Shown: piece by piece, positions 1 to 64,000 of the stretch | Layout of the letters: each line of letters opens with the position of its first letter | Numbering within the stretch: the stretch's first letter is position 1 | Assembly: GCF_900172325.1 (NCBI RefSeq) | Contig: NZ_FWFR01000001.1 | Coordinates: 1,116,001 to 1,180,000, forward strand | From: Oceanibacterium hippocampi | GTDB lineage: Bacteria > Pseudomonadota > Alphaproteobacteria > Sneathiellales > Sneathiellaceae | Length of the DNA stretch: 64,000 nt | Direction of reading: 5' to 3' | Position numbers and translations under genes: made by a program | The notes under the pieces: model-generated | Told to the model about the DNA's origin: nothing | Databases searched by the model: none | What the model saw: the letters and a program-made list of their open reading frames with translations, nothing else

Positions 1-301
1 CGATGAAATGCAGGATCGACGCCGTCGAGAGCAGCGAGATTCGCCCGGTGAGCCGGAGCAGCATCGGGTAGGCGGCGAGAAGAACGATCAGGATCGTGGC
101 AAACCAGGCGACCACCGAGCCGTCGTAATAGATGAGGAACCCGCCGACCACGATACCGAGCGGTGGCCCGATCACATGGCTGATCAGGAACGTCCTGATT
201 TTCGCGCGCGATTCGATGTCGACGGCCAGCGATGGCGGAATGAACCAGTCGAGAAAGTTGAATAACGCCTGCAGGGCCTTGTGGCGGAATCTGTCCGTCA
301 A
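1..301 (-). CDS. Membrane sensor protein, N-terminal part (runs off window)
   Basis: The gene enters from the left edge; only about the first 100 residues are visible. I chose a TTG start at 301 because GGAG lies 7 bases upstream and no ATG or GTG exists before the in-frame stop. The product begins with a short amphipathic stretch (FLDWFIPPSLAVD around residues 17-29), then two or three hydrophobic segments (about 38-58, 65-86 and from 92). This is the usual opening of multi-pass hybrid histidine kinases and cyclases of alphaproteobacteria, but the catalytic domains lie outside the window. It is divergent from the autoinducer synthase gene at 800, so a CqsS/LqsS-like receptor role is possible. 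That pairing is inference; the family assignment is only moderately secure. Confidence 0.6.
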   Translation of the reverse strand, partial: MTDRFRHKALQALFNFLDWFIPPSLAVDIESRAKIRTFLISHVIGPPLGIVVGGFLIYYDGSVVAWFATILIVLLAAYPMLLRLTGRISLLSTASILHFI

Positions 302-799
302 CCGACTACTCCGGATCTTCCAATTGTCATGCGCCGAATCTTGGGCGCCGACACGGGAATACGCTTAGTCCATCGAATGTGTTCGCGGTTCTCCGGACTG
401 TAAATACAGGCAATTAGATAACGAATCGTAGCAAATATGGTTAATAGATGGTAAAACTTTATAGTTAACGGATAGATTCGCCCTCGATTTTCCTCATCTG
501 GTTGATAAGAATAGATAGAGTAAAACATGGTTAATTATTTATTAATGTGACGCCAAGCGGCGGTAATATTTTCGAATATTAAAGTCTTCGATGATTTTTA
601 TTTCAAACTCGCGCAGATTTATATTTAGATTTACAGATCACTGATTTCATGTATGTAATAAACGGCGTGGATCTTTATTGTCGGATGCTGTCCGATTGTG
701 CTCTGGATAGCGTATGTCGGCGAGGATCCAGTGGGTTTCACTCGCTTCGGTCTATGCCGAACGGCTTAACTAGAGTCTCGTCGACAGGAGTAGTTTTTG
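302..799. other. AT-rich divergent intergenic region upstream of the autoinducer synthase
   Basis: About 500 bases without a convincing gene separate the sensor gene from the cqsA-like gene. The part from about 380 to 680 is much richer in A and T than the surrounding coding DNA, with runs such as TTAATTATTTATTAATG and a small TTCG-loop hairpin at 564-581. Short reading frames here have no plausible composition. It presumably holds both divergent promoters; the low GC could mark regulatory DNA bound by nucleoid proteins or the edge of acquired DNA. Confidence 0.6.
564..581. repeat. 7-bp inverted repeat with TTCG loop
   Basis: TAATATT (564-570), TTCG, AATATTA (575-581) form a perfect 7-bp stem with a four-base TTCG loop in the AT-rich gap upstream of the autoinducer synthase gene. 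It could be a regulator site or an RNA hairpin in the leader; there is no T-run, so a terminator role is not evident. Confidence 0.4.
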
Positions 800-2062
800 A
801 TGTCCGTTATCCGTTTGTCCGCGTCCCGTCCCAGTACCGCCGCCGCTTCCTCCCCGGTTCTCGCCTCCCTCGAGAAGCGCATTGACGGATATTTCCACAA
901 CTATCCGGACGGTCACGTCACCTGCGGCCGGGCGCCGCGGGCAGGCGATATTGAACTCGCGAGCAACGACTATCTCGTGCTTGCCGGCGACCGCCGGATC
1001 GTCGAGGCGCAGTCGAAGGCGCTCCAGGCGAGTGAGGCCGGCCCCTACATGTCGGGCGTGTTCATCCAGTACCTGTCGACCCAGCGCACGCTGGAGCGTC
1101 GATTCGCGACGTTCTTCGGTTACGAGGACGCGGTCCTCTGTCAGTCCGGTTTCGTTGCCAACGAGGGGCTGATGCAGGCGATCGCCGGCCCCGATATCCC
1201 GGTTTACCTGGACATGTATGTCCATGCCTCGATGGAGCAGGGGGTGCGCGCCGCCGGTGCGCCGCTGCATCGCTTCCGCCACAACCGGCCGGAGCATCTG
1301 CGGCTGATGATCGGCCGGCATGGTCCGGGCGTCGTCGCCGTCGATTCGCTCTACAGCACGGGCGGCGATTTCTGCGACCTGGAAGGCCTGATCGCGGTCT
1401 GCGAGGAGACCGGCTCGATTCTCGTCGTCGACGAATCGCACGCGGTCGCCACCACCGGGGCCCGCGGCGAGGGCCTGGTTGCCTCGCGCGGTCTGCAGGA
1501 CAAGGTGCCATTCATCACCTTCAGCCTGTCGAAGGGCTTCGTCGGCCGGGCCGGGCTGATCGCGGCAAGCTCGCGGTTCGTGGAATATTTCCGCTACGAA
1601 TCGCGTCCGGCGATCTTCTCCTCGGCAATCCTGCCGTGGGAAGTGACGCGCTTTGCGAAGACCCTCGACATCATCGAGCGGGCGGGCCCGGTTCGCGAAC
1701 GGCTGCACGCCAACGCGGCCTATCTGCGCGCGGGACTGGTCGCCGCCGGTTATGACATCGGCGAGAGCGTCAGCCAGATCATTCCGCTGGTCGCCGGCAC
1801 GGAAGCGAATACCGCGCGGCTTGCCAAGGCGCTTGAGGATGAGGGCATCATCGGCTCGGTCTTCTGCGCGCCGGCAACGCCGAAGAACCGCGCGATGGTC
1901 CGGTTCTGCGTCAACCAGGCGCTCAACCAGGCGGCGCTCGACCGGGTGATCGAGGCCTGCGCGCGCGTTCGCGAGAATCTGTTCGATCCGAGCTGGCCCT
2001 GCTTCCGCGGCACCGAGGACCGGGTTGCGCCGCCGTCACAGGTGACGGCCGCCGCCGGCTGA
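800..2062 (+). CDS. cqsA: CqsA/LqsA-type alpha-hydroxyketone autoinducer synthase
   Basis: A 420-residue PLP-dependent enzyme of the alpha-oxoamine synthase family, fold type I aminotransferase. The PLP lysine is K245 in SLSKGF and the cofactor-binding aspartate is in VDESHA (about 209-214). Features shared with Vibrio CqsA rather than KBL/BioF/HemA, recalled from memory, are HGPGVVAVDSLYST (about 174-187), SQIIPL and GSVFCAPATPKN near the C terminus. CqsA joins an acyl-CoA to an aminated C2 donor to make the precursor of CAI-1 or LAI-1 type signals. I used the ATG at 800, with AGGAG 9 bases upstream; an in-frame TTG at 797 is the alternative. It is divergent from a membrane sensor gene, as expected of a signalling module. 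The product length and acyl specificity cannot be read from sequence. Confidence 0.85.
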   Translation: MSVIRLSASRPSTAAASSPVLASLEKRIDGYFHNYPDGHVTCGRAPRAGDIELASNDYLVLAGDRRIVEAQSKALQASEAGPYMSGVFIQYLSTQRTLERRFATFFGYEDAVLCQSGFVANEGLMQAIAGPDIPVYLDMYVHASMEQGVRAAGAPLHRFRHNRPEHLRLMIGRHGPGVVAVDSLYSTGGDFCDLEGLIAVCEETGSILVVDESHAVATTGARGEGLVASRGLQDKVPFITFSLSKGFVGRAGLIAASSRFVEYFRYESRPAIFSSAILPWEVTRFAKTLDIIERAGPVRERLHANAAYLRAGLVAAGYDIGESVSQIIPLVAGTEANTARLAKALEDEGIIGSVFCAPATPKNRAMVRFCVNQALNQAALDRVIEACARVRENLFDPSWPCFRGTEDRVAPPSQVTAAAG

Positions 2063-2080
2063 GAGCGTCGGGAATTCACG

Positions 2081-2108
2081 GAACGGCCGGCAGCCTTGCC
2101 GGCCGTTC
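2081..2108. terminator. Stem-loop between convergent genes
   Basis: GAACGGCCGGCA and TGCCGGCCGTTC form a perfect 12-bp stem with a GCCT loop, followed by TTCGTT. It lies between the ends of the autoinducer synthase gene (+) and the isomerase gene (-), so it probably serves both. Confidence 0.75.
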
Positions 2109-2124
2109 TTCGTTGAGGCGCCGG

Positions 2125-2739
2125 TCAGCGTGTCGCGAAGGGCTGCTTCAGGGCGCGCTCGACCATTTCCAGGCGGTCCTGGCCGTAGAACATGTCGCCG
2201 TCGACGAAGTAGGTCGGCGAGCCGAACACCGAGCGGCGCAGCGCCTCGTCGGTATTTGCCTGGTAGACCTGCTGAACGTCGGGCGCGAGCGCCCGGGCGA
2301 GCAGCGGTTCCGGGTCGAGCCCGGCGGCCCGGCCGATCTCGGCCAGGGTGTCGCGGTCGGCGAGATCACCGTCGTGGCGCCAGTGCCGTTCCAGCATGAC
2401 ATGGGCCAAGCGGTCGATATCCAGGCCCTGCTGCAGGCCGGCGATCAGCATGCCGTTCGCCATCGCCGGATCGTGATGGTGATGGGTCGGAAGGTCGCTG
2501 CAGGTCGGCGCGTTGCGGTATTCGCTCCAGCGCATGATCTCGCGGCCGAAGTAATAGTCGACATGCGCCTTGCTGCGCCTGGCGAGCGGCACCACGTCGA
2601 TTTCCGAAACCAGCCGTCGCAGGTCGAACGGCCGATGGGCGATGCGGCGGCCGGACGCCTTCGCGATTTCCATCAGCCGCGCCGAGCCGAGATAGGCGAA
2701 GGCGGAATGTCCGGAATAGAAATACTCGATCTCGGCCAT
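2125..2739 (-). CDS. 2-hydroxychromene-2-carboxylate isomerase family protein (DsbA fold)
   Basis: A 204-residue thioredoxin-fold protein of the kappa-class GST/HCCA isomerase family. The start MAEIEYFYSGHSAFAYLG carries the serine that contacts glutathione in this family, and the C-terminal VFGSPTYFVDGDMFYGQDRL is the hallmark cis-Pro loop and closing segment. Family members isomerise chromene carboxylates in naphthalene degradation, but many homologues have no assigned substrate, so no specific pathway is claimed. The reading frame extends upstream to about 2922, but that part is arginine-rich shadow sequence; the ATG at 2739 starts the conserved domain. It is divergent from the tryptophan dioxygenase gene at 2922. 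Confidence 0.85.
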   Translation of the reverse strand: MAEIEYFYSGHSAFAYLGSARLMEIAKASGRRIAHRPFDLRRLVSEIDVVPLARRSKAHVDYYFGREIMRWSEYRNAPTCSDLPTHHHHDPAMANGMLIAGLQQGLDIDRLAHVMLERHWRHDGDLADRDTLAEIGRAAGLDPEPLLARALAPDVQQVYQANTDEALRRSVFGSPTYFVDGDMFYGQDRLEMVERALKQPFATR

Positions 2740-2921
2740 GCGGTTTTTCCCCGTCTTCGATGTCCCATGCCAGCGCATCTCGCGTGTTCCGGCATCACTT
2801 GTCAAACCCCGGCGCAGCGCCCCGCGTCGTCTCCGCCGTTGCCTGAAATCGCTTTCCAAGCGGCGGCCCTGTTGATACCACGCAGACAGGCCGGGCGCGG
2901 TCCCGGCGGCAGGAGCAGGCA

Positions 2922-3767
2922 ATGACGACAGGCGACAGGGACGAGCGCGAACTGCCGGCAGGCACCCACACGGATTTCACCGAGGCGATGAGCTACGGAG
3001 ACTATCTGGGATTGGGCGCGATCCTCAATGCCCAGAGGCCGTGCTCCGACGAGCACGACGAGCTGCTCTTCATCATCATCCACCAGGCGACCGAACTCTG
3101 GCTCAAGCTCGTCCTGCACGAACTCTACGGCGCGCGCCGCGAGATCGCCGGCGGCGGGCTCGGCCATGCCTTCAAGATGCTCGCCCGGGTCGCCCGCATC
3201 CAGAACCAGCTCATCCAGTCCTGGAGCGTGCTTTCGACGCTGACGCCCGCCGATTACCTTCGCTTCCGCGACAGCCTCGGGCATTCCTCCGGCCTGCAGT
3301 CCTTCCAGTACCGGGAGATCGAGTTCGTCCTCGGCAACAAGCGCGCCGCCTATCTGAAGCCGTTCGCGCACGATCCGGCGATCCACGCCCGGCTGTCCCG
3401 TGCGCTGGCCGAGCCGAGCCTTTACGACGCGGCAATCGAGTTGCTCGCGCGCCGTGGCTTCGCGATCTCCGACGCCCATCTGGCGCGCGACCGCTCCGCG
3501 CCCTACGAGCCCGACGCCAGCGTCGCCGCGGCCTGGGCCGAGGTCTATCGCAACACCGAGAAGCACTGGGATCTCTACGAGCTTGCCGAGAAGCTTGTCG
3601 ATCTCGAGGATTCCTTCCAGCAATGGCGCTTCCGGCACCTGAAGACCGTGCTCCGCATCATCGGCAACAAGCGCGGCACCGGCGGCACGGCCGGCGTCGG
3701 TTACCTGGAAGGCGCGCTCCGCTTCAGTTTCTTTCCCGAGCTTTGGAACGTCCGCACCGACCTGTGA
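2922..3767 (+). CDS. kynA: Tryptophan 2,3-dioxygenase
   Basis: A 281-residue cytosolic haem enzyme that opens the indole ring of L-tryptophan to N-formylkynurenine, the first step of the kynurenine pathway. FIIIHQATELWLK (about 50-62) carries the distal active-site histidine, and the haem-ligand histidine is in FRH near 239, followed by IIGNKRGTGGTAGVGYL, the substrate-carboxylate loop. The length is normal for bacterial TDO. The ATG is preceded by AGGAG. No kynureninase or formamidase gene is adjacent, so the rest of the pathway must lie elsewhere. A TetR gene follows 68 bases downstream but is probably linked to its own downstream hydrolase. Confidence 0.96.
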   Translation: MTTGDRDERELPAGTHTDFTEAMSYGDYLGLGAILNAQRPCSDEHDELLFIIIHQATELWLKLVLHELYGARREIAGGGLGHAFKMLARVARIQNQLIQSWSVLSTLTPADYLRFRDSLGHSSGLQSFQYREIEFVLGNKRAAYLKPFAHDPAIHARLSRALAEPSLYDAAIELLARRGFAISDAHLARDRSAPYEPDASVAAAWAEVYRNTEKHWDLYELAEKLVDLEDSFQQWRFRHLKTVLRIIGNKRGTGGTAGVGYLEGALRFSFFPELWNVRTDL

Positions 3768-3808
3768 GTCGGACAACGCGCCCTCACGATACATTTTTCT
3801 TGAAAAAA

Positions 3809-3820
3809 GAACGATCGTTC
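3809..3820. promoter_or_regulatory. Palindromic operator upstream of tetR-type gene
   Basis: GAACGATCGTTC is a perfect 12-base palindrome 15 bases before the ATG of the TetR-family gene, where an autoregulatory operator would sit. The same half-site GAACG recurs in CGAACGTTCG (about 4549-4558) at the start of the downstream hydrolase gene. Confidence 0.55.
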
Positions 3821-3835
3821 GTTAAATGATTGGTC

Positions 3836-4441
3836 ATGAGCAAGGGCGAGAAAACCAGGGCGCGGATTCTCGAGGCGGGCTTGAAGGTCGCCTGCCGGGA
3901 CGGATTGGGCGGGCTCTCCATCGGGACGCTGGCGAACGATCTGGCGTTGTCCAAGAGCGGCCTGTTCGCCCATGTGGGCTCGAAGGAGGCGCTCGAGGAA
4001 GCGGTGCTGAAGGCCGCCTTCGATCGCTTCGTCGAACGGGTGATCGCGCCCGCGCTGGCCCGGCCGGGCGGCGTCGCCCGGTTGCGCGCGATCTTCGACA
4101 ACTGGCTCGAGTGGACCGCGGCGCCGCCATTTCCCGGTGGCTGTCCGATCTTCGCCGCCCTGCATGAACTCGACGACCGGCCGGGTCCGGCCCGCGACCG
4201 GCTGATCGCCGCCCAGCGTGACTGGTACGGGACGCTGATCCGGCTCGCCAAGCGGGCGGTCGACGACGGCGATTTCCGGGCCGATCTCGATACCCGGCAG
4301 TTCACCTTCGACTTCCAGGCCATCGTCTTCGCCTTTGCCCACGCCCGGATCGTGCTGGCCGACCCGGCCGCGCCGGAACGCCTGGCGCGCGGTGGATTCG
4401 AGTCCCTGATGGCGGCCGCCCGGAACGCCCGGGGTATCTAG
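3836..4441 (+). CDS. TetR/AcrR family transcriptional regulator
   Basis: A 201-residue repressor-type protein. The N-terminal helix-turn-helix spans roughly residues 7-50 (KTRARILEAGLKVACRDG, then SIGTLANDLALSKSGLFAHV), and a TetR C-terminal ligand-binding domain follows, with the segment WTAAPPFPGGCPIFAALHELDD typical of the TetR_C subgroup that carries a conserved GC[P/L] turn. The ATG at 3836 was preferred over an in-frame TTG at 3830. A palindrome lies just upstream, and the alpha/beta hydrolase gene begins 67 bases downstream on the same strand, so this gene probably controls itself and that hydrolase. The ligand is unknown. Confidence 0.88.
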   Translation: MSKGEKTRARILEAGLKVACRDGLGGLSIGTLANDLALSKSGLFAHVGSKEALEEAVLKAAFDRFVERVIAPALARPGGVARLRAIFDNWLEWTAAPPFPGGCPIFAALHELDDRPGPARDRLIAAQRDWYGTLIRLAKRAVDDGDFRADLDTRQFTFDFQAIVFAFAHARIVLADPAAPERLARGGFESLMAAARNARGI

Positions 4442-4508
4442 AACGCGGCAGGACTTTCCCCTTTCCCGGCGCCGGCAATGCCGCCCGGGCCGATCGAGGA
4501 GACAGACA

Positions 4509-5393
4509 GTGAACGCCATGACACCTCGCGTTGACAGTATTAAAAGCACGAACGTTCGACCGAAGCTGCCGATGGCGCTTCGGGCCGTTCGCGGCACGCT
4601 CCGGCTCGCCGGCTATCTCGCGCCGGCGGCGGCAGACGGTTGGGCGGCACGCGCCTTCATCACGCCCCGGCAGGCGCGGCGGTCCACGGGCGGGCGCGCT
4701 CTGGCGCGTCCGCCCCATTTCATCGAGGGCCCGGCCGGCCCGCTCGCGGTTTGGTCGGAAGGCGAGGGGCCGACGGTCCTGTTCGTCCATGGCTGGGAGC
4801 GCGATCACCACGACATGGCGGGCCTCGCCGGGGCCTTCGCCGCCGCGGGCTATCGCGCCGTCAGCTTCGACCTCACCGCGCACGGCCGCTCGGCAGGGAA
4901 ACGCGCGCCGCTGCCGGTGCTCGCGAAGGGGATCGCCGCCGTCGCGTCGGCCGAGGGGCCGGTCGCCGGCATCGTCGCCCACTCGATCGGCGGCGCGGCG
5001 AGCGCCATCGCCATGAGCGAGGGCCTCGAGGTGCCGCGCATCGTGCTCGTCGGCGGCCCGAACTCGGCCGAGCATTTCGCCCGCGGCGCGGCCGCCCTGC
5101 TGGGACTCCGCCCGGCCCGCACCGAAGGCATGCTGCGGGCGCTGACGCCGATCGTCGGCCAGCCGATCGAGCGCTTCAAGGTCGACAGCGATGCCGCCCA
5201 TATGCGCGCTGCCGCGCTCTTCCTGCACAGTGCCGATGACAGGGTCGTGCCGCTCGCCCATGCCCAGAAGAACGCCGCCGCCTGGCCCGGATCGGAGATA
5301 CGCGTGTTCGACGGCCTGGGTCACAACCGGATCCTGCAGGATCCCGCGGTGATCGCCGCCGCGCTCGATTTCTTCCCGGCTCCGGGCGAATAG
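4509..5393 (+). CDS. Alpha/beta hydrolase
   Basis: A 294-residue predicted cytosolic hydrolase. It shows the oxyanion segment LFVHGWERDHHDMAGL (about 94-109), the nucleophile elbow AHSIGGAAS (Ser near 160), a probable acid residue in HSADDRVVP and the catalytic histidine in GLGHNRIL near the C terminus. The GTG at 4509 has GAGGAG 7 bases upstream; an ATG at 4518 is also possible. The substrate is unknown. It follows a TetR gene and probably forms an inducible unit with it. A copy of the TetR half-site palindrome falls inside its first codons. Confidence 0.85.
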   Translation: MNAMTPRVDSIKSTNVRPKLPMALRAVRGTLRLAGYLAPAAADGWAARAFITPRQARRSTGGRALARPPHFIEGPAGPLAVWSEGEGPTVLFVHGWERDHHDMAGLAGAFAAAGYRAVSFDLTAHGRSAGKRAPLPVLAKGIAAVASAEGPVAGIVAHSIGGAASAIAMSEGLEVPRIVLVGGPNSAEHFARGAAALLGLRPARTEGMLRALTPIVGQPIERFKVDSDAAHMRAAALFLHSADDRVVPLAHAQKNAAAWPGSEIRVFDGLGHNRILQDPAVIAAALDFFPAPGE

Positions 5394-5483
5394 GCGGCGA
5401 CCGGCGCGCATATCCTTTCCGGTTGCACGACGCCGCGCTTTCGCCGACCGTCGGATGGCATGACGGAACAGGGGAGGCGGCCG

Positions 5484-5909
5484 ATGGCGCTGATCGACGG
5501 GTGTATTTTCTGCAGGATTATCCGGGGCGAGATCCCGGCCTTCAAGCTGATCGACGACGAGCAGGTCGTCGCCTTCATGGACATCAACCCGGCCAATCCG
5601 GGACATGCCCTGGTGATCCCGAAGTTCCACGCCCGCGACCTCTACGAGATGCCGGACGAATGGCTGGCCCCGGTGATTGCCGCGGCACGCCGTGTGGCCC
5701 GCGCGGTGACGGCGACGCTCGACCCGGACGGGCTCAACCTGCTGCAGGCGAACGGGCCGGGCGCGGCGCAGTCGGTGGAGCATTTCCACCTTCACGTCCT
5801 GCCGCGCAATCTCGGCGACGATCTCTCGCTCAACTGGGCCATCGTGCCGGGTGACATGGACGCCATCGCCTCCCTCGCCGAGAAGATCCGCGGGCACCTG
5901 TCGCCGTGA
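5484..5909 (+). CDS. HIT family nucleotide-binding protein
   Basis: A 141-residue histidine-triad hydrolase or transferase. CIFCRIIRGEIPA opens the fold with two cysteines, and the triad HFHLHVLPR places histidines near 100, 102 and 104. HIT proteins of this Hint-like branch hydrolyse adenosine phosphoramidates; the physiological substrate here is not known. The ATG at 5484 has GGAGG 8 bases upstream, better than the in-frame ATG at 5460. It stands alone between a hydrolase gene and a flavoenzyme gene. Confidence 0.9.
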   Translation: MALIDGCIFCRIIRGEIPAFKLIDDEQVVAFMDINPANPGHALVIPKFHARDLYEMPDEWLAPVIAAARRVARAVTATLDPDGLNLLQANGPGAAQSVEHFHLHVLPRNLGDDLSLNWAIVPGDMDAIASLAEKIRGHLSP

Positions 5910-6013
5910 ACGGCGTATCGGGTGGCTGTCGTGCGCGCGGCGGTTGACGGGCCGCCCCGGCGCCGGTCACCCTGTCGGTCGGGTTCCGGATCAACGGATG
6001 GCGGGGGAGAGCG

Positions 6014-7612
6014 ATGAGCGCGCGCCAGGTCAAGTTCTGTGGTTGGGGCTACGAGGGCGAAGGGCTCGACGCGACCGAGGAAAAGCTGGTCCTCGGCACC
6101 GTCGCCGCCCGCTTCGGGGTCGACGGCTTCGAACGGAAGGCGGCACCGAAGCCTGACGACATCACGCTGCCGGCGCCGCGTGTCGCCGCGCCCGGGGATC
6201 TTGCCGGATTGGTTTCGGCGGATCATCGGGACCGGCTGTTGCATACCTACGGCCAGTCCTATCCGGACTACGTGCGGATGTTCGCCCGCGACTTCGCCCA
6301 TGCGCCCGACCTCGTCGGTCATCCGGAAAGCGAGGAGGATGTCGCCGCGCTGATCGACTGGGCCGGCGGCGCCAACGTGGCGGTCATTCCGTTCGGTGGC
6401 GGTACCTCGGTGGTCGGCGGTGTCGAGCCGGCGGTCGGCGACGGATTCGCGGCCGTCATGAGCCTCGACCTGACCGGGCTCGACAGGGTGCTGGAGATCG
6501 ACCGCGCGTCGCGCGCCGTTCGCGTCCAGGGCGGCATGCGGACGCCGGCGCTCGAGGCGGCGCTGAAGCCGCACGGGCTGACCCTCCGGCATTTTCCGCA
6601 GAGCTTCGAGATGGCGACCGTCGGCGGCATGATCGCGACCCGGTCGGGCGGCCATTTCGCCACGCTCTACACCCATATCGACGATTTCGTCGAGGCGACG
6701 CGAAGCGTCACCGGGGCCGGCATCATGGAGACCCGCCGGCTGCCGGGCTCCGGCGCCGGGCCCTCGCCCGACCGGCTGATGATCGGCTCGGAAGGCTCGC
6801 TCGGCGTGATCACCGAGGCCTGGCTCAGGCTCCAGGACCGGCCGACCCACCGGGCCTCCACGGCGATCCTGTTCGACGATTTCTTCGCCGCCGCCGAATG
6901 CGTCCGCCAGATCGCCCAGTCCGGCCTCTACCCGGCCAATACCCGGCTGCTCGACCAGAACGAGGCGCTGGTCAACGGCTTCGGCGACGGCCGGCGCAGC
7001 GTCGTCGTGCTCGGCTTCGAAAGCCACGATCACCCGGTCGACGCCTGGATGAACCGCGGACTGGAAATCTGCCGCGCCAACGGCGGCCATTACGATGCCG
7101 AGGCGGCCCGCGATCCGGAGGGGCACAAGCAGGGCGCGGCCGGCGCCTGGCGCAGCGCCTTCATCAAGATGCCGCACTTCCGCACCGCCCAGGTCGCCAA
7201 CGCGATCATCTCGGACACCTTCGAGACGGCGATAACCTGGGACCGCTTCCGCGAGTTCCACGAGAATGTCATGGCCGCGACGACGCGGGCGCTGCACGAC
7301 GCGACCGGGCGGGCCGGCATCGTCACCTGCCGCTTCACCCATGCCTACCCGGACGGCGCTGCGCCGTATTATTCCTTCCATGCGCTCGGCCGGCACGGGG
7401 CGCTGATGGAGCAATGGACCGAGATCAAGAAGCGCGCATCCGACGCGGTGATCGAGCATGGCGGCACCATCACCCATCACCATGCGGTCGGCCGCGATCA
7501 CATGCCCTGGTATGCGCGCCAGCGGCCCGCCCTGTTCGGCGCCGCGCTGAAGGCGGTGAAGGGCACGCTCGACCCGCACGGGATCTTCAACCCCGGTGTC
7601 GTCGTTACCTGA
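6014..7612 (+). CDS. FAD-linked oxidase, alkyldihydroxyacetonephosphate synthase-like
   Basis: A 532-residue flavoprotein of the VAO/PCMH superfamily. The FAD-binding loop is PFGGGTSVVGGVE (about 127-139), followed by MIATRSGGHFATLYTHIDDF and DRLMIGSEGSLGVIT. The C-terminal HHHAVGRDH (about 490-498) matches the triple-histidine motif of eukaryotic ADHAPS, the enzyme that swaps acyl for alkyl in ether lipid synthesis. Bacterial homologues are widespread and mostly uncharacterised, so an ether-lipid role is only a possibility; a hydroxyacid dehydrogenase is the alternative. The ATG was chosen with GGGGGAGAG upstream. Confidence 0.85.
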   Translation: MSARQVKFCGWGYEGEGLDATEEKLVLGTVAARFGVDGFERKAAPKPDDITLPAPRVAAPGDLAGLVSADHRDRLLHTYGQSYPDYVRMFARDFAHAPDLVGHPESEEDVAALIDWAGGANVAVIPFGGGTSVVGGVEPAVGDGFAAVMSLDLTGLDRVLEIDRASRAVRVQGGMRTPALEAALKPHGLTLRHFPQSFEMATVGGMIATRSGGHFATLYTHIDDFVEATRSVTGAGIMETRRLPGSGAGPSPDRLMIGSEGSLGVITEAWLRLQDRPTHRASTAILFDDFFAAAECVRQIAQSGLYPANTRLLDQNEALVNGFGDGRRSVVVLGFESHDHPVDAWMNRGLEICRANGGHYDAEAARDPEGHKQGAAGAWRSAFIKMPHFRTAQVANAIISDTFETAITWDRFREFHENVMAATTRALHDATGRAGIVTCRFTHAYPDGAAPYYSFHALGRHGALMEQWTEIKKRASDAVIEHGGTITHHHAVGRDHMPWYARQRPALFGAALKAVKGTLDPHGIFNPGVVVT

Positions 7613-7718
7613 CCGGCGGGCCGGAACGCGGTTCATCGCCGCGGCCGGGTGGCCTATGGTGTTGCATGGCTGACATCGAGGTGGCCGGCGCGGCCGGCCG
7701 TCGGAAAGCGAGGAAGAG

Positions 7719-8198
7719 ATGAAGGGCGACAGGAAGGTCGTTGCACTGCTGAACCGGGTGCTGAAGAACGAACTGACCGCCATCAACCAGTATTTCCTGC
7801 ATTCGCGGATGCTGAAAAACTGGGGGATCGCGCGGCTCGCCGACTACGAGTACGGCGAATCGATCGACGAGATGAAACATGCCGACGCGCTCATCGAGCG
7901 GATCCTGTTCCTTGACGGCCTGCCGAACCTGCAGGATCTCGGAAAGATCATGATCGGCGAGAATGTCCGGGAGATCCTCGACTGCGACCTCAAGCTCGAG
8001 GTCGACGCGATCCCGGCGCTGCGCGAGGGCATCCAGCTTTGCGAGGCCGCCGGCGATTATGTCTCCCGCCACCTGCTCCGCGAGATCCTCTCCTCGGAAG
8101 AGGAGCATGTCGACTTCATCGAGACCCAGTTCGAGCTGATCGAGCGCATGGGGATGGAGAATTACATCCAGCTTCAGAGCCGGCCGGCGGACGGCTGA
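7719..8198 (+). CDS. bfr: Bacterioferritin
   Basis: A 159-residue haem-containing ferritin that oxidises and stores iron in a 24-mer shell. The diiron ferroxidase ligands are visible as E18, E51 and H54 and in the later EEEHVDFIE segment, and M52 (IDEMKHAD) is the haem ligand between subunit pairs. The length is exactly usual. GAGGAAGAG is the ribosome-binding site. The gene for its electron partner, Bfd, is convergent just downstream, and two Fur-like boxes lie beyond that. Confidence 0.97.
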
Positions 8199-8226
8199 AC
8201 CGATCGTCCCGGCCCGGCCCCGGTCC

Positions 8227-8400
8227 CTATCGGGCCGGGTGTGCGTCGTCGGCGGGCGCCGAGGCGTTGTCGCCTGTCATCGGCGCGCCGGTCCCGTTGG
8301 CGGGCGCGGCCGTCTTCGCGGGCGCCGGCCGGATCATCGATTGCGCGACCCGGGCCGCGGCCAGGATATCGGTGGGTTTGAGCGTCCGCCAGCTGTGCAT
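8227..8400 (-). CDS. Small protein downstream of bfd
   Basis: A 57-residue predicted protein beginning MHSWRTLKPTDILAAARVAQ and ending in an alanine/proline-rich tail. The ATG at 8400 has AGGGA about 7 bases upstream and lies only 11 bases after the bfd stop, so the two are probably cotranscribed. The N-terminal half looks like a folded helix and the tail looks disordered. No known domain is recognised. Its iron-regulated position suggests a role in bacterioferritin iron release, which is inference. Confidence 0.5.
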   Translation of the reverse strand: MHSWRTLKPTDILAAARVAQSMIRPAPAKTAAPANGTGAPMTGDNASAPADDAHPAR

Positions 8401-8411
8401 GGCGACTTCCC

Positions 8412-8651
8412 TCAGTCCGCGCCCTGGGTGGCGAGCGCCGCTGTCAGGACCGGCTCGGTCGTCCCGGACTGCGCCTCGGCCTGTTCCCCGGCATGCATGC
8501 TGTCGACCAGGGCCTGCGCCATGGTCAGGCACTGACCGCAGCGCGGCCCGCCGCCGAGCGCGTGATAGACGCGCCGGGCGCAACGCAGGCCACCCGCCGC
8601 CGCGTCGCGGATCTCGCTGTCCCGATAACCGTTGCAGATACAGACATACAT
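8412..8651 (-). CDS. bfd: Bacterioferritin-associated ferredoxin
   Basis: A 79-residue [2Fe-2S] protein that delivers electrons to bacterioferritin to mobilise stored iron. The cluster cysteines C4, C6 (MYVCIC), C38 and C41 (CGQC) sit at the standard Bfd positions. The C-terminal extension past residue 60 is longer than usual and low in complexity. The ATG at 8651 was chosen because the conserved family begins MYVC. It is convergent with bfr and has a Fur-like box about 63 bases upstream, as expected for a gene induced by iron limitation. Confidence 0.93.
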   Translation of the reverse strand: MYVCICNGYRDSEIRDAAAGGLRCARRVYHALGGGPRCGQCLTMAQALVDSMHAGEQAEAQSGTTEPVLTAALATQGAD

Positions 8652-8713
8652 CGCAGTCTCCCGGCGCATTCCTTGGCGCATCGCAGGTCACGCAATGCAA
8701 AGGTGAGTGACAT

Positions 8714-8732
8714 GCGAATGATTGTCAATAGC
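8714..8732. promoter_or_regulatory. Fur-like box upstream of bfd
   Basis: GCGAATGATTGTCAATAGC matches 13 of 19 positions of the classical Fur consensus GATAATGATAATCATTATC. It lies 63-81 bases upstream of the bfd start on the divergent bfd/CCPC-protein promoter. Confidence 0.55.
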
Positions 8733-8808
8733 AGACATGCGCCGCCTCGCGCCCGCCGACCGGGCAGACAGGTAGCGGCATCAAGCAGGAGCGCCTCAAG
8801 ATATGATT

Positions 8809-8827
8809 GCAAATGATAATCACTCGC
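8809..8827. promoter_or_regulatory. Fur-like box upstream of CCPC-motif protein
   Basis: GCAAATGATAATCACTCGC matches 14 of 19 Fur consensus positions, with an unbroken ATGATAATCA core. It lies about 71-89 bases before the start of the + strand gene and is the stronger of the two boxes in this divergent region. Confidence 0.65.
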
Positions 8828-8897
8828 AATAACCTTTCCCGACCAGCCGGCCGCCGGGGTGTTGCCCGGACGGCGCCAAGTGGGGAGGAATTGCCGA

Positions 8898-9488
8898 ATG
8901 TCACGCACTACCGGCCGCGAGGACCGCGCCGATCCGGCCGAGATGGCCGACCTGGAACCGGTCGAACGCTTCATCGTCTGGTGTTTCCGCCGCTGGGTAA
9001 TCGGCGCCCATGACCGCTCGACCGATCACTGGGGCATGGTCTGGAACGAACTGGCCGGCGGTCTCGGCGCGGCGGACGGGCGCGAGGCGCTGACGCAATT
9101 CTCCGGCATGATCCGGGCCCTGCAGGAGCATGCCCGCAAGACGATCCACCATCACGGACCCTGCTGTCCCTGCCTCGGCCCGGACGAGTTGCGCTTCATC
9201 CGCCTGATCGCCGCCTGCCAGCATCGCCGGCCGGGCGAGGCCCGGGCGCTTGCCGAATGGATGATCCTGCCGGATGGCGCGACGGCCCTGTTGCAGGCCG
9301 CGACCCGGCTCGGCCAGATACTCCGCGCCCACGACGTGATGCTGCCCGACCGCTACGTGCCAGGCCGGCATGTGGTCGGGGTCGTCCCGGGCGGTGGTTT
9401 GCGCGCGGTCGGGGATCCGCGCCGGGCCCGCGCCGTGGCCGAGTTCGCCGCACAGCCCGCGCCCGGCGCCCGGATCGTCCTGCACTGA
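8898..9488 (+). CDS. Uncharacterised protein with HHHGPCCPC motif, iron-regulated context
   Basis: A 196-residue soluble protein with no domain I recognise. The first half is aromatic-rich and helical (VERFIVWCFRRWVIGAHDRS). In the middle, KTIHHHGPCCPCLGPDELRF packs three histidines and three cysteines, a likely metal or cluster site, and a further Cys-His follows in AACQHRRPGEA. The C-terminal third is Gly/Pro/Ala-rich. The ATG at 8898 has GGGGAGGAA upstream with ideal spacing. It is divergent from bfd, with a good Fur-like box in its promoter, so it is probably expressed under iron limitation. A role in iron handling is inferred from position only. Confidence 0.7.
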   Translation: MSRTTGREDRADPAEMADLEPVERFIVWCFRRWVIGAHDRSTDHWGMVWNELAGGLGAADGREALTQFSGMIRALQEHARKTIHHHGPCCPCLGPDELRFIRLIAACQHRRPGEARALAEWMILPDGATALLQAATRLGQILRAHDVMLPDRYVPGRHVVGVVPGGGLRAVGDPRRARAVAEFAAQPAPGARIVLH

Positions 9489-9510
9489 GCCGCCGCCGGG
9501 GCGACGACCG

Positions 9511-11136
9511 CTACATCGACTTTTTCAGCCGGTAGATGGCGTTCTCGATGTCGGAGGCGAAATAGACGTCGCCGTTGGCGCCGACCGCGACACCGGTCGG
9601 GACCCCGCTCGGCGGCGTGCCCTCGGTCGCGGCAAGCCCGATCGGCAGGTTCTCGGCGATCACGGTGAGCGCGCCGCTCGCCGGATCGATGCGGACGATC
9701 CGCCTCAGTCCGACCTCGGCGACGACGATCGCGCCGTCCGGGGCAAGCGCGATCCCCTCCGGCAGCTTCAGGTCCTTCGCGATCACGGTCCTGGCGCCAT
9801 CGGCAAGGCTCACCTTCGTGACCAGCCCGGCATAGGCCTCGGTGACATAGACCGAGCCCGCATCGGCCTGGACCAGCCCGACCGGGCCGACCAGGTCCTT
9901 GGCGATCACCGTCCGCGTGTCGCCATGGTCGCCCGAGACCCGGAGCAGGCTGCCGGTGCCGAGCTCGGCGACGACGAGGCTGCCGTCGTCCTGCAGCAAG
10001 GCATCGTGCGGCGCGGCGAACTTGTGCATCATCGCGAGGCTCTTGCCGCTGTTGCCGTCGAATTCCTGCACCGTGCCGGTGAACCAGCTGCCGAGCAGCA
10101 CCTTGTCGCCGCTCGCCGAGACGCTGAACGGGTATTCCAGCGTGTCGCCGTGCATGCGCGCGATATCGCTGACCTTGCCGTCTGAGAGGTCGACCTTGCG
10201 ATAGGCGAACAGGTCGGCGACATAGAGCACCTCGCGGTCGCCCTGCTTCACCAGCGCGATGTCGCCCGGCATGGCGAGCCGGCCCTCGACGACGGTCCGG
10301 GCCTTGCCCGATACCGTGTCGATCTCGTAGATGCCGTTGTTGGCCATGTTGGAGATGTACAGCCGGTCGCGGCTGTCGATCGCCAGGTTGTCGATCGAGG
10401 TCGCTACCTTCGCGACGACCGTCTTCGCGCCATCGACGGTATCGACGCGGACCACCTCGCCGGCCTTCGTGTCGACCACGTAGAGCTTTCCCTGGCTGTC
10501 GAAGTTCGCCGCCGCCGGGGTCTGGAAACCGTCCGCGACGACCTCCAGCGTGGCCGCGTCGACATCGACCCGCACCACCTGGCCCTTGAACCACAGCGGC
10601 CCGTAGAGCTTGCCGTCCGGGCCGAAGTCGAAGCCGTTGAGGCCGCCCATGCCCTCCATGATCTTGCGCGCCGGCGTCTCGCCCGTGCGGTCGATCTCGT
10701 AGAGCGCGTCGCCGAGGAAGACCTGGGTCGCGAACAGCCGGCCGTCAGGCGCGAAGGCGGTCGAGTTGATCCCGGGCAGCCCCTCGGCGAGCACGCGGAT
10801 CTGGCCGTCCGGGCCCAGCGCGCGGATCTTGCCCTGCAGGAAGGAGGTCCAGACCAGGGTTCCGTCCGGGCCGAACTCCAGGTCGTCCGCCTGGCCTTCC
10901 GGGGCCGGGACATGGGTGGTGACGGCGCCGCTTCCGGTATCGACCGCATAGACCGACTCGCCGACGACGCTGCCGGCGAACAGGTGATCGGCCTTGTCGA
11001 AGGTGAGCCCGTGGACGCCGTGGAAGCTCGATCCCGGCACGACGATCTCGAGCGTGTAGCTGTCGGCCGCCGCCGCCTGGGCCGCGCCGAACAGAAGGGC
11101 CGCGGCCAGCGCCGCCGCCAGGTCATGCTGTCTCAC
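9511..11136 (-). CDS. Secreted NHL/SMP-30-type beta-propeller protein
   Basis: About 541 residues. A Sec signal peptide (LAAALAAALLFGAAQAAAAD) is followed by about ten blades with recurring GPDG, APDG and LYVVDT turns, as in NHL, SMP-30/gluconolactonase and Vgb-like propellers. The conserved pattern DRLYISNMANNGIYEID recurs in divergent copies. Such proteins act in the periplasm as lactonases or ligand-binding scaffolds, and no specific substrate can be assigned. I set the start at the GTG at 11136, with GGGGAGAGA upstream; it places the signal peptide at the very N terminus. Longer versions reaching 11193 add charged residues before it. It stands alone. Confidence 0.8.
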   Translation of the reverse strand: MRQHDLAAALAAALLFGAAQAAAADSYTLEIVVPGSSFHGVHGLTFDKADHLFAGSVVGESVYAVDTGSGAVTTHVPAPEGQADDLEFGPDGTLVWTSFLQGKIRALGPDGQIRVLAEGLPGINSTAFAPDGRLFATQVFLGDALYEIDRTGETPARKIMEGMGGLNGFDFGPDGKLYGPLWFKGQVVRVDVDAATLEVVADGFQTPAAANFDSQGKLYVVDTKAGEVVRVDTVDGAKTVVAKVATSIDNLAIDSRDRLYISNMANNGIYEIDTVSGKARTVVEGRLAMPGDIALVKQGDREVLYVADLFAYRKVDLSDGKVSDIARMHGDTLEYPFSVSASGDKVLLGSWFTGTVQEFDGNSGKSLAMMHKFAAPHDALLQDDGSLVVAELGTGSLLRVSGDHGDTRTVIAKDLVGPVGLVQADAGSVYVTEAYAGLVTKVSLADGARTVIAKDLKLPEGIALAPDGAIVVAEVGLRRIVRIDPASGALTVIAENLPIGLAATEGTPPSGVPTGVAVGANGDVYFASDIENAIYRLKKSM

Positions 11137-11300
11137 GCCGTCTCTCCCCTGTGTTGTCGGTTCCCGCGTGCCGGTTGATCCGGCATCGCACATGACAAAT
11201 ATGGAATGAAGAGACTAGCCCGCGCACAACCCGGCGGCAATCGTCTGAACGGCGGCCGCTCCCGGCGGATCTGTTCCGCGATGCGTATTGTTGCCGGCGG

Positions 11301-12284
11301 TCAGCAGCCGGCGACGCAGGCCCCCCCGGCATCGAATTCCATCACCCGTCCGCTGAGCGGCAGGTGAACCGGCATCGTCGCCGCCTGCATGAAGGCCTCC
11401 GTCCGGCTGCCGGCACGGGCCTTGCCGCCCGATGTCGCCTCCTCGTTGGCGTGCGACGGGATGACCGCGGCCGGCTGCACCAGCTGGTTCACGACATAGG
11501 CCGCCTCGGTCGGGCCGGTGGTGAAGACGTCGCCGATGTTGATGACGGCGAGCTTCGCCTTGTAATGGCCGCGGACCACGAGATCCTGTTCCGCGGTGAT
11601 CCCGGTGTCGCCCGAGAGATAGACCGCGAGCCCGTTGGAGAAGGTCAGGACGTAGCCGGTCGCCGGGCCGACATAGCCGTTCATGCCCGCCTCCTTCAGC
11701 GCCTCGCCCAGGCTACCGCCGATCATGTCGGGGGCGACCCCGTTCGAATGCACCGCCGGCACCGTGGTGATGGCGACCCCGCCGATCGTCCGGCTGGCGC
11801 CGAAGCGGACCAGCAGCGAATCCTTCGCGTCGCCGCCGGCCGCGGCGAGCTTGCCGGCCAGGAAGGACGGCATCTCGCTGCCGGTCACGATCTTCGCCCC
11901 CTTGGCGGCGGCGATCGCAACGCTGTTCGAATGCGGCAGGGCCGAGACCGAGATGTCCGGCTTGCCGCAGGCGCCCGCGTTGACCATCGGGATATGGCGG
12001 TCGCCCAGGTGGTCGCCGTGCATGTGGCTGATCAGCACCGCGTCGATCCGGCCGAGCCGGGGATCGCCGGGGCCGGCGACCGTGCGGCCGGCGTCATAGA
12101 GAATGCGAGTGCCGTCCGGATCCTCGAACACCATCGCCCGGTCGAGCACGCAGAATTCCCCGTCGATGGCGCCGAGCGGCGTCACCTTCACGTTCGCCGC
12201 ATGTGTTGCGCCGGCCGTCATGGCCAGTCCGATGGCCGCCGCGGTCGCGGTGAAAAGGCCTGCCCTGCTTCTCTTTCCGATCAT
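11301..12284 (-). CDS. Secreted metallo-beta-lactamase-fold hydrolase
   Basis: A 327-residue protein with a clear signal peptide (about residues 8-29, ending AGATHAA). The metal site begins with ISHMHGDHLGD (HxHxDH), with further ligands in VHSNG and LSGDTGI and in the late IPSHANEEA. The arrangement resembles the UPF0173/YtnP-like branch, which includes lactonases and phosphodiesterases. Two C-terminal cysteines (GGACVAGC) could form a disulfide. The ATG at 12284 was chosen because it starts the signal peptide; the frame stays open far upstream, antisense to the next gene, which I regard as shadow sequence. Confidence 0.85.
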   Translation of the reverse strand: MIGKRSRAGLFTATAAAIGLAMTAGATHAANVKVTPLGAIDGEFCVLDRAMVFEDPDGTRILYDAGRTVAGPGDPRLGRIDAVLISHMHGDHLGDRHIPMVNAGACGKPDISVSALPHSNSVAIAAAKGAKIVTGSEMPSFLAGKLAAAGGDAKDSLLVRFGASRTIGGVAITTVPAVHSNGVAPDMIGGSLGEALKEAGMNGYVGPATGYVLTFSNGLAVYLSGDTGITAEQDLVVRGHYKAKLAVINIGDVFTTGPTEAAYVVNQLVQPAAVIPSHANEEATSGGKARAGSRTEAFMQAATMPVHLPLSGRVMEFDAGGACVAGC

Positions 12285-12539
12285 GTTACCGTCCCTGTCC
12301 TGCGGTTTCAGTCGTTCGTTGCGGCGCGCGGCCGGTTGCTGCCGCGCAAAAATGCTGCGCCCATGCTGCGCAGCATTCACCCGCGACGGCGCGATGTCCG
12401 GCCGCGCCGCATCTCCATTATCATTCACACATATGGCGCGTTTGTCCGGTAACAAGGTCGTGTGATCGGGGTCGAATTCCGCTTGCGGTAGCAGCCGCGC
12501 AGGATACCCTCGGATCCTGACAGGGGGGAGGGGCGGATT

Positions 12540-13691
12540 GTGCGCATTCTCACGACCCATGCCGGCAGCCTGCCGCGCCCGAAGGCGCTCGTGGCGCTTC
12601 ACGTCGCGCGCAGCCGGGGCGAGGCGATCGACGAGGCCGCGTTCGATGCCGCGGGCGAGGCGGCGACCCTCGACATCGTCCGCCGCCAGCGCGAGGCCGG
12701 CGTCGACATCCCCTCCGACGGGGAGCAGCTCCGCGAGGCCTTTTTCCTCTATGTCCGGCGCCGGATGTCGGGCTTCGGCTCGGGCTGGATCCGGCCGGCC
12801 CAGCGCGAGCTTGCCGATTACCCGGAATTCGCCGCCGCCCGGGCCGCGGCGCTGAAGGGCAGGGAGGCGGTCGGCCTGTTCCAGCCGCCGATGGCGGTCG
12901 GTCCCGTGCGCCACATCGCGCCGGAGGAGAACCTGGCCGAGATCGCCGGCTTCCGCGCGGCGCTCGACGCGGCCGGGCCGGACGCCTTCGCCGACGCCTT
13001 CATCACCGCGCCGTCGCCCGGCATCGTCGCGAGCGCGATGAAGAACGCCTTCTACGCCAGCGACGCCGATTACCTGGAGGCGCTGGGCGAGGCGCTCCGT
13101 GTCGAATACGAGGCGGCCATCGCGCACGGCTTCATGTTGCAGATCGACGCGCCGGACCTGGCGCTGGAACGCCATGTGGGCTATGCCGACCGGCCGCTCG
13201 GCGAATTCGTCGCCTTCGTCCGCCAGGTGGTGGCGGTGATCAACCGGGCGCTCCGGAACGTGCCGCGCGACCGCGTGCGCCTGCATGCCTGCTGGGGCAA
13301 CTACGAGAGCCCACACGACCGCGACGTGGCGTTGAAGGAGATCCTGCCGGCGATCCTCGAGGCCGATGTCGGCGCGATCATGCTGCCCTTCGGCAACCCG
13401 CGCCACCAGCACGAGATCAGGGTCTTCCGCGACCTGCCGCTGCATCCCGACCAGACGCTGATCGCCGGCGTCATCGACACCTGCAGCGCCTTCGTCGAGC
13501 ATCCGGAAGTGGTCGCGGAACGGCTGGAACGCGCGGCGGAAGCGGTCGGCGACCCGGCCCGCATCCAGGCCGGCACCGATTGCGGCTTCGACACCTCGGC
13601 GGGGATGGGCCGGCTCACCGGCGACATCGTCTGGGCGAAGTTGCGGACACTCAGGGACGGCGCGGAGATCGCGAGTCGGCGGGTCGGATGA
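12540..13691 (+). CDS. Cobalamin-independent methionine synthase (MetE C-terminal-like) family protein
   Basis: A 383-residue TIM-barrel protein matching the zinc-binding catalytic half of MetE. The start RILTTHAGSLPRP is typical, and the zinc ligands are visible as His and Cys in RLHACWGNYE and Cys in GTDCGFDT. It lacks the N-terminal MetE barrel, so it belongs to the short MetE-like group whose methyl donors vary. The usual partner domain is not adjacent. The GTG at 12540 is preceded by GGGGGGAGGGGCGG. It borders the acquired island that begins after its stop. Confidence 0.85.
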   Translation: MRILTTHAGSLPRPKALVALHVARSRGEAIDEAAFDAAGEAATLDIVRRQREAGVDIPSDGEQLREAFFLYVRRRMSGFGSGWIRPAQRELADYPEFAAARAAALKGREAVGLFQPPMAVGPVRHIAPEENLAEIAGFRAALDAAGPDAFADAFITAPSPGIVASAMKNAFYASDADYLEALGEALRVEYEAAIAHGFMLQIDAPDLALERHVGYADRPLGEFVAFVRQVVAVINRALRNVPRDRVRLHACWGNYESPHDRDVALKEILPAILEADVGAIMLPFGNPRHQHEIRVFRDLPLHPDQTLIAGVIDTCSAFVEHPEVVAERLERAAEAVGDPARIQAGTDCGFDTSAGMGRLTGDIVWAKLRTLRDGAEIASRRVG

Positions 13692-14070
13692 GGGGGCTGA
13701 TCCCGGCCCTTGCATCTCGGGTCATTAACGGCGGTCATTGGTTTGCGACTTGATGAGTACGATGGCAGTGAACGCTAGTGTTGCTTCGGGCACCACCTGA
13801 TTTGGATGTATTGCCCAACCATCAGGGTACCGGGCAACCTCACTGTTCGGTCTCCAACAACAATATGACTTTTATTGCGGTGACTGAATGAAACTCGCCA
13901 TTCATTCGCACAAATGCACAAACTTCAATTTGATCCAATAGAAAGAGTTTTGATTTATTTAGTAGAGAGTCGCTGGTGCATGGGATCGGGCGGCTGCGGA
14001 GACCTCAGCTAAGGCGCCCCCTTGGATTTTATCGGCTACTAGTTAGGCATTCTCTATCGGAGATTTTAAC
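13692..14070. other. Gene-free left flank of an AT-rich island
   Basis: These 379 bases hold no convincing gene. Composition falls from GC-rich host DNA to AT-rich DNA between about 13.73 and 13.96 kb (for example AGAGTTTTGATTTATTTAGTAG). The segment probably includes the promoter of the following HEPN-like gene and the left boundary of the island. No tRNA or recognisable attachment repeat was seen. Confidence 0.5.
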
Positions 14071-14494
14071 ATGATAGATCCAAATAACGACGAGCCAAAA
14101 AGGAAACTGAATTTATCCTTTAAGGAAGGTCTTGCAACATTCCATGGTGTGTGGGCGGCGGTCGATTTAATAACCGACTTCGCTATCTATCGTTTCCTAA
14201 GTGTTACTCCGGAGCAGGCCCACCTCATCACATCAGGAATGATGTATGGCCGTAAGGCCCAGTTACTCGCTGATCTCGTTGGTCGGAGCGATCACCCCAA
14301 ACGGGACAAGATATTAGGTGCACTCAATTGGATTCGAGGTGGTGCCAAGCGAGATATTGTCACTCACGGATATCATAAACAAGATGAGAACAATATTACA
14401 TTTGTTCAGAGATCATATAGTGGGGAATTCAAAGCAGTAGAGCATTCATTTACAAATCGAGAATTCCGCGCTCATGTATTGAAGTTAATCGAAA
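14071..14494 (+). pseudogene. HEPN-like gene, 5' part, cut by the IS1595-type element
   Basis: The frame opens at ATG 14071 and is broken at codon 142 by the mobile element. Deleting the element and one copy of the 8-bp target duplication joins this part in frame to 17120-17244, restoring a 182-residue protein. The restored protein is helical, with SFKEGLATFHGVWAAVDLITDF at the start and KRDIVTHGYH in the middle; RDIVTH fits the RX4-6H motif of HEPN RNases. The basic tail (KSKNSPRKSRRGR) is on the far side. The element end adds ten foreign codons before a stop, so a truncated protein might still be made. HEPN membership is inference from one motif and helical character. Confidence 0.7.
14487..14494. 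repeat. Target site duplication, left copy
   Basis: AATCGAAA immediately precedes the left inverted repeat and is repeated exactly at 17112-17119. Eight bases is the duplication length typical of the IS1595 family. Confidence 0.95.
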
Positions 14495-14517
14495 GGGGTG
14501 TATCCCCTCAGCATACG
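14495..14517. repeat. Left terminal inverted repeat
   Basis: The first 23 bases of the element begin GGGGTGTATCCCCT and end CATACG. They match the right end in inverse orientation at 20 of 23 positions, differing only in the three bases between those blocks (CAG here, TGA at the other end). Confidence 0.93.
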
Positions 14518-14579
14518 TAAGTCGGCATTGACCTGACGCGAGAATCCCGGATACCCTTCCCGTAAAACGGGAGGGGAAA

Positions 14580-15479
14580 ATGGCGCGGTCAATACCATAT
14601 ATATTCTGTCGGTATCGCATGGCGGTTCAAGAACAGGCCCTAGACGTACATGGCCAGAGACAGTTTTTGAACGAAGAACAGGGCAATGGGCTGCCGCATG
14701 GGCGGCTTCGTGCGGACAGGCCGCAAGCAAATGCCCTGATCATGGAGCCGAATGAATTCGAGTCTGACGGCGAGATTTGTTTGACGTGGTCTGTTGGCAT
14801 TCGAGCTGGTGTTCGTATTCAAACAGAGTACGACAGCCAAACCCGAACACGGACCCTTCAACTCGTAGCCGATCCACATATCAGGTTTGCACCGGTCTTG
14901 GCGTTACCGGAACGAGGCATCATGGCGATAGAAGATCGATCAGGCGATGAACAGATTTCCGCCCGGCAGGCTATAGGAGCCTTTCGGACTATCATGCAAA
15001 CGGTCCACGACGGCGACGGTAGTTTCGAGGTTCACCACGGCGATCCGGAAGATATTGAGCGTTGGCTCGATGAGTGGGAACTCAAAGAATATTCGTATAC
15101 GATCGCGCCACTTAACCCGATTTCGGCTTCGGCATTTGCGGAGAGGCGGTCTGAGGCCATGAAGCGCGAAAATGTATGGAAAGATGCCGGGAAAGTGTTG
15201 CCGCCAGAGGGGCAATCGATGCAACCGAATGGCGGCATAATTCAAGAAGCAAATGAACTTTCAGAGGTTGGCTATGGCCAGCGTGGTTTCAGGGGGCGCA
15301 CTCCAGATGGTCATATTGCGCATGTTCCAAAACCACGGTTTCATGATGACAGGCACAAGAACCTTGCCGAGCAACAGAAGCCTCATTTCGTACGCGTAAT
15401 GTTCGAGCCAGATAACGGACAGGACACCTTTTTAGGCGGTCAAGTGGCTAGCGCTCTGCGGCGTTTCTACGGGGGCTAG
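14580..15479 (+). CDS. Cargo protein A of the IS1595-type element, unknown function
   Basis: A 299-residue soluble protein, not recognised. The first 50 or so residues look unstructured and may be non-native; ATG 14742 (MEPNEFESDGEICLTW) is an alternative start. The central part (about 60-210) alternates beta-like and helical segments and has the distinctive YSYTIAPLNPISASAFAERR. The C-terminal third is basic and polar. The ATG at 14580 has GGGAGGGG just upstream. The next gene begins 2 bases after its stop, so they form one unit. Codon use is less GC-biased than the host's, fitting recent transfer. Pairing a soluble protein with a four-helix membrane protein resembles two-part abortive-infection systems, but that is analogy only. 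Confidence 0.75.
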   Translation: MARSIPYIFCRYRMAVQEQALDVHGQRQFLNEEQGNGLPHGRLRADRPQANALIMEPNEFESDGEICLTWSVGIRAGVRIQTEYDSQTRTRTLQLVADPHIRFAPVLALPERGIMAIEDRSGDEQISARQAIGAFRTIMQTVHDGDGSFEVHHGDPEDIERWLDEWELKEYSYTIAPLNPISASAFAERRSEAMKRENVWKDAGKVLPPEGQSMQPNGGIIQEANELSEVGYGQRGFRGRTPDGHIAHVPKPRFHDDRHKNLAEQQKPHFVRVMFEPDNGQDTFLGGQVASALRRFYGG

Positions 15480-15481
15480 GT

Positions 15482-16063
15482 ATGGACAGCCGCCCTAAAT
15501 TTCTCACGGCATTCTTTAAGAACGTGAGTGAATCATACGATCGAAATGGCGTGCGCGCGATTGTCCCGTGGTGGCTTTTCCTGGGACTTGCCGTCGGCAC
15601 CGTCGTGGCATGGTACATGCCAGAATCTTATTGGTGGGAGAAAAAGTGGGATATCGCAACAACGGTTTTCACGGGATTTCTTGCGTTTGATGGCCTGCTG
15701 CTTGCGTTGGGCTGGGGCGCATTCTCCAAAATATATGAAATTCTGAGTACCGGATGGTTCGCCGCATTTTTGCGGCGTCACGATCTTCTCGGTGATCATC
15801 TGTTTTTTGTTGACGCGGTTCATGCGATCTTGGTTTTGTCAGCCGTTTCGAGCGGCGCGGCTCTTGTGTCCGTACTCCTCCCGCTGCCGCTTTGGTCTGA
15901 TCGCATCATTCTTGCAGTAGTTGTCGGTTTATCTCTGTGGTCGCTGACGAAGGCGCTATCTGCAATGAGCATGATGAATGACTTGATATGGGAACTTGCA
16001 CATTCAGAACCAGATGACCGGGGTCATCTTCGCCCGGTGGATTCTGGCGAGCGTAGCCGATGA
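15482..16063 (+). CDS. Cargo protein B of the IS1595-type element, four-helix membrane protein
   Basis: A 193-residue inner-membrane protein, not recognised. Four hydrophobic segments are apparent: about 26-46 (IVPWWLFLGLAVGTVVAWYM), 58-80, 105-135 and 140-160. The two ends are polar. The start ATG lies 2 bases after cargo gene A, and its stop TGA overlaps the ATG of cargo gene C as ATGA, implying translational coupling of all three. It could be a pore-like effector or an anchor for protein A. Function unknown. Confidence 0.75.
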   Translation: MDSRPKFLTAFFKNVSESYDRNGVRAIVPWWLFLGLAVGTVVAWYMPESYWWEKKWDIATTVFTGFLAFDGLLLALGWGAFSKIYEILSTGWFAAFLRRHDLLGDHLFFVDAVHAILVLSAVSSGAALVSVLLPLPLWSDRIILAVVVGLSLWSLTKALSAMSMMNDLIWELAHSEPDDRGHLRPVDSGERSR

Positions 16064-16233
16064 TAACGCTTCGAAAAGCCCTGAAAGAAGGCAAGCTCAA
16101 GCAGTTCATCCGGGAACACGAGAAGGACGCTCCCGGTGACCTAGAGAAGCTTGAGAAGGTGATCAAGCGTCCCGCGTCGGATAGGTCGAAAGAAGCTCGG
16201 ACAGCATCGTCTCGGAACGCTTCCGACGATTGA
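16060..16233 (+). CDS. Cargo protein C, 57-residue charged protein overlapping the transposase gene end
   Basis: A small soluble protein beginning MITLRKALKEGKLKQFIREH and ending ASSRNASDD. It is strongly charged and probably helical for the first 40 residues, then disordered. Its ATG overlaps the stop of cargo gene B (ATGA). Its last 71 bases are antisense to the 3' end of the transposase gene, so both reading frames are used in 16163-16233. The translational coupling and the typical amphipathic start make it a real gene despite its size. I have the impression that similar small proteins accompany other IS1595 elements; this is unverified memory. Confidence 0.72.
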   Translation: MITLRKALKEGKLKQFIREHEKDAPGDLEKLEKVIKRPASDRSKEARTASSRNASDD

Positions 16234-17047
16234 AGCGGTACTCGAATTCCTTGGCGTAGCGCTCAAGGTACTTCGCCGAAACGCTGGTGTGCGTGCCCTT
16301 GATCGAGCACTTGAGGTGCCGCCAGAAGTTCTCAATCGAATTGACGGTCACGCCCTCGTCTGAGACGTAGCGGCCTTCGCTGTGGTTCACGGTGTCGTGG
16401 TCGTAGCCGAGCGCTGACAGATTGTCGTAGGAGGCCAGTTCGTCGGTATCGACGTAGGAGCCCTTGCGGACGTTGGCTTCGATGATTGGCTGCAAGGTCG
16501 AGCGGCGGACGTTCGGGACCACCTTGACCATAACCGCGCCGTCACGCTGCAGCATGCCGAGGACAACGGTCTTGCCGGCTGCGCCGCGACCGCGCTTGCC
16601 CTTGCGGACGCCACCAACCATCGTCTCGTCAATCTCGACGGTATGGCCGACACCGCCAAGCGGGTCTTCTCCGTCGATCTCAGCCATGTGCTCGCGGATC
16701 TTGTGGCCCATGCGATGGGCCGTCTTGTACGTCACGCCGGTCTGGCGCTGGATTTCCTTGGCAGACACGCCATGCCGGGTCGTCGTGAACAGGAAGACGA
16801 CATAGAACCAGAGCTGCAACGGGGTGCGAGACTTCTCAAAGATGGTCCCGACAGTCGGGTGCAGGTGATTGCCGCACCACTGGCAGGAGAACGCCCGTTC
16901 GGCCTCTATCGGATACCACTTGGCTTCACGTTCGCAACGGGGGCAGACATGGCCCTGGCCGAAGCGTACGTCGAACAGATGCTGAAGGCAGGCCGCATCA
17001 TCGGGGAAGAGTTTGAAGAATTCACGGACTGTCGTCGGCTTGGGCAT
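16163..17047 (-). CDS. IS1595-family transposase (ISXO2-like DDE)
   Basis: A 294-residue transposase. An N-terminal zinc-finger-like domain has CPRCER (about 35-40) and CQWCGN (about 55-60), followed by HLHPTVGTIFEKSRTPLQLW, the conserved Zn-ribbon/helix boundary of the family. The ISXO2-like catalytic core begins at VEIDETMVGG (about 138-147); the second acidic residue is in YVDTDELASYDNL, and the last part has VTVNSIENFWRHLKCSIKGTH, the usual N-x3-E/H pattern. The ATG at 17047 has AAGGAGAAC upstream. It is full length and apparently intact. The gene reads toward the cargo genes and overlaps the last one antisense. Confidence 0.95.
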   Translation of the reverse strand: MPKPTTVREFFKLFPDDAACLQHLFDVRFGQGHVCPRCEREAKWYPIEAERAFSCQWCGNHLHPTVGTIFEKSRTPLQLWFYVVFLFTTTRHGVSAKEIQRQTGVTYKTAHRMGHKIREHMAEIDGEDPLGGVGHTVEIDETMVGGVRKGKRGRGAAGKTVVLGMLQRDGAVMVKVVPNVRRSTLQPIIEANVRKGSYVDTDELASYDNLSALGYDHDTVNHSEGRYVSDEGVTVNSIENFWRHLKCSIKGTHTSVSAKYLERYAKEFEYRFNRRKRSETMLSELLSTYPTRDA

Positions 17048-17088
17048 TGGATGTTCTCCTTATGCCCTATAGGTGGGAATTCATTCAC

Positions 17089-17111
17089 CGTATGTCAAGG
17101 GGATACACCCC
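17089..17111. repeat. Right terminal inverted repeat
   Basis: The last 23 bases of the element end GGGGATACACCCC and mirror the left end at 20 of 23 positions. The transposase gene starts about 42 bases inside it. Confidence 0.93.
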
Positions 17112-17119
17112 AATCGAAA
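17112..17119. repeat. Target site duplication, right copy
   Basis: AATCGAAA is identical to 14487-14494. The identity of both copies suggests the insertion is recent or maintained. Confidence 0.95.
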
Positions 17120-17244
17120 TGGCGCATCAGCTAGAAGATGGCCTCGATCTCGATTGGGATGATGTGCGCGAGTTTGGAAACGCTGCATTCAATCTCAATC
17201 GTAAGTCGAAGAACTCTCCTCGTAAATCAAGGCGCGGAAGATGA
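17120..17244 (+). pseudogene. HEPN-like gene, 3' part
   Basis: This is the continuation of the gene opened at 14071. Once the element is removed, codon A plus TG gives Met and the frame reads MAHQLEDGLDLDWDDVREFG, then a basic tail and a TGA at 17242-17244. The exact in-frame join is the main proof that a gene was interrupted. Confidence 0.8.
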
Positions 17245-17325
17245 TTGAGTTCCGCCGACTAATCATGATGGGCTTGCCAAATGGGCATTACCCCATAGAA
17301 AGCGATGCGATTAATCTTGTTATCG

Positions 17326-17808
17326 TCACCTTTCCCGGATCGCCTCCTCCCCCACCGGCAGGGCGCTGTCCCATTTGACCTCGCGCAGCGCGAAGTTGGA
17401 ATGCACCCGGGCGACGCAGGGAAGCTGGAAGACAAAGTCGCGCAGGAAGCGGTCGTAGGCGGCGATTTCCGGCACGACGACGCGGAGCAGGTAATCGGCC
17501 TCGCCGGTGGTCGCGTAGCATTCGAGGATCTCCGGGTGGCGCCGGACCGCCGCGACGAAGGCCTCGGTCGTTTCCATCGTATGTCGCTCCAGGCTGATAT
17601 GGGCGAAGACGCATTCGCCCTGGCCGACCTTCTTCGGGTCGAGCAGCGCGGTATAGCGGCGGATCACGCCCGTCTCCTCCAGCGCCTTGACCCGCCGCCA
17701 GCAGGCCGCCGCCGACAGCCCGGCGCGCTCGGCCAGCTGCTGGTTGGTGAGCCGGGAATTCTCCTGCAGGGCGGCGAGGATGCGCCGATCCGATTTCTCC
17801 AGAATCAT
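17326..17808 (-). CDS. Lrp/AsnC family regulator
   Basis: A 160-residue regulator. The N-terminal winged helix-turn-helix (about 5-50) includes NSRLTNQQLAERAGLSAAACWRRV, and the RAM/AsnC effector domain follows (VFAHISLERHTM, then ILECYATTGEADYLLRVVVP, the classical dimer and ligand-binding segment). It is divergent from the indolepyruvate ferredoxin oxidoreductase gene 170 bases away, a pairing seen in many proteobacteria, so it probably controls that gene in response to an aromatic or branched amino acid. The ATG at 17808 begins the usual LEKSDRRIL start. Confidence 0.92.
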   Translation of the reverse strand: MILEKSDRRILAALQENSRLTNQQLAERAGLSAAACWRRVKALEETGVIRRYTALLDPKKVGQGECVFAHISLERHTMETTEAFVAAVRRHPEILECYATTGEADYLLRVVVPEIAAYDRFLRDFVFQLPCVARVHSNFALREVKWDSALPVGEEAIRER

Positions 17809-17978
17809 GATTGCCGAATAATCCTTTCAGTATGCGGCGCATACTCGCGAAAAATATCCGAAATCCTATGTCCGGACGGATTGGATAGAAAGCCTTTTTC
17901 GCCGAGACCGGCCTAGACTCGTGTCCGTGACTGCCAACAGCGCCCGTGCGGGTCGCGGGCGGGAAGGACGGGACGGAC

Positions 17979-20900
17979 ATGGATATCGCCGAGCCGGAAG
18001 ACCGCTGGGGCACCCTGCTGGACCGGGCCTACGGTCTCGACGACCGCTACCGGCGGGAGCACGGCCGGGTGTTCCTGACCGGCACCCAGGCGCTGGTCCG
18101 GCTGATGCTCATGCAGCGCGCGCTCGACCGCCGCGACGGGTTGGCCACGGCGGGTTTCGTCGCCGGCTATCGCGGCTCGCCGCTCGGCGGTGTCGACCAG
18201 GCGCTGTGGCAGGCGGCCGGGCATCTGAAGGATCATGACATCCGCTTCCTGCCAGCGCTGAACGAGGATCTCGCGGCGACCGCGGTGCTCGGCTCCCAGC
18301 AGGTCGAGGGCGCGCGGGGCGCGACGGCGGACGGCGTCTTCGCGCTCTGGTACGGCAAGGGACCGGGCGTCGACCGGGCCGGTGACGCGCTGAAGCACGG
18401 CAACGCCTTCGGTTCCTCGGCCCGTGGCGGCGTGCTCGCGGTCGCCGGCGACGACCATGGCTGCGTCTCCTCCTCGATGCCGCACCAGTCGGACGAGGCG
18501 ATGATTGCCTTCGGCATGCCGGTGATCCACCCGGCCGATGTCGCCGACTATCTCGATTTCGGCCTCTGGGGCTTCGCCGCCTCGCGCTTCTCAGGCGCCT
18601 GGGTGGGCTTCAAGGCGATCTCCGAGACGGTTGAAAGCGCCGCGAGCGTGCCGCTGAAGCCGCTGCCCCGCTTCGCCCTGCCGGACGGTTACATGCCGCC
18701 CGCGGGCGGGCTCAACATCCGCTGGCCGGACCTGCCCGGCCCGCAGATCGAGGAACGGCTGTTTGCCAAGCGGGAGGCGCTGCTCGCCTTCGCCCGCGCC
18801 AATCCGCTCGACCGCGCGGTCTGGCGGCCGAAGCGGGCGCGCATCGGCATCGTCACCGTTGGCAAGGCGCACCAGGACGCGCTGGAGGCGCTCCGCCGGC
18901 TCGGCCTCGACCGGGCGGGCGCCGAGGCGGCCGGGATCGGGCTCTACAAGGTCGGGCTGGTCTGGCCGCTGGAAGGCCGCGGGCTGGCCGAGTTCGCCCG
19001 GGGCCTCGACACGCTGGTCGTGGTCGAGGAGAAGCGCGGGCTGGTCGAACGACAGGTGAAGGAGCTGTTCTACGGCCTGCCGGATGGCGAACGCCCGGCG
19101 GTGCTCGGCAAGCGGGACCGGGCCGGCAAGGCGCTGGTGCCCGAGGGTGGCGAGCTTCGCCCGCGGATGCTGGCGCGCCTGCTCGCGCCCGTGCTGGAGA
19201 CCGCGCTGCCGGGCATCGCGCTCGATCGCTCCGCGCTTGCCGACGTCGCGCATGCCCGCCCGACCGGCGACGGGGCGAAGCGGCTGCCCTATTTCTGCCC
19301 GGGCTGCCCGCATTCGACCTCGACCAGGGTGCCGGAGGGTTCGGAGGCCTTTGCCGGCATCGGCTGCCATTTCATGGCGTCGTGGATGGACCGCTCGACC
19401 ACCTCGCTGATCCAGATGGGCGGCGAGGGGGTCAACTGGGTCGGCAAGGCGCCGTTCACCGGCGACGGCCATGTCTTCCAGAATCTCGGCGACGGGACCT
19501 ATTTCCATTCCGGCCTGCTGGCGATCCGCCAGGCGATCGCCGCCGGCGTCAACATCACCTACAAGATCCTCTACAACGACGCGGTCGCGATGACCGGCGG
19601 CCAGCCGGTCGACGGCACGCTCTCGGTGCCGGCGATCGCCGCCCAGGTCCGGGCCGAGGGCGTGACGCGGATCGCCCTGGTCGCGGCCGAGCCGGACAAG
19701 TACCGCGCCCGTGCCGGCCTGCCGGACGGCGTGACGATCCACCATCGCGACGACCTGGACGCCGTGCAGCGCGAACTGCGCGAGGTTCGGGGCACCTCCG
19801 TGCTGATCTACGACCAGGCCTGCGCGACCGAGCTCCGCCGCAAGCGGAAGCGCGGAACCGTGCCCGAGGCGCCGAAGCGGGCCTTCATCAACGAGGCGGT
19901 CTGCGAGGGCTGCGGCGACTGCACTGTGCAGTCCAACTGCCTCGCCGTGCAGCCGGTCGAGACCCCGCTCGGGCGCAAGCGGCAGATCGACCAGGCAGCC
20001 TGCAACGTCGATCTCTCCTGCCTCAAGGGCTTCTGCCCGAGCTTCGTCACCGTCGAGGGTGCGCGCCTGCGGAAACCCGCCGCAGCCGAGATCGACCCGG
20101 CGCTGTTCGCGGCGCTGCCCGTACCGGCGGCGCGCGGGCTCGACCGGCCGTGGGAAATCCTCGTTGCCGGGGTCGGCGGCACCGGCATCGTCACCATCGG
20201 GGCGCTGATCGCCATGGCCGCGCACCTGGAGGGCAAGGGCGCCCGCGTGCTCGACTTCACCGGCTTCGCCCAGAAGGGCGGCGCGGTGCTGAGCCACGTC
20301 CGCCTCGGCGCCGATCCGGCGGCGCTCCACCAGGCGCGGATCGACGAGGGCGCGGCCGACCTCGTCATCGCCGCCGACCTCGTGGTCGCCTCCGACCGGG
20401 CGGCGCTCGCCACCTGCCGGCCCGGCGCGACCCGGATCGTCGCGCATTCGGCCGAGATCCCGACCGCCGAGATGCTGCGCAACCCGACCGCCCGCGTCGA
20501 CGTGGACGGCCGGCTGGCGGCGCTGGAGGCGGCGACCGGCAAGGGCCGCGTCAGCGCGGTCGCGGCCGGGCGCCTCGCCCACCGGCTGATGGGCGATCCG
20601 GTCTTCGCCAATGTCATGCTGCTCGGCCATGCCTTCCAGCAGGGGCTGGTGCCGGTTTCCGAGGCCGCGCTCGACCGCGCCATCGAACTGAACGGCGTCG
20701 CCACGGCCGACAATGCCCGGGCCTTCGCCTGGGGCCGGCTGATGGCGCACGACCCGGATGCCGTGCTTCGCGCCGCCGGGATCGAGGCGGCACCGGTCGC
20801 GGAGGACGCGGCGGCGATGATCGCCCGCCGGGCCGCGAGCCTCGCCGATTACCAGGATGCCGCCTATGCCGACCGCTATCGCGCCTTCATGGCCCGCGTC

Positions 20901-21452
20901 GCGGCGGCCGAGAAGGCCGAGCAGCCGGGCGGGGAGGCGCTGACGCGGGCCGTCGCGCAGGGTCTCTACCGGCTGATGGCCTACAAGGACGAGTACGAGG
21001 TCGCCCGCCTGATGACCGACGGCCGGCTCGAGGCGAGCCTGAGGGACCGCTTCGAGGACGATTACCGGCTCGCCTTCCACATGGCCCCGCCGCTGCTCTC
21101 GCGAAGGAGGGACGCCCTCGGCCGCCCGGCGAAGATGGCTTTCGGGCGCTGGTTGCTGCCGGCGATGACGCTGCTGGCGAAGGGCAGGCGCCTGCGCGGG
21201 ACGGCGTTCGACCCCTTCGGGCGAAGCGCGGAACGGCGCATGGAGCGGGCGCTGATCGGCGAATACCGGGCGATCGTGGAAGGCCTGCTCGCCGACCTTT
21301 CGCCCGACAGCCATGCCCGGGCCGTCGAGATCGCCGGCCTCGCCGACGAGATCCGCGGCTACGGCCCGGTCAAGGAGGCGAATGTCGCCCGCGTCCGCGC
21401 CCGCTGGGCCGAACTGCTGACCGTCAACGCGGCACCGCGCCGGGCGGCCTGA
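17979..21452 (+). CDS. Indolepyruvate ferredoxin oxidoreductase, fused alpha/beta subunits
   Basis: A 1157-residue single-chain enzyme that oxidatively decarboxylates aryl 2-oxoacids (from Trp, Phe, Tyr) to aryl-acyl-CoA with ferredoxin. In order: pyrimidine-binding domain (FVAGYRGSPLGGVDQ about 51-65, ALNEDLAATAV), central region, TPP pyrophosphate domain (PYFCPGCPHSTST, then GIGCHFMASWMDR, GDGTYFHSG), iron-sulfur cysteines in VCEGCGDCTVQSNC and CNVDLSCLKGFCPSF, then the gamma-like domain (GVGGTGIVTIGALIAMAAHLEG). The length matches the fused proteobacterial form. I used ATG 17979; an in-frame GTG at 17946 would add 11 residues. The divergent Lrp gene is the probable regulator. With kynA it gives two routes for tryptophan breakdown. 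Confidence 0.93.
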   Translation: MDIAEPEDRWGTLLDRAYGLDDRYRREHGRVFLTGTQALVRLMLMQRALDRRDGLATAGFVAGYRGSPLGGVDQALWQAAGHLKDHDIRFLPALNEDLAATAVLGSQQVEGARGATADGVFALWYGKGPGVDRAGDALKHGNAFGSSARGGVLAVAGDDHGCVSSSMPHQSDEAMIAFGMPVIHPADVADYLDFGLWGFAASRFSGAWVGFKAISETVESAASVPLKPLPRFALPDGYMPPAGGLNIRWPDLPGPQIEERLFAKREALLAFARANPLDRAVWRPKRARIGIVTVGKAHQDALEALRRLGLDRAGAEAAGIGLYKVGLVWPLEGRGLAEFARGLDTLVVVEEKRGLVERQVKELFYGLPDGERPAVLGKRDRAGKALVPEGGELRPRMLARLLAPVLETALPGIALDRSALADVAHARPTGDGAKRLPYFCPGCPHSTSTRVPEGSEAFAGIGCHFMASWMDRSTTSLIQMGGEGVNWVGKAPFTGDGHVFQNLGDGTYFHSGLLAIRQAIAAGVNITYKILYNDAVAMTGGQPVDGTLSVPAIAAQVRAEGVTRIALVAAEPDKYRARAGLPDGVTIHHRDDLDAVQRELREVRGTSVLIYDQACATELRRKRKRGTVPEAPKRAFINEAVCEGCGDCTVQSNCLAVQPVETPLGRKRQIDQAACNVDLSCLKGFCPSFVTVEGARLRKPAAAEIDPALFAALPVPAARGLDRPWEILVAGVGGTGIVTIGALIAMAAHLEGKGARVLDFTGFAQKGGAVLSHVRLGADPAALHQARIDEGAADLVIAADLVVASDRAALATCRPGATRIVAHSAEIPTAEMLRNPTARVDVDGRLAALEAATGKGRVSAVAAGRLAHRLMGDPVFANVMLLGHAFQQGLVPVSEAALDRAIELNGVATADNARAFAWGRLMAHDPDAVLRAAGIEAAPVAEDAAAMIARRAASLADYQDAAYADRYRAFMARVAAAEKAEQPGGEALTRAVAQGLYRLMAYKDEYEVARLMTDGRLEASLRDRFEDDYRLAFHMAPPLLSRRRDALGRPAKMAFGRWLLPAMTLLAKGRRLRGTAFDPFGRSAERRMERALIGEYRAIVEGLLADLSPDSHARAVEIAGLADEIRGYGPVKEANVARVRARWAELLTVNAAPRRAA

Positions 21453-21473
21453 GCCTTCGCCCGCGCTGGCCGG

Positions 21474-22379
21474 CTATTCCGTCGCGTGCTCGCGCCGGGC
21501 GCGGACGAAGGCGGCCTTGATCATCGCCCAGGCCTCCTCGGCGCTCTCGACGAAGCGGAACAGGTCGAGGTCCTTCGCGCCGATCACCTCGGCCTCGACC
21601 ATGGCCTCGAAGTTGATCACCTTGCGCCAGTATTCCTCGCCGAACAGCAGCACCGGCATGGGGCGGATCTTGCCGGTCTGGATCAGGGTCAGGGTCTCGA
21701 ACAGCTCGTCCATCGTGCCGAAGCCGCCGGGGAAGATCACCAGCGCCCGCGAACGCATCAGAAGATGCATCTTGCGGAGCGCGAAATAGTGGAACTGGAA
21801 GCAGAGGTCCGGGGTGATGTAGGGGTTCGGCGCCTGCTCGTGCGGCAGCACGATGTTGAGGCCGATGCTGTCGGCCCCGGCCTCGCTGGCGCCGCGGTTG
21901 GCCGCCTCCATGATGCCCGGGCCGCCGCCGGTGACGATGACGTGGTTGTGCGGGCCGGCTTCCGCCCCGGGCTCCGAGACCAGGCGGGCGAAGCGCCGCG
22001 CCTCCTCGTAGTAGCGGCTGAAGTCGAGCTGGCGGCGGGCGCTCGCCAGCGCCTCGTCGGCATCGGCGTCGCCGCTCTCGACGGCCTTCTCGGCCGCCGC
22101 CAGCGCCGCCTCGGCGGTTTCCCGGTCGGGCGTCCGGGCGCTGCCGAAGACGACGATGGTCGAGCGGATGTTGTGTTCCTGCAGGACCAGTTCGGGCTTC
22201 AGCAGCTCGAGCTGCAGGCGGACCGGTCGCAGCTCGTCGCGCATCATGAAGTCCATGTCGGCATAGGCGAGTTCGTAGCTCTTCGCCTCGGTCTGCCGGC
22301 TGCCCGCCCGGTGGCGGGCCCGCTTCATGTCCTCCGACGCGCTCGGGAAGGGTGCGTCGCGTTTCTCGTTGTCCGCCAT
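21474..22379 (-). CDS. LOG family protein (TIGR00730-like)
   Basis: A 301-residue Rossmann-like protein. The signature motifs are GGGPGIMEAANRGA (about 152-165) and PGGFGTMDELFETLTLIQTG (about 219-238), as in Lonely Guy cytokinin riboside monophosphate phosphoribohydrolases. An N-terminal extension of about 75 residues and an internal charged linker are features of the longer bacterial subgroup. The enzyme probably cleaves ribose-5-phosphate from a nucleotide; cytokinin production is not implied. It is convergent with the indolepyruvate gene. Confidence 0.9.
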   Translation of the reverse strand: MADNEKRDAPFPSASEDMKRARHRAGSRQTEAKSYELAYADMDFMMRDELRPVRLQLELLKPELVLQEHNIRSTIVVFGSARTPDRETAEAALAAAEKAVESGDADADEALASARRQLDFSRYYEEARRFARLVSEPGAEAGPHNHVIVTGGGPGIMEAANRGASEAGADSIGLNIVLPHEQAPNPYITPDLCFQFHYFALRKMHLLMRSRALVIFPGGFGTMDELFETLTLIQTGKIRPMPVLLFGEEYWRKVINFEAMVEAEVIGAKDLDLFRFVESAEEAWAMIKAAFVRARREHATE

Positions 22380-22475
22380 CTCGGTCCGGTTCCTCGCCTT
22401 CTGCTGGTCCTGGGACCGGAGTGTAACGGCAAAGCCGCCGGAGGAGTATCCGGGTCGGGGCTGGATCGCGGCACG

Positions 22476-23339
22476 CTACCCGGCGATCTCGGCCCGGCCG
22501 TTGTTCAGCACCACGACGTCGCGCTCGACGACCCGGGCGCGGAAGGCGACGGCGCCGTCGCCCTCGTTCCAGATCTCGGTCCGGATCGTCTCGCCCGGAT
22601 AGACCGGCGCGGAGAAGCGCAGTTCGAGGCTGCGGAATCGGCTCGCGTCATAGCCGCAGGCCTGCTTCAGGATCGCGTGCCCGGCGACGCCGAGGGTGCA
22701 GAGGCCGTGCAGGATCGGCCGCGCGAAGCCGGCGGCGCGGGCCACCGCCGGATCGGCATGCAGCGGGTTGAAATCGCCCGACAGCCGGTAGATCAGCGCC
22801 GCCTGCGGCAACGTCGGCAGTTCGACCGTCGCGTCCGGCGCCCGGTCGGGCAACGGATGGGGCTTCTTCGTCGGGCCGTCGGGGCCGCCGAAGCCGCCGT
22901 CGCCGCGCGCGAAGGTGGTCGAGGTGAGCGTCGCCAGCAGGTCGCCGGATGCCTTCTCGTAGACCTTGCGTTCGGAATAGAGCAGCGCGCCCTTGTCCGC
23001 GCCCCGGTCGACGATGCCGGTGAAGCGGGTCTCGCCGATCACCGTCGCCTCGGCCGGGATCGGCTTGTGGATCGCGATCCCCTGTTCGCCGTGCAGGATC
23101 TTCACCCAGTCGACGCCGAATTCCGGCCGTTTCAGGAAGAAGCCCGGATAGGCGAGCACGACCGCCATGGTCGGCAGCGCGGCCAGGCCGTCCTCGTAGG
23201 TGAAGCGGAGCTGGTCGGTGTCGAGCGGGTCCGAACCCAGCCCGACGCCGAGCGCGTAGAGAATGCTGTCACGGGCGCTGTAACGGTGTTCGAGCGGCTC
23301 GAACGGCCAGTTCATCAGCTTGTCGTAGTCGATCGCCAT
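22476..23339 (-). CDS. MaoC-like enoyl-CoA hydratase 2
   Basis: A 287-residue double hot-dog protein. The hydratase 2 motif YRLSGDFNPLHADPAVARAA (about 182-201) carries the catalytic Asp and His, followed by GFARPILHGLCTLG. The N-terminal half is the degenerate first hot-dog, as in peroxisomal hydratase 2. It hydrates trans-2-enoyl-CoA to the (3R)-hydroxyacyl-CoA. The dehydrogenase gene ends 10 bases upstream, and together they reproduce the two enzymatic domains of MFE-2. Confidence 0.9.
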   Translation of the reverse strand: MAIDYDKLMNWPFEPLEHRYSARDSILYALGVGLGSDPLDTDQLRFTYEDGLAALPTMAVVLAYPGFFLKRPEFGVDWVKILHGEQGIAIHKPIPAEATVIGETRFTGIVDRGADKGALLYSERKVYEKASGDLLATLTSTTFARGDGGFGGPDGPTKKPHPLPDRAPDATVELPTLPQAALIYRLSGDFNPLHADPAVARAAGFARPILHGLCTLGVAGHAILKQACGYDASRFRSLELRFSAPVYPGETIRTEIWNEGDGAVAFRARVVERDVVVLNNGRAEIAG

Positions 23340-23349
23340 GGCTGCTTCC

Positions 23350-24264
23350 TCAGACCGGATCCCAGGAGAAGACGTCGGCCGAGCGCTCCAGCGGCGTCAG
23401 CGAACTGCGCACCGCCGGCGCGAAGCGGTCGGCGACGCTTTCCGGCGTCCAGCCCTCGGAGGTCTGCAGGTTGCGGACCGGGCGCGGTTGGCTCATCAGG
23501 CAGATCTCGTTGTTGCGGACGGCGAAGATCTGGCCGGTGATCTCCTTCGCCTCGTCGCTCAGGAGATAGATGCAGAGCGGCGCGATCTTCTCCGGCGTCA
23601 TCGCCTGGATCTTGGCGACCCGCTCGCGCTCGGCCTCGGTGCCCATCGGGATGGTGCCGATCAGCCGGCTCCAGGCGAACGGCGAGACGCAGTTCGAGCG
23701 GACGTTGTAGCGCGACATGTCCAGCGCGATCGAGCGTGACAGGCCGGCGATGCCGAGCTTGGCGGCGGCGTAGTTGGCCTGGCCGTAATTGCCGATCAGG
23801 CCCGAGGTCGAGGTCATGTGCACCATCGCGCCGGAGCCCTGCTCGCGGAAATGGGTCGCCGCCGCCCGCGCGGTGTTGAAGCTGCCCTTCAGATGGACGG
23901 CGATGACGCTGTCGAACTCCTCCTCCGACATCTTGTGGAAGATGCGGTCGCGCAGGATCCCGGCATTGTTGACGAGGCCGTCGATGCGGCCGAACTCGCG
24001 GATCGCCGTCTCGACGATCGCGGCGCCGTCGGTCGCGACATTGCCGAAGTCGGCGACCGCCTCGCCGCCGTTGTCGCGGATTTCCCTAACCACCTCCAGG
24101 GCCGGGATCCGGTCGGCCCCGTCGCCGCCTTCCGAGCCGCCCAGGTCGTTGACCACGACCTTCGCGCCATAGGCCGCGGCCATCGTCGCGATGCCCTTGC
24201 CGATGCCCCGGCCGGCGCCGGTCACGACGACCACCTTGTCCTTCAGCATGGCGCGTTCGACCAT
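23350..24264 (-). CDS. SDR dehydrogenase, MFE-2-type (3R)-hydroxyacyl-CoA dehydrogenase-like
   Basis: A 304-residue short-chain dehydrogenase. VVVTGAGRGIGKGIA binds the NAD(P) cofactor, NNAG and the catalytic Ser in MTSTSGLIG and YAAAK (YxxxK) are present, and the GSEGGDGADRIPALEVVREI insertion after VVNDLGG is the mark of peroxisomal MFE-2-like SDRs. A C-terminal extension (RPVRNLQTSEGWTPESVADRF) is also typical of that group. The ATG at 24264 has GAGGGAGGA upstream. It forms an operon with the MaoC-like hydratase and should oxidise its product in a fatty or branched acyl-CoA degradation pathway. Confidence 0.88.
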   Translation of the reverse strand: MVERAMLKDKVVVVTGAGRGIGKGIATMAAAYGAKVVVNDLGGSEGGDGADRIPALEVVREIRDNGGEAVADFGNVATDGAAIVETAIREFGRIDGLVNNAGILRDRIFHKMSEEEFDSVIAVHLKGSFNTARAAATHFREQGSGAMVHMTSTSGLIGNYGQANYAAAKLGIAGLSRSIALDMSRYNVRSNCVSPFAWSRLIGTIPMGTEAERERVAKIQAMTPEKIAPLCIYLLSDEAKEITGQIFAVRNNEICLMSQPRPVRNLQTSEGWTPESVADRFAPAVRSSLTPLERSADVFSWDPV

Positions 24265-24432
24265 CCGTTCCTCCCTCGTTGTGGCTTCTTTCCCGAGCCG
24301 ACCAACCGTTTGTTTATCGACGCCCGGCGGCGCTGGCAACGATCCCGGCGATCGTGCGGGCCATTGTCACGATATCGCGAGGCCCCTGTACAGGGCGCCT
24401 GGAATCCCATATTGAGCCCGGCGCGGCAAAAT

Positions 24433-24448
24433 CTGACCAGGTGGTCAG
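24433..24448. promoter_or_regulatory. Inverted repeat, probable regulator site
   Basis: CTGACCA-GG-TGGTCAG is a perfect 7-bp inverted repeat between the divergent dehydrogenase/hydratase operon and the gene at 24519. Sites of the form TGACCNNNNGGTCA are typical of TetR-family regulators of acyl-CoA metabolism; no such regulator is adjacent here. Confidence 0.5.
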
Positions 24449-24518
24449 CAAACCGTGCCGCTCACCACCGGGCCATCGCCGGCCCGGTCCGTCAGTCCCG
24501 AAACACCGCCGGACCGCC

Positions 24519-24971
24519 ATGCCATTTCGCTACCTGAGTGATGAATCCGAGGCTGCCTTCGTCTGCATCGGCGAAGGCCAGGTCAGCCAGGACGATATCC
24601 GCGCCTGCCGCGAGACGATCGACGCCGAACGGCGCGAGACCCCGGTTCATCTCGTGCTCGATCTGCGTGCCGTCGATCATCTGGCCGCCGATGCCGATAC
24701 CGTGCGCGCCGTTGCCGAACGCACGTCGCTCGACGGCCTCCGCTCGGTTTCGGTGGTGGCCGGGGGGCTCGCCGTTTTCGGGCTTGGCCGCATGCTCATG
24801 ACGCTCTGCGAAATGCGCCCGGACGCGAACGGCGACGAGGCCCCGGTGCCGGTGTCGGTGTTCCGCGACATGGCCGCCGCGAAGGACTGGATCGCGACCG
24901 TCGCGGGCCGGGTCGCTGGTTGCGGCGAGGGCCTGTCCCGGCCGGAAGGGGCCGGGTGGATCGAGCGTTAA
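24519..24971 (+). CDS. STAS/SpoIIAA-like protein, unknown function
   Basis: A 150-residue soluble protein beginning MPFRYLSDESEAAFVCIGEG. The pattern VHLVLDLRAVDHLAADADTV followed by an alternating helix/strand layout (SVSVVAGGLAVFGLGRMLMTL) fits a SpoIIAA-like or STAS fold. There is no clear phospho-serine site. The ATG at 24519 was chosen where the composition becomes protein-like; longer forms run through non-coding sequence. It overlaps the next gene by 4 bases tail to tail. Function unknown. Confidence 0.65.
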   Translation: MPFRYLSDESEAAFVCIGEGQVSQDDIRACRETIDAERRETPVHLVLDLRAVDHLAADADTVRAVAERTSLDGLRSVSVVAGGLAVFGLGRMLMTLCEMRPDANGDEAPVPVSVFRDMAAAKDWIATVAGRVAGCGEGLSRPEGAGWIER

Positions 24972-25435
24972 CGTCCGCGCTTCAGCTTCTGCAGCGCGTT
25001 CTCCAGCGCATTCAGGAAGCGGCTCCGGTCCGCCCTGGTGAAGCCCGCGCCGCCCGGCGTCAGCATGCCGGTTTCGCGCAGGTGGGCGTTCAGGTCGCGC
25101 ATCGCCAGCGCCATGCCGATATTGCCCTCGGCAAAGGGTTTGCCGGTCGGCGAGATCACCGTCGCGCCGGCACTGACGCAGCGGGCGGCGAGCGGGATAT
25201 CGGCGGTGACGACGAGCGCGCCCGGGCCCGCGCGCTCGGCGATCCAGTCGTCGGCGGCGTCCGGGTCGATCGGCACCGAATGCAGCTGGAACAGCGGGTT
25301 GTCCGGCACCCGGAGCCAGCTGTTCGAGACCACGTGTACCGGCAGCCGGTGCCGCTCGGCGATCCGGTAGATCTCGTTCTTCACCGGGCAGGCGTCGCCG
25401 TCGACATAGATCGCGATCTCGCCGTCGGCACTCAC
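24968..25435 (-). CDS. YaiI/YqxD family protein (DUF188)
   Basis: A 155-residue conserved protein. IYVDGDACPVKNEI (about 9-22), SNSWLRVPDNP, and ALVVTADIPLAARCVSAGATVISPTGKPF (read in shorter blocks) are the family signatures of a PIN-like fold with acidic residues that could bind metal. Biochemical activity is unproven in the family. The TGA overlaps the end of the + strand STAS-like gene. Confidence 0.9.
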   Translation of the reverse strand: MSADGEIAIYVDGDACPVKNEIYRIAERHRLPVHVVSNSWLRVPDNPLFQLHSVPIDPDAADDWIAERAGPGALVVTADIPLAARCVSAGATVISPTGKPFAEGNIGMALAMRDLNAHLRETGMLTPGGAGFTRADRSRFLNALENALQKLKRGR

Positions 25436-25445
25436 GGGCGCATCC

Positions 25446-26207
25446 TCAGCCGCGGCCGATCAGCGGCATCTTGGTCGCCATCACGGTCATGAACTGGACA
25501 TTGGCGTCGAGCGGCAGCGAGGCCATGTAGAGCACCGCGCTCGCCACGTGGGCGACGTCCATCACCGGTTCCGCCTTGATCGAGAGGTCGGCCTGGGGCA
25601 CGCCCTGCGGCATGCGCTCGGTCATCGGCGTGGCGGCATTGCCGATATCGATCTGGCCGCAGGCGATGTCGAACGGCCGGCCGTCCAGCGAGGTCGACTT
25701 GGTGAGCCCGGTCATCGCGTGCTTGGTCGCGGTATAGGGCGCCGAATAGGGCCGGGGCGAGGTCGCCGAGATCGAGCCGTTGTTGATGATCCGCCCGCCC
25801 ATCGGGGTCTGCGCCTTCATCAGCCGGAAGGCAGCCTGGGTGCAGTAGAAGGCGCCCGACAGGTTGACGTCGACGACGCGGCGCCAGTCCTCCGGCTTGA
25901 GATCTTCCAGCGGCATCGGCGGCGTGCCGGAACCGGCGTTGTTGAACAGCAGGTCGAGCCGGCCGAACACCGCCCTGGTCTTCTCGAAAAGCGCCTGGAC
26001 CGCCTCAGGATCGGTGACGTCCGTGGCGACGGCGAGCGCCCGTTCGCGCCCCTCGCCAGCCTCGGCCAGGGTCTCATCGAGCGCCGCCATGCGCCGCCCG
26101 GCAATGGCCACCCGGTAGCCCGCGCCGAGCAATGCCAGCGCCACGGCGCGGCCGACGCCGCTGCCGGCGCCGGTGACGATGGCGACCTTGTTGTCCTGCC
26201 TGTTCAT
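25446..26207 (-). CDS. SDR family oxidoreductase
   Basis: A 253-residue short-chain dehydrogenase with a normal active site: [13 protein letters not shown] (cofactor), FNNAGSG, the Ser in [10 protein letters not shown] and YTATK. The C terminus ends close to the membrane-protein gene but on its own ribosome-binding site (AGAGGACATG). Several sequence features resemble alcohol or hydroxyacyl dehydrogenases, but the substrate cannot be assigned. Confidence 0.88.
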
Positions 26208-26245
26208 GTCCTCTCCGCGATCAGGATGGCGAATCTGGCGCCACG

Positions 26246-27883
26246 TTACGGCGAGCGGACCGCCCCGTGAAGGTCAAAGCGCCTCACCTCGACGGTTTCC
26301 ATGCGCCCGGCATGGCGTTCGACCGCTTCGAGCGCATAGCGCTTGCCCAGCGCGTCGCGGAGCTCGAGGCTGTGCTCGTAGTGCATCTGGCCGCTTGGCC
26401 CGTCGACGCGCATGTCGAGGACGAAAAGGAGCGTCCGGAAACGCGGCGCGAGCGCCTCGATCCGGGCCATCGCCTCGCTCACGGTGTCGGTCTCGTCCCA
26501 GATCTCCGCATAATCGATCGGGGTGAAGATCTCCGGGTGCGTCCAGCGGGTGAAGCCGCGATAGCTGGCCGGGCGGTTGCGCATGTAATAGCCGAAGGTC
26601 GGGCCGAGATAGTCCGGCGCCAGCACGATCAGGCTCTGCCGGAGCGTGACGTCGTCGAGCGAGGCGGCGAAGCTCCGGATGCCCGACTGGGCCATGCCGC
26701 GGGTCTGCTTCACATATTGCAGCCCGGGCCAGGCCAGCGCGAGCGCGCCGACGGCGGCGAGCGCCAGCAGACCCGGTGCCCGGACCGATACCGGCAGGGG
26801 CAGGCCGGCCAGCGCGCGCGTTCCCCGAACCGCGAAATAGGCGACGAGGATCGGCGCGAAGGGAAGCGTGTAGGCCCCCGAATGGCCGATCGTCGCGTCG
26901 GCGACCAGCGTGCCGAGGCCGCCCAGGTGAAGGGCCGCGAGCGCGACCTCGGCGGGCGCCGTCTCGGCGGGTGTCCGCCGCCGGAGTCGAAGCAGCAGGC
27001 GGAACGCCTCGCCGGCGAGCACGAGCAGCAGCAGTGCCGCCGCGACCCGCACCCAGTCCCCGGCCCAGGGCAGCATGTAGGCGAGATTGTCGAGCAGGAG
27101 CCGCGGCCGCGCGGCGAGATCGAGCGACTCGCTCCAGGGCAGGCCGGTCCGGTAATGGTCGAGAAAGATCGGGAACCAGGGCGCGAAGAGGAGGCAGATC
27201 GCGGCGCCGGCGATCGCCATGCGGCCGAGGTCGGGCGCGCCGATCCGGGCGAGCCGCAGCCCGACGGCGACGCCCGCCAGCACGGCAAGCAGGATCACGC
27301 CGGTATATTGCACGTACAGCAGCGCCGTGGCGGCGAGCGTGAACAGTGCCCAGCGGCCGGCGCTTCCGACGGTCGCGGCGCGGATGAAGGCGGCGACCGT
27401 GGCGATCACCAGCAGAGCCGAAAGACTGTAGGGCCGCGCCTCATGGGAATAGATGATCATTTCCGGCGCCGTTGCCGCCCAGAAGGCGGCGAGCAGTCCG
27501 CCCGCCGTCGCGACCCGGCCGGAGGCGCCCGCCCGGGCCAGGCAATAGAGCGCCGGCAGCAGCAAGAGGCCGAAGAGCGTCGCCGGTATCTTCATGGCGA
27601 TCTCGCCCGCGCCGGCCAGTTCGATCCAGCCGCGCATCAGCAGGTAGAAGCCCGGCGGGTTGAGCTCGCTCCAGGCAACGGTCGCGAGCAGGTCGGAGAA
27701 GCCGCCGGCCATGGCGTCGAAATAGGTCGAGCCTTCGTCCCGCCAGAGGCCGATCCCGATCATGACCGCACGCGCGGCAAGCCCGCCGGCCAGGATCATC
27801 GCGAACAGGATGAACGGGCGGTCGAGCAGCAGGCGGCCGACCCTGGCGGCCGGTCGCGCCGTCCCGGTCGTCTCCGCGCTCAG
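26246..27883 (-). CDS. GT39-like membrane glycosyltransferase
   Basis: A polytopic inner-membrane protein of about 545 residues with ten or more hydrophobic helices, related to dolichyl/polyprenyl-phosphate sugar transferases (ArnT/PMT/GT39). The first periplasmic loop holds [12 protein letters not shown] (catalytic acid position), then [15 protein letters not shown] and SHEARPYSL, as in this family. A soluble C-terminal part follows. The start is unclear: no ATG lies before the first helix. A CTG overlapping the stop of the upstream gene (CTGA, with GGAAGG 7 bases upstream) fits translational coupling. GTG 27928 or 27970, inside the upstream gene, are alternatives. It is in operon with a GT2 gene that could supply its lipid-linked sugar. 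Confidence 0.78.
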
Positions 27884-29043
27884 CGTCTTGCCTTCCAGGT
27901 GTAGACGGAGGTCACCGCGTAGTTCCACACGGCACCGACCAGCACGCCCGCCAGGCCGGACCAGATCCACAGCGTGTCGAAATCCTCGAACAGGTAGACC
28001 GCGACGCCGATGTTGGCGATCGCACCGACGCTGCAGGCGAGGCAGAACGACAGCCAGCCGGTCAGCAGGCGCCAGCCCCTGAGCTGCCGGTCGCGATAGG
28101 TGAGCAGGTTGTTGAGCGCGAAATTGAAGGTCATCGCGACCAGCGTCGCGACCGTCTGGGCCAGCCCGAAGTTCTGCTCGAGGACCCGGAACAGGCCGTA
28201 CAGCACCGCCATGTGAACGAACACGCCGAGCCCGCCGACGACGGAGAACATCACGAAGCGGGCCGGGATATAGGCGCCGAAGGTCTTCTCCACCAGCATC
28301 GCCAGATATTCGAAGGCGACCGCCGAGGACAGCTTGCTTTCCCCGGCATGCCGGGTGCGGAACTGGAAGCCCAGTTCGCGAACCCGGAGCGGCGTCTTCG
28401 CGGTCGACAGGATATCGAGCAGGATCTTGAAACCGATTCCCGAAAGCCCGGGGGCGAGAGCGAGCAGGATCGGGCGGCGCAGCATGAAGAAGCCGCTCAT
28501 CGGGTCGCTGAGCGAAACCTTGGTCAGGCGCCGGGCAAGCCAGGTGGCGGCCCGCGAGATGAAGACCCGCTGGGAATCCCAGTCGCCGACGCCGCCGCCG
28601 TCGACATAGCGGGAGCCGACGACGATATCGACTGCCGGGTCGGCGAACTTGGCCATCATCCGCGGCAGCAGCGCCTCGTCATGCTGCAGGTCGCCGTCCA
28701 TCACAGCGACCAGAGGCGCCGCCGTCGCCAGCATGCCCTCGATGCAGGCGGACGAAAGCCCGCGACGGCCGATTCGCTGCAGGCAGCGCACCCGCGAATC
28801 GGTCAGTCCGATCGCCCGGACCGCGTCGGCGGTGCCGTCGGTGCTGTCGTCATCGACGAAGATGACTTCCCAGCGCCGCCCGTCGAGACAGGCATCGAGG
28901 CGGCGGACCAGTTCTTCCACATTGCCCGCCTCGTTGAAGGTCGGAACGATGACCGCGAGTTCCAGCGCGGAATCAGGCGACAGCTCGCGGGCGCCGGGAC
29001 GCGGATCGTTCCCGTCCGACATCCGCGAGGTCTTGGCCTCCAT
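27880..29043 (-). CDS. GT2 glycosyltransferase fused to GtrA-like domain (polyprenyl-phosphate sugar synthase)
   Basis: A 387-residue protein. Residues about 25-235 are a GT-A transferase like dolichol-phosphate mannosyltransferase: AVIVPTFNEAGNVEELV, VIFVDDDSTDGTAD, AVMDGDLQHD (metal-binding DxD) and SDPMSGFFMLRR. Residues about 260-385 form a GtrA-like domain with four membrane helices (SVVGGLGVFVHMAVLYGLF and onward). It probably transfers a sugar from a nucleotide donor to undecaprenyl phosphate and helps flip it. It is followed with a 4-base overlap by the GT39-like gene, which would use that lipid-linked sugar to decorate glycan, lipid or protein. Confidence 0.88.
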   Translation of the reverse strand: MEAKTSRMSDGNDPRPGARELSPDSALELAVIVPTFNEAGNVEELVRRLDACLDGRRWEVIFVDDDSTDGTADAVRAIGLTDSRVRCLQRIGRRGLSSACIEGMLATAAPLVAVMDGDLQHDEALLPRMMAKFADPAVDIVVGSRYVDGGGVGDWDSQRVFISRAATWLARRLTKVSLSDPMSGFFMLRRPILLALAPGLSGIGFKILLDILSTAKTPLRVRELGFQFRTRHAGESKLSSAVAFEYLAMLVEKTFGAYIPARFVMFSVVGGLGVFVHMAVLYGLFRVLEQNFGLAQTVATLVAMTFNFALNNLLTYRDRQLRGWRLLTGWLSFCLACSVGAIANIGVAVYLFEDFDTLWIWSGLAGVLVGAVWNYAVTSVYTWKARR

Positions 29044-29171
29044 AGACAGCGCCTTTGTTGATTATTGGCTCGGCCGGTTGCATATCGGTCGGAACCCGTC
29101 ATGCGGATGCATTTCGAGCGCTGATAATGCTAAGAATGCGATCGTTACGCAATCCGGAGGTAAATTGAGGA

Positions 29172-30125
29172 ATGAGCGGCCTGGAAACCTGGGATCATTT
29201 CGTCGAGAGCAGCGTGCCGGGCTGCAACGTGCTGCTCAGGAATACCCGACGGACCGATGGTTCGAAGGGCACCGTTCTCTGCATTCATGGCGCGACCTAT
29301 CCGTCGATCGTGACGTTCGACTATTCGATCGACGGCCGATCGTGGCTCGAGGTGCTGGCCGAGCAGGGCTACGATGCCTGGTGCATCGACCTGCCGGGCT
29401 ATGGCGGCTCCGACCGCCCGCCAGCGATGCAGGCTCCGCCGGAAGCCAATCCGCCGATCGTCGATACGGCCGAGGCGGAGGCGACGGTGCTGCTCGCCAT
29501 CGACTACATTCTCGCCGAACGCTTCATCTCGAAACTGTCGCTGATCGGCTATTCGTGGGGCAGCGCGATCGCCGGCGGCATCGCCACGAAGATTCCGCGG
29601 AGGATCTCGCGGCTGGTCATGCTCGGGGCGCTCTGGATCGGTGTCGAGGGGCGCGGCATCGCGGTCGGCGCGACGGGCGGCGCCTACCGGCTGACCAACG
29701 CCGAAGCCGCCGCCGCGCGCTGGCGCCTCGGGCTGACCAAGGCGCAGCAGGCGACCATCGCCCCGCCCGGCCATATCGAGGCCTGGGCCGATCGGGCCGT
29801 GGCCAGCGACCCGGCCTCGGTCGAAACCGATCCGCCGATCCTGCGTGCGCCCACCGGCGTGATCAAGGATGTCGCGGAATTCTGGCAGCAGGGCAAGCCG
29901 ACCTACGACCCCGGGCTCATCGAGGCGCCGACCCTGATCGTCGTCGGCGAATGGGACCACGAGACAACGCCGGACCAGGGGCTGGCGGTCTTCGGGCGGC
30001 TCGAACGGGCGGCCGAACGCCGCTATCTGCTGATCGGCCGGGCGACCCATTCGCTGCCGATGGAGAACCAGCGCCATGCGCTCCATGCGAGCGTCGGCGC
30101 CTTTCTCGGCGAGGACACGGACTAG
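29172..30125 (+). CDS. Alpha/beta hydrolase
   Basis: A 317-residue hydrolase. The oxyanion segment is LCIHGATYPSIVTFDYSIDG, the nucleophile elbow is GYSWGSAIAGG (Ser near 122), acid candidates lie in VVGEWDHETTPDQG, and the histidine is in GRATHSLPMEN. The substrate is unknown; similarity to epoxide hydrolase and dehalogenase-like enzymes is general. GGAGG lies 11 bases before the ATG. It is divergent from the GT2 gene and overlaps the next gene by 4 bases tail to tail. Confidence 0.85.
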   Translation: MSGLETWDHFVESSVPGCNVLLRNTRRTDGSKGTVLCIHGATYPSIVTFDYSIDGRSWLEVLAEQGYDAWCIDLPGYGGSDRPPAMQAPPEANPPIVDTAEAEATVLLAIDYILAERFISKLSLIGYSWGSAIAGGIATKIPRRISRLVMLGALWIGVEGRGIAVGATGGAYRLTNAEAAAARWRLGLTKAQQATIAPPGHIEAWADRAVASDPASVETDPPILRAPTGVIKDVAEFWQQGKPTYDPGLIEAPTLIVVGEWDHETTPDQGLAVFGRLERAAERRYLLIGRATHSLPMENQRHALHASVGAFLGEDTD

Positions 30126-30463
30126 CCTTTCCCCGTCTCGCGCTGTTCCGGGACTTCCCGGGCGCGCCGCTCGTGGTGGCGGGAGCGGTCGTCGAACCGT
30201 TTCAGGATCCGGCGGGCCGCCACCGGTACGTAGGCGGCCTCGTAATCATGGCCGGCGAACGCCTTTACCGCATCGAGATCGCGGAACCACATGAGCGTGG
30301 TGAACTCGACCTCGTCGCCGTCGTCGCGGCGCAGGAGTTCGATTGCCTCGAAGCCGTCGACCCGTTTCGCGAAGATGCCCGGAAAGACCTCGCCCTTCAG
30401 TAGCGCCTCGTAGGCGTCGGCGTTCGCGGGCGTCGTCCAGCCCCGCCAGATGCGCACGATCAT
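30122..30463 (-). CDS. Antibiotic biosynthesis monooxygenase (ABM) domain protein
   Basis: A 113-residue ferredoxin-like fold protein. VRIWRGWTTPANADAYEALL and TLMWFRDLDAVKAFAGHDY match the short ABM/DUF family that includes quinol and haem monooxygenases. The basic tail (RRILKRFDDRSRHHERRARE) is unusual. Function cannot be predicted; many members are cofactor-free or stress-related. The ATG at 30463 was used; longer versions upstream are shadow sequence. It ends inside the convergent hydrolase gene by 4 bases. Confidence 0.8.
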   Translation of the reverse strand: MIVRIWRGWTTPANADAYEALLKGEVFPGIFAKRVDGFEAIELLRRDDGDEVEFTTLMWFRDLDAVKAFAGHDYEAAYVPVAARRILKRFDDRSRHHERRAREVPEQRETGKG

Positions 30464-30684
30464 CGTGACCCTCCGTCGCGTTTCCAATGCCCCCCCCGGC
30501 CGCCGATGATAGGCGCGCCGGGGGGCGATGTCCCGGCTGAAGCGGCGTCGGGCCAGGCGCTTCCTGGGTCGGGCCGCCGGCGACGCGGGGCTGACCGGCG
30601 CGTGACTCCCCGTGCCGGTCGGCACGTCGCCCGAATTGCCTTCCGCCGCGATCGCATGCCTAATGGCGGCAGAGGAGGGCGCGC

Positions 30685-32031
30685 ATGGACCGGGAGACCG
30701 ATTTCCTGGCCGGCTTCGAGACCCTGCGGGCGCTGGTCTCGGAGTTTCTCGCCGCGGTGCTGCAACCCTGGACCGGCATCCAGTTCGCGGTGATCGCGGC
30801 AATCCTCGTACTCGGGCTGTTCGTCGGCGCTCGAATCGAACGGCGGCTGGAACCGCGGTTGCGCGAGATCCGCGGAAAGCCACGGCTGCTCCGCGTGCTG
30901 GCGATCCTGTTGCGCCGGATGCCCTGGTTCGCGACCACGATCCTGCTCTGGCTCACGGTCGCCGCGATGCGCGAGGTCACCTGGCCGAGCCGGAGTTATT
31001 TCATCACCGTCGCGGCGATGCTGGCGACCGCCTGGCTGGTCATCACCGTCGCCTCGCGGGTGATCCGCAACCGCCTTCTCGCCCGCGTCGTCGCCGCCAT
31101 CGTCTGGGCGATCGTCGCGCTCGAGATCACCGGCTCGCTCGACGCCACGCTCCGCCTGCTCGACGCCGTCGGCTTCGATCTCGGCGAGGGCCGGATCAGC
31201 CTGCTGGCGGCGCTCAAGGCGACGGTGCTGTTCGGGCTCCTGTTCTGGGGCGCGGTCGCGCTCGGTCACCTGGTCGAGACCCTGCTCAACCGCAGTGCCG
31301 ACCTGACGCCCCGCATCCAGGTCCTGCTGTCGAAAACGGTGAAGTCGCTGCTGCTGGTGCTTGCCGGGCTGACCGCGCTGACCACGCTCGGCATCGACCT
31401 GACCGCGCTCACCGTGTTCTCGGGCGCGGTCGGCGTCGGCGTCGGCTTCGGCCTGCAGAAGGTGGTCTCGAACTACATTTCCGGCATCATCATCCTGCTC
31501 GACAAGTCGATCAAGCCGGGCGACACCATCTCGCTCGGCGAGACCTTCGGCTGGATCCGCTCGCTGCAGGCGCGCTTCGTCTCGGTCGTGACCCGCGACG
31601 GCAAGGAATACCTGATCCCGAACGAGGACCTGATCACCGGCCAGGTGGTGAACTGGTCCTTCTCCGACACCCTGATCCGCCTCGACGTGGAATTCGGCGT
31701 GTCCTACGACAGCGATCCGCATGAGGTCACCCGCCTCGCCATCGAGGCGGCGAAGACGGTCGACCGGGTGCAGTCGAGCACCACGCCGGTCTGCTGGATG
31801 ACCGGCTTCGGGGAATCGTCGCTCGACTTCGTGCTGCGCTTCTGGATCGCCGATCCGCAGCGCGGCCTGACCAATATCCGCGGCCAGGTACTGCTCGCCT
31901 GCTGGGATGCCTTCAAGGCGGCCGGCATTGCCATCCCCTTCCCGCACCGGGAAATCATCATGCGGACCCCGGTGGAGATCCGGCGGGCGCGGGACAATGG
32001 CGAAGACGGCGGCGTACCGCCGAAGGACTGA
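30685..32031 (+). CDS. MscS-family mechanosensitive channel
   Basis: A 448-residue inner-membrane protein with about five helices (TM near 30-50, 75-95, 105-125, 185-205 and 225-245) followed by the pore-lining helix, rich in Gly and Ala: FSGAVGVGVGFGLQKVVSNY (about 246-265). The beta domain (IIILLDKSIKPGDTISLGETF) and the alpha/beta C-terminal domain follow. It releases solutes on hypo-osmotic shock. It is longer than E. coli MscS owing to extra N-terminal helices, as in YnaI-like channels. A strong stem-loop follows the gene. Confidence 0.92.
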   Translation: MDRETDFLAGFETLRALVSEFLAAVLQPWTGIQFAVIAAILVLGLFVGARIERRLEPRLREIRGKPRLLRVLAILLRRMPWFATTILLWLTVAAMREVTWPSRSYFITVAAMLATAWLVITVASRVIRNRLLARVVAAIVWAIVALEITGSLDATLRLLDAVGFDLGEGRISLLAALKATVLFGLLFWGAVALGHLVETLLNRSADLTPRIQVLLSKTVKSLLLVLAGLTALTTLGIDLTALTVFSGAVGVGVGFGLQKVVSNYISGIIILLDKSIKPGDTISLGETFGWIRSLQARFVSVVTRDGKEYLIPNEDLITGQVVNWSFSDTLIRLDVEFGVSYDSDPHEVTRLAIEAAKTVDRVQSSTTPVCWMTGFGESSLDFVLRFWIADPQRGLTNIRGQVLLACWDAFKAAGIAIPFPHREIIMRTPVEIRRARDNGEDGGVPPKD

Positions 32032-32044
32032 AGGCAGAAACGAA

Positions 32045-32069
32045 AACGGCGACCCCAAGGGTCGCCGTT
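32045..32069. terminator. Stem-loop between convergent genes
   Basis: AACGGCGACCC and GGGTCGCCGTT form a perfect 11-bp stem with a CAA loop between the mscS-like gene and the PEP-CTERM gene. On the minus strand it is followed by TTTTCGTTTC, so it would end transcription of the minus-strand gene best. Confidence 0.75.
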
Positions 32070-32092
32070 CGCCGTTCGTGAGGCTCGTGCGA

Positions 32093-32725
32093 TCAGCCGC
32101 GCTTGCGGCGGACCAGCCCGAGGCCGATGAGGCCGAGCCCGAACAGGCCGAGCGCGGCCGGCGCCGGGGTCTCGACCACGTCCGTCTCGTAGATGATGCT
32201 GTGGATGCCGACGGCGAATTCGTTATTCAATTCCCAGTCGAAGACCACGGCGTCGATGCCGCCGGTATCCTCGAAGCCGTAGAAGATCCAGTTGTTGATG
32301 CCGTCCGGCGGACCGAACTGGCTGGTGACGATGAAGCTGCCGTTGGTCGTGCCGCCAAGCTTGATGTTGACCGGCGAACTGTTGGACTGGTTGCCGCCGT
32401 AGTAGAAGCCGACCCGGGTCACCGGTGCGGCGAAGTTCAGGGTCAGGCGCAGGTCGAAGATGATGTTGCTGACACCCGGATTGGATGCCGGGCCCCAAAC
32501 GGTTCCGTCGTTGACGACATTGTGGCCGACGATTGTCAGGTTGCCCGGGCTGAGCGGCGGCCCGCCCTGAACCGTGTCGGGACCGAAGGCGTCGATGCCG
32601 ACCTGGCTGACGACAGCGCCCGCCTGGCCTGCGGCGAACAGCGGCGCGATCGCGATGGCGAGCGCCGCGAACAGCCGCCGCGGCGACCAGGTCGTGGAAC
32701 CGGTGGAGAGCGTTGTCGTGATCAT
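32093..32725 (-). CDS. PEP-CTERM-type sorted exported protein
   Basis: A 210-residue exported protein. The signal peptide (about 16-38) ends near AAGQAGA, the middle is beta-rich (FAAPVTRVGFYYGGN, GIDAVVFDWELNNEF), and the C terminus is a sorting signal: ETPAPAALGLFGLGLIGLG followed by the basic RRKRG. This is the layout of PEP-CTERM/VPXXX-CTERM substrates cleaved by exosortase or related enzymes, usually in exopolysaccharide-forming bacteria. No exosortase gene is in this window. Upstream 32726-32916 is AT-rich promoter DNA. Confidence 0.82.
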   Translation of the reverse strand: MITTTLSTGSTTWSPRRLFAALAIAIAPLFAAGQAGAVVSQVGIDAFGPDTVQGGPPLSPGNLTIVGHNVVNDGTVWGPASNPGVSNIIFDLRLTLNFAAPVTRVGFYYGGNQSNSSPVNIKLGGTTNGSFIVTSQFGPPDGINNWIFYGFEDTGGIDAVVFDWELNNEFAVGIHSIIYETDVVETPAPAALGLFGLGLIGLGLVRRKRG

Positions 32726-32916
32726 GCCGTGTCCCTATCTGTTTATTGATTATTGATTTCGCATCGGTCTTCTTATCTGCGAGGGAATGGTTACGCAGGA
32801 ACCATGCCAAGGCATGATCTGTTGTTTTTCAATCACTTGGGCGGCGGCGGGAATTTTAAAAGTGATTCAAATGTAAAATATTCCGCGATTATGTAGCCAT
32901 TTAATCGCGTCACCGG

Positions 32917-33903
32917 TTAGGCGTTGCGGCTTCGCGGTTCCGTTGCGTGGGTGCCGAACAGCCGCATCTTTTCGATCAGGTGATCGGCGTAGCGGATCGC
33001 CGGCGCAGGGCGGGCGCCCGGCATGGGGGCAATCAGTGCATCGAAGCGGGGTTCGAAGAAGAACGGCACCGATTGCCGGGGCAGCGCCTGGGCGCGAACC
33101 CGGTGCGGCGTCGCCCGCAACCGGCCGCCGCTCCAGAACTCCAGGCAGTCGCCGAAATTGACGTTGAGCGCGCCGTCGATATCCGGGGCGGCAAGCCGGC
33201 GCCCGTCGGGGGCCTGGGCCTCGAGCCCCCCGGGCTGCCAGAGCAGCGTCAGCACGCCGGAGTCACGATGCGCCGGCGTCGCCAGCAGGCCGCCGTCGGC
33301 TGCCCGGTAGCGGTCGTCGATAGCCGCCTCGGGCAGATCGGGCGGGAGCCCTTGCAGGAATCGGAGGGTCGACGAGCCGCCGCCGAAGAACGGTTCGAAA
33401 TAGTCGCCGCCGAGGCCGAGGTGGCGGGCCAGCGAGGCCATCAGCAGATGACCGAAGGCTTCCATGTCGCGGTAATGGGCCTCGGCCTCCGCCCGCCAGC
33501 CGGGCAGCAGGGCGTCGGCCGGCCAGACGTTGTGCTCCATCAGCAGTGCCTCGATATCGTCGGCCGCCGCCGCCGGGCCGTCACCGCCGCCCATATCGAG
33601 GCCTTCCAGCAAGCAGGGCGCGCCGGGCCGGCGATAGGCGTAATAGCCGCGGTAGCGGTTGTCGTTTTCCGGCGCATGTTTCGAATTGGTCAGGCGGCGC
33701 TTCTCGGGCGCCGGCAAATCGAAGAGGCGCAGCAGCCGGGCCCGTCTGCCGGCCTCGGTCAGCGTCGCGACCGGTGCGCCGGTGATGACAAGGAAGCCGA
33801 GCGCCTCGGCCGCCCTGCCGAGTGCGGTGTCGGTGGCATCGCGCAGCGGCCCCGGCGGACCGGCGAGCGCGTCGACCCGGATGGTCTCGATCTGCTGTGG
33901 CAC
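32917..33903 (-). CDS. Isopenicillin N synthase-like 2OG-Fe(II) oxygenase
   Basis: A 328-residue non-haem iron oxygenase. The N-terminal DIOX_N part is seen in ALGRAAEALGFLVITGAPVA and LFDLPAPEKRRL. The iron site is HRD in TPAHRDSGVLTLL plus His in ATPHRVRAQ, and the 2OG-binding arginine is in ALPRQSVPFFFEP. The GTG at 33903 has GGGAGAGA 7 bases upstream; the frame continues upstream, but that sequence overlaps the neighbouring terminator. It could hydroxylate or cyclise a small molecule; no substrate is evident. Confidence 0.85.
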   Translation of the reverse strand: MPQQIETIRVDALAGPPGPLRDATDTALGRAAEALGFLVITGAPVATLTEAGRRARLLRLFDLPAPEKRRLTNSKHAPENDNRYRGYYAYRRPGAPCLLEGLDMGGGDGPAAAADDIEALLMEHNVWPADALLPGWRAEAEAHYRDMEAFGHLLMASLARHLGLGGDYFEPFFGGGSSTLRFLQGLPPDLPEAAIDDRYRAADGGLLATPAHRDSGVLTLLWQPGGLEAQAPDGRRLAAPDIDGALNVNFGDCLEFWSGGRLRATPHRVRAQALPRQSVPFFFEPRFDALIAPMPGARPAPAIRYADHLIEKMRLFGTHATEPRSRNA

Positions 33904-33999
33904 CGGTTCTCTCCCGGCAACGGCTCCAGACAGGAGCAGCCAATCATGCCCTGCCGCGTCCGTCAAATCCCGGGAAGGACATGCAAGAGCCCAAAAAGA

Positions 34000-34027
34000 A
34001 ACGGCCGCGGGCGAACCCGCGGCCGTT
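34000..34027 (-). terminator. Rho-independent terminator of the PepSY-like gene
   Basis: A perfect 12-bp stem (AACGGCCGCGGG / CCCGCGGCCGTT) with a four-base loop, followed on the minus strand by TTTCTTTTTGGGC. It lies 43 bases after the stop of the minus-strand gene at 34071. Confidence 0.9.
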
Positions 34028-34070
34028 CCGTCTGCCGGGCGCCCGAGGGGGCGCCGCGCGTGTTTGCGGA

Positions 34071-34763
34071 TCAGTTGACCTTGGTCACGGCGCCGGTGCT
34101 GCCGTCGACCTTGATGTCCTGCCACTGGCCACCCATGCGGGCCTGCATCTCGTAGACGCCGCCCTTCTTCTCGACGTTCCGCACGTCGCTGTAGCCGAGC
34201 TTCGACAGCTCGCTCTTGAAGTAGGTCTCGCCCATCGCGCCCTGGCTCGGGGTAATCGCGCCTTCCGCCTTGATCGCGCTGGCGCCCGCGACCCGCATGA
34301 CCTCGCCGTTGCGGGCGTCGATCTTCAGGGTATAGGGCTCGCCGCCCTTGCTGGCCTTGGCGTGGATGACGTCGCCGCTCTGCTCGATGCCGCTGACCTT
34401 CTCGTAGCCGAGGCGCTGCAGCTCGTCGCGGACCTTCTCGGCGCTCATCACGCCGCCGGTGGCAATCGCCTCGCCAGCTCCCACACGGGTGATCGAGGCA
34501 TCCCGTTCATCGACCGAGAGCTTGACCCACTCGCCTTCCCACATGGCGTCGAAGCGGTAGATGTTACCGCTATGCTCGATGGTGCCGACATCCTTGAAGC
34601 CGAGTTCCTGGAGCCGTTCCGCGACCTCGCTGGCCCCGGTCGGCTTGTCGAGCGGATGGACGCTCTTCGGCATGTCCGCGGCGATTGCCGAGCCGGCCAT
34701 GCCGACCCCGATCGCGATCGCGCTGGCCATGCCGAAGGTGCGGAGCTTGTGACTACCAAACAT
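34071..34763 (-). CDS. Periplasmic protein with three PepSY-like repeats
   Basis: A 230-residue exported protein with a signal peptide (about 10-29, ending GSAIAAD). Three related units follow, each with a helix (AERLQELGFKDV, RDELQRLGYEKV, KSELSKLGYSDV) and a strand pair ending in a lysine-rich Asp turn (VDERD, IDARNGEV, VDGSTGAV). This is the PepSY/YpeB-type fold. Such proteins often inhibit proteases or bind metal-enzyme partners. It has its own terminator and AAGGGAGAA ribosome-binding site, and it precedes two copper genes. Confidence 0.8.
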   Translation of the reverse strand: MFGSHKLRTFGMASAIAIGVGMAGSAIAADMPKSVHPLDKPTGASEVAERLQELGFKDVGTIEHSGNIYRFDAMWEGEWVKLSVDERDASITRVGAGEAIATGGVMSAEKVRDELQRLGYEKVSGIEQSGDVIHAKASKGGEPYTLKIDARNGEVMRVAGASAIKAEGAITPSQGAMGETYFKSELSKLGYSDVRNVEKKGGVYEMQARMGGQWQDIKVDGSTGAVTKVN

Positions 34764-34931
34764 GTAATTCTCCCTTTCTGCTGGAGACTGTCCGGCGCCG
34801 CGGCACCCGTGACGGGGCCGCTGGCGGCGCGGCATTCCCCAACAGAACGCGCCGGCCGGTCGAGGGTTCCCTTTTCATTTTCCTGAATGACGGATTCCTC
34901 AGGCGCGGCCGGCGCCGGTCGGGCGGACGCG

Positions 34932-35453
34932 TCAGTCGGTCGTCTTCATGTTGCCGTGGTCGTGCTTCATCGACTTCATGTCGTGGCCCGTATCGCCGCC
35001 CGACGTGGTCGTCGGCTTCTCGAACCTGACCATGACCTCGACCTCGCCCGCCTTCTCGAAGCGCAACATGACGGGCAGCATCTCGCCGTCGGCCGGCAGC
35101 GCCTTGAGGCCGAACAGCATCAGGTGCAGGCCGCCCGGCTGCAGCGCCACTGTCTGGTGCATGTCGATGTCGACGACCTCGATCCGGCGCATGCGCATGA
35201 CGCCGTTGTCGTTGATATGGGTGTGGATCTCGACCTTCTCGGCGGCCGGCGAGCGGGCGCCGACCAGGCGGTCGGCCGCGCCGTGATTGACGATCGTGAG
35301 GAAGGCGCCGGCCGGGCGGCTGGCGATGATGGCGCGGCCCCACGGATGCTCGATCATCAGGTCGCCGAGCTTGTAATCGTGCGCCGATGCGGCGCCGGCG
35401 AAGCTGGCGAGAAAGAGGGCGAGGAAAAGGGCGATGGAGAGCGGACGGATCAT
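34932..35453 (-). CDS. Periplasmic copper chaperone PCu(A)C
   Basis: A 173-residue protein with a signal peptide (about 5-24, ending GAASA). The PCuAC core has IEHPWGRA and the copper motif beginning HTHINDNGVMRMRRIE (His with Met about 10 later) and continuing to GLHLMLFGLK (HxM). A C-terminal His/Met-rich tail (MKSMKHDHGNMK) can bind more copper. It hands Cu(I) to the CuA site of cytochrome oxidase. The DUF2946-like gene just upstream is probably cotranscribed. The ATG at 35453 starts the signal peptide. Confidence 0.92.
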   Translation of the reverse strand: MIRPLSIALFLALFLASFAGAASAHDYKLGDLMIEHPWGRAIIASRPAGAFLTIVNHGAADRLVGARSPAAEKVEIHTHINDNGVMRMRRIEVVDIDMHQTVALQPGGLHLMLFGLKALPADGEMLPVMLRFEKAGEVEVMVRFEKPTTTSGGDTGHDMKSMKHDHGNMKTTD

Positions 35454-35581
35454 GGTCGGGTTTCCTTGACGGATTGCGGTTTCCGGCGGCAACGCGCGGC
35501 GCCTTCCGGAATGCCGCAGTGGCGGGCCGGGCGCGATTGGCGCCGGTCGGTCGGAATGGCTGGCCCCGGGGGGCGAAGGCG

Positions 35582-36034
35582 TCAGCCGCGGCCGGGGGGC
35601 GCCCGGGGCGGCGCCGGCAACGCCGTGTCGGCGGCCGGGCCGAGGCGGGGTGCCATGTCGGGGTGCGGCAGGGCGAGGGCCGGATAGCGGATCGCCTGCG
35701 CGGTCAGCGCGGCCGGGGACCCGGGCGCCGCAACGCCGGGCGCGAGGCAGAGGATGCAATGCCCGGGGGCCGGGCCCAGGTCGACGCCCAGATCGGCGCC
35801 GCCCGCCGGCTCGACGGGTTCACCGGTCGCGAGATCGATACGGACGAGCCCCTGGCCGGTGCAGATCAGTGCTGTCGTCGCGCCCTCGGTCGCGGACAGC
35901 GCGAAGGCAAGCGTCGGCAGCAGGCTTCCGAGCAGCAGGGCGAAGAGGGCGATCAGGGCGGTGATGGCGCGCGCATTGTCGGGTCGGCGGATCGACCGCC
36001 GGTCTCCATGCCGATATGCCCCCGGAGTTGCCAT
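35582..36034 (-). CDS. DUF2946-like small membrane or exported protein
   Basis: About 150 residues. One hydrophobic segment (about 22-45, ALIALFALLLGSLLPTLAFA) can be a signal anchor, and HCILCLAPG (CxxC) is the motif of the DUF2946 group often found in copper operons. The rest is Pro/Ala-rich. Function is unproven; copper binding is likely from motif and neighbours. The start is uncertain: ATG 36034 or 36076. It ends 128 bases before the PCuAC gene on the same strand. Confidence 0.7.
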   Translation of the reverse strand: MATPGAYRHGDRRSIRRPDNARAITALIALFALLLGSLLPTLAFALSATEGATTALICTGQGLVRIDLATGEPVEPAGGADLGVDLGPAPGHCILCLAPGVAAPGSPAALTAQAIRYPALALPHPDMAPRLGPAADTALPAPPRAPPGRG

Positions 36035-36075
36035 GCGCGGACCGTAGCGGAGCCCGTTCGACGGCGCCAGCCGCA

Positions 36076-36579
36076 TTATGCCGCAGGGCCGTCCCCGTCC
36101 TCGGGATTCGGAATGTCCAGCGCAGGCCGGCCGGCGGCGCGGGCGAGCTGGCGGGCGAGGTCGACGTCGAGCACCTGTTCGAGTGCCGCGTGCGCGGCCT
36201 CCCAGACCGGGAGCGCCGCGCGCAGGCGGTCGGCGCCGGCGTCGGTCAGCCGGATAGCCCGCATGCGCCGGTCCACCTCGCTTCGCGCGTTCTCGACCAG
36301 CCCCTCGCGGGTCAGCACGGCGAGGTTGCGCGACAGGGTCGACTGGTCCAGCCGGCCGCGCCGGGCGAGCGAGCCGAGGCTGTCGTCGTCGCCGGTGGCG
36401 ATCAGGATCAGCAGGCTGAACTGGCTGATCGAGAGGCCGGCCTCAGCCATCCGCGCATCGAGGAAGGCCGAGATCCGCCGGGCCGCGAAGCGGCTGTTCC
36501 AGCCGGCGCAGACGCCGCCGACCCGGGCCGCCGCCTTGCGCAGCGAACTTCGTTGTTGCCTTGTCTCGTCCATATTCAT
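36076..36579 (-). CDS. MarR family transcriptional regulator
   Basis: A 167-residue winged-helix regulator. FSLLILIATGDDDSLGSLA leads into the recognition helix GRLDQSTLSRNLAVLTREG and the wing SEVDRRMRAIRLTDAGADRL. The ATG at 36579 is used; ATG 36573 or an upstream TTG are possible. A perfect palindrome TGTATATACA lies 1 base upstream of the start, between this gene and the divergent thioesterase gene, so it is the likely operator. The ligand is unknown. Confidence 0.88.
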   Translation of the reverse strand: MNMDETRQQRSSLRKAAARVGGVCAGWNSRFAARRISAFLDARMAEAGLSISQFSLLILIATGDDDSLGSLARRGRLDQSTLSRNLAVLTREGLVENARSEVDRRMRAIRLTDAGADRLRAALPVWEAAHAALEQVLDVDLARQLARAAGRPALDIPNPEDGDGPAA

Positions 36580-36580
36580 A

Positions 36581-36590
36581 TGTATATACA
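36581..36590. promoter_or_regulatory. Palindrome between marR-type and thioesterase genes
   Basis: TGTATATACA is a perfect 10-base palindrome in the 32-base space between the divergent starts, where a single bound MarR dimer could block both promoters. Its AT-rich core could also be a shared -10 element. Confidence 0.6.
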
Positions 36591-36611
36591 AACATCGTCG
36601 ATGGAGCAACA

Positions 36612-37115
36612 ATGATGGACGCGATGATCAACGAAACGGCCGCGCAGGCCGTCAGCTACGGCACCCTTCAACTGAACGAGATCCGGGACCTGCCCGGACT
36701 GGAGGTGATGCGGCGGGTCGCCGACGGCCGCTTCCCCTCGGCGCCGATCTCGAAACTGATGAACTTCCACCTGGTCGAGGCCGATGACGGTATCGCGATA
36801 TTCGAGGGGACGCCCGGGCCGGAGATGCTGAACCCGCTGGGCAGCGTGCATGGCGGCTGGGCCCTGACCCTGGTCGACAGCGCCACGGGATGCGCCGCCC
36901 ATACCACGCTGGAGGCCGGTATCGGCTACACGACGGTCGAGACCAAGATGAACTTCGCCCGCCCGATCAGCCCGGAGACCGGGCTCGTGCGCTGCGAGGG
37001 CCGGGTCATCTCGCGCGGCCGCAAGATCATCACCGCCGACGCGATGCTGCGTGACCGGAACGGCAAGCTGCTCGCCCACGGCACCTCGACCCTGATCGTG
37101 CTCGGCCCGGTCTGA
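36612..37115 (+). CDS. PaaI/YdiI-like acyl-CoA thioesterase
   Basis: A 167-residue hot-dog-fold thioesterase. LGSVHGGWALTLVDSATGCA (about 76-95) is the catalytic loop with Asp, and VETKMNFARPISPETGLVRCEG is the second signature. It hydrolyses an aromatic or acyl-CoA thioester. GGAG lies 5-8 bases before the ATG pair at 36612 and 36615. It is divergent from the MarR gene, which may repress it. Confidence 0.88.
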   Translation: MMDAMINETAAQAVSYGTLQLNEIRDLPGLEVMRRVADGRFPSAPISKLMNFHLVEADDGIAIFEGTPGPEMLNPLGSVHGGWALTLVDSATGCAAHTTLEAGIGYTTVETKMNFARPISPETGLVRCEGRVISRGRKIITADAMLRDRNGKLLAHGTSTLIVLGPV

Positions 37116-37176
37116 CGGTCGGAACGGCAACGGGCGGAGCCGATGGCCCCGCCCGCGCAGGCGTTTCGAAGGGTGT

Positions 37177-37920
37177 CTATTTCAGGTAGTCGAGCAGCAC
37201 CTCGCCGTAGGGCAGGGTCAGGTCGGCGACGAAATGGCGGCCGGTGACGATCCTGCGCACCGGCAGGTCGGCGACCGGGGCATTGACGTGCGGGATCAGG
37301 TGGAGCCGCGCCGGCCCCGACCAGGAGCCCTTCACCGTCACCTCGGTCAGGTTGTACTTCACCAGCTGGGCGATCGCCGGCTTGCCGTCGACGTCGGGGA
37401 TCAGCTTCAGGTTGACCTGCATCTTGGTCATCGCCGCCGCCGTCTTGGCGAGATCGCGGGCATGGCTTTCCCACTTGTAGGCCATCGTGCCCATCGCGAC
37501 CTGGACGCCGCTGTAGTCGAGCGTGCCGGTCAGCGTGTCGACTTGCACGGCCATCTTCGGATGGGCGTATTTCTTCGGGAAGCCCCAGATCTCGCGGCCC
37601 GCGGCGATCGGCGGATCGTCGTCCAGGTACATCTGGGCGACGAAGTTGCAGGGCGTGCCCTCATAGTGGCAGGGGATGACGACGCCGCTTTCGGTATAAT
37701 CGCCGAAGCCGGATGAGTCCGGCATCTTGATCCACTCGTAGAAGACCTGGTTCGAGGCGTCCGGGACCAGCGGTTCCGGCACCGCCGCGCGGATCGCGTC
37801 AGGGTCGCTCTCGTAGATGATGATCATGTATTCGCGGTCGACGAAGCGGTAGGGGCCGAACGGGTAGCTCGGTCCGGCGGCCGGCATCGAGGGCAGGCCG
37901 AGGATCTGTTCGCGGTTCAT
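37177..37920 (-). CDS. adc: Acetoacetate decarboxylase
   Basis: A 247-residue enzyme that decarboxylates acetoacetate to acetone. The Schiff-base lysine is in EIWGFPKKYAHPK (about 110-122), and RFVDREYMIIIYESDP and PCHYEGTPCNFVAQMYLDDD are family segments. The length is usual. It is the last gene of a three-gene run with the patatin-like protein (15 bases upstream) and 3-hydroxybutyrate dehydrogenase, so it would use acetoacetate formed by the latter. Confidence 0.93.
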   Translation of the reverse strand: MNREQILGLPSMPAAGPSYPFGPYRFVDREYMIIIYESDPDAIRAAVPEPLVPDASNQVFYEWIKMPDSSGFGDYTESGVVIPCHYEGTPCNFVAQMYLDDDPPIAAGREIWGFPKKYAHPKMAVQVDTLTGTLDYSGVQVAMGTMAYKWESHARDLAKTAAAMTKMQVNLKLIPDVDGKPAIAQLVKYNLTEVTVKGSWSGPARLHLIPHVNAPVADLPVRRIVTGRHFVADLTLPYGEVLLDYLK

Positions 37921-37935
37921 TGCATGTCCTTCGGA

Positions 37936-38976
37936 TCAGAGGAACTTGGCGGCAATGTCGGTGGAGGAGGCGACCCCCACCTTGTCGTAATGGTCGTTCA
38001 GGAAGGCTTCGCCCCGTTGCCGGCCGGTCTCCTTCAGAGACATCAGGAAATCCCAGTCGGCATTGAGCTTCGACGAGGCGCCGAGCTTGCCGAGCACATC
38101 CTCGGCATCGACGGTGTGGATCAGGACCTTGCGCAGCCGGCCGCCGCCGTCATAGCCGTCGTCGATCAGCTTGGTGACGAAGTCGATCACGCGGAGCTCG
38201 CGCATCAGGCTGGAATTGAAGCTCAGCGTATTGACCCGGTCGAGGATCGCCTGCGCCGTCTTCGGCACCTCCGGGATGGCGATCGGGTTGAGCTGGATGA
38301 TCAGCACGTCGCGGCAGTCGGTATGGTAGAACAGCGGGTAGAGGGGTGGATTGCCCATGTAGCCGCCGTCCCAGTAGGCCTCGCCGTCGATCTCGACGGC
38401 CTGGAACATGAAGGGCAGGCAGGCCGAGGCCAGCACCGCGTCGATCGTCACGTCATGTTCGTCGAAGACCCGGATCTTGCCGGTCTTCACGTTCGAGGCG
38501 CAGATGAAGAGCTTCAGGTTCCGGCAGACATGCAACGCGTCGCAGTCGATGACCTCGTCCAGTACGTCGCGCAGAGGGTTGTAGTTGGTCGGGTTGAGCT
38601 GATACGGCGAGAGAATCCGGGACATTGCCTCGAAGGCCATGAACATCGGCGAGGAATCGAGATTGCCCGGCGTGCCGAACATCTTCTCCCAGGGCGAGGC
38701 CTGGAGCGGCGAATAGCGGGCCGCGTCCGAGATCTTCTTCCAGAAATCGTGCAGCGCCCGGCGTCCGCCCTCGGCGCCGCCGGTGGCGAGGCCGGAGGCC
38801 GTGACGGTGGCGTTCATCGCGCCCGCCGAGGTCCCGACGATGCCCTTGATGTCGAAGCAATTCTCCTCGAGCAGCCGGTCGATGACGCCCCAGGCGAAGG
38901 CGCCATGCGCGCCGCCGCCCTGGAGCGCCAGGTTGAGGGGCTTGAGCGTGCGCTTTGCCTTGTCGCTCTTGGCCAT
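37936..38976 (-). CDS. Patatin-like phospholipase/acyl hydrolase
   Basis: A 346-residue serine hydrolase. LALQGGGAHGAFAWGV (oxyanion loop, about 16-31), GTSAGAMNA (nucleophile Ser) and YWDGGYMGNPP (catalytic Asp) form the Ser-Asp dyad. This position next to bdhA is common in Rhodospirillales (from memory), where a role as a PHB granule depolymerase or associated lipase is suspected. It follows bdhA by 10 bases and is probably cotranscribed. The ATG at 38976 begins MAKSDKAKRT before the core. Confidence 0.88.
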   Translation of the reverse strand: MAKSDKAKRTLKPLNLALQGGGAHGAFAWGVIDRLLEENCFDIKGIVGTSAGAMNATVTASGLATGGAEGGRRALHDFWKKISDAARYSPLQASPWEKMFGTPGNLDSSPMFMAFEAMSRILSPYQLNPTNYNPLRDVLDEVIDCDALHVCRNLKLFICASNVKTGKIRVFDEHDVTIDAVLASACLPFMFQAVEIDGEAYWDGGYMGNPPLYPLFYHTDCRDVLIIQLNPIAIPEVPKTAQAILDRVNTLSFNSSLMRELRVIDFVTKLIDDGYDGGGRLRKVLIHTVDAEDVLGKLGASSKLNADWDFLMSLKETGRQRGEAFLNDHYDKVGVASSTDIAAKFL

Positions 38977-38986
38977 TCCCGCCGGC

Positions 38987-39769
38987 CTAGTGCGCGACCC
39001 AGCCGCCGTCGACCGGTATCGAGGTGCCGGTGATCGAGGCGGCTGCGTCGGACGAAAGGAATACGGCAAGCGCGCCCATTTCCGCGGTGGTGGCGAACTT
39101 CTTGTTCGGCTGGTTGGCCAGCAGCACGTTCCGGATCACGTCCTGTTCGGACATCTTGTGCGCCTTCATCTGGTCGGGCAGCTGCTTCTCGACCAGCGGC
39201 GTCCAGACGTAGCCCGGGCAGATCGCGTTGGCCGTGATGCCCATCTCGGCAACCTCCAGCGCGGTGACCTTGGTCAGGCCGACGATGCCGTGCTTGGCCG
39301 CGACATAGGCCGACTTGTAGGCCGAGGCGACGAGGCCGTGCGCCGAGGCGATGTTGATGATCCGGCCCCAGCCCTTCTTCTTCATGCCGGGCAGGGCCGC
39401 CTTCGTCGTATGGAAGGCAGAGGTCAGGTTGATCGCCAGCACCTGGTCCCATTTCTCTTCCGGGAACTCGTCGATCGGCGAGACATGCTGGATGCCGGCG
39501 TTGTTGATCAGGATGTCGACGCCGCCCCACTTCTTGACGACGTCGCCGATCATGCTGCGGATCTCGCCCGCCTCGGCCATGTCGGCGGCGCCGAACATGA
39601 CCTCCGACCCGGTTTCGGCCGGGATGGTCTTCAGAAGCTCTTCCGCCTCGTCGTTCATCTTGCGGCCGTTCAGCACGACCTTGCAGCCGGCTTCCGCCAG
39701 CGCCCGCGCGCAACCGAGCCCGATCCCGCTCGTCGATCCGGTGACGACCGCGACTTTTCCCTTCAGCAT
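38987..39769 (-). CDS. bdhA: 3-hydroxybutyrate dehydrogenase
   Basis: A 260-residue SDR that oxidises D-3-hydroxybutyrate to acetoacetate. VTGSTSGIGLGCARALAEAG binds NAD; NNAGIQHVSPIDEFP, NIASAHGLVAS and YVAAKHG are the active-site segments, and the C-terminal HKMSEQDVIRNVLL and PVDGGWVAH match BDH closely. The ATG at 39769 has GGGGGC upstream. It heads the bdhA-patatin-adc unit that links PHB breakdown to acetoacetate and acetone. A TGC-rich site upstream resembles a PhaR box. Confidence 0.93.
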   Translation of the reverse strand: MLKGKVAVVTGSTSGIGLGCARALAEAGCKVVLNGRKMNDEAEELLKTIPAETGSEVMFGAADMAEAGEIRSMIGDVVKKWGGVDILINNAGIQHVSPIDEFPEEKWDQVLAINLTSAFHTTKAALPGMKKKGWGRIINIASAHGLVASAYKSAYVAAKHGIVGLTKVTALEVAEMGITANAICPGYVWTPLVEKQLPDQMKAHKMSEQDVIRNVLLANQPNKKFATTAEMGALAVFLSSDAAASITGTSIPVDGGWVAH

Positions 39770-40211
39770 GATGCCCCCTGCAAGCATTTTGCCGCCCACG
39801 CGGCGTGTCCCCGGTCATCTGCCGGGCGCGCAATCGACATCGGCGCACAGTGAAGGCCGTCGATTGTGCGTTGCAAAAATCTGCGCCTAATTCTGGGGAA
39901 ATGCAAGATCAGTAATGCATCATGAAACAAGAGTATGACTGACACATAGGCGTCATGAAGGACGGCGCAGATTTCTATCGCAGCGCACAATCACGCTGTT
40001 CCGGGGAGACCGCCGATTGCAATTCGCAGCCGCCCCGGCGAGCGTCGACCGGCGAGGTCGCCGGTTCCGCCGACGGTCCAGCATTGAACGGGCGTTCCCG
40101 GCGTCATCTGTGCTATCTGACGATCCGGGGATCGCCGTTGCCGCCCGGGGTCGTCTGGATCGTCTGGTCGGGTGGCGAAGCCGCCTTGCAACCTGTTCAG
40201 GGGAAAGAGCC
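39770..40211. other. Divergent intergenic region between bdhA and SDR-like gene
   Basis: About 440 bases without a convincing gene. The bdhA-proximal third is relatively AT-rich (CTAATTCTGGGGAAATGCAAG) and contains TTGTGCGTTGCAA at about 39864-39876; the rest is GC-rich with open but compositionally poor frames. It should contain the promoter of the ketone-body operon and of the SDR-like gene. Confidence 0.5.
39864..39876. promoter_or_regulatory. TGC/GCA site resembling a PhaR box upstream of bdhA
   Basis: TTGTGCGTTGCAA is followed by AAAAT. It is similar to TTGCTGCATTGCAACA found upstream of the SulP transporter gene (43525-43540), allowing one gap. TGC-N-GCA sites are bound by the PHB-sensing repressor PhaR in alphaproteobacteria. 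The assignment is tentative. Confidence 0.35.
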
Positions 40212-41000
40212 GTGTCCGAGCGTGCATTGTCGAACAAGATCGCCGTCGTTACCGGGGCCGGAAAGGGAATCGGCCGGGCCATCGCCGAGCGGCTGGCGGC
40301 CGACGGCGCCGACTGTTTCCTGCTTGCCCGTTCCGACGCGGCGCTGGCCGAGGTCGCGGGCGCGATCGAGGGGAAGGGCCGGGCCGCCGGATGGGCAGCC
40401 ATCGACCTGGCGACGCTGGCCGGCTGCGAAGCGGCGGCGAAGGCGGCGCTCGACCGTTTCGGGCGGATCGACATCCTCGTCAACTGCGCCGGCGCGACGA
40501 GGGCCGGCGCCTTTCCCGAGCAGCCGGACGCGGACTGGATGGCCGGCTTCGATCTGAAGTTCCACGGCGCGGTGCGGCTCACCCGGCTGTTCTGGCCGGC
40601 CCTGAAAGAGGCCAGGGGAACGGTCGTCAACATCGGCGGCGGCGCCGCCTATACCCCCGGGCCGGGCTTCATGGTCGGCGGCGCGGTCAACGCGGCGCTC
40701 GCCCATTTCAGCAAGGCGCTGGCGACGCAGGGGATCAAGGACGACGTCAACGTCAATATCGTCCATCCGGGCATGACGGTCACCGATCGCATGCAGAAAA
40801 TGATCGAGCAGCGGGCCGCCGCTTCAGGCACCACGGTGGAGGAGGAGCGGGCGCGCACCCTCGCGTCGTCGGGGATGCGCCGTCTCGGCCAGGCGGACGA
40901 CGTGGCCAATGTCGTCGCCTTCCTCTGCGATCCCGCTGCCCGGCACATCCAAGGCGTGCAGATCGCCGTCGATGGCGGCGCGACAACCGGCCTCCACTGA
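40212..41000 (+). CDS. SDR-fold protein lacking the catalytic residues
   Basis: A 262-residue Rossmann-fold protein. The cofactor loop VVTGAGKGIGRAIAERLAA is intact and NCAG is present, but the catalytic Ser is replaced (NIGGGAAYTP), and the YxxxK site reads GGAVN (about 156-160). The Asn of the tetrad also appears changed (FDLKFHGAV). The rest of the fold (IVHPGMTVTDRM, GVQIAVDGGATTG) is normal. It may bind NAD(P) without classical reductase activity, or use other residues. The GTG at 40212 has GGGGAAAG upstream. It is divergent from bdhA and convergent with the Usp gene. Confidence 0.8.
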   Translation: MSERALSNKIAVVTGAGKGIGRAIAERLAADGADCFLLARSDAALAEVAGAIEGKGRAAGWAAIDLATLAGCEAAAKAALDRFGRIDILVNCAGATRAGAFPEQPDADWMAGFDLKFHGAVRLTRLFWPALKEARGTVVNIGGGAAYTPGPGFMVGGAVNAALAHFSKALATQGIKDDVNVNIVHPGMTVTDRMQKMIEQRAAASGTTVEEERARTLASSGMRRLGQADDVANVVAFLCDPAARHIQGVQIAVDGGATTGLH

Positions 41001-41019
41001 TCGCCGGCAGGCGGACGCC

Positions 41020-41874
41020 TCAGCGGAACAGCAGGACCGGGATCCGGCAGAGCTGGATCATCTGGGTCGTGGTCGAGCCGAGGATCAGGCTGCGGATCCG
41101 GGAATGGCCGTAGGCTCCCATGACCAGCAGGTCGATGCCGGAGGCCTCGACCGCCTCGGAGATCACTGTCTCGGGCTGCCCCGGGACCATTGCGGTCTCG
41201 GCCGCGTGGCCGCCGGCCTCGAGCATGGCGCGGGCATTGGCCAGACCGCGCGCGGTTTCCGGATTGTCCGGGCCGGCGCTCAGCAATGTACAGGCGAGCC
41301 CCGCGAACAGCGGGCTGCGGGCGACATGGTCGACCGCCTTCATGCTGCTGGTCCCGCCGTCATAGGCGATCAGCACGCGCGCGATCGGGCGGAAGGCGCG
41401 GGCGGCGACCAGCACCGGCCTGTGGCTGGCGCGGGCGACCCGTTCCAGGTTCGACCCGAGATGGCCCCTGGCGAAATCGGCCGCCTCGCCGCGCTTGCCG
41501 ATCACCACCATGTCGGCGTCGGCTTCCAGCTCGGCGACCGTCTCGACGACGTCGCCGAAACGGAGCCGGGTCGTCACCGCGCAGCCGCCGGCCGACTCGA
41601 TGCGGGCCTTGGCGTCCTCGAGGATCGCCCGGCCGCGGCGCTGGGAGAGCTTGGCGCGCTCCGCGTCCAGCGCCGTCAGTTCCTGCAGCAGCGCGGTTCG
41701 CGCGCCGAGCGCGATGCTGCCGCTCAGATCGGCGTCGGCGGCCGGTGCCTCGCGGCGTCCGAGGACATGGAGCAGTTCGACCGAGGCGCCGGTGCGGCCG
41801 GCGATCCAGGCGGCATGGTCGCAGACGCTGTGGGCGTAAAGCGAACCGTCGACGAGGGCGATCACGTGCGACAT
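41020..41874 (-). CDS. Tandem universal stress protein
   Basis: A 284-residue protein with two Usp domains (about 1-150 and 160-284). The first begins MSHVIALVDGS and contains VVIGKRGEAADFARGHLGSN; the second begins VLIAYDGGTSSMKAV and ends LLVMGAYGHSRIRSLILGST, with the G-2x-G-9x-G(S/T) ATP-binding pattern in the second half. It follows the SulP gene by 10 bases, so the two are cotranscribed; Usp proteins are frequent partners of SulP transporters in alphaproteobacteria. Confidence 0.9.
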   Translation of the reverse strand: MSHVIALVDGSLYAHSVCDHAAWIAGRTGASVELLHVLGRREAPAADADLSGSIALGARTALLQELTALDAERAKLSQRRGRAILEDAKARIESAGGCAVTTRLRFGDVVETVAELEADADMVVIGKRGEAADFARGHLGSNLERVARASHRPVLVAARAFRPIARVLIAYDGGTSSMKAVDHVARSPLFAGLACTLLSAGPDNPETARGLANARAMLEAGGHAAETAMVPGQPETVISEAVEASGIDLLVMGAYGHSRIRSLILGSTTTQMIQLCRIPVLLFR

Positions 41875-41884
41875 CGGCCTCTCC

Positions 41885-43369
41885 TCAATGCCCGATCAGC
41901 GCGTCTAGGGCGCCCGGCTTGTCGTGGACGGCGAGCTTGTCGACGATCGTCTCGCTGGCCCGGTTCAGGCCGATGATCTCGACTTCTGCGCCTTCGCGAC
42001 GGAACTTGAGCACCACCATGTCGAGGGCGGCGACGCTGGAAATGTCCCAGATATGGGCGCGGCTGACATCGATGGTCACGGTCTCGAGCGCTTCCTTCCA
42101 GTCAAAGGCGGCGGTGAAGGCATCGGCCGAGGCGAAGAAGACCTGGCCCTCCACCACGTAGGTCCGCGCCGTGCCGTCGGCCGACAGCGTCGAGGTGACG
42201 CGGAAGATCTGGGCGATCTTCCAGGCGAAGAAGATGCCCGACAGCAGCACCCCGACGAGCACGCCGATCGCCAGATTGTGGGTGATGACGACGCAGGCGA
42301 CGGTCGCCAGCATGACGATAGACGAACTGCGCGGATGATGCCGGAGATTCTTGATCGACGACCAGGAGAAGGTGCCGATCGAGACCATGATCATGATCGC
42401 GACCAGCGCCGCCATCGGGATCTGCTTGACCCAGTCGCCGACGACGACGATCAGGAACAGCAGGAAGACGCCGGCGCAGAAGCAGGACAGCCGGCCGCGG
42501 CCGCCCGACTTCACGTTGATGATCGACTGGCCGATCATGGCGCAGCCGGCCATGCCGCCGATAAAGCCGGTCAGCGTGTTGGCGAGACCCTGGCCGATAC
42601 ATTCCTGGTTCTTGTCGCTCGGCCGGTCGGTCAGTTCGTCGACGATGGTCGCCGTCATCAGCGATTCCAGTAGCCCGACCGCCGCCACCGCCGCCGAGTA
42701 GGGCAGGATGATCATGAACGTGTCGAGGGTCAGCGGGATCTGCGGCAGCAGGAAGACCGGCAAGGTCGAGGGCAGTTCGCCCATGTCGCCGACGGTCCGC
42801 ACGTCGAGCCCGAAGGTGATCGCGACGGCGGTCAGCAGGACGATGCAGACCAGCGGCGAGGGTATCGTTCTGGTCAGCAGCGGGAAGAGATAGATGACGG
42901 CGAGCCCGGCGGCGACCATCACGTAGGTCAGCCAGGGGACGCCGATCAACTCGGGCAGCTGCGCCATCAGGATCAGGATCGCCAGCGCGTTGACGAAGCC
43001 GGTGATCACCGAACGCGAGACGAACCGCATCACGTAGCCGAGCCGGAGCAGCCCGGCGGCGATCTGCAGCAGCCCGGCGAGGACGGTCGCCGCCAGTAGG
43101 TATTGCAGCCCGTGGTCGCGCACCAGGGTGACCATCAGCACGGCGGTCGCCGCGGTCGCGGCCGAGATCATGCCCGGCCGGCCGCCGGTGATGGCGACGA
43201 CGACGGCGATCGAGAAGGAGGCGTAGAGGCCGATCTTCGGATCGACGCCGGCGATGATCGAGAAGGCGATCGCCTCCGGGATCAGCGCGAGCGCGACCAC
43301 GAGGCCGGCGAGGACGTCGCCGCGGATGTTGCCGAACCACTGGTCGCGGTAGGCGCGAAGGGAATGCAT
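41885..43369 (-). CDS. SulP family anion transporter
   Basis: A 494-residue inner-membrane transporter with about 11-12 helices (from [19 protein letters not shown] onward), including [18 protein letters not shown], and a short cytoplasmic STAS-like domain at the C terminus ([19 protein letters not shown]). The size and lack of a long N terminus resemble BicA-type sodium/bicarbonate symporters more than sulfate permeases, but the ion cannot be read from sequence. A TGC-rich palindrome-like site lies about 155 bases upstream. It is followed by the Usp gene. Confidence 0.9.
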
Positions 43370-43524
43370 GGGCTTTCCTGGCTGCTGGTCGGGACCGCCC
43401 GAAGCCGCCGGAACGCGCGCTCGGGAGCATGTCGGGGGAGGCGCGGCCCGCGCGGCGGGACCGCCATCCGCGCGACCCTGAAGCCTGCCGGGCCGGCACG
43501 AAGGTCCCGTTCTTAGACGGTCGA

Positions 43525-43540
43525 TTGCTGCATTGCAACA
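43525..43540. promoter_or_regulatory. TTGCTGCATTGCAACA site upstream of the SulP gene
   Basis: The site contains TGCATTGCA and closely resembles PhaR-type boxes upstream of phasin genes in alphaproteobacteria (from memory). It lies about 155-170 bases before the SulP start and beyond the 3' end of the secreted-protein gene's flank. Confidence 0.35.
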
Positions 43541-43589
43541 TTGGCGGTGCGCCGGCAGGCGAATGACCCTCCCCCTGTCGCCGGGGCGC

Positions 43590-44684
43590 TCAGTCCAGCG
43601 GCGGCGGGGTGTCGAGATACCAGGCGGTGCCGTCGCCGTCCGGCGTCACCGCCCGGCACCAGGCGAGCATGTCGCCGGTCGCACCGGCGTCGCACCGGAC
43701 CGCCGGGTCGGGCGGCGGATTGGCGATCACGAACCGGTAGACGCGGTCCCGGCTGTCGCTCAGGCTGATCGTGCAGGGATAGGCGACGGTCGCCACCTGG
43801 AAGCTCGGGAAGGCGGGATTGATTGCCCGGTCCGGGCGGTCGGTGCAGATCCCGTAGTCGGACCAGGCGGGTCTGCCGCTGCCGGGCTGGCCTAGGTTGA
43901 CATGGATGAGGGCCTTCCTGTCGTAGGGCCTCGGGTTGACCAGGCCCTGCGGCCCGCCGACGACGACGATCAGCCCGTCGCCACTCTCGTTCATGTTGCC
44001 GACCGCGTCGTCGATCGAGAAGGCATAGGCGCTCATGCCGAGATAGCCGGCGTCGTGGATCAGCCCGACATAGGGGTTGAATGCCCCCGACGGCAGATAT
44101 TGCAGGGCGAGATAGTGCCCGACCGCTGCCGGATAATCGACCCCGGGGGTCTCCTGCAGCGGATTGGCGGCGGCGCCGCCCGTGCAGTTCCGGTTGAACG
44201 GAACCCAGCCATGGACATGGCGGAGCAGGCTGTCCGCGGTCAGCGTGGCATGCGGCGCGCAGTCGAGCGTCAGATAGTGCGCGTAGTTCCGCCGGAACAG
44301 GTCGTCGACCGCGCGGATTGCGGGGCAGGGCTCGTCGTCGCCGGCCGCCGTCGTGCAGTGCGCGTAGAGGGCCCGCATGGCGTCGACGGTCGCGCCGGCC
44401 GCCGTCAGGTCCGGGCCGCCGACCAGGACATTGTAGGCGCCCGGGATGCGCGGTCCGGGATAGGGCGGGTCGCCACGGTAGGTCGGCCAACCCGGCCGGT
44501 CCGCGAGGAAGCGGGTCAGCACTGCGCGGAAACCGGTCAAGCCCTGCACGGTGCCGATGCGGCCCACGTCCGGATTGCCGAGCGGCGCCATCGCGACCGG
44601 CAGGTAGACCTGATCGACATAGGAAATGTCGTAATCGACGCGGCTCATGTCGACCCGGTAGGGCGGCCCGTCAGCGGTGACCAC
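43590..44684 (-). CDS. Uncharacterised secreted-like protein, 5' end doubtful
   Basis: At least 364 residues from GTG 44684, not recognised. The middle holds cysteines and aromatic runs ([31 protein letters not shown]) and [20 protein letters not shown], suggesting an extracytoplasmic enzyme or binding protein. The protein-like frame continues upstream of 44684 for about 70 codons ([24 protein letters not shown]) until a TGA near 44905, with no ATG, GTG or TTG. In another frame, TTGATATTCATTTCCCTGCT would give a short hydrophobic start that stops early. A frameshift separating a signal peptide from the body, or sequence damage, is likely. Function unknown. Confidence 0.6.
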
Positions 44685-45021
44685 GTCGGCGAAGGTGAAC
44701 TCGGCAAGCTGGCTCGGGTCGCTGACCGGGAGCCCGGCGGTCCCGGCATAGATGGCAAGGGGCGCGCAGGGTGATTCCGCCGGACAGGCGACCCCCGGAT
44801 CAACCGGGCTGACCGGGTGGGCCCGGTCGGCGGCGAGCGCGCGGCCGGCCGACGGCGCGCTCTCAGGTGACGCTACCCAGCAGGGAAATGAATATCAAAA
44901 ATACATTCCACGGTATGTCCGGCGTGACGGTCGCGTTAACGATTGCTTGAGATCCGCCTGCTCAAACTCTGCGTGTATGCATTGCGTTTCATGCAATCGA
45001 AAAAGGAGGCGCGGTCCGGTC

Positions 45022-45504
45022 ATGGCGCACGGCGGAATGCGCAGACGGCCCGGCCGCCCCGGTGGCCGGGCGAAGTTTCTCTACCTGCCCGGGCGCCGTC
45101 GCCGGCTCGGGGACGAGGCGGTAGGGGAGCGCCGGGCGGCGGCTCTGAAGCGCCGCTTCGCCAGGACGAGCGCGCCCTGTTTCCGGGCGAGTAACGGGCG
45201 GCGCGAGCTGCGCGAATGGGGCCTCGCCCTGCTGATCGTTTCCCTCGCCGCCGCCGCTGCCCATGGCCTGTTCGTGGCCAGTCCCTGGCCGCCCGTGCTG
45301 ACCCTCCGGCATGTCGCGGCCGCGCCGAATTGCGGCGCTGCGCGGCTTGCCGGCCTTGCCCCGGCACGACGCGGGGCGCCGGGTTACTACGCACGCCACG
45401 ACGCCGACCATGATGGCATCGCCTGCGAACCCTGGGCCGGGGCGCGGTCGGATCGCTATCGGCCGAGGCGCCTGCACCATCGCATTCCCATGCCGTCGCA
45501 CTAG
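45022..45504 (+). CDS. Excalibur calcium-binding domain protein
   Basis: A 160-residue protein. A basic N terminus (about 1-70) is followed by one hydrophobic anchor (ALLIVSLAAAAAHGLFV) and the Excalibur domain: NCGAARLAGLAPARRGAPGYY then HDADHDGIACEPW, whose DxDxDGxxCE pattern resembles EF-hand calcium sites, with two cysteines for a disulfide. Such domains sit outside the membrane, often with nucleases, which this protein lacks. GGAGG at 45005-45009 is 12 bases from the ATG, slightly far. Confidence 0.75.
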   Translation: MAHGGMRRRPGRPGGRAKFLYLPGRRRRLGDEAVGERRAAALKRRFARTSAPCFRASNGRRELREWGLALLIVSLAAAAAHGLFVASPWPPVLTLRHVAAAPNCGAARLAGLAPARRGAPGYYARHDADHDGIACEPWAGARSDRYRPRRLHHRIPMPSH

Positions 45505-45609
45505 CCCGCCAGGAAAACCGGCCGGCGCCCGGTGTCACCATGCAACCCGGGGCGGGTCTGGCGCGTTACGCTGGTCAGACCCAACACGAACCGAAGACGA
45601 GGTGACAGC

Positions 45610-46062
45610 ATGACCGCGCTCAACATTCCCCACGACGCCTGGATCCTGATCGGCGATGGCGAGAAGGCGCTGGTCCTCCGGAACGAGGGCGACGAGGTCT
45701 ATCCGAACCTGGAGATGATGCGGCTGTTCGAGCAGGACAATCCGCCGAGCCGGGAACAGGGCACCGACCGGCCCGGCCGGATGCCCGACCAGGGTGGCGT
45801 GGGCAGCCAGCACCGGAGCGGCATGGACGAGGTCGACTGGCACCGGCTCGCCAAGGACCGTTTCGCGAAGGAAATCGCCGAGCGGTTCTACCGCCTTGCC
45901 CATGCCGGCAAGTTCGCGCAGCTGATCGTCGTCGCGCCGCCCCATGTGCTCGGCGAGCTCCGCAAGAACTGGCACCAGGAAGTCTCCGACCGGATCGTCG
46001 CCGAGGTCGACAAGACGCTCACCAACCACCCGGTGGGCGAGATCGAGAAGGTGCTGACGTAA
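45610..46062 (+). CDS. Host attachment family protein
   Basis: A 150-residue protein of the Host_attach family (first described in Agrobacterium). WILIGDGEKALVLRNEG at the start and the C-terminal LAHAGKFAQLIVVAPPHVLGELRK are the conserved segments; the fold is thought to be eRF1/Pelota-like. A variable, polar middle region (SREQGTDRPGRMPDQGG) separates them. It is widespread in free-living alphaproteobacteria, so the name need not mean a host lifestyle. ATG 45610 follows GAGGTGACAGC. Confidence 0.88.
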   Translation: MTALNIPHDAWILIGDGEKALVLRNEGDEVYPNLEMMRLFEQDNPPSREQGTDRPGRMPDQGGVGSQHRSGMDEVDWHRLAKDRFAKEIAERFYRLAHAGKFAQLIVVAPPHVLGELRKNWHQEVSDRIVAEVDKTLTNHPVGEIEKVLT

Positions 46063-46089
46063 GGGCCCGGCCGTCCGCGCGGCCGTCGC

Positions 46090-47268
46090 TCAGTCGAAGA
46101 GCTGGCGCGCCCTCATCCAGTCGATCACCGTTCTCACCGCCTCGGCGCAATGCTCCGGCTGGTCCTGGTAATAGTGATTGGCGCCCCGGATGACGTGGAA
46201 GGTCTTGTCCGTGGCGCCGGTCGCGGCGTCGAAGAATTCCCGCGGATGGGGCTGCGGCACCGCGTCGTCGCCGGAATTCTCGAGCACCAGCAGCGGCACC
46301 CTGATATTCGGCGCATGCGCGATCGCGTCCGCGTTGGTGTCGTCGAACGACCATTGTGACAGCCAGGCGCGGAGCGTCGAGAAGCGGGCGAGGCCGGCCG
46401 GGCTCGAGTTCGACAGCTCCGGCGGGCCAAGGTAGGACTGGCCGGGGACCCGGTCGTTGGGCTCGATCGTCGGGTCGATGAAGCGCGGATCGGCGAGCGT
46501 GCGGTGGGTGACGATGGCGCGCTCGGCCTCCGATGCGCCCTTCTTCCGCAGGCTGTGCAGCAGTTCCTTCACATAGGCCGTGCGGCGGCGGATGCGGCGG
46601 ATCTGCGCGGCCCGGAAATGTGCGATGTAATCGGCCGAATAGGGCGGCTGGTTGGGGTTCCGGGGATCGTAGATGTCGAGCTCCGGATCGCGGATCGACG
46701 GATCATTCTCGTCCAGCACCGAGGGGTCGATCATCGTCTTCAGCACCGTCGCGCGTGACAGGTGCGCGGCCTGGCAGACGAAACCGTCACCCGGCACGAA
46801 GCCGGAGAGATCGACCGGGTCGCCGGCCGGGGTTTCCGTCACCGTCGGGTTGACCGCCATCGACTGGTAGAAGGTGGTCAGCGAGCCGCCGCCGGACCAG
46901 CCGACCATGACGACCTTCTCGTAGCCCCAGACCTCCTTCGCGTGCCGCACGTAGGCGCCGAAGTCCCGGACCGCGTTTTCCATGATCAGCGGCGCGTCGT
47001 TCCGGTTGTAGCGGCTGCCGGCGAGCAGGACATGGGCGCCGGCCCGCACCATCGCCGCCGGCACCGGCAGGTTGTGCATGGTCGCGGCCGGATGCATGTA
47101 CATCAGCAGCGTCTTCGAGGGCCGGCCGCGCGGCCGCCAGCGATAGCCGTCCAGCATGACGCGGCCAATCCCGCCGGAGAACCCGTAAACCTCCCGCAGG
47201 ACCGTCTTCTCGCTGTAGCTCACGTGGACCGGCTCGCGGTCGATCTCGAATGTTTCCGGCTCGGGCAC
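46090..47268 (-). CDS. Alpha/beta hydrolase
   Basis: A 392-residue hydrolase. LMYMHPAATMHNLPVPAAMV is the oxyanion region, VVMVGWSGGGSLTTF (Ser near 144) the nucleophile elbow, VLENSGDDAVP the acid position and IRGANHYYQDQPEH the histidine. A large cap of about 150 residues (including DPELDIYDPRNPNQPPYSADY) separates strands. It is related to the dienelactone hydrolase or acyl-esterase group; the substrate is unknown. The ATG is preceded by GAGGGGGAAGC. Confidence 0.85.
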   Translation of the reverse strand: MPEPETFEIDREPVHVSYSEKTVLREVYGFSGGIGRVMLDGYRWRPRGRPSKTLLMYMHPAATMHNLPVPAAMVRAGAHVLLAGSRYNRNDAPLIMENAVRDFGAYVRHAKEVWGYEKVVMVGWSGGGSLTTFYQSMAVNPTVTETPAGDPVDLSGFVPGDGFVCQAAHLSRATVLKTMIDPSVLDENDPSIRDPELDIYDPRNPNQPPYSADYIAHFRAAQIRRIRRRTAYVKELLHSLRKKGASEAERAIVTHRTLADPRFIDPTIEPNDRVPGQSYLGPPELSNSSPAGLARFSTLRAWLSQWSFDDTNADAIAHAPNIRVPLLVLENSGDDAVPQPHPREFFDAATGATDKTFHVIRGANHYYQDQPEHCAEAVRTVIDWMRARQLFD

Positions 47269-47431
47269 GACGCTTCCCCCTCGTTTCTTAGATTTCTAAT
47301 TTCATGATTGTGCGCGATTCTGAGCCTTGCTGGCAAGCCTTCGCCGGCCTGCTATTATAACACGTGAACATGCACATAATTACAATTAGGGATTGATTGT
47401 CGGGATGCGACGTTGAATACTTTCATGTTCG

Positions 47432-48949
47432 ATGGGGGGACTGACCGGACCGAAGATGAGGGGGGAATCCGAGCGTCGGGGATTCGTGTGGAGGGCGGAA
47501 TGGATCGTCCTGCTCCTCCTGTCCGCGCTCGTCCTGCTGTTTCTTGCCTACCAGGTCTATGGCCTTCAGGCCGGCTATTCCTACTGGTTCGACGAGCTTT
47601 TCAGCGTCGTCGCCGGCAAGCTCCCGGTCGGCGAGGCCGTCGGGGTCTACATCAACGACCCCCACCCGCCCTTCTACCCGCTGCTTCTCACCGGTTGGAT
47701 CGCGCTTTTCGGCGATTCGGAGGCGGCGACCCGGAGCCTCTCCGTCATCTTCGCCCTGGGCACGCTCTGGGTCCTTTCAATGACCGTGGCGCGTGTCGGC
47801 AGGCGGGTCGTCGCGATGATGCTGGTGATCGTGCTTTCGAACTGGCTCATCTGTCATTACGCGCAGGAGGCCCGGCCTTATGCCGCCCTCCTTTTCGTCT
47901 CGGCGATGGTGTTCGCTTTCGCGGTGAACGACCGGCGCGGCCCGCTGCTGCTCACGCTCGTACTACTCGGGCTGACCCACTATTTCGGCGCGCTGCAGGC
48001 ATTCGCCTATCTCGCCTGGCTCGCCGCCTTCGAAAGTCGCACGCTGCGGAGCTGGCTCGGCCTGGCCGCGGCGGGCACGGCGATCCTCGTCTGGCCGGCG
48101 ATCTTCCTCGTCGTCGGACGCGGCATGTCGCTTGTCGGCGGCAATTTCTGGATCGAGGCGACGCCGGCCGATGCGCTCCGGCAATCGGCGATGGCGTCGG
48201 CGCCGTGGCTCTGGGACGCCGTGGACCGCTTCGCGGGGCTCGTCGGGCTCGATGCCGGTGCCGGCGGCCTGCTGCTCAGGCTCGCCGCGGTGGCGGGAAT
48301 CGGCATCCTCCTTCTGGTGCGGTTGAGGGGCGCCGGGGCGGGTGAGGGAATGCGGCGGAACGTGCTCCGCGCGGCCTTCGTCGCCCTCCTCACGACCCTT
48401 GGCGCCGCGGCGATCAACCTGCACACGCCCGTGAGCACGGACCGGAACTTCATCGTGATGGTCCCGTTGGCGTCCTACCTCCTCGCCGAAGCCATCGCCG
48501 CCGTCTGGCGGTCGCGCGCCGGCGCCGGGTTCGCCGTTGCCGGGCTTGCGGTCATCGCGCTGGTTGGCCAGCTGCAGATACGCGACGTGATGGCAGGACG
48601 GTTCCTGCCGCACCAGGATTGGCACTGGGTGGCGGACGCGGTGGTGGCCGAGGCCGGCCGCACCGGCGGCGGCACCTATTTCTATTCCAGGTGGGGAAGT
48701 GGATTCTATCACCGGCTTTCGGCCTATTACATGCCGGAAGGCCAGGAAGTCGGGATCGTCGAGATGGAGAAGCTCGGGCAGCTGGAGCCGGGCGCGATCG
48801 TCTTCTTCGGCAATCTCGTCGGCCATCTGGACGGCGCACGCTGCGTCACGGAACTGCAGCAGGCGCTGGATGCCCGCGGCATGCTCTACCGGGCCGAGTT
48901 CGCGAACCAGGCGGCGCGATGCAGCAACGGCTACGTCGTGCTCGAGTGA
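47432..48949 (+). CDS. GT39-like membrane protein (glycosyltransferase)
   Basis: A polytopic membrane protein of about 505 residues with ten or more hydrophobic helices. YSYWFDELFSVVAGKL (first periplasmic loop acid pair) and NDPHPPFYPLLLTGWIALFG match the GT39/ArnT-like superfamily, as does SHYAQEARPYA-type sequence near residue 145. It is similar in layout to the transferase at 26.2 kb but has no adjacent GT2 partner. The start is unclear: ATG 47432 and ATG 47456 are in frame and neither has a good ribosome-binding site. Upstream, 47269-47431 is AT-rich promoter DNA. Confidence 0.75.
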   Translation: MGGLTGPKMRGESERRGFVWRAEWIVLLLLSALVLLFLAYQVYGLQAGYSYWFDELFSVVAGKLPVGEAVGVYINDPHPPFYPLLLTGWIALFGDSEAATRSLSVIFALGTLWVLSMTVARVGRRVVAMMLVIVLSNWLICHYAQEARPYAALLFVSAMVFAFAVNDRRGPLLLTLVLLGLTHYFGALQAFAYLAWLAAFESRTLRSWLGLAAAGTAILVWPAIFLVVGRGMSLVGGNFWIEATPADALRQSAMASAPWLWDAVDRFAGLVGLDAGAGGLLLRLAAVAGIGILLLVRLRGAGAGEGMRRNVLRAAFVALLTTLGAAAINLHTPVSTDRNFIVMVPLASYLLAEAIAAVWRSRAGAGFAVAGLAVIALVGQLQIRDVMAGRFLPHQDWHWVADAVVAEAGRTGGGTYFYSRWGSGFYHRLSAYYMPEGQEVGIVEMEKLGQLEPGAIVFFGNLVGHLDGARCVTELQQALDARGMLYRAEFANQAARCSNGYVVLE

Positions 48950-48963
48950 TCGCGTTTACGCGC

Positions 48964-49117
48964 CCTATTCCGCTGCCGCCGCCTTCTCGCCGCCGAAACG
49001 GGCCTCCATCGCCCGGCGGATCTTCACCGCGTCGAGGCTCTCGTCGATCGTGACATCCTGCCAGCGGACCGGGTCGCCCTCGGCGATGTCGGCCCTGAGC
49101 CGGACGCCGTGGGCAAG
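48964..49117 (-). pseudogene. Duplicated 3' end of the SAF-domain dehydrogenase gene (copy A)
   Basis: These 154 bases match 49846-49999 at all but three positions. They encode the last 50 or so codons of the dehydrogenase, including the terminal AAAAE and stop, but have no upstream coding sequence or start. The copy is a fragment left by a duplication or insertion event on the far side of the orphan gene. Confidence 0.9.
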
Positions 49118-49226
49118 CGTGACGCGCCGCGCTAGCCGCCCTGCCGAGCGTGCCTGCCATCCGGATAGAAAAGACCCAACCTATGCGGTAAAAATACTGC
49201 CAGTATATACATCACTGGGGCGTATC

Positions 49227-49784
49227 ATGGACGACATCGGCGATTTCATCGACGCAATCAGGCGCGCGCTTGAAGGCGTTGCCAGAGACGCGCAACAGTC
49301 TGGTTCTGGTTTCGAGTGGACAAGCGAGGTGAAGCGCGCCGTCAGGGAAATTGTCGATCCGGCAGCACCATGTGACGGCGAGAATACCAGCGGATCACGC
49401 TACAGCGTCTATGGACACAAGCGTGAAAAGGCCGATTGCACCGGCGAGTGGCTGTTCGATCTTTGCTGGCTCGACTACGTCGCGGTTCCCGACGACGAAA
49501 AGTCGTGCAAAAAATATCTCCGCGCGATGCCGCTGGCCATGGAAAGCGAGTTCGGGGGGCCGGAAGAGGTATGCGACGACTTCGGGAAACTTCTTGTTGC
49601 CCGTGCCGCGCTGAAAGTCATGGTGTTTTCCGACAAGAACCAGGCCAATACCGGCAGCCGCTTTGGCGCGATGCGCCGACAGATAAAGGCGTTCGAAGGA
49701 ATCGGCCCCGACGGCGAATATCTGCTCTGTTGCTGGTGCAACGACACGGAGGATTTTACTTTCGACCACGTTCCGGCCGCCTGA
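49227..49784 (+). CDS. Orphan protein between duplicated gene ends
   Basis: A 185-residue soluble, acidic protein beginning MDDIGDFIDAIRRALEGVA. It has several cysteines (CDGENTS, DLCWLDY, KSCKKYL, LLCCWCNDTED) and no recognised domain. Its composition is visibly less GC-biased than its neighbours. An inverted repeat CCAGT/ACTGG surrounds TATATA just upstream (49200-49218), a possible regulated promoter. It lies wholly between the two copies of the 154-bp repeat and reads opposite to the dehydrogenase, so it came in with, or caused, the duplication. Function unknown. Confidence 0.7.
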   Translation: MDDIGDFIDAIRRALEGVARDAQQSGSGFEWTSEVKRAVREIVDPAAPCDGENTSGSRYSVYGHKREKADCTGEWLFDLCWLDYVAVPDDEKSCKKYLRAMPLAMESEFGGPEEVCDDFGKLLVARAALKVMVFSDKNQANTGSRFGAMRRQIKAFEGIGPDGEYLLCCWCNDTEDFTFDHVPAA

Positions 49785-49845
49785 TAGTGTGATCGAGCGC
49801 TCGGGGGAATCTTTCCGCCGGCTTATGCTCGAACGGTGATTGGCT

Positions 49846-49999
49846 CCTATTCCGCTGCCGCCGCCTTCTCACCGCCGAAACGGGCCTCCATCGCCCGGCG
49901 GATCTTCACCGCGTCGAGGCTCTCGTCGATCGTGACATCCTGCCAGCGGACCGGGTCGCCCCGGGCGATGTCGGCCCTGAGCCGGACGCCGTGGGCAAG
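49846..49999. repeat. 154-bp direct repeat, copy B (3' end of dehydrogenase gene)
   Basis: This is the native copy of the repeat at 48964-49117, with 151 of 154 bases identical. The repeats are in direct orientation with a period of 882 bases and enclose 728 bases carrying the orphan gene. Confidence 0.92.
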
Positions 50000-51175
50000 T
50001 CCGATCGGCAGCCCGCCGAGCGCCAGCGAAGTCTTCGCCGGCATCAGCTTGCCCCAGACCGTGTGGCCGCCTTCGCCGTCCAGCATTTCGCCGGAACTCA
50101 GGGCACGCTTGGCGGTCGCCACCACGTCGCCCCGGAAGCCTTGCGTGGAGCCGGTCGGCTTGCCGAGCAGGGCGGCGGAGAGGATCGAGATGTTGAGTTC
50201 GAGCCCGATCAGGTGGAAGGGCTTGAACATCGCCGAATAGCGTCCCGACGCGTCGGTGTTCATGCCGTACTGGCGGAAGCAGCCGGCGGCATAGTCGTTC
50301 GGCGCCTCGATCACGACATAGACCCCCCAGCGGAGATCCTTGAAGACCGGCCGGCCGTCGCGCTCGAGCGAGGAGACGACCTCGACCTGGCCCCTGGCGG
50401 CGAGCTGGCCACCCTCCGACGCGGGACGTAACACGTGCGCCAGGTCGTCCGTCCCGGCCGGCGGGAAGGCGAGCCCGTCCGGCGGCGCGTCGAGCCCGGT
50501 GGCGTTGGCGATCGCCGCCATTTCCAGCGCCGACTTGGTGCCGTCGAGGAAGGAGTTGAACATCTGGCTGTTCATGCCGGCCGCCGCCGCCTGCTCGGCG
50601 GTCAGCCCGTAATGGTCCCAGACCGTGTCGGGCGTCGAGGCGTGGTAGGCGGGCAGGTACTTGGTGCCCTTGCCGGCGGCGACCACGTCGAAGCCGCAGG
50701 ATCGCGCCCAGTCGACCAGTTCGGCGGTCAGTGCCGGCTGATCGCCGTAGGCCATGGAATAGACGACGCCGGCGCGGCGCGCCTCCTCCGCCAGCAGCGG
50801 CCCGGCGAGCACGTCGGCCTCGACATTGACCATGACGATATGGATGCCGTTCCGGATCGCCGCGCGGGCATGGCCGAGCCCGGCCACCGGGTTGCCGGTC
50901 GCCTCGACCGCAACGTCGATCGCACCGGAGGCGAGCATCGTCATCGCGTCGTCGGTGAAGCGGGTGCGGCCGATCTGCTCGTCGGACCAGCCGACCGTGC
51001 GGCAGGCGGCCTTCGCCCGGTCCGGCGCCAGATCGGCGATAATGGCGACCTCGAGCCCCGGCGTGCTCGGCACCTGGGCGAGGAACATGGAGCCGAACTT
51101 GCCGGCGCCGATCAGGCCGACGCGTACCGGTTTGCCGGCCGCCGCGCGGGCGAGGAGATCGGAATGGAGATACAT
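49847..51175 (-). CDS. NAD(P)-dependent dehydrogenase with C-terminal SAF domain
   Basis: A 442-residue enzyme. VRVGLIGAGKFGSMFLAQV (about 18-36) is a Rossmann cofactor site, AVEATGNPVAGLGHARAA and NVEADVLAG resemble homoserine-dehydrogenase-like proteins, and the C-terminal LALGGLPIGLAHGVRLRAD is an SAF domain often mislabelled FlgA. The substrate is unknown. The ATG at 51175 has AAGGA upstream. It is 13 bases after the PhyH-family gene and completes the GntR unit. Its last 154 bases are duplicated downstream. Confidence 0.85.
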   Translation of the reverse strand: MYLHSDLLARAAAGKPVRVGLIGAGKFGSMFLAQVPSTPGLEVAIIADLAPDRAKAACRTVGWSDEQIGRTRFTDDAMTMLASGAIDVAVEATGNPVAGLGHARAAIRNGIHIVMVNVEADVLAGPLLAEEARRAGVVYSMAYGDQPALTAELVDWARSCGFDVVAAGKGTKYLPAYHASTPDTVWDHYGLTAEQAAAAGMNSQMFNSFLDGTKSALEMAAIANATGLDAPPDGLAFPPAGTDDLAHVLRPASEGGQLAARGQVEVVSSLERDGRPVFKDLRWGVYVVIEAPNDYAAGCFRQYGMNTDASGRYSAMFKPFHLIGLELNISILSAALLGKPTGSTQGFRGDVVATAKRALSSGEMLDGEGGHTVWGKLMPAKTSLALGGLPIGLAHGVRLRADIARGDPVRWQDVTIDESLDAVKIRRAMEARFGGEKAAAAE

Positions 51176-51188
51176 GCGTCCGTCCTTG

Positions 51189-51989
51189 CTATTCCGCCGC
51201 CACCGCCTGCCCGGCGACGAGTTCGTCGAGGCAGTCGTCGGCGAGCGGCGTGATCGGCGTGAAGTCGCGGTGCGCGATCCACGGCTCGCGCCTGAAGGCG
51301 CGGATGTGGTTCTCCACCTCGCAGAGCGAGAGATAGACGATGGTGCGGCCGAACGGCGAGATGTTCGGCGGGCTCGCATGCACCAGCAGCGAGGAGAACA
51401 TCAGCATCGAGCCGGCCGGGCCGGTCGGCGCGACGCAGCCGCCGCGCTCCGCGAGTTCGGTCACCGTCGCCCGGTCGAGCGTCCAGAGCGGGTAGGAGGT
51501 GGTCGCCAGGTCGTGCCCGGCGGCGACCACGCCCGCCTTGTGGCTGCCCGGGATAAAAAGCAGCGGGCCGTTCGCCGCGGTCACGTCGTCGAGGAAGACG
51601 GCGATGTTCATCGCGCGCGGCTCCGGCATCTCGTCGTCGCGTTTCCAGGTGCCGTAGTCCTGGTGCCACTGCCAGACGTCGCCGTCGAAGGCGGCCTTGG
51701 CGTTGACCTTGTACTGGTGCATGTAGACCTCGCCGCCGAGCAGCTGGCGAACCGGCTCGATCAGCCGCGGGTGGGCGCCGAGCCGGCGGAAGCCCTCGTT
51801 GTAGGTATGCGCCGCGAAGGCGGTCCGGGCGACGCCGGAGCTTTCCCGCCAGACCTCCTTCCGGTCGGTGGCGTAGACCGTCTCCGCTTCGCGCTTCAGC
51901 ATTGCCGCCTCCGCCGGCGTGAACTTGCCCGGGAAGAAGAGATAGCCGTCCTCGTCGAAGCGCTTCAGTTCCGTCTCGTTCAGCCGCAT
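51189..51989 (-). CDS. Phytanoyl-CoA dioxygenase family protein (ectoine-hydroxylase-like)
   Basis: A 266-residue Fe(II)/2-oxoglutarate oxygenase. DEDGYLFFPGKFTPAEAAML is the usual start, the iron ligands are HQD in WQWHQDYGTW and His in LLVHASPPNISP, and the following GRTIVYLS arginine binds 2-oxoglutarate. ANGPLLFIPGSHK is the family core. Members hydroxylate small amino-acid-like compounds, and this one sits in a block with lyase and cyclodeaminase homologues. It follows GntR by 61 bases. Confidence 0.9.
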   Translation of the reverse strand: MRLNETELKRFDEDGYLFFPGKFTPAEAAMLKREAETVYATDRKEVWRESSGVARTAFAAHTYNEGFRRLGAHPRLIEPVRQLLGGEVYMHQYKVNAKAAFDGDVWQWHQDYGTWKRDDEMPEPRAMNIAVFLDDVTAANGPLLFIPGSHKAGVVAAGHDLATTSYPLWTLDRATVTELAERGGCVAPTGPAGSMLMFSSLLVHASPPNISPFGRTIVYLSLCEVENHIRAFRREPWIAHRDFTPITPLADDCLDELVAGQAVAAE

Positions 51990-52050
51990 CGGTCGTTCCT
52001 CCCGCGTCCGCGCCCGGTCGTCCCGCCGGGGCGATGGTCTTCGTCTGCCG

Positions 52051-52707
52051 TCAGTCCGACGTCAGCCGGCGATGGGTGGTCTCGCCCGCATGCTCGGCAT
52101 GGCGGGTGGCCAGCGTGGCGGCCCCTGCCGCATCGCCCGCGATCACCGCGCCGGCGATCGCCGCATGTTCGTCCCAGATCGCTGCCCAGCCGTCCGCATC
52201 CTCCAGCACGACCCGCATGGAACGCGCCATGTGCGGCCAGAATCCCTCGGCCGTACCCGCGATCTCGGCATTGCCCGACAGGGCCTGCAGCGCCTGGTGA
52301 AAGGCGACGTCGGCCGCGACCAGCGCGCCGATGTCGCGTTTCGCAGCGGCCGCCCGGCCGTCGGCTATGAGCGTATCGAGTTGCCGCGCGCACCCGTCGC
52401 CGGCGTGACCGGCCGCGAGCCGGGCCGCGAGGCCGTCGAGCGCGCCGCGCACCTGGTAGAGCGCGAGCAGGCGGTCGGCGTCGATCGGCGCGACCATCTG
52501 GCCCTTGCGGCCACGATCGACGACCAGGCCCTCGCGCTTCAGCAGGATCAGGGCGTGACTGATCGGCTGGCGGCTGACGCCGAGCCGGCCGGCGAGATCT
52601 TCCTGGGTGAGCGGGGCGGAGGGGGCGAGATCGCCCGACATGATCGCCGCGCGGATCGCCGCGTGGGTCTGCATCGTCAGGTCGGGCTTCGCGTCGAGCG
52701 GGCGCAT
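52051..52707 (-). CDS. GntR family (FadR-type) regulator
   Basis: A 218-residue regulator. The winged helix has LTQEDLAGRLGVSRQPISHA (about 34-53) and LKREGLVVDRGRKGQMV, and the C-terminal FCD-like domain has FHQALQALSGN and HAAIAGAVIAGDAAGA with likely metal-binding histidines. I set the start at ATG 52707 with GGAG upstream. A longer start at 52767 would run through the near-perfect operator at 52736-52756, which makes the short form more plausible. It probably controls itself and the flanking genes. Confidence 0.9.
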   Translation of the reverse strand: MRPLDAKPDLTMQTHAAIRAAIMSGDLAPSAPLTQEDLAGRLGVSRQPISHALILLKREGLVVDRGRKGQMVAPIDADRLLALYQVRGALDGLAARLAAGHAGDGCARQLDTLIADGRAAAAKRDIGALVAADVAFHQALQALSGNAEIAGTAEGFWPHMARSMRVVLEDADGWAAIWDEHAAIAGAVIAGDAAGAATLATRHAEHAGETTHRRLTSD

Positions 52708-52735
52708 GGTGGCTCCGGCGGGCGATTGCGTGGAG

Positions 52736-52756
52736 TTCTGAATTCCGAATTCAGAA
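52736..52756. promoter_or_regulatory. Operator of the GntR gene
   Basis: TTCTGAATTC (52736-52745) and GAATTCAGAA (52747-52756) form a perfect 10-bp inverted repeat around one base, 29 bases upstream of the GntR ATG. Its symmetry and place make it the probable autoregulatory site. Confidence 0.8.
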
Positions 52757-52794
52757 TATCGGGACATGGCGCGACCGTCAATCGGTACGCCGGC

Positions 52795-52875
52795 CTACTC
52801 CATTGCCGGGCCCGCCGCAGCCTCGTCCGGACCGGAAAAGGGCACGATGGCCTTGAACGACTGCGCCTTGGTCAT
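52795..52875 (-). CDS. 26-residue micro-ORF coupled to the lyase gene
   Basis: MTKAQSFKAIVPFSGPDEAA continues for six more residues to a stop. The ATG overlaps the TGA of the lyase gene (ATGA) and is preceded by GGGAGGAAAC, a near-ideal ribosome-binding site. It is followed by the GntR operator. It could be a small protein, a regulatory peptide or the remnant of a longer gene; length alone cannot decide. No similarity recognised. Confidence 0.5.
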   Translation of the reverse strand: MTKAQSFKAIVPFSGPDEAAAGPAME

Positions 52876-54473
52876 GTTTCCTCCCAGCCGCGCCCGGATA
52901 TCGGCGAGGGGGTGTCGGCGAACAGGTCGTGGATCGCGGCGACGGTGTCCGCCCGCCAGAGCGCCGCATGGACGGCATCGGCGTCCGGGCCGGTTTCCCG
53001 GTCCCCGGTGAGCGTCGGGCAGGCGGCACGGACGATCCGGTGCAGCATCCCACCGGCCGCGCCCGCGCGTGCCGCCGCATCCTCCGCCCCGAACCGCAGG
53101 TCGGCGGCCTGGGCGGCGACGAGCGCCTCGATCGCGATCAGCCAGCGGGCCAGCGCCGTCTGTTCGTCGAGCTTGCGGATGGTGAGCGGCGATTGCGGCG
53201 CCACGTCCTCGACCGTGTCGGAGACGGCGAGCGCGTCGAGGCTCGCCGGCTCAGCCTTCAGCCTGATCTCCGCATGCAGCGCGGCGACGGTCTTCTGCAT
53301 CGGCACGAGGCCGGCCGAGGCGCCGCCGACCGGGCTCAGATAATTCGGCAACCCGGTGAGACGCCCGGTCATCAGCTTGATCGTGCGCTGGGCCGAGGCG
53401 GTCGCCAGATGGGTCATGGCGATGGCGAGCGTGTCGAAGGCAAGCGCGATCGCCGGCGTGTGGAAGTTGGCCGTCGAATGGATCTCGCCCGCCCCCGCGC
53501 CGCCGCTGTCGTCGGGCAGCACCAGCGGATTGTCGGCGGTGGCGTTGAGCTCGACCTCGACCGCCGCCCGCGCCGCGTCGAAGGCGGCGAGCATCGTGCC
53601 GGTCACCGGCGCCAGCGTGCGAAACGACAGCGCGTCCTGCACCCGCGCCGTCGCGCTCTCCCGGGTGCCGCCTTTCAGCGCACGGCGGAACAGCGCCGCC
53701 GCCTCCCGCTGGCCGGCCGCCGGGCGGGCATCGGCGAAGCGTTCGTCGAAGATCCGCGGGTTGGCGCCGTAGCCCGCGCAGGCGAACGCGGCCGTGCTGA
53801 CATGAAGGGCCAGCGTGTCGCGGAGCCGATCGAGCGCCAGCGCCGCCATGGCGACCGTCACCGCCGAGCCGTTGCCGATGGCGAGCCCGTCCTTCGGGCC
53901 GAGTCGCGCCGGTTCGAGGCCGGCCGCGGCGAGCGCCTCGGCGCCCGGCATCGCGCGTCCGCCATGCACCGCCAGGCCGCGGCCGATCATCACGTCAGCG
54001 ATGGCCATCAGCAGGGCCAGGTCGCCGGCGCCGATCGAGCCCCGGCCCGGTACGACCGGCGTCACGTCGCGGGCCAGCATCTCGATCATCAGGTCATGGA
54101 CATGCGGCGAGATCCCGGCGCCGCCCCTGGCCAGCGCCACGGTCCGGCAGAAAAGCGCGGCCCGCGCGGTCTCGACCGGCAGCGGCTCGCCGATGCCGAC
54201 GACCCGGCCCCGGATCATCTGCTCCTGGAAGGCGGCCATTTCGCCCGGCGTGATACGGTGGCCGAGATTGCCGCCGAGCCCGGTGTTGAGGCCGTAAACC
54301 GGCGTCTCGCCGGCCGCATGGGCATCGACCACGGCGCGCGTGGCGGCCATGCGCGCGCGGATGTCGTCGGACAGCGTCAGGCGGAGCGGGGCGCGGGCGG
54401 CGCGAACCACGTCGGCGATGGTGAGCGGCGGCCCGTCGAGTGCGAGGCCCTGTTCGCGGACCGGAGCGCTCAT
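52872..54473 (-). CDS. Aromatic amino acid ammonia-lyase homologue lacking the MIO serine
   Basis: A 533-residue HAL/PAL-fold protein. The catalytic tyrosine is kept in VYGLNTGLGGN (Y60). The loop that normally reads GSVGASGDLAPL, whose Ala-Ser-Gly cyclises to the MIO cofactor, reads GSIGAGDLALL (about 145-155), one residue short with the serine missing. Other HAL segments are present (LIGNGSAVTV-like LAIGNGSAVTVA, ELNATADNPLV, IHSTANFHTP). Canonical MIO cannot form, so classical ammonia elimination is unlikely; elimination of a better leaving group such as a trialkylamine is possible, as proposed for ergothionase (recalled, not checked). ATG 54473 overlaps the cyclodeaminase stop (ATGA). Confidence 0.85.
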   Translation of the reverse strand: MSAPVREQGLALDGPPLTIADVVRAARAPLRLTLSDDIRARMAATRAVVDAHAAGETPVYGLNTGLGGNLGHRITPGEMAAFQEQMIRGRVVGIGEPLPVETARAALFCRTVALARGGAGISPHVHDLMIEMLARDVTPVVPGRGSIGAGDLALLMAIADVMIGRGLAVHGGRAMPGAEALAAAGLEPARLGPKDGLAIGNGSAVTVAMAALALDRLRDTLALHVSTAAFACAGYGANPRIFDERFADARPAAGQREAAALFRRALKGGTRESATARVQDALSFRTLAPVTGTMLAAFDAARAAVEVELNATADNPLVLPDDSGGAGAGEIHSTANFHTPAIALAFDTLAIAMTHLATASAQRTIKLMTGRLTGLPNYLSPVGGASAGLVPMQKTVAALHAEIRLKAEPASLDALAVSDTVEDVAPQSPLTIRKLDEQTALARWLIAIEALVAAQAADLRFGAEDAAARAGAAGGMLHRIVRAACPTLTGDRETGPDADAVHAALWRADTVAAIHDLFADTPSPISGRGWEET

Positions 54474-55474
54474 GCGTAGCGCAGCCGGTGGCCGATGCCG
54501 GCGGCCGCGGCCTTGGCGAGAATGGCGTGGCCGAGCGCGATGTCGGAGAGCGACAACCCGCGATGCCAGAGCAGGATGGTCTCGTCGTCGCTTTCCCGCC
54601 CGGGCCTGAGCCCGGCGACGATCTGGCCGAGCTCGGCATGCAGCGTCGCCTCGGAGAGCTTGCCCGCCTCGACATGGGCGCGGAGCGCGCCGAACTTGCC
54701 GCCCTTGCACTGGCCCCAGTCGTCGACCACCAGCTTCGCCATGATGTCAGTCAGCGAAAGCTCGACCGCGCTCATCGTCCCGTAGGGGACGACCAGCGCC
54801 CCGGGCTTTATCCATTCGGTCTTCAGCATTGGCTCCGGCGCCGGCAGGCGGGAGGCCTCGACGACGATGTCGGCGCCCGCCACGCATGTCTCCCAGTCGT
54901 CGGTCGCCACGACCGTCTTGCCGAGGTCGCGGGAAAGCCGTTCGGCGAAGGGCACCCGGCTTTCCGGGCGGCGGGAATGGACGCGGATCTCGTCGAAATC
55001 GAACAGCGAATTCAGGAGCCGCACGTTCCAGTAGGCGGTGCCGCGCGCGCCGATATGGCCGAGCACCTTCGCGCCCTTCCGCGCCAGGTGTTTCGCGCCG
55101 ACCGCGGTCACCGCGCCGGTCCGCATGTCGGTGATGCCGCTCGCATCCAGGATCGCCGTGGGCACGCCGGTGCGTGGATCGAACAGGTTGAGGATGCCGA
55201 ACTCGGACGGGAAGCCGTGCTTGTAATTGTCGACGAAGTCGCCGACCACCTTGACGCCGGCGGCATCGATCCCGCCGCCGATCCAGCCGCGCAGCACGTT
55301 GAAATGGCCCTCGACCCCGGCGCGCGGCTCCAGGTGCATGCGCGGTTCTATGACCGTCTCGCCACGCCCCTGCATGGCGAGGCTGGCCTCGATCGCGGCG
55401 ATGATCTCGCCATCGGTCAGCGCCGCCGCCTCGACATCGAAACGGTTCAGGTAGGTGAGATAGATCGGCTGCAT
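54470..55474 (-). CDS. Ornithine cyclodeaminase/mu-crystallin family protein
   Basis: A 334-residue NAD(P)-binding protein. GHFNVLRGWIGGG and VKVVGDFVDNYKHGFPSEFG lead to the cofactor region KVLGHIGARGTAYWNVRLL (about 147-165) and SRLPAPEPMLKTEWIKPGA. The family includes cyclodeaminases, ketimine reductases and alanine dehydrogenase-like enzymes. It is the first gene of the unit with GAGGAGGTTCC as ribosome-binding site, and it overlaps the lyase gene. Which reaction it performs cannot be told; an imine or amino-acid substrate is expected. Confidence 0.88.
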   Translation of the reverse strand: MQPIYLTYLNRFDVEAAALTDGEIIAAIEASLAMQGRGETVIEPRMHLEPRAGVEGHFNVLRGWIGGGIDAAGVKVVGDFVDNYKHGFPSEFGILNLFDPRTGVPTAILDASGITDMRTGAVTAVGAKHLARKGAKVLGHIGARGTAYWNVRLLNSLFDFDEIRVHSRRPESRVPFAERLSRDLGKTVVATDDWETCVAGADIVVEASRLPAPEPMLKTEWIKPGALVVPYGTMSAVELSLTDIMAKLVVDDWGQCKGGKFGALRAHVEAGKLSEATLHAELGQIVAGLRPGRESDDETILLWHRGLSLSDIALGHAILAKAAAAGIGHRLRYA

Positions 55475-55550
55475 GGAACCTCCTCGGGACGCGGCGGGCA
55501 TGGTGGCGAGCGGACCGGGACGGCCCGGCGCGCCGCCCGGCCGTCGCCGG

Positions 55551-57284
55551 TCATTCCGCCGGCAACCCGAGCAGGGCGCACTGCGACACGTAATAGCCCA
55601 TCAGGGTGTCGCTTATTCCCGGATACCACGTCTCGCGGAACCGTTTCACGGTGAAACTGGGGCACAGTTGCAGGACGCGCCGGGCGGCGTCCCGGGCTTC
55701 GTCGGCGAGGCCGGCGTCGCTGCAGACCGAGGCGAAGAGGAACCAGGTCCGGTAATCCGCGTTCTGCAGGCGCACCGCGCGGCGGCCGTTTTCGAGCGCC
55801 GCCTCCCGGTCGCCGCCCGAGCGCATGATCATCTGCCCCCGGATCGCCAGCACCAGCGGCATGAAGGGGTCGTTCGGGCTGAGCCGGATCGCCTGGTGCG
55901 AGGCCTCGATGCTCTCTGCGCATCGGTCGGCCCAGAAGCAGATCGCCGCCAGGGCATGATGGGCCATGCTGAAGTTGGGGTTGAGCGCGATGGCGTGCCG
56001 GGCCGCCGAGATCGCGTCCTCGTAGCGGCGCTCGTTACCGTACAGCCGGGCGAGGACGGCGTGGGACAGCGCGTCGGTGTCGTCCAGCCCGATCGCCGTG
56101 ACCGCGTGGTCCCGCGCCTCGCGCAGCAGGTCGGCCCGGTCGGATGCGGAATCCGTGTGGCTCAGTTGTTCGAGCGCGAAGGAAAGGTAACTGTGCGCCT
56201 GCGCCAGGTTCGGATCCTGCGTCAGGGTCTGGCGAAAGAGGTCGATGCCGGCCGCGAGGCCGGCGGCGTCCAGCCTCCACATCTCCTGAAGGCCGCGCTG
56301 CATCAGGCCCCATGCGTCGAGACTGCCGGGCCGTTGCCGGGCCGCCAGCTTGCGCTCGAAACTGCCGATCTCGGGTCCGATCTTGCCGACGATCGTCTCG
56401 GTGATCTCGTCCTGGACGTCGAAAATGTCGCGCAGCTGCCGGTCGAATCGATCGGCCCAGATGTGGTTGCCGCTTTCGCCTTCGATCAGCTGCGCGGTGA
56501 TCCGCACCCGTTCACCGGACTTGCGGACGCTGCCTTCCAGGATGTAGCGGACGCCGAGTTGCGCCGCCGCGGCCTTCACGTCGGTCGACTGTCCCTTGAA
56601 GGTGAAGCTGGTGTTCCTGGCGATGACGAAGAACGAGCGGTACTTCGACAGGCTGGTGATGATGTCCTCGGTGATGCCGTCGGAGAAATATTCCTGCTCC
56701 GGATCGCCGGACATGTTGTCGAAGGGCAGCACGGCGATCGACGGCTTGGCGGGGAGCGCGAGGCCGTTCGCGGCTTCGACAGCTTCGACGACATCGGCGA
56801 CATCGGCGGCCGCCGGCCCGGCGGGCCAGCGCCACACGCCGACCGGGCGGGCGATGTTCTTCAGCGCGTGCATGTCGCCGCCGCCGAACTGCCCGGCGGC
56901 CTTCTTGTCCAGGCTGTGATGCACCATGTCCGAGATGAGCACCTGTCCGGGCTCCGCCAGGGCCTCCAGCCGGGCCGCGACGTTGATCCCGTCGCCGTAG
57001 ATGTCGTCCTCCTGGATGGTGACATCGCCGATATGCACGCCGACGCGGAGCCGGATGATCCCGTGGCCCGCGAGTCCGGCCTGCAGATCGACCGCGCAGG
57101 CGACCGCGTTCGAAACGTCGGCGAACTCGACGATCCAGCCGTCGCCCATGCGCTTGATGATCCGGCCGTTGGCGCCGGCGATCCGGGGCTGGAGAATGTC
57201 CTGTCGCAAGGCGTTGAGCGCGGCAAGGGTATGCGTCTCGTCCTCGCCCATGAGGCGCGAGTAGTCGACCACATCGGCGGCCAT
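55551..57284 (-). CDS. Class III adenylate/guanylate cyclase domain with TPR region
   Basis: A 577-residue protein common in alphaproteobacteria. Residues about 1-150 form a cyclase catalytic domain (AADVVDYSRLMGEDETHTL, RMGDGWIVEFADVSNAV, IYGDGINVAARLEALAEPGQ), followed by a TolB-like N-domain (PSIAVLPFDNMSGDPEQEYF to RFDRQLRDIFDVQDEI) and TPR repeats from about 370. The usual N-terminal ERRLAAI precedes the ATG here as ERRLAVI without a start codon in frame, so the catalytic domain may begin at 57284 or be slightly truncated. It is divergent from katG. Confidence 0.85.
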   Translation of the reverse strand: MAADVVDYSRLMGEDETHTLAALNALRQDILQPRIAGANGRIIKRMGDGWIVEFADVSNAVACAVDLQAGLAGHGIIRLRVGVHIGDVTIQEDDIYGDGINVAARLEALAEPGQVLISDMVHHSLDKKAAGQFGGGDMHALKNIARPVGVWRWPAGPAAADVADVVEAVEAANGLALPAKPSIAVLPFDNMSGDPEQEYFSDGITEDIITSLSKYRSFFVIARNTSFTFKGQSTDVKAAAAQLGVRYILEGSVRKSGERVRITAQLIEGESGNHIWADRFDRQLRDIFDVQDEITETIVGKIGPEIGSFERKLAARQRPGSLDAWGLMQRGLQEMWRLDAAGLAAGIDLFRQTLTQDPNLAQAHSYLSFALEQLSHTDSASDRADLLREARDHAVTAIGLDDTDALSHAVLARLYGNERRYEDAISAARHAIALNPNFSMAHHALAAICFWADRCAESIEASHQAIRLSPNDPFMPLVLAIRGQMIMRSGGDREAALENGRRAVRLQNADYRTWFLFASVCSDAGLADEARDAARRVLQLCPSFTVKRFRETWYPGISDTLMGYYVSQCALLGLPAE

Positions 57285-57497
57285 GATGACGGCTAGGCGG
57301 CGTTCCAGGGCGTGCCACTCCTCTCGCGCGGGGGAGTATCGGTCGAATGCCGCGCAAAGGCCAGATATCCGTGAGGACGGGGCGGACCAATCCCGGTGCG
57401 TTGATCGCCATCAACGCGCCATGCTGCTTCTCGGGCATATTTGCTATATCTTAAGTATGATCCGCGAGAGCCGCCCGGCAGCGGGCGTCTTTCTTCA

Positions 57498-57512
57498 TTG
57501 GAATGATTCCAG
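57498..57512. promoter_or_regulatory. 7-1-7 box 1 upstream of katG
   Basis: TTGGAATGATTCCAG, an inverted repeat of 7 bases around one base with a single mismatch. The layout matches Fur-superfamily (PerR/Irr-like) sites. It lies just upstream of a possible TTGACG -35 element (57518-57523). Confidence 0.6.
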
Positions 57513-57520
57513 ACTATTGA

Positions 57521-59749
<2,229 letters not shown>

Positions 59750-60069
59750 GCGCTGGACAGGTCACCGGGGCGGTGCGCCGGCCGAGGCGGCGTGCCGTCT
59801 TGGCGGGCCGCGACAGCGGACGCCGAGGTTATGTAGTCGTATTACAGGTGGGTCGCCGGCTCGCTGCCGGAAACGTTGCCTGCGACGCCCCGAGTACAAC
59901 CACTCCGACGGGCCAAGGTCGAGGGCAAGCTAACAAATGCCATGTCAACTGTGTCAATGAGGCCAGAACCATTCACGCCGAAGATTCTCAGATCGGACAA
60001 GTAAATTGGCACTCCATACGCGGCGCACTGCTTGTTCTTGTTATCCTTAAGCGGGGCGGAGCTTAAACG
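59750..60069. other. Transition from host to AT-richer DNA, no clear gene
   Basis: The first 180 bases are GC-rich host-like sequence; from about 59930 the composition drops to about half AT. A frame ending at 60066 (KCHVNCVNEARTIHAEDSQ) is open but short and unconvincing; it may be a remnant. This is the probable left edge of the AlbA_2 island. Confidence 0.45.
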
Positions 60070-61590
60070 TCAGTTATCTACTTGGGATAGTTCAATGAAC
60101 TCAATCTCGTCAAGGCGACTGGCTGCGCGGTAAATCGCACCGCGCACAGCGCTATTACTACGATATGTGTTGAGTAATCCGTCTAGGATCTCTAGAAGCG
60201 GTTCGACATTTTCAAAGTCATTGGGAAGCCCTTGAATGGCTCTTGCGATCAACGTCGGCTGATATCGATCGGCCAGACCATCGATCTCACCGGCTTGGAT
60301 TTCCTCGCCAACAGGTACGGCATTGCCACTCAATGCCGTGTAGGCGCGAAGTTCACCACGAAGCCGCTCAAGCGCTCGTTGTTTAGGGAGCAGGTAGACC
60401 GCTTCGGTAGCGTCAAGTATTTGAACCGCCTGTTCAACATTCTGACCACTTAGGTTGATGAAATAGAACAACGGTAGCCACTGACGTTGAACTTGAGCGG
60501 CAAGGCGTACGTACTCCATCGGAGTTCGTTCACGTTCATGGCGCAGGTAGGCCTTCACTGACATGTCAGCAGTCAGGGCGCGCTCTTCAATCCGCTCGCG
60601 AATCTGCCCATTTTGGTCAATGGCCCTTACGTCGCCGACAAGACGAAGCGTCGGCGAGCCTTCCCGTTCTAGAAACTCGCCTTCACGAATAAATTCAAGC
60701 TGGTCTGCCAATTCGCGATCAATGGTGATCTGAACATTGCCTGTATCGAGAGTTCCATCTTGAGTATCCACAATTAGTGCCTTGTCAGTTCCGATCGCTG
60801 ATAGTCTCGCAGCACTTGACAAGAGCATTGTCTGGCTCGAGTGGTCGCGCTCCCTCAGCATGGCGAGTAGATCGCCGAATTTGATACGCGCAGATTGACC
60901 GGGATACCGAAACAAGATGCTACCATCCGAAAGTCCGTCGCCATCGCGACAAACGATCACCGGGGGAAGTGAGTACTTCTCGACGTGGATGACACCAATT
61001 CTCAGACCGCCCAAATTAATGGAGCATTTCGAAAATATGGGCGTTGGCGTGAGGAAGGATTTTACCTTATCGGCTATTGTCGAAACATCGGTGTTTTCAA
61101 AGGTATCGTCGGGAAGTCCCACAACCCGGCATTCATCATCTGTAACCCCAATGAAGACAAATCCCCCCCGATTATTGGCTAGACCTGCCACTGCTCTGAC
61201 AATTGGAGTTAATCGCCTAGGATCGAAGGATTCCTTACATTCTTGCTCGGATGTCTCGCCATCGGCGAGATACCATTGGCCATCGGATCGGCGCTCGAAC
61301 CGCCCGTGCGCACGATCGGCCAGAGTCCTCCGTTGTGTTGCAGTATTGTCCTCAACAACAACACCGACCTCTCTAGGCGTGAAAGTTATCAAGAAAGCAT
61401 CTAATGCCGCGTCATTTGCCGTTGGGACATCGCGCCCGTAAGTGCCGCCTCTTATCTGGCTGATCCGGCCCGAATTCACCGGACGTTCCTGACGGTTGAA
61501 ATAGAACTGAATGTCGCGATTGCGCTGCCCACGCGCCAGCATTGCCTTTATCAGTCCGATCTCCTCATCGGTGATGCTGCGTTGTGGCAC
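60070..61590 (-). CDS. AlbA_2 (Schlafen-type) domain protein with N-terminal HTH
   Basis: A 506-residue protein in AT-richer DNA. The N-terminal segment (about 1-50, SITDEEIGLIKAMLARGQRN and NSGRISQIRGGTYG) looks like a helix-turn-helix. Residues about 110-200 are an AlbA_2 putative ATP/nucleic-acid-binding domain: EQECKESFDP, then AVAGLANNRGGFVFIGVTDD and VVGLPDDTFEN. The C-terminal 200 residues are helical and unrecognised. AlbA_2 proteins include transcription regulators and accessory or defence proteins. It stands alone, next to a long AT-rich gap and a tRNA gene. Confidence 0.82.
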   Translation of the reverse strand: MPQRSITDEEIGLIKAMLARGQRNRDIQFYFNRQERPVNSGRISQIRGGTYGRDVPTANDAALDAFLITFTPREVGVVVEDNTATQRRTLADRAHGRFERRSDGQWYLADGETSEQECKESFDPRRLTPIVRAVAGLANNRGGFVFIGVTDDECRVVGLPDDTFENTDVSTIADKVKSFLTPTPIFSKCSINLGGLRIGVIHVEKYSLPPVIVCRDGDGLSDGSILFRYPGQSARIKFGDLLAMLRERDHSSQTMLLSSAARLSAIGTDKALIVDTQDGTLDTGNVQITIDRELADQLEFIREGEFLEREGSPTLRLVGDVRAIDQNGQIRERIEERALTADMSVKAYLRHERERTPMEYVRLAAQVQRQWLPLFYFINLSGQNVEQAVQILDATEAVYLLPKQRALERLRGELRAYTALSGNAVPVGEEIQAGEIDGLADRYQPTLIARAIQGLPNDFENVEPLLEILDGLLNTYRSNSAVRGAIYRAASRLDEIEFIELSQVDN

Positions 61591-62273
61591 TTGTTATGAC
61601 CCAAGCATCTCTGGTGTTTAGATTGTTCTACGAGATATGAACAAACGCGTAGTCAATCGATGTCATCGTAGATCAATGTTCGAATATGTACAAAAACATT
61701 AGCGATGAATCTATTTATGAGTCGTTATCTTGTGTTTACTAAAATTCGTATCCTTATCATATTCATTTCAGCTAATTCGAATCTTTCCGAAGACGGAAAT
61801 TGAAATTGACAGTTTTCTGATAAATATGACGTTTTCAGAAATATTACTTTCCATTATGGTTGAATGTTATCAAATGTGATAATAATATTGTGCGCCGTAT
61901 TAGATATTTAAGTTTTTTCGAATTGGAATTTCGTATTTCTGATCTATTATTTTATAAACACTGAGCGTTATTCTCTACTGTGCGCTATTGCAGTTAATTT
62001 AGTTTCCTCGACAAATCTTAGAAAATTGGACGGCCGCTATTTCGGTGAGGGAAGATTATCATCTGATCAAGGCGGGGCGTGCCCCGTATTTCCGCTAAGG
62101 CCTTGACACACCGCTTCTTGCAATTGCCTCGCATGAGGCAGTCGATCACTGAGAGTCGATGCTTTTCTTAGAAACGCGACAGATTCATGCCAAAGTTTTA
62201 AGAGTGCGATCATTTTTGCCGAGCGGCATTGCGCTATATCGCGACCGGTCGGCAGGGTATGAATGGGAAAAAA
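61591..62273. other. Long AT-rich gap with no gene
   Basis: Nearly 700 bases without a plausible gene on either strand. From about 61.62 to 62.00 kb the DNA is very AT-rich (TTATCATATTCATTTCAGC, AAATATTACTTTCC), the most extreme in the window. It separates the AlbA_2 gene from the 3' end of the tRNA-Phe gene and is probably island DNA. I saw no convincing repeat of the tRNA 3' end. Confidence 0.6.
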
Positions 62274-62349
62274 TGGTGCCCAGGGGCGGATTCGAACCAC
62301 CGACACGCGGATTTTCAATCCGCTGCTCTACCAACTGAGCTACCTGGGC
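62274..62349 (-). tRNA. tRNA-Phe (anticodon GAA)
   Basis: A complete cloverleaf on the minus strand: acceptor GCCCAGG paired with CCTGGGC, D-arm GCTCAGTTGGTAGAGC, anticodon stem-loop with GAA flanked by TT and AA, T-arm GGTTCGAATCC, and an encoded ACCA end. Its 76 bases are standard. Its 3' end faces the AT-rich gap, the usual side for integration events. Confidence 0.97.
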
Positions 62350-62537
62350 ATCCGGGCGGCAACCGGCCCGAAATCGCGGGCCTCGGCGTTGGCGACGCCG
62401 CGTTATAGGCGAAAGCGCCGGCCCTGTCCATAGCCCGGCGCGGGCGAATTTCGCCGCCGCCGAGAGCGCGTCTCTCCGCAGGTCGCGCGCCCCCGGCTGG
62501 CCGTTATCACTGTCGCCGGCCGGTCGCCGGCCCGCCC

Positions 62538-63389
62538 TCACTGCGGCGGCGCGAAGGGCTCCAGCGCGTCCCGCTTCATGCGCCGCTTGTCGGTGTCGGG
62601 CAGCTTGTAGTCGAAGCCGAAGGGCGCCGCCTCCCAGCTCCCGTAGGAGGGGTTGGCGAGCATGATCCATTTCGTGCCCCACTTGTCGGCGTTCGCCTCG
62701 AACACCTTCTGGCGCTCGGCGATGGTGCCCTTGTATGCGTCGACGAAGTCGCCGAAATTGTCGCCGACCACGACCAGCACCCGATGGGTCGCGGCGACCA
62801 CCGCGCGGCGCGAGCCCTTGGCCGAGCCCCAGCCCTCCTTCTCGCCCTTCATCAGCACCGTGTCGGTCTCGGTCGCGACCGGGTAGCCGAGCGCGGCGAG
62901 GTTCTTCCGCGTCGCCTCCTCCTGGTCGGCCGAGCGGTTGGTGACATAGAAGGCCGTCACCCCCTTCGAGGCCGCGTAGGCGATGAAATCGAGCGAGCCC
63001 GGCACCGGCTTCGAGGTCGCCGACTGCACGAAGGCGTCCCAGTTCTTCGGGAAGCCCTCGCCGCTGGTCACGGTGAGCGCCTGGTAGGCGAGGTTGTCGA
63101 GCACGGTCTCGTCGACGTCGAGGATGACCGCTGGCGGCAGCGCCTGGTAGCCGGCCTGCTGCTCGTCCACGGCGGTCCAGTCCCTGTCGGCGAGCGCCAT
63201 GTCGAGGGCCGCCCGCGCCGCCATGTAGGCGGCGATCGCGTTGGCCTTGTATTCCACCGCGCTCTGCGCCCAGAGCGTGGCGTTCAGGTTGTCGTCGGCT
63301 TCCGGCTGGCTGAGCGCCGTGGCCGGAGCGGGCCCGAGCAGCGTCGCCGCGAGGGCGCCCGCCGCGAGGATGCTGGCGAAGTTCCGCAT
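62538..63389 (-). CDS. HAD-family acid phosphatase, lipoprotein e(P4)-like
   Basis: A 283-residue exported phosphatase with a signal peptide (about 5-25, ending ATA). The HAD motifs are VILDVDETVLDN (catalytic Asp pair), TAFYVTNRSADQ (motif 2) and VGDNFGDFVDAY (motif 4), as in class C acid phosphatases/5'-nucleotidases of the e(P4) family. No lipobox cysteine is visible at the signal end, so it may be soluble in the periplasm. It releases phosphate from nucleotides or other esters. It is divergent from the flavoprotein gene that follows. Confidence 0.88.
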   Translation of the reverse strand: MRNFASILAAGALAATLLGPAPATALSQPEADDNLNATLWAQSAVEYKANAIAAYMAARAALDMALADRDWTAVDEQQAGYQALPPAVILDVDETVLDNLAYQALTVTSGEGFPKNWDAFVQSATSKPVPGSLDFIAYAASKGVTAFYVTNRSADQEEATRKNLAALGYPVATETDTVLMKGEKEGWGSAKGSRRAVVAATHRVLVVVGDNFGDFVDAYKGTIAERQKVFEANADKWGTKWIMLANPSYGSWEAAPFGFDYKLPDTDKRRMKRDALEPFAPPQ

Positions 63390-63571
63390 GGTGCCTTCCT
63401 GTCCTGGTTTCTGTTTTATGACCGCTTCATGACGGCGCGCGGCGCGGGTGCTGTCAAGCGGCTTTGCGCGTGGCGGGCAGCATCCTGCGGCCGGGCGGGC
63501 CGCCGGCCGGCGTGACGGGGCCGGGCGCTTGCACTAGTCTCGACGGATCGAAACGAGACGAAGCGGGAGGG

Positions 63572-64000
63572 ATGGGCTTGTCGGGCAGCGATGCGGATTT
63601 CGCGGCCGCGCTTACGGCGGCGCTGGGCGCGGGACAGGTGCTGGAAGGCAGCGCCGTGGCCGAGCGCAATCCGGGCTTCGGCGCCAGCAACCTGCGGGCC
63701 GGCATCCTGGTCCGGCCGCGCGACACGGCCGGCGTCGCCGCCACGCTCCGCCTCTGTCACGAGGCCGGCCGCGCGGTCGTCGCCCAGGGCGGGCTGACCG
63801 GGCTCGCCGGCGGCGCCACGACCGGGCCCGGCGACGTGATCCTCTCGCTCGAACGGCTCGACCGGATCGAGGCGATCGACCCGGTCAACCGGACCATGAC
63901 GGTCGGCGCCGGCTGTCACCTGCAGGTCGTGCAGGAGGCGGCCGAGGCGGCCGGCCTGATGTTCCCGCTCGACCTGCCGTCGCGCGGCTCCTGCACGGTC
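63572..64000 (+). CDS. GlcD-like FAD-linked oxidase, N-terminal part (runs off window)
   Basis: The first 143 codons of a VAO-family flavoprotein. LRAGILVRPRDTAGVAATLR, then VVAQGGLTGLAGGATTGPGD is the FAD-binding PCMH loop, and VNRTMTVGAGCHLQVVQEA continues the domain. Likely a D-2-hydroxyacid dehydrogenase (D-lactate, glycolate or hydroxyglutarate). ATG 63572 lies directly after GGGAGGG, which is too close; TTG 63578, with 7-8 bases of spacing, may be the real start. The C-terminal part and neighbours lie outside the window. Confidence 0.8.
   Translation, partial: MGLSGSDADFAAALTAALGAGQVLEGSAVAERNPGFGASNLRAGILVRPRDTAGVAATLRLCHEAGRAVVAQGGLTGLAGGATTGPGDVILSLERLDRIEAIDPVNRTMTVGAGCHLQVVQEAAEAAGLMFPLDLPSRGSCTV

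Follow-up and report, generated by a model that had tools for sequence, protein, structure and literature searches.

A lone gene for a predicted BamHI-like nuclease is enclosed by a long direct repeat of a dehydrogenase gene end in Oceanibacterium hippocampi

The window analysed here, a stretch of 64,000 nucleotides from Oceanibacterium hippocampi, contains an intact dehydrogenase gene, a truncated stub of the same gene and, between the two, a segment of deviating base composition whose only gene belongs to a family that stands alone around its relatives as well. We interpret this locus, with moderate confidence, as a recent horizontal insertion accompanied by a long target duplication, for which a single crossover in the 3′ end of the dehydrogenase gene would be the likeliest route. 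The locus would then represent the fresh footprint of the entry of a single gene into a chromosome, with neither transposase nor integrase taking part and the neighbouring genes left unharmed.

Anatomy of the repeat and of the insert

The final 50 codons of the dehydrogenase gene, together with its stop codon and one further base, are present twice (Table 1). The two copies are in register, separated by a spacing of 882 bp and identical at 151 of 154 positions; these figures, already given in the first-pass annotation, were obtained again upon recomputation. The repeat starts one base beyond the stop codon of the dehydrogenase gene, which closes a conserved GntR-PhyH-dehydrogenase cluster, and only 15 bp separate the stop codon of the convergent glycosyltransferase gene from that of the stub. 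When 864 kb of genome stretches, window included, were compared with themselves by blastn, only two direct-repeat pairs of at least 40 bp and at least 80% identity lying less than 10 kb apart emerged. The second one is an ordinary 656-bp pair located elsewhere, 80% identical and far less alike. The near-uniqueness of the pair excludes chance, and the repeat is therefore both real and unusual.

The copies differ at three positions. The G/A difference at 48989/49871 is synonymous (Gly), while the TC/CG difference at 49080-49081/49962-49963 falls within a single codon, so that copy 1 encodes Glu and copy 2 Arg. At this codon the dehydrogenase orthologs mostly present A or K, and their comparison gave no direction for any of the three differences, which could have arisen by mutation after the insertion or reflect allelic variation. 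As a side observation, many proteins end in Ala-Ala-Glu or Ala-Ala-Gln (in the window at 49850 and 51192, in locus L028 and in many dehydrogenase orthologs), so that gene ends are similar.

Table 1. Features of the dehydrogenase 3′ end region, in window coordinates
Feature	Position	Strand	Basis or remark
Convergent neighbour, probable membrane glycosyltransferase	47432..48949	+	weak PMT_2 match
Direct-repeat copy 1, truncated stub of the dehydrogenase 3′ end	48964..49117	-	open frame without 5′ part
Left insert part, 109 bp upstream of the nuclease-like gene	49118..49226	.	
Nuclease-like gene P0001, 185 aa	49227..49784	+	predicted BamHI-like PD-(D/E)XK fold; conserved D78, E106-x-E108, K121
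Right insert part, 61 bp, with short palindrome CGAGCGCTCG	49785..49845	.	sequence
Direct-repeat copy 2, 3′ end of the intact dehydrogenase gene	49846..49999	-	
Intact dehydrogenase gene, DRL_cat, NAD-binding and SAF domains	49847..51172	-	

The insert between the two copies (49118-49845, 728 bp) has a GC content of 58.1% compared with 66.9% for the window. Its sole gene, with an ATG start at 49227, exhibits a GC3 of 0.69 compared with 0.86-0.94 in five neighbours, in agreement with the initial description of an AT-richer insert holding one gene. Comparison with shuffled sequences revealed no excess of residual homology outside the repeat, none between the two ends of the insert and no terminal inverted repeats of the insert, and Rfam gave no matches in the region.

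Just 5′ of the nuclease-like gene, an inverted repeat CCAGT..ACTGG is present at 49200-49218. It is overlapped by a 20-mer at 49195 that matches the E. coli LexA box at 14 of 20 positions, the best score in the window. As alphaproteobacterial LexA recognises a motif different from the E. coli LexA box, this site is considered as a lead only. Further along, ARAGORN called a tRNA-Gly at 53841-53932 inside a minus-strand ORF (52872-54710), a call that is probably spurious.

Fold and active site of the nuclease-like protein

None of the models of Pfam, NCBIfam, PHROGs and PADLOC fits P0001; single other members of the family showed weak, scattered matches in these collections, and a search of the PDB by sequence profile returned nothing meaningful. 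An AlphaFold2 model, computed from an 11-row alignment, presented a pLDDT of 82.9 and a pTM of 0.84. Its helices (H) and strands (E), H28-40, E60-63, E79-86, E96-108, H112-123, E129-136, H139-155 and E164-171, follow the alpha-beta-beta-beta-alpha-beta core order of the PD-(D/E)XK superfamily. Upon structural re-ranking BamHI came first with a Z-score of 8.5 (3.5 Å, 124 residues), followed by BglII (7.7) and OkrAI (7.3); NucC, BamHI, PaqCI and EcoRV were among the matches of an earlier, poorer fold model. Foldseek on the model gave nothing below an E-value of 0.001, with an acetyl-CoA carboxylase at the top rank. Considering that the Z-scores are moderate and that Foldseek alone is not significant, the PD-(D/E)XK-like fold is well supported, not proven.

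The 11 sequences of the family share three motifs, W-L-[FY]-D...W, which includes D78, E106-x-E108, and D118-F-x-K121-L. In the alignment, D78, the two glutamates of E106-x-E108 and K121 are invariant in all of them. The active site of BamHI is PD94-E111xE113 (PMC8845596). Judged from the aligned sequences, the motif layout of the family is that of a PD-(D/E)XK active site in its E-x-E variant, and P0001 is predicted to be a small BamHI-like DNA-cutting enzyme. It is similar to BamHI, OkrAI and BglII in predicted fold and in size, and to BamHI also in the D...E-x-E pattern, but it differs from the three enzymes in presenting no detectable sequence similarity to them and no cognate methyltransferase, its activity being a prediction.

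The neighbours of the gene are the probable glycosyltransferase, the dehydrogenase and PhyH genes. No cognate methyltransferase for P0001 was found among them, and the locus thus does not present the adjacent DNA methyltransferase of a type II restriction-modification system. Without a partner methylase, P0001 would act in defence as a nuclease that is conditional or dependent on modification, unless it is an inactive relic. A BamHI-like family that travels without methyltransferase raises the question of which target is cut and how the host survives.

Relatives of the gene and empty sites

The gene had been described as an orphan, a term that does not hold in its strict sense, since ten distant relatives were found, seven by a degenerate-pattern search of species genomes and three by a profile search. 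The family is undescribed and sparse. It is present in 4 of 385 genomes of the class, the window's own genome included, and in a phylum-wide draw of 398 genomes only the window's own genome carried it. The gene is absent from all 24 other genomes of the bacterial family (the genus is represented in the sample by one genome), and no relatives were found in phages, plasmids or viral contigs. The absence from these 24 genomes, together with the patchy occurrence of relatives elsewhere, indicates that the nuclease-like gene was horizontally acquired.

The surroundings of the relatives were read from ORF lists. In three loci (L005, L028 and L029) the family gene lies between convergent genes, and in two others (L006 and L007) it lies between RidA-like and acyl-CoA dehydrogenase-like genes, with start and stop codons overlapping or abutting. 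One relative (L010) was judged to be near a C5-methyltransferase gene and a Vsr-like gene. In L011, the gene is flanked on the left by 369 bp that repeat an upstream segment with 91% identity and on the right by a copy of an HNH-type gene's 3′ end (47 bp, 98%), a duplication which is older and more complex. The duplicated unit extends over 1819-4584 of that locus; the body of the HNH-type gene is missing and the nuclease-like relative stands in its place.

Empty sites were found in two other genera. One genome (G319) carries the family gene at a site that in its sister species G764 is occupied by some 97 bp. A further genome of this genus (G767) presents, at the same spot, a cluster (L104, about 1290-6290) whose genes include a multicopper-oxidase-like and a cytochrome c-like one, so that this spot accepts different inserts. 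In a genome of the second genus (G197) the gene is located between two convergent hairpins, while its sisters G773 and G775 have only a short spacer there, with flanks 91-95% identical. The empty sister sites of G319 and G197 therefore show twice, for this family, the insertion of a lone gene between convergent genes. No long repeat is left at either of these two loci.

The regions of the dehydrogenase orthologs were compared in 11 genomes, over 9-18 kb each. PhyH mostly adjoins the gene, often with GntR. A second dehydrogenase 3′ end or stub was found in none of the 11 regions, nor was the glycosyltransferase neighbour.

Possible routes of entry

In the explanation that we favour, about 0.7 kb of foreign DNA with one BamHI-like nuclease gene would have been introduced into the space that separates the convergent glycosyltransferase and dehydrogenase genes, and this entry would have duplicated the final 154 bp of the latter. 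The incoming molecule, circular or end-joined, would have carried the nuclease gene beside a copy of the dehydrogenase end. One homologous crossover between this molecule and the chromosomal dehydrogenase 3′ end would then give the order intact dehydrogenase, insert, stub, glycosyltransferase, with both host genes still working. A single crossover would explain why the repeat reaches just one base beyond the stop codon and why the two host genes survived. We infer this route from the structure of the locus, which other ways could also yield. Neither an allele of this site without the insert nor a donor molecule or strain was found, and the two empty-site loci in other genera, which lack a long repeat, count against this reading.

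Such products have been described in a laboratory plasmid conjugation test, in which a duplication PCR product was obtained from 56 of 60 lacZ recombinants and the 14 that were sequenced contained a duplication of 109-950 bp, which was attributed to a single crossover involving a circular molecule (PMC3240628). The two cases are alike in that a homologous gene end is duplicated beside foreign DNA, the present event being a natural one. For restriction systems, too, insertion can be accompanied by duplication of the target on the scale of 100 bp (PMC3874152; PMC3031569), and at the present locus a gene predicted to be of restriction type lies within a long direct repeat of its target. As far as the insertions of restriction-modification genes reported by Nobusato (2000) and Furuta (2010) are presented in the paper citing them (PMC3874152), the locus shares with them a target-derived repeat on the scale of 100 bp and the lack of integrase and transposase. 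It differs from these insertions, as presented there, by a one-gene cargo of an undescribed family, by the lack of a methyltransferase and by a repeat that corresponds to a gene 3′ end. This type of mobility is familiar. What is new is that the cargo is solitary and lacks a methylase, and that the insertion could be set beside empty sites from other genera.

A crossover requires homology in the donor, and the target could instead have been duplicated without it, if a break or staggered cut had occurred in the dehydrogenase 3′ end, maybe made by the nuclease itself, and if repair had copied the 154 bp on both sides, a course that has been put forward for certain restriction-modification systems. 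The size of the repeat fits the order of 100 bp known for restriction systems (PMC3874152; PMC3031569), and the cargo is BamHI-like in its predicted fold. A left repeat end placed one base past a stop codon is, however, unexpected of a random cut, an objection that selection for intact genes weakens, and the two loci with empty-site comparisons present no repeat. We regard this alternative as rather unlikely.

A tandem duplication of the dehydrogenase end, with the middle subsequently replaced by foreign DNA, had also been proposed in the first-pass annotation. The relative L011, which lies within a duplicated unit from which the HNH body is missing, provides a parallel. At the present locus it would nevertheless require two events, and only the gene end is repeated, with no flank beyond the stop codon, so that we consider it improbable.

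The same annotation had suggested an insertion restoring its target gene in the manner of integrating elements. The insertion itself agrees with the anatomy, with the composition and with the two cases of a lone insert facing an empty site, and the block of identity does stop at the 3′ end of the restored gene. These features would suit a non-autonomous element mobilised in trans by an integrase acting at the dehydrogenase 3′ end, whose own copy of the gene end restores the target. The 728-bp insert carries no integrase, and an integrase is thus not indicated. In addition, no duplicated dehydrogenase end was found in the 11 ortholog regions, and the family members elsewhere are at unrelated sites without repeats. 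This part of the proposal is not supported, and we consider it about as improbable as the tandem duplication.

More speculatively, the gene could be self-mobile. The methylase-less BamHI-like nuclease would cut between convergent genes, be copied in during repair and leave behind a long target duplication, to be eroded over time, a scenario to which we give little credence. Finally, an assembly artefact joining two places via the 154-bp repeat is highly improbable, for although the genome consists of 18 contigs, the copies, which are located far inside a 2.3-Mb contig, differ at three positions, and nowhere else in the genome was either part found.

Two other parts of the window also deviate from its composition. 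The interval 14001-18000 has 49-60% GC within the 67% GC of the window. An AT-rich gene (44-52% GC), which by eye looks like an AlbA/Schlafen-type ATP-binding protein gene, lies near a tRNA-Phe gene (60070-61590 and 62274-62349, respectively), and is possibly a separate insertion.
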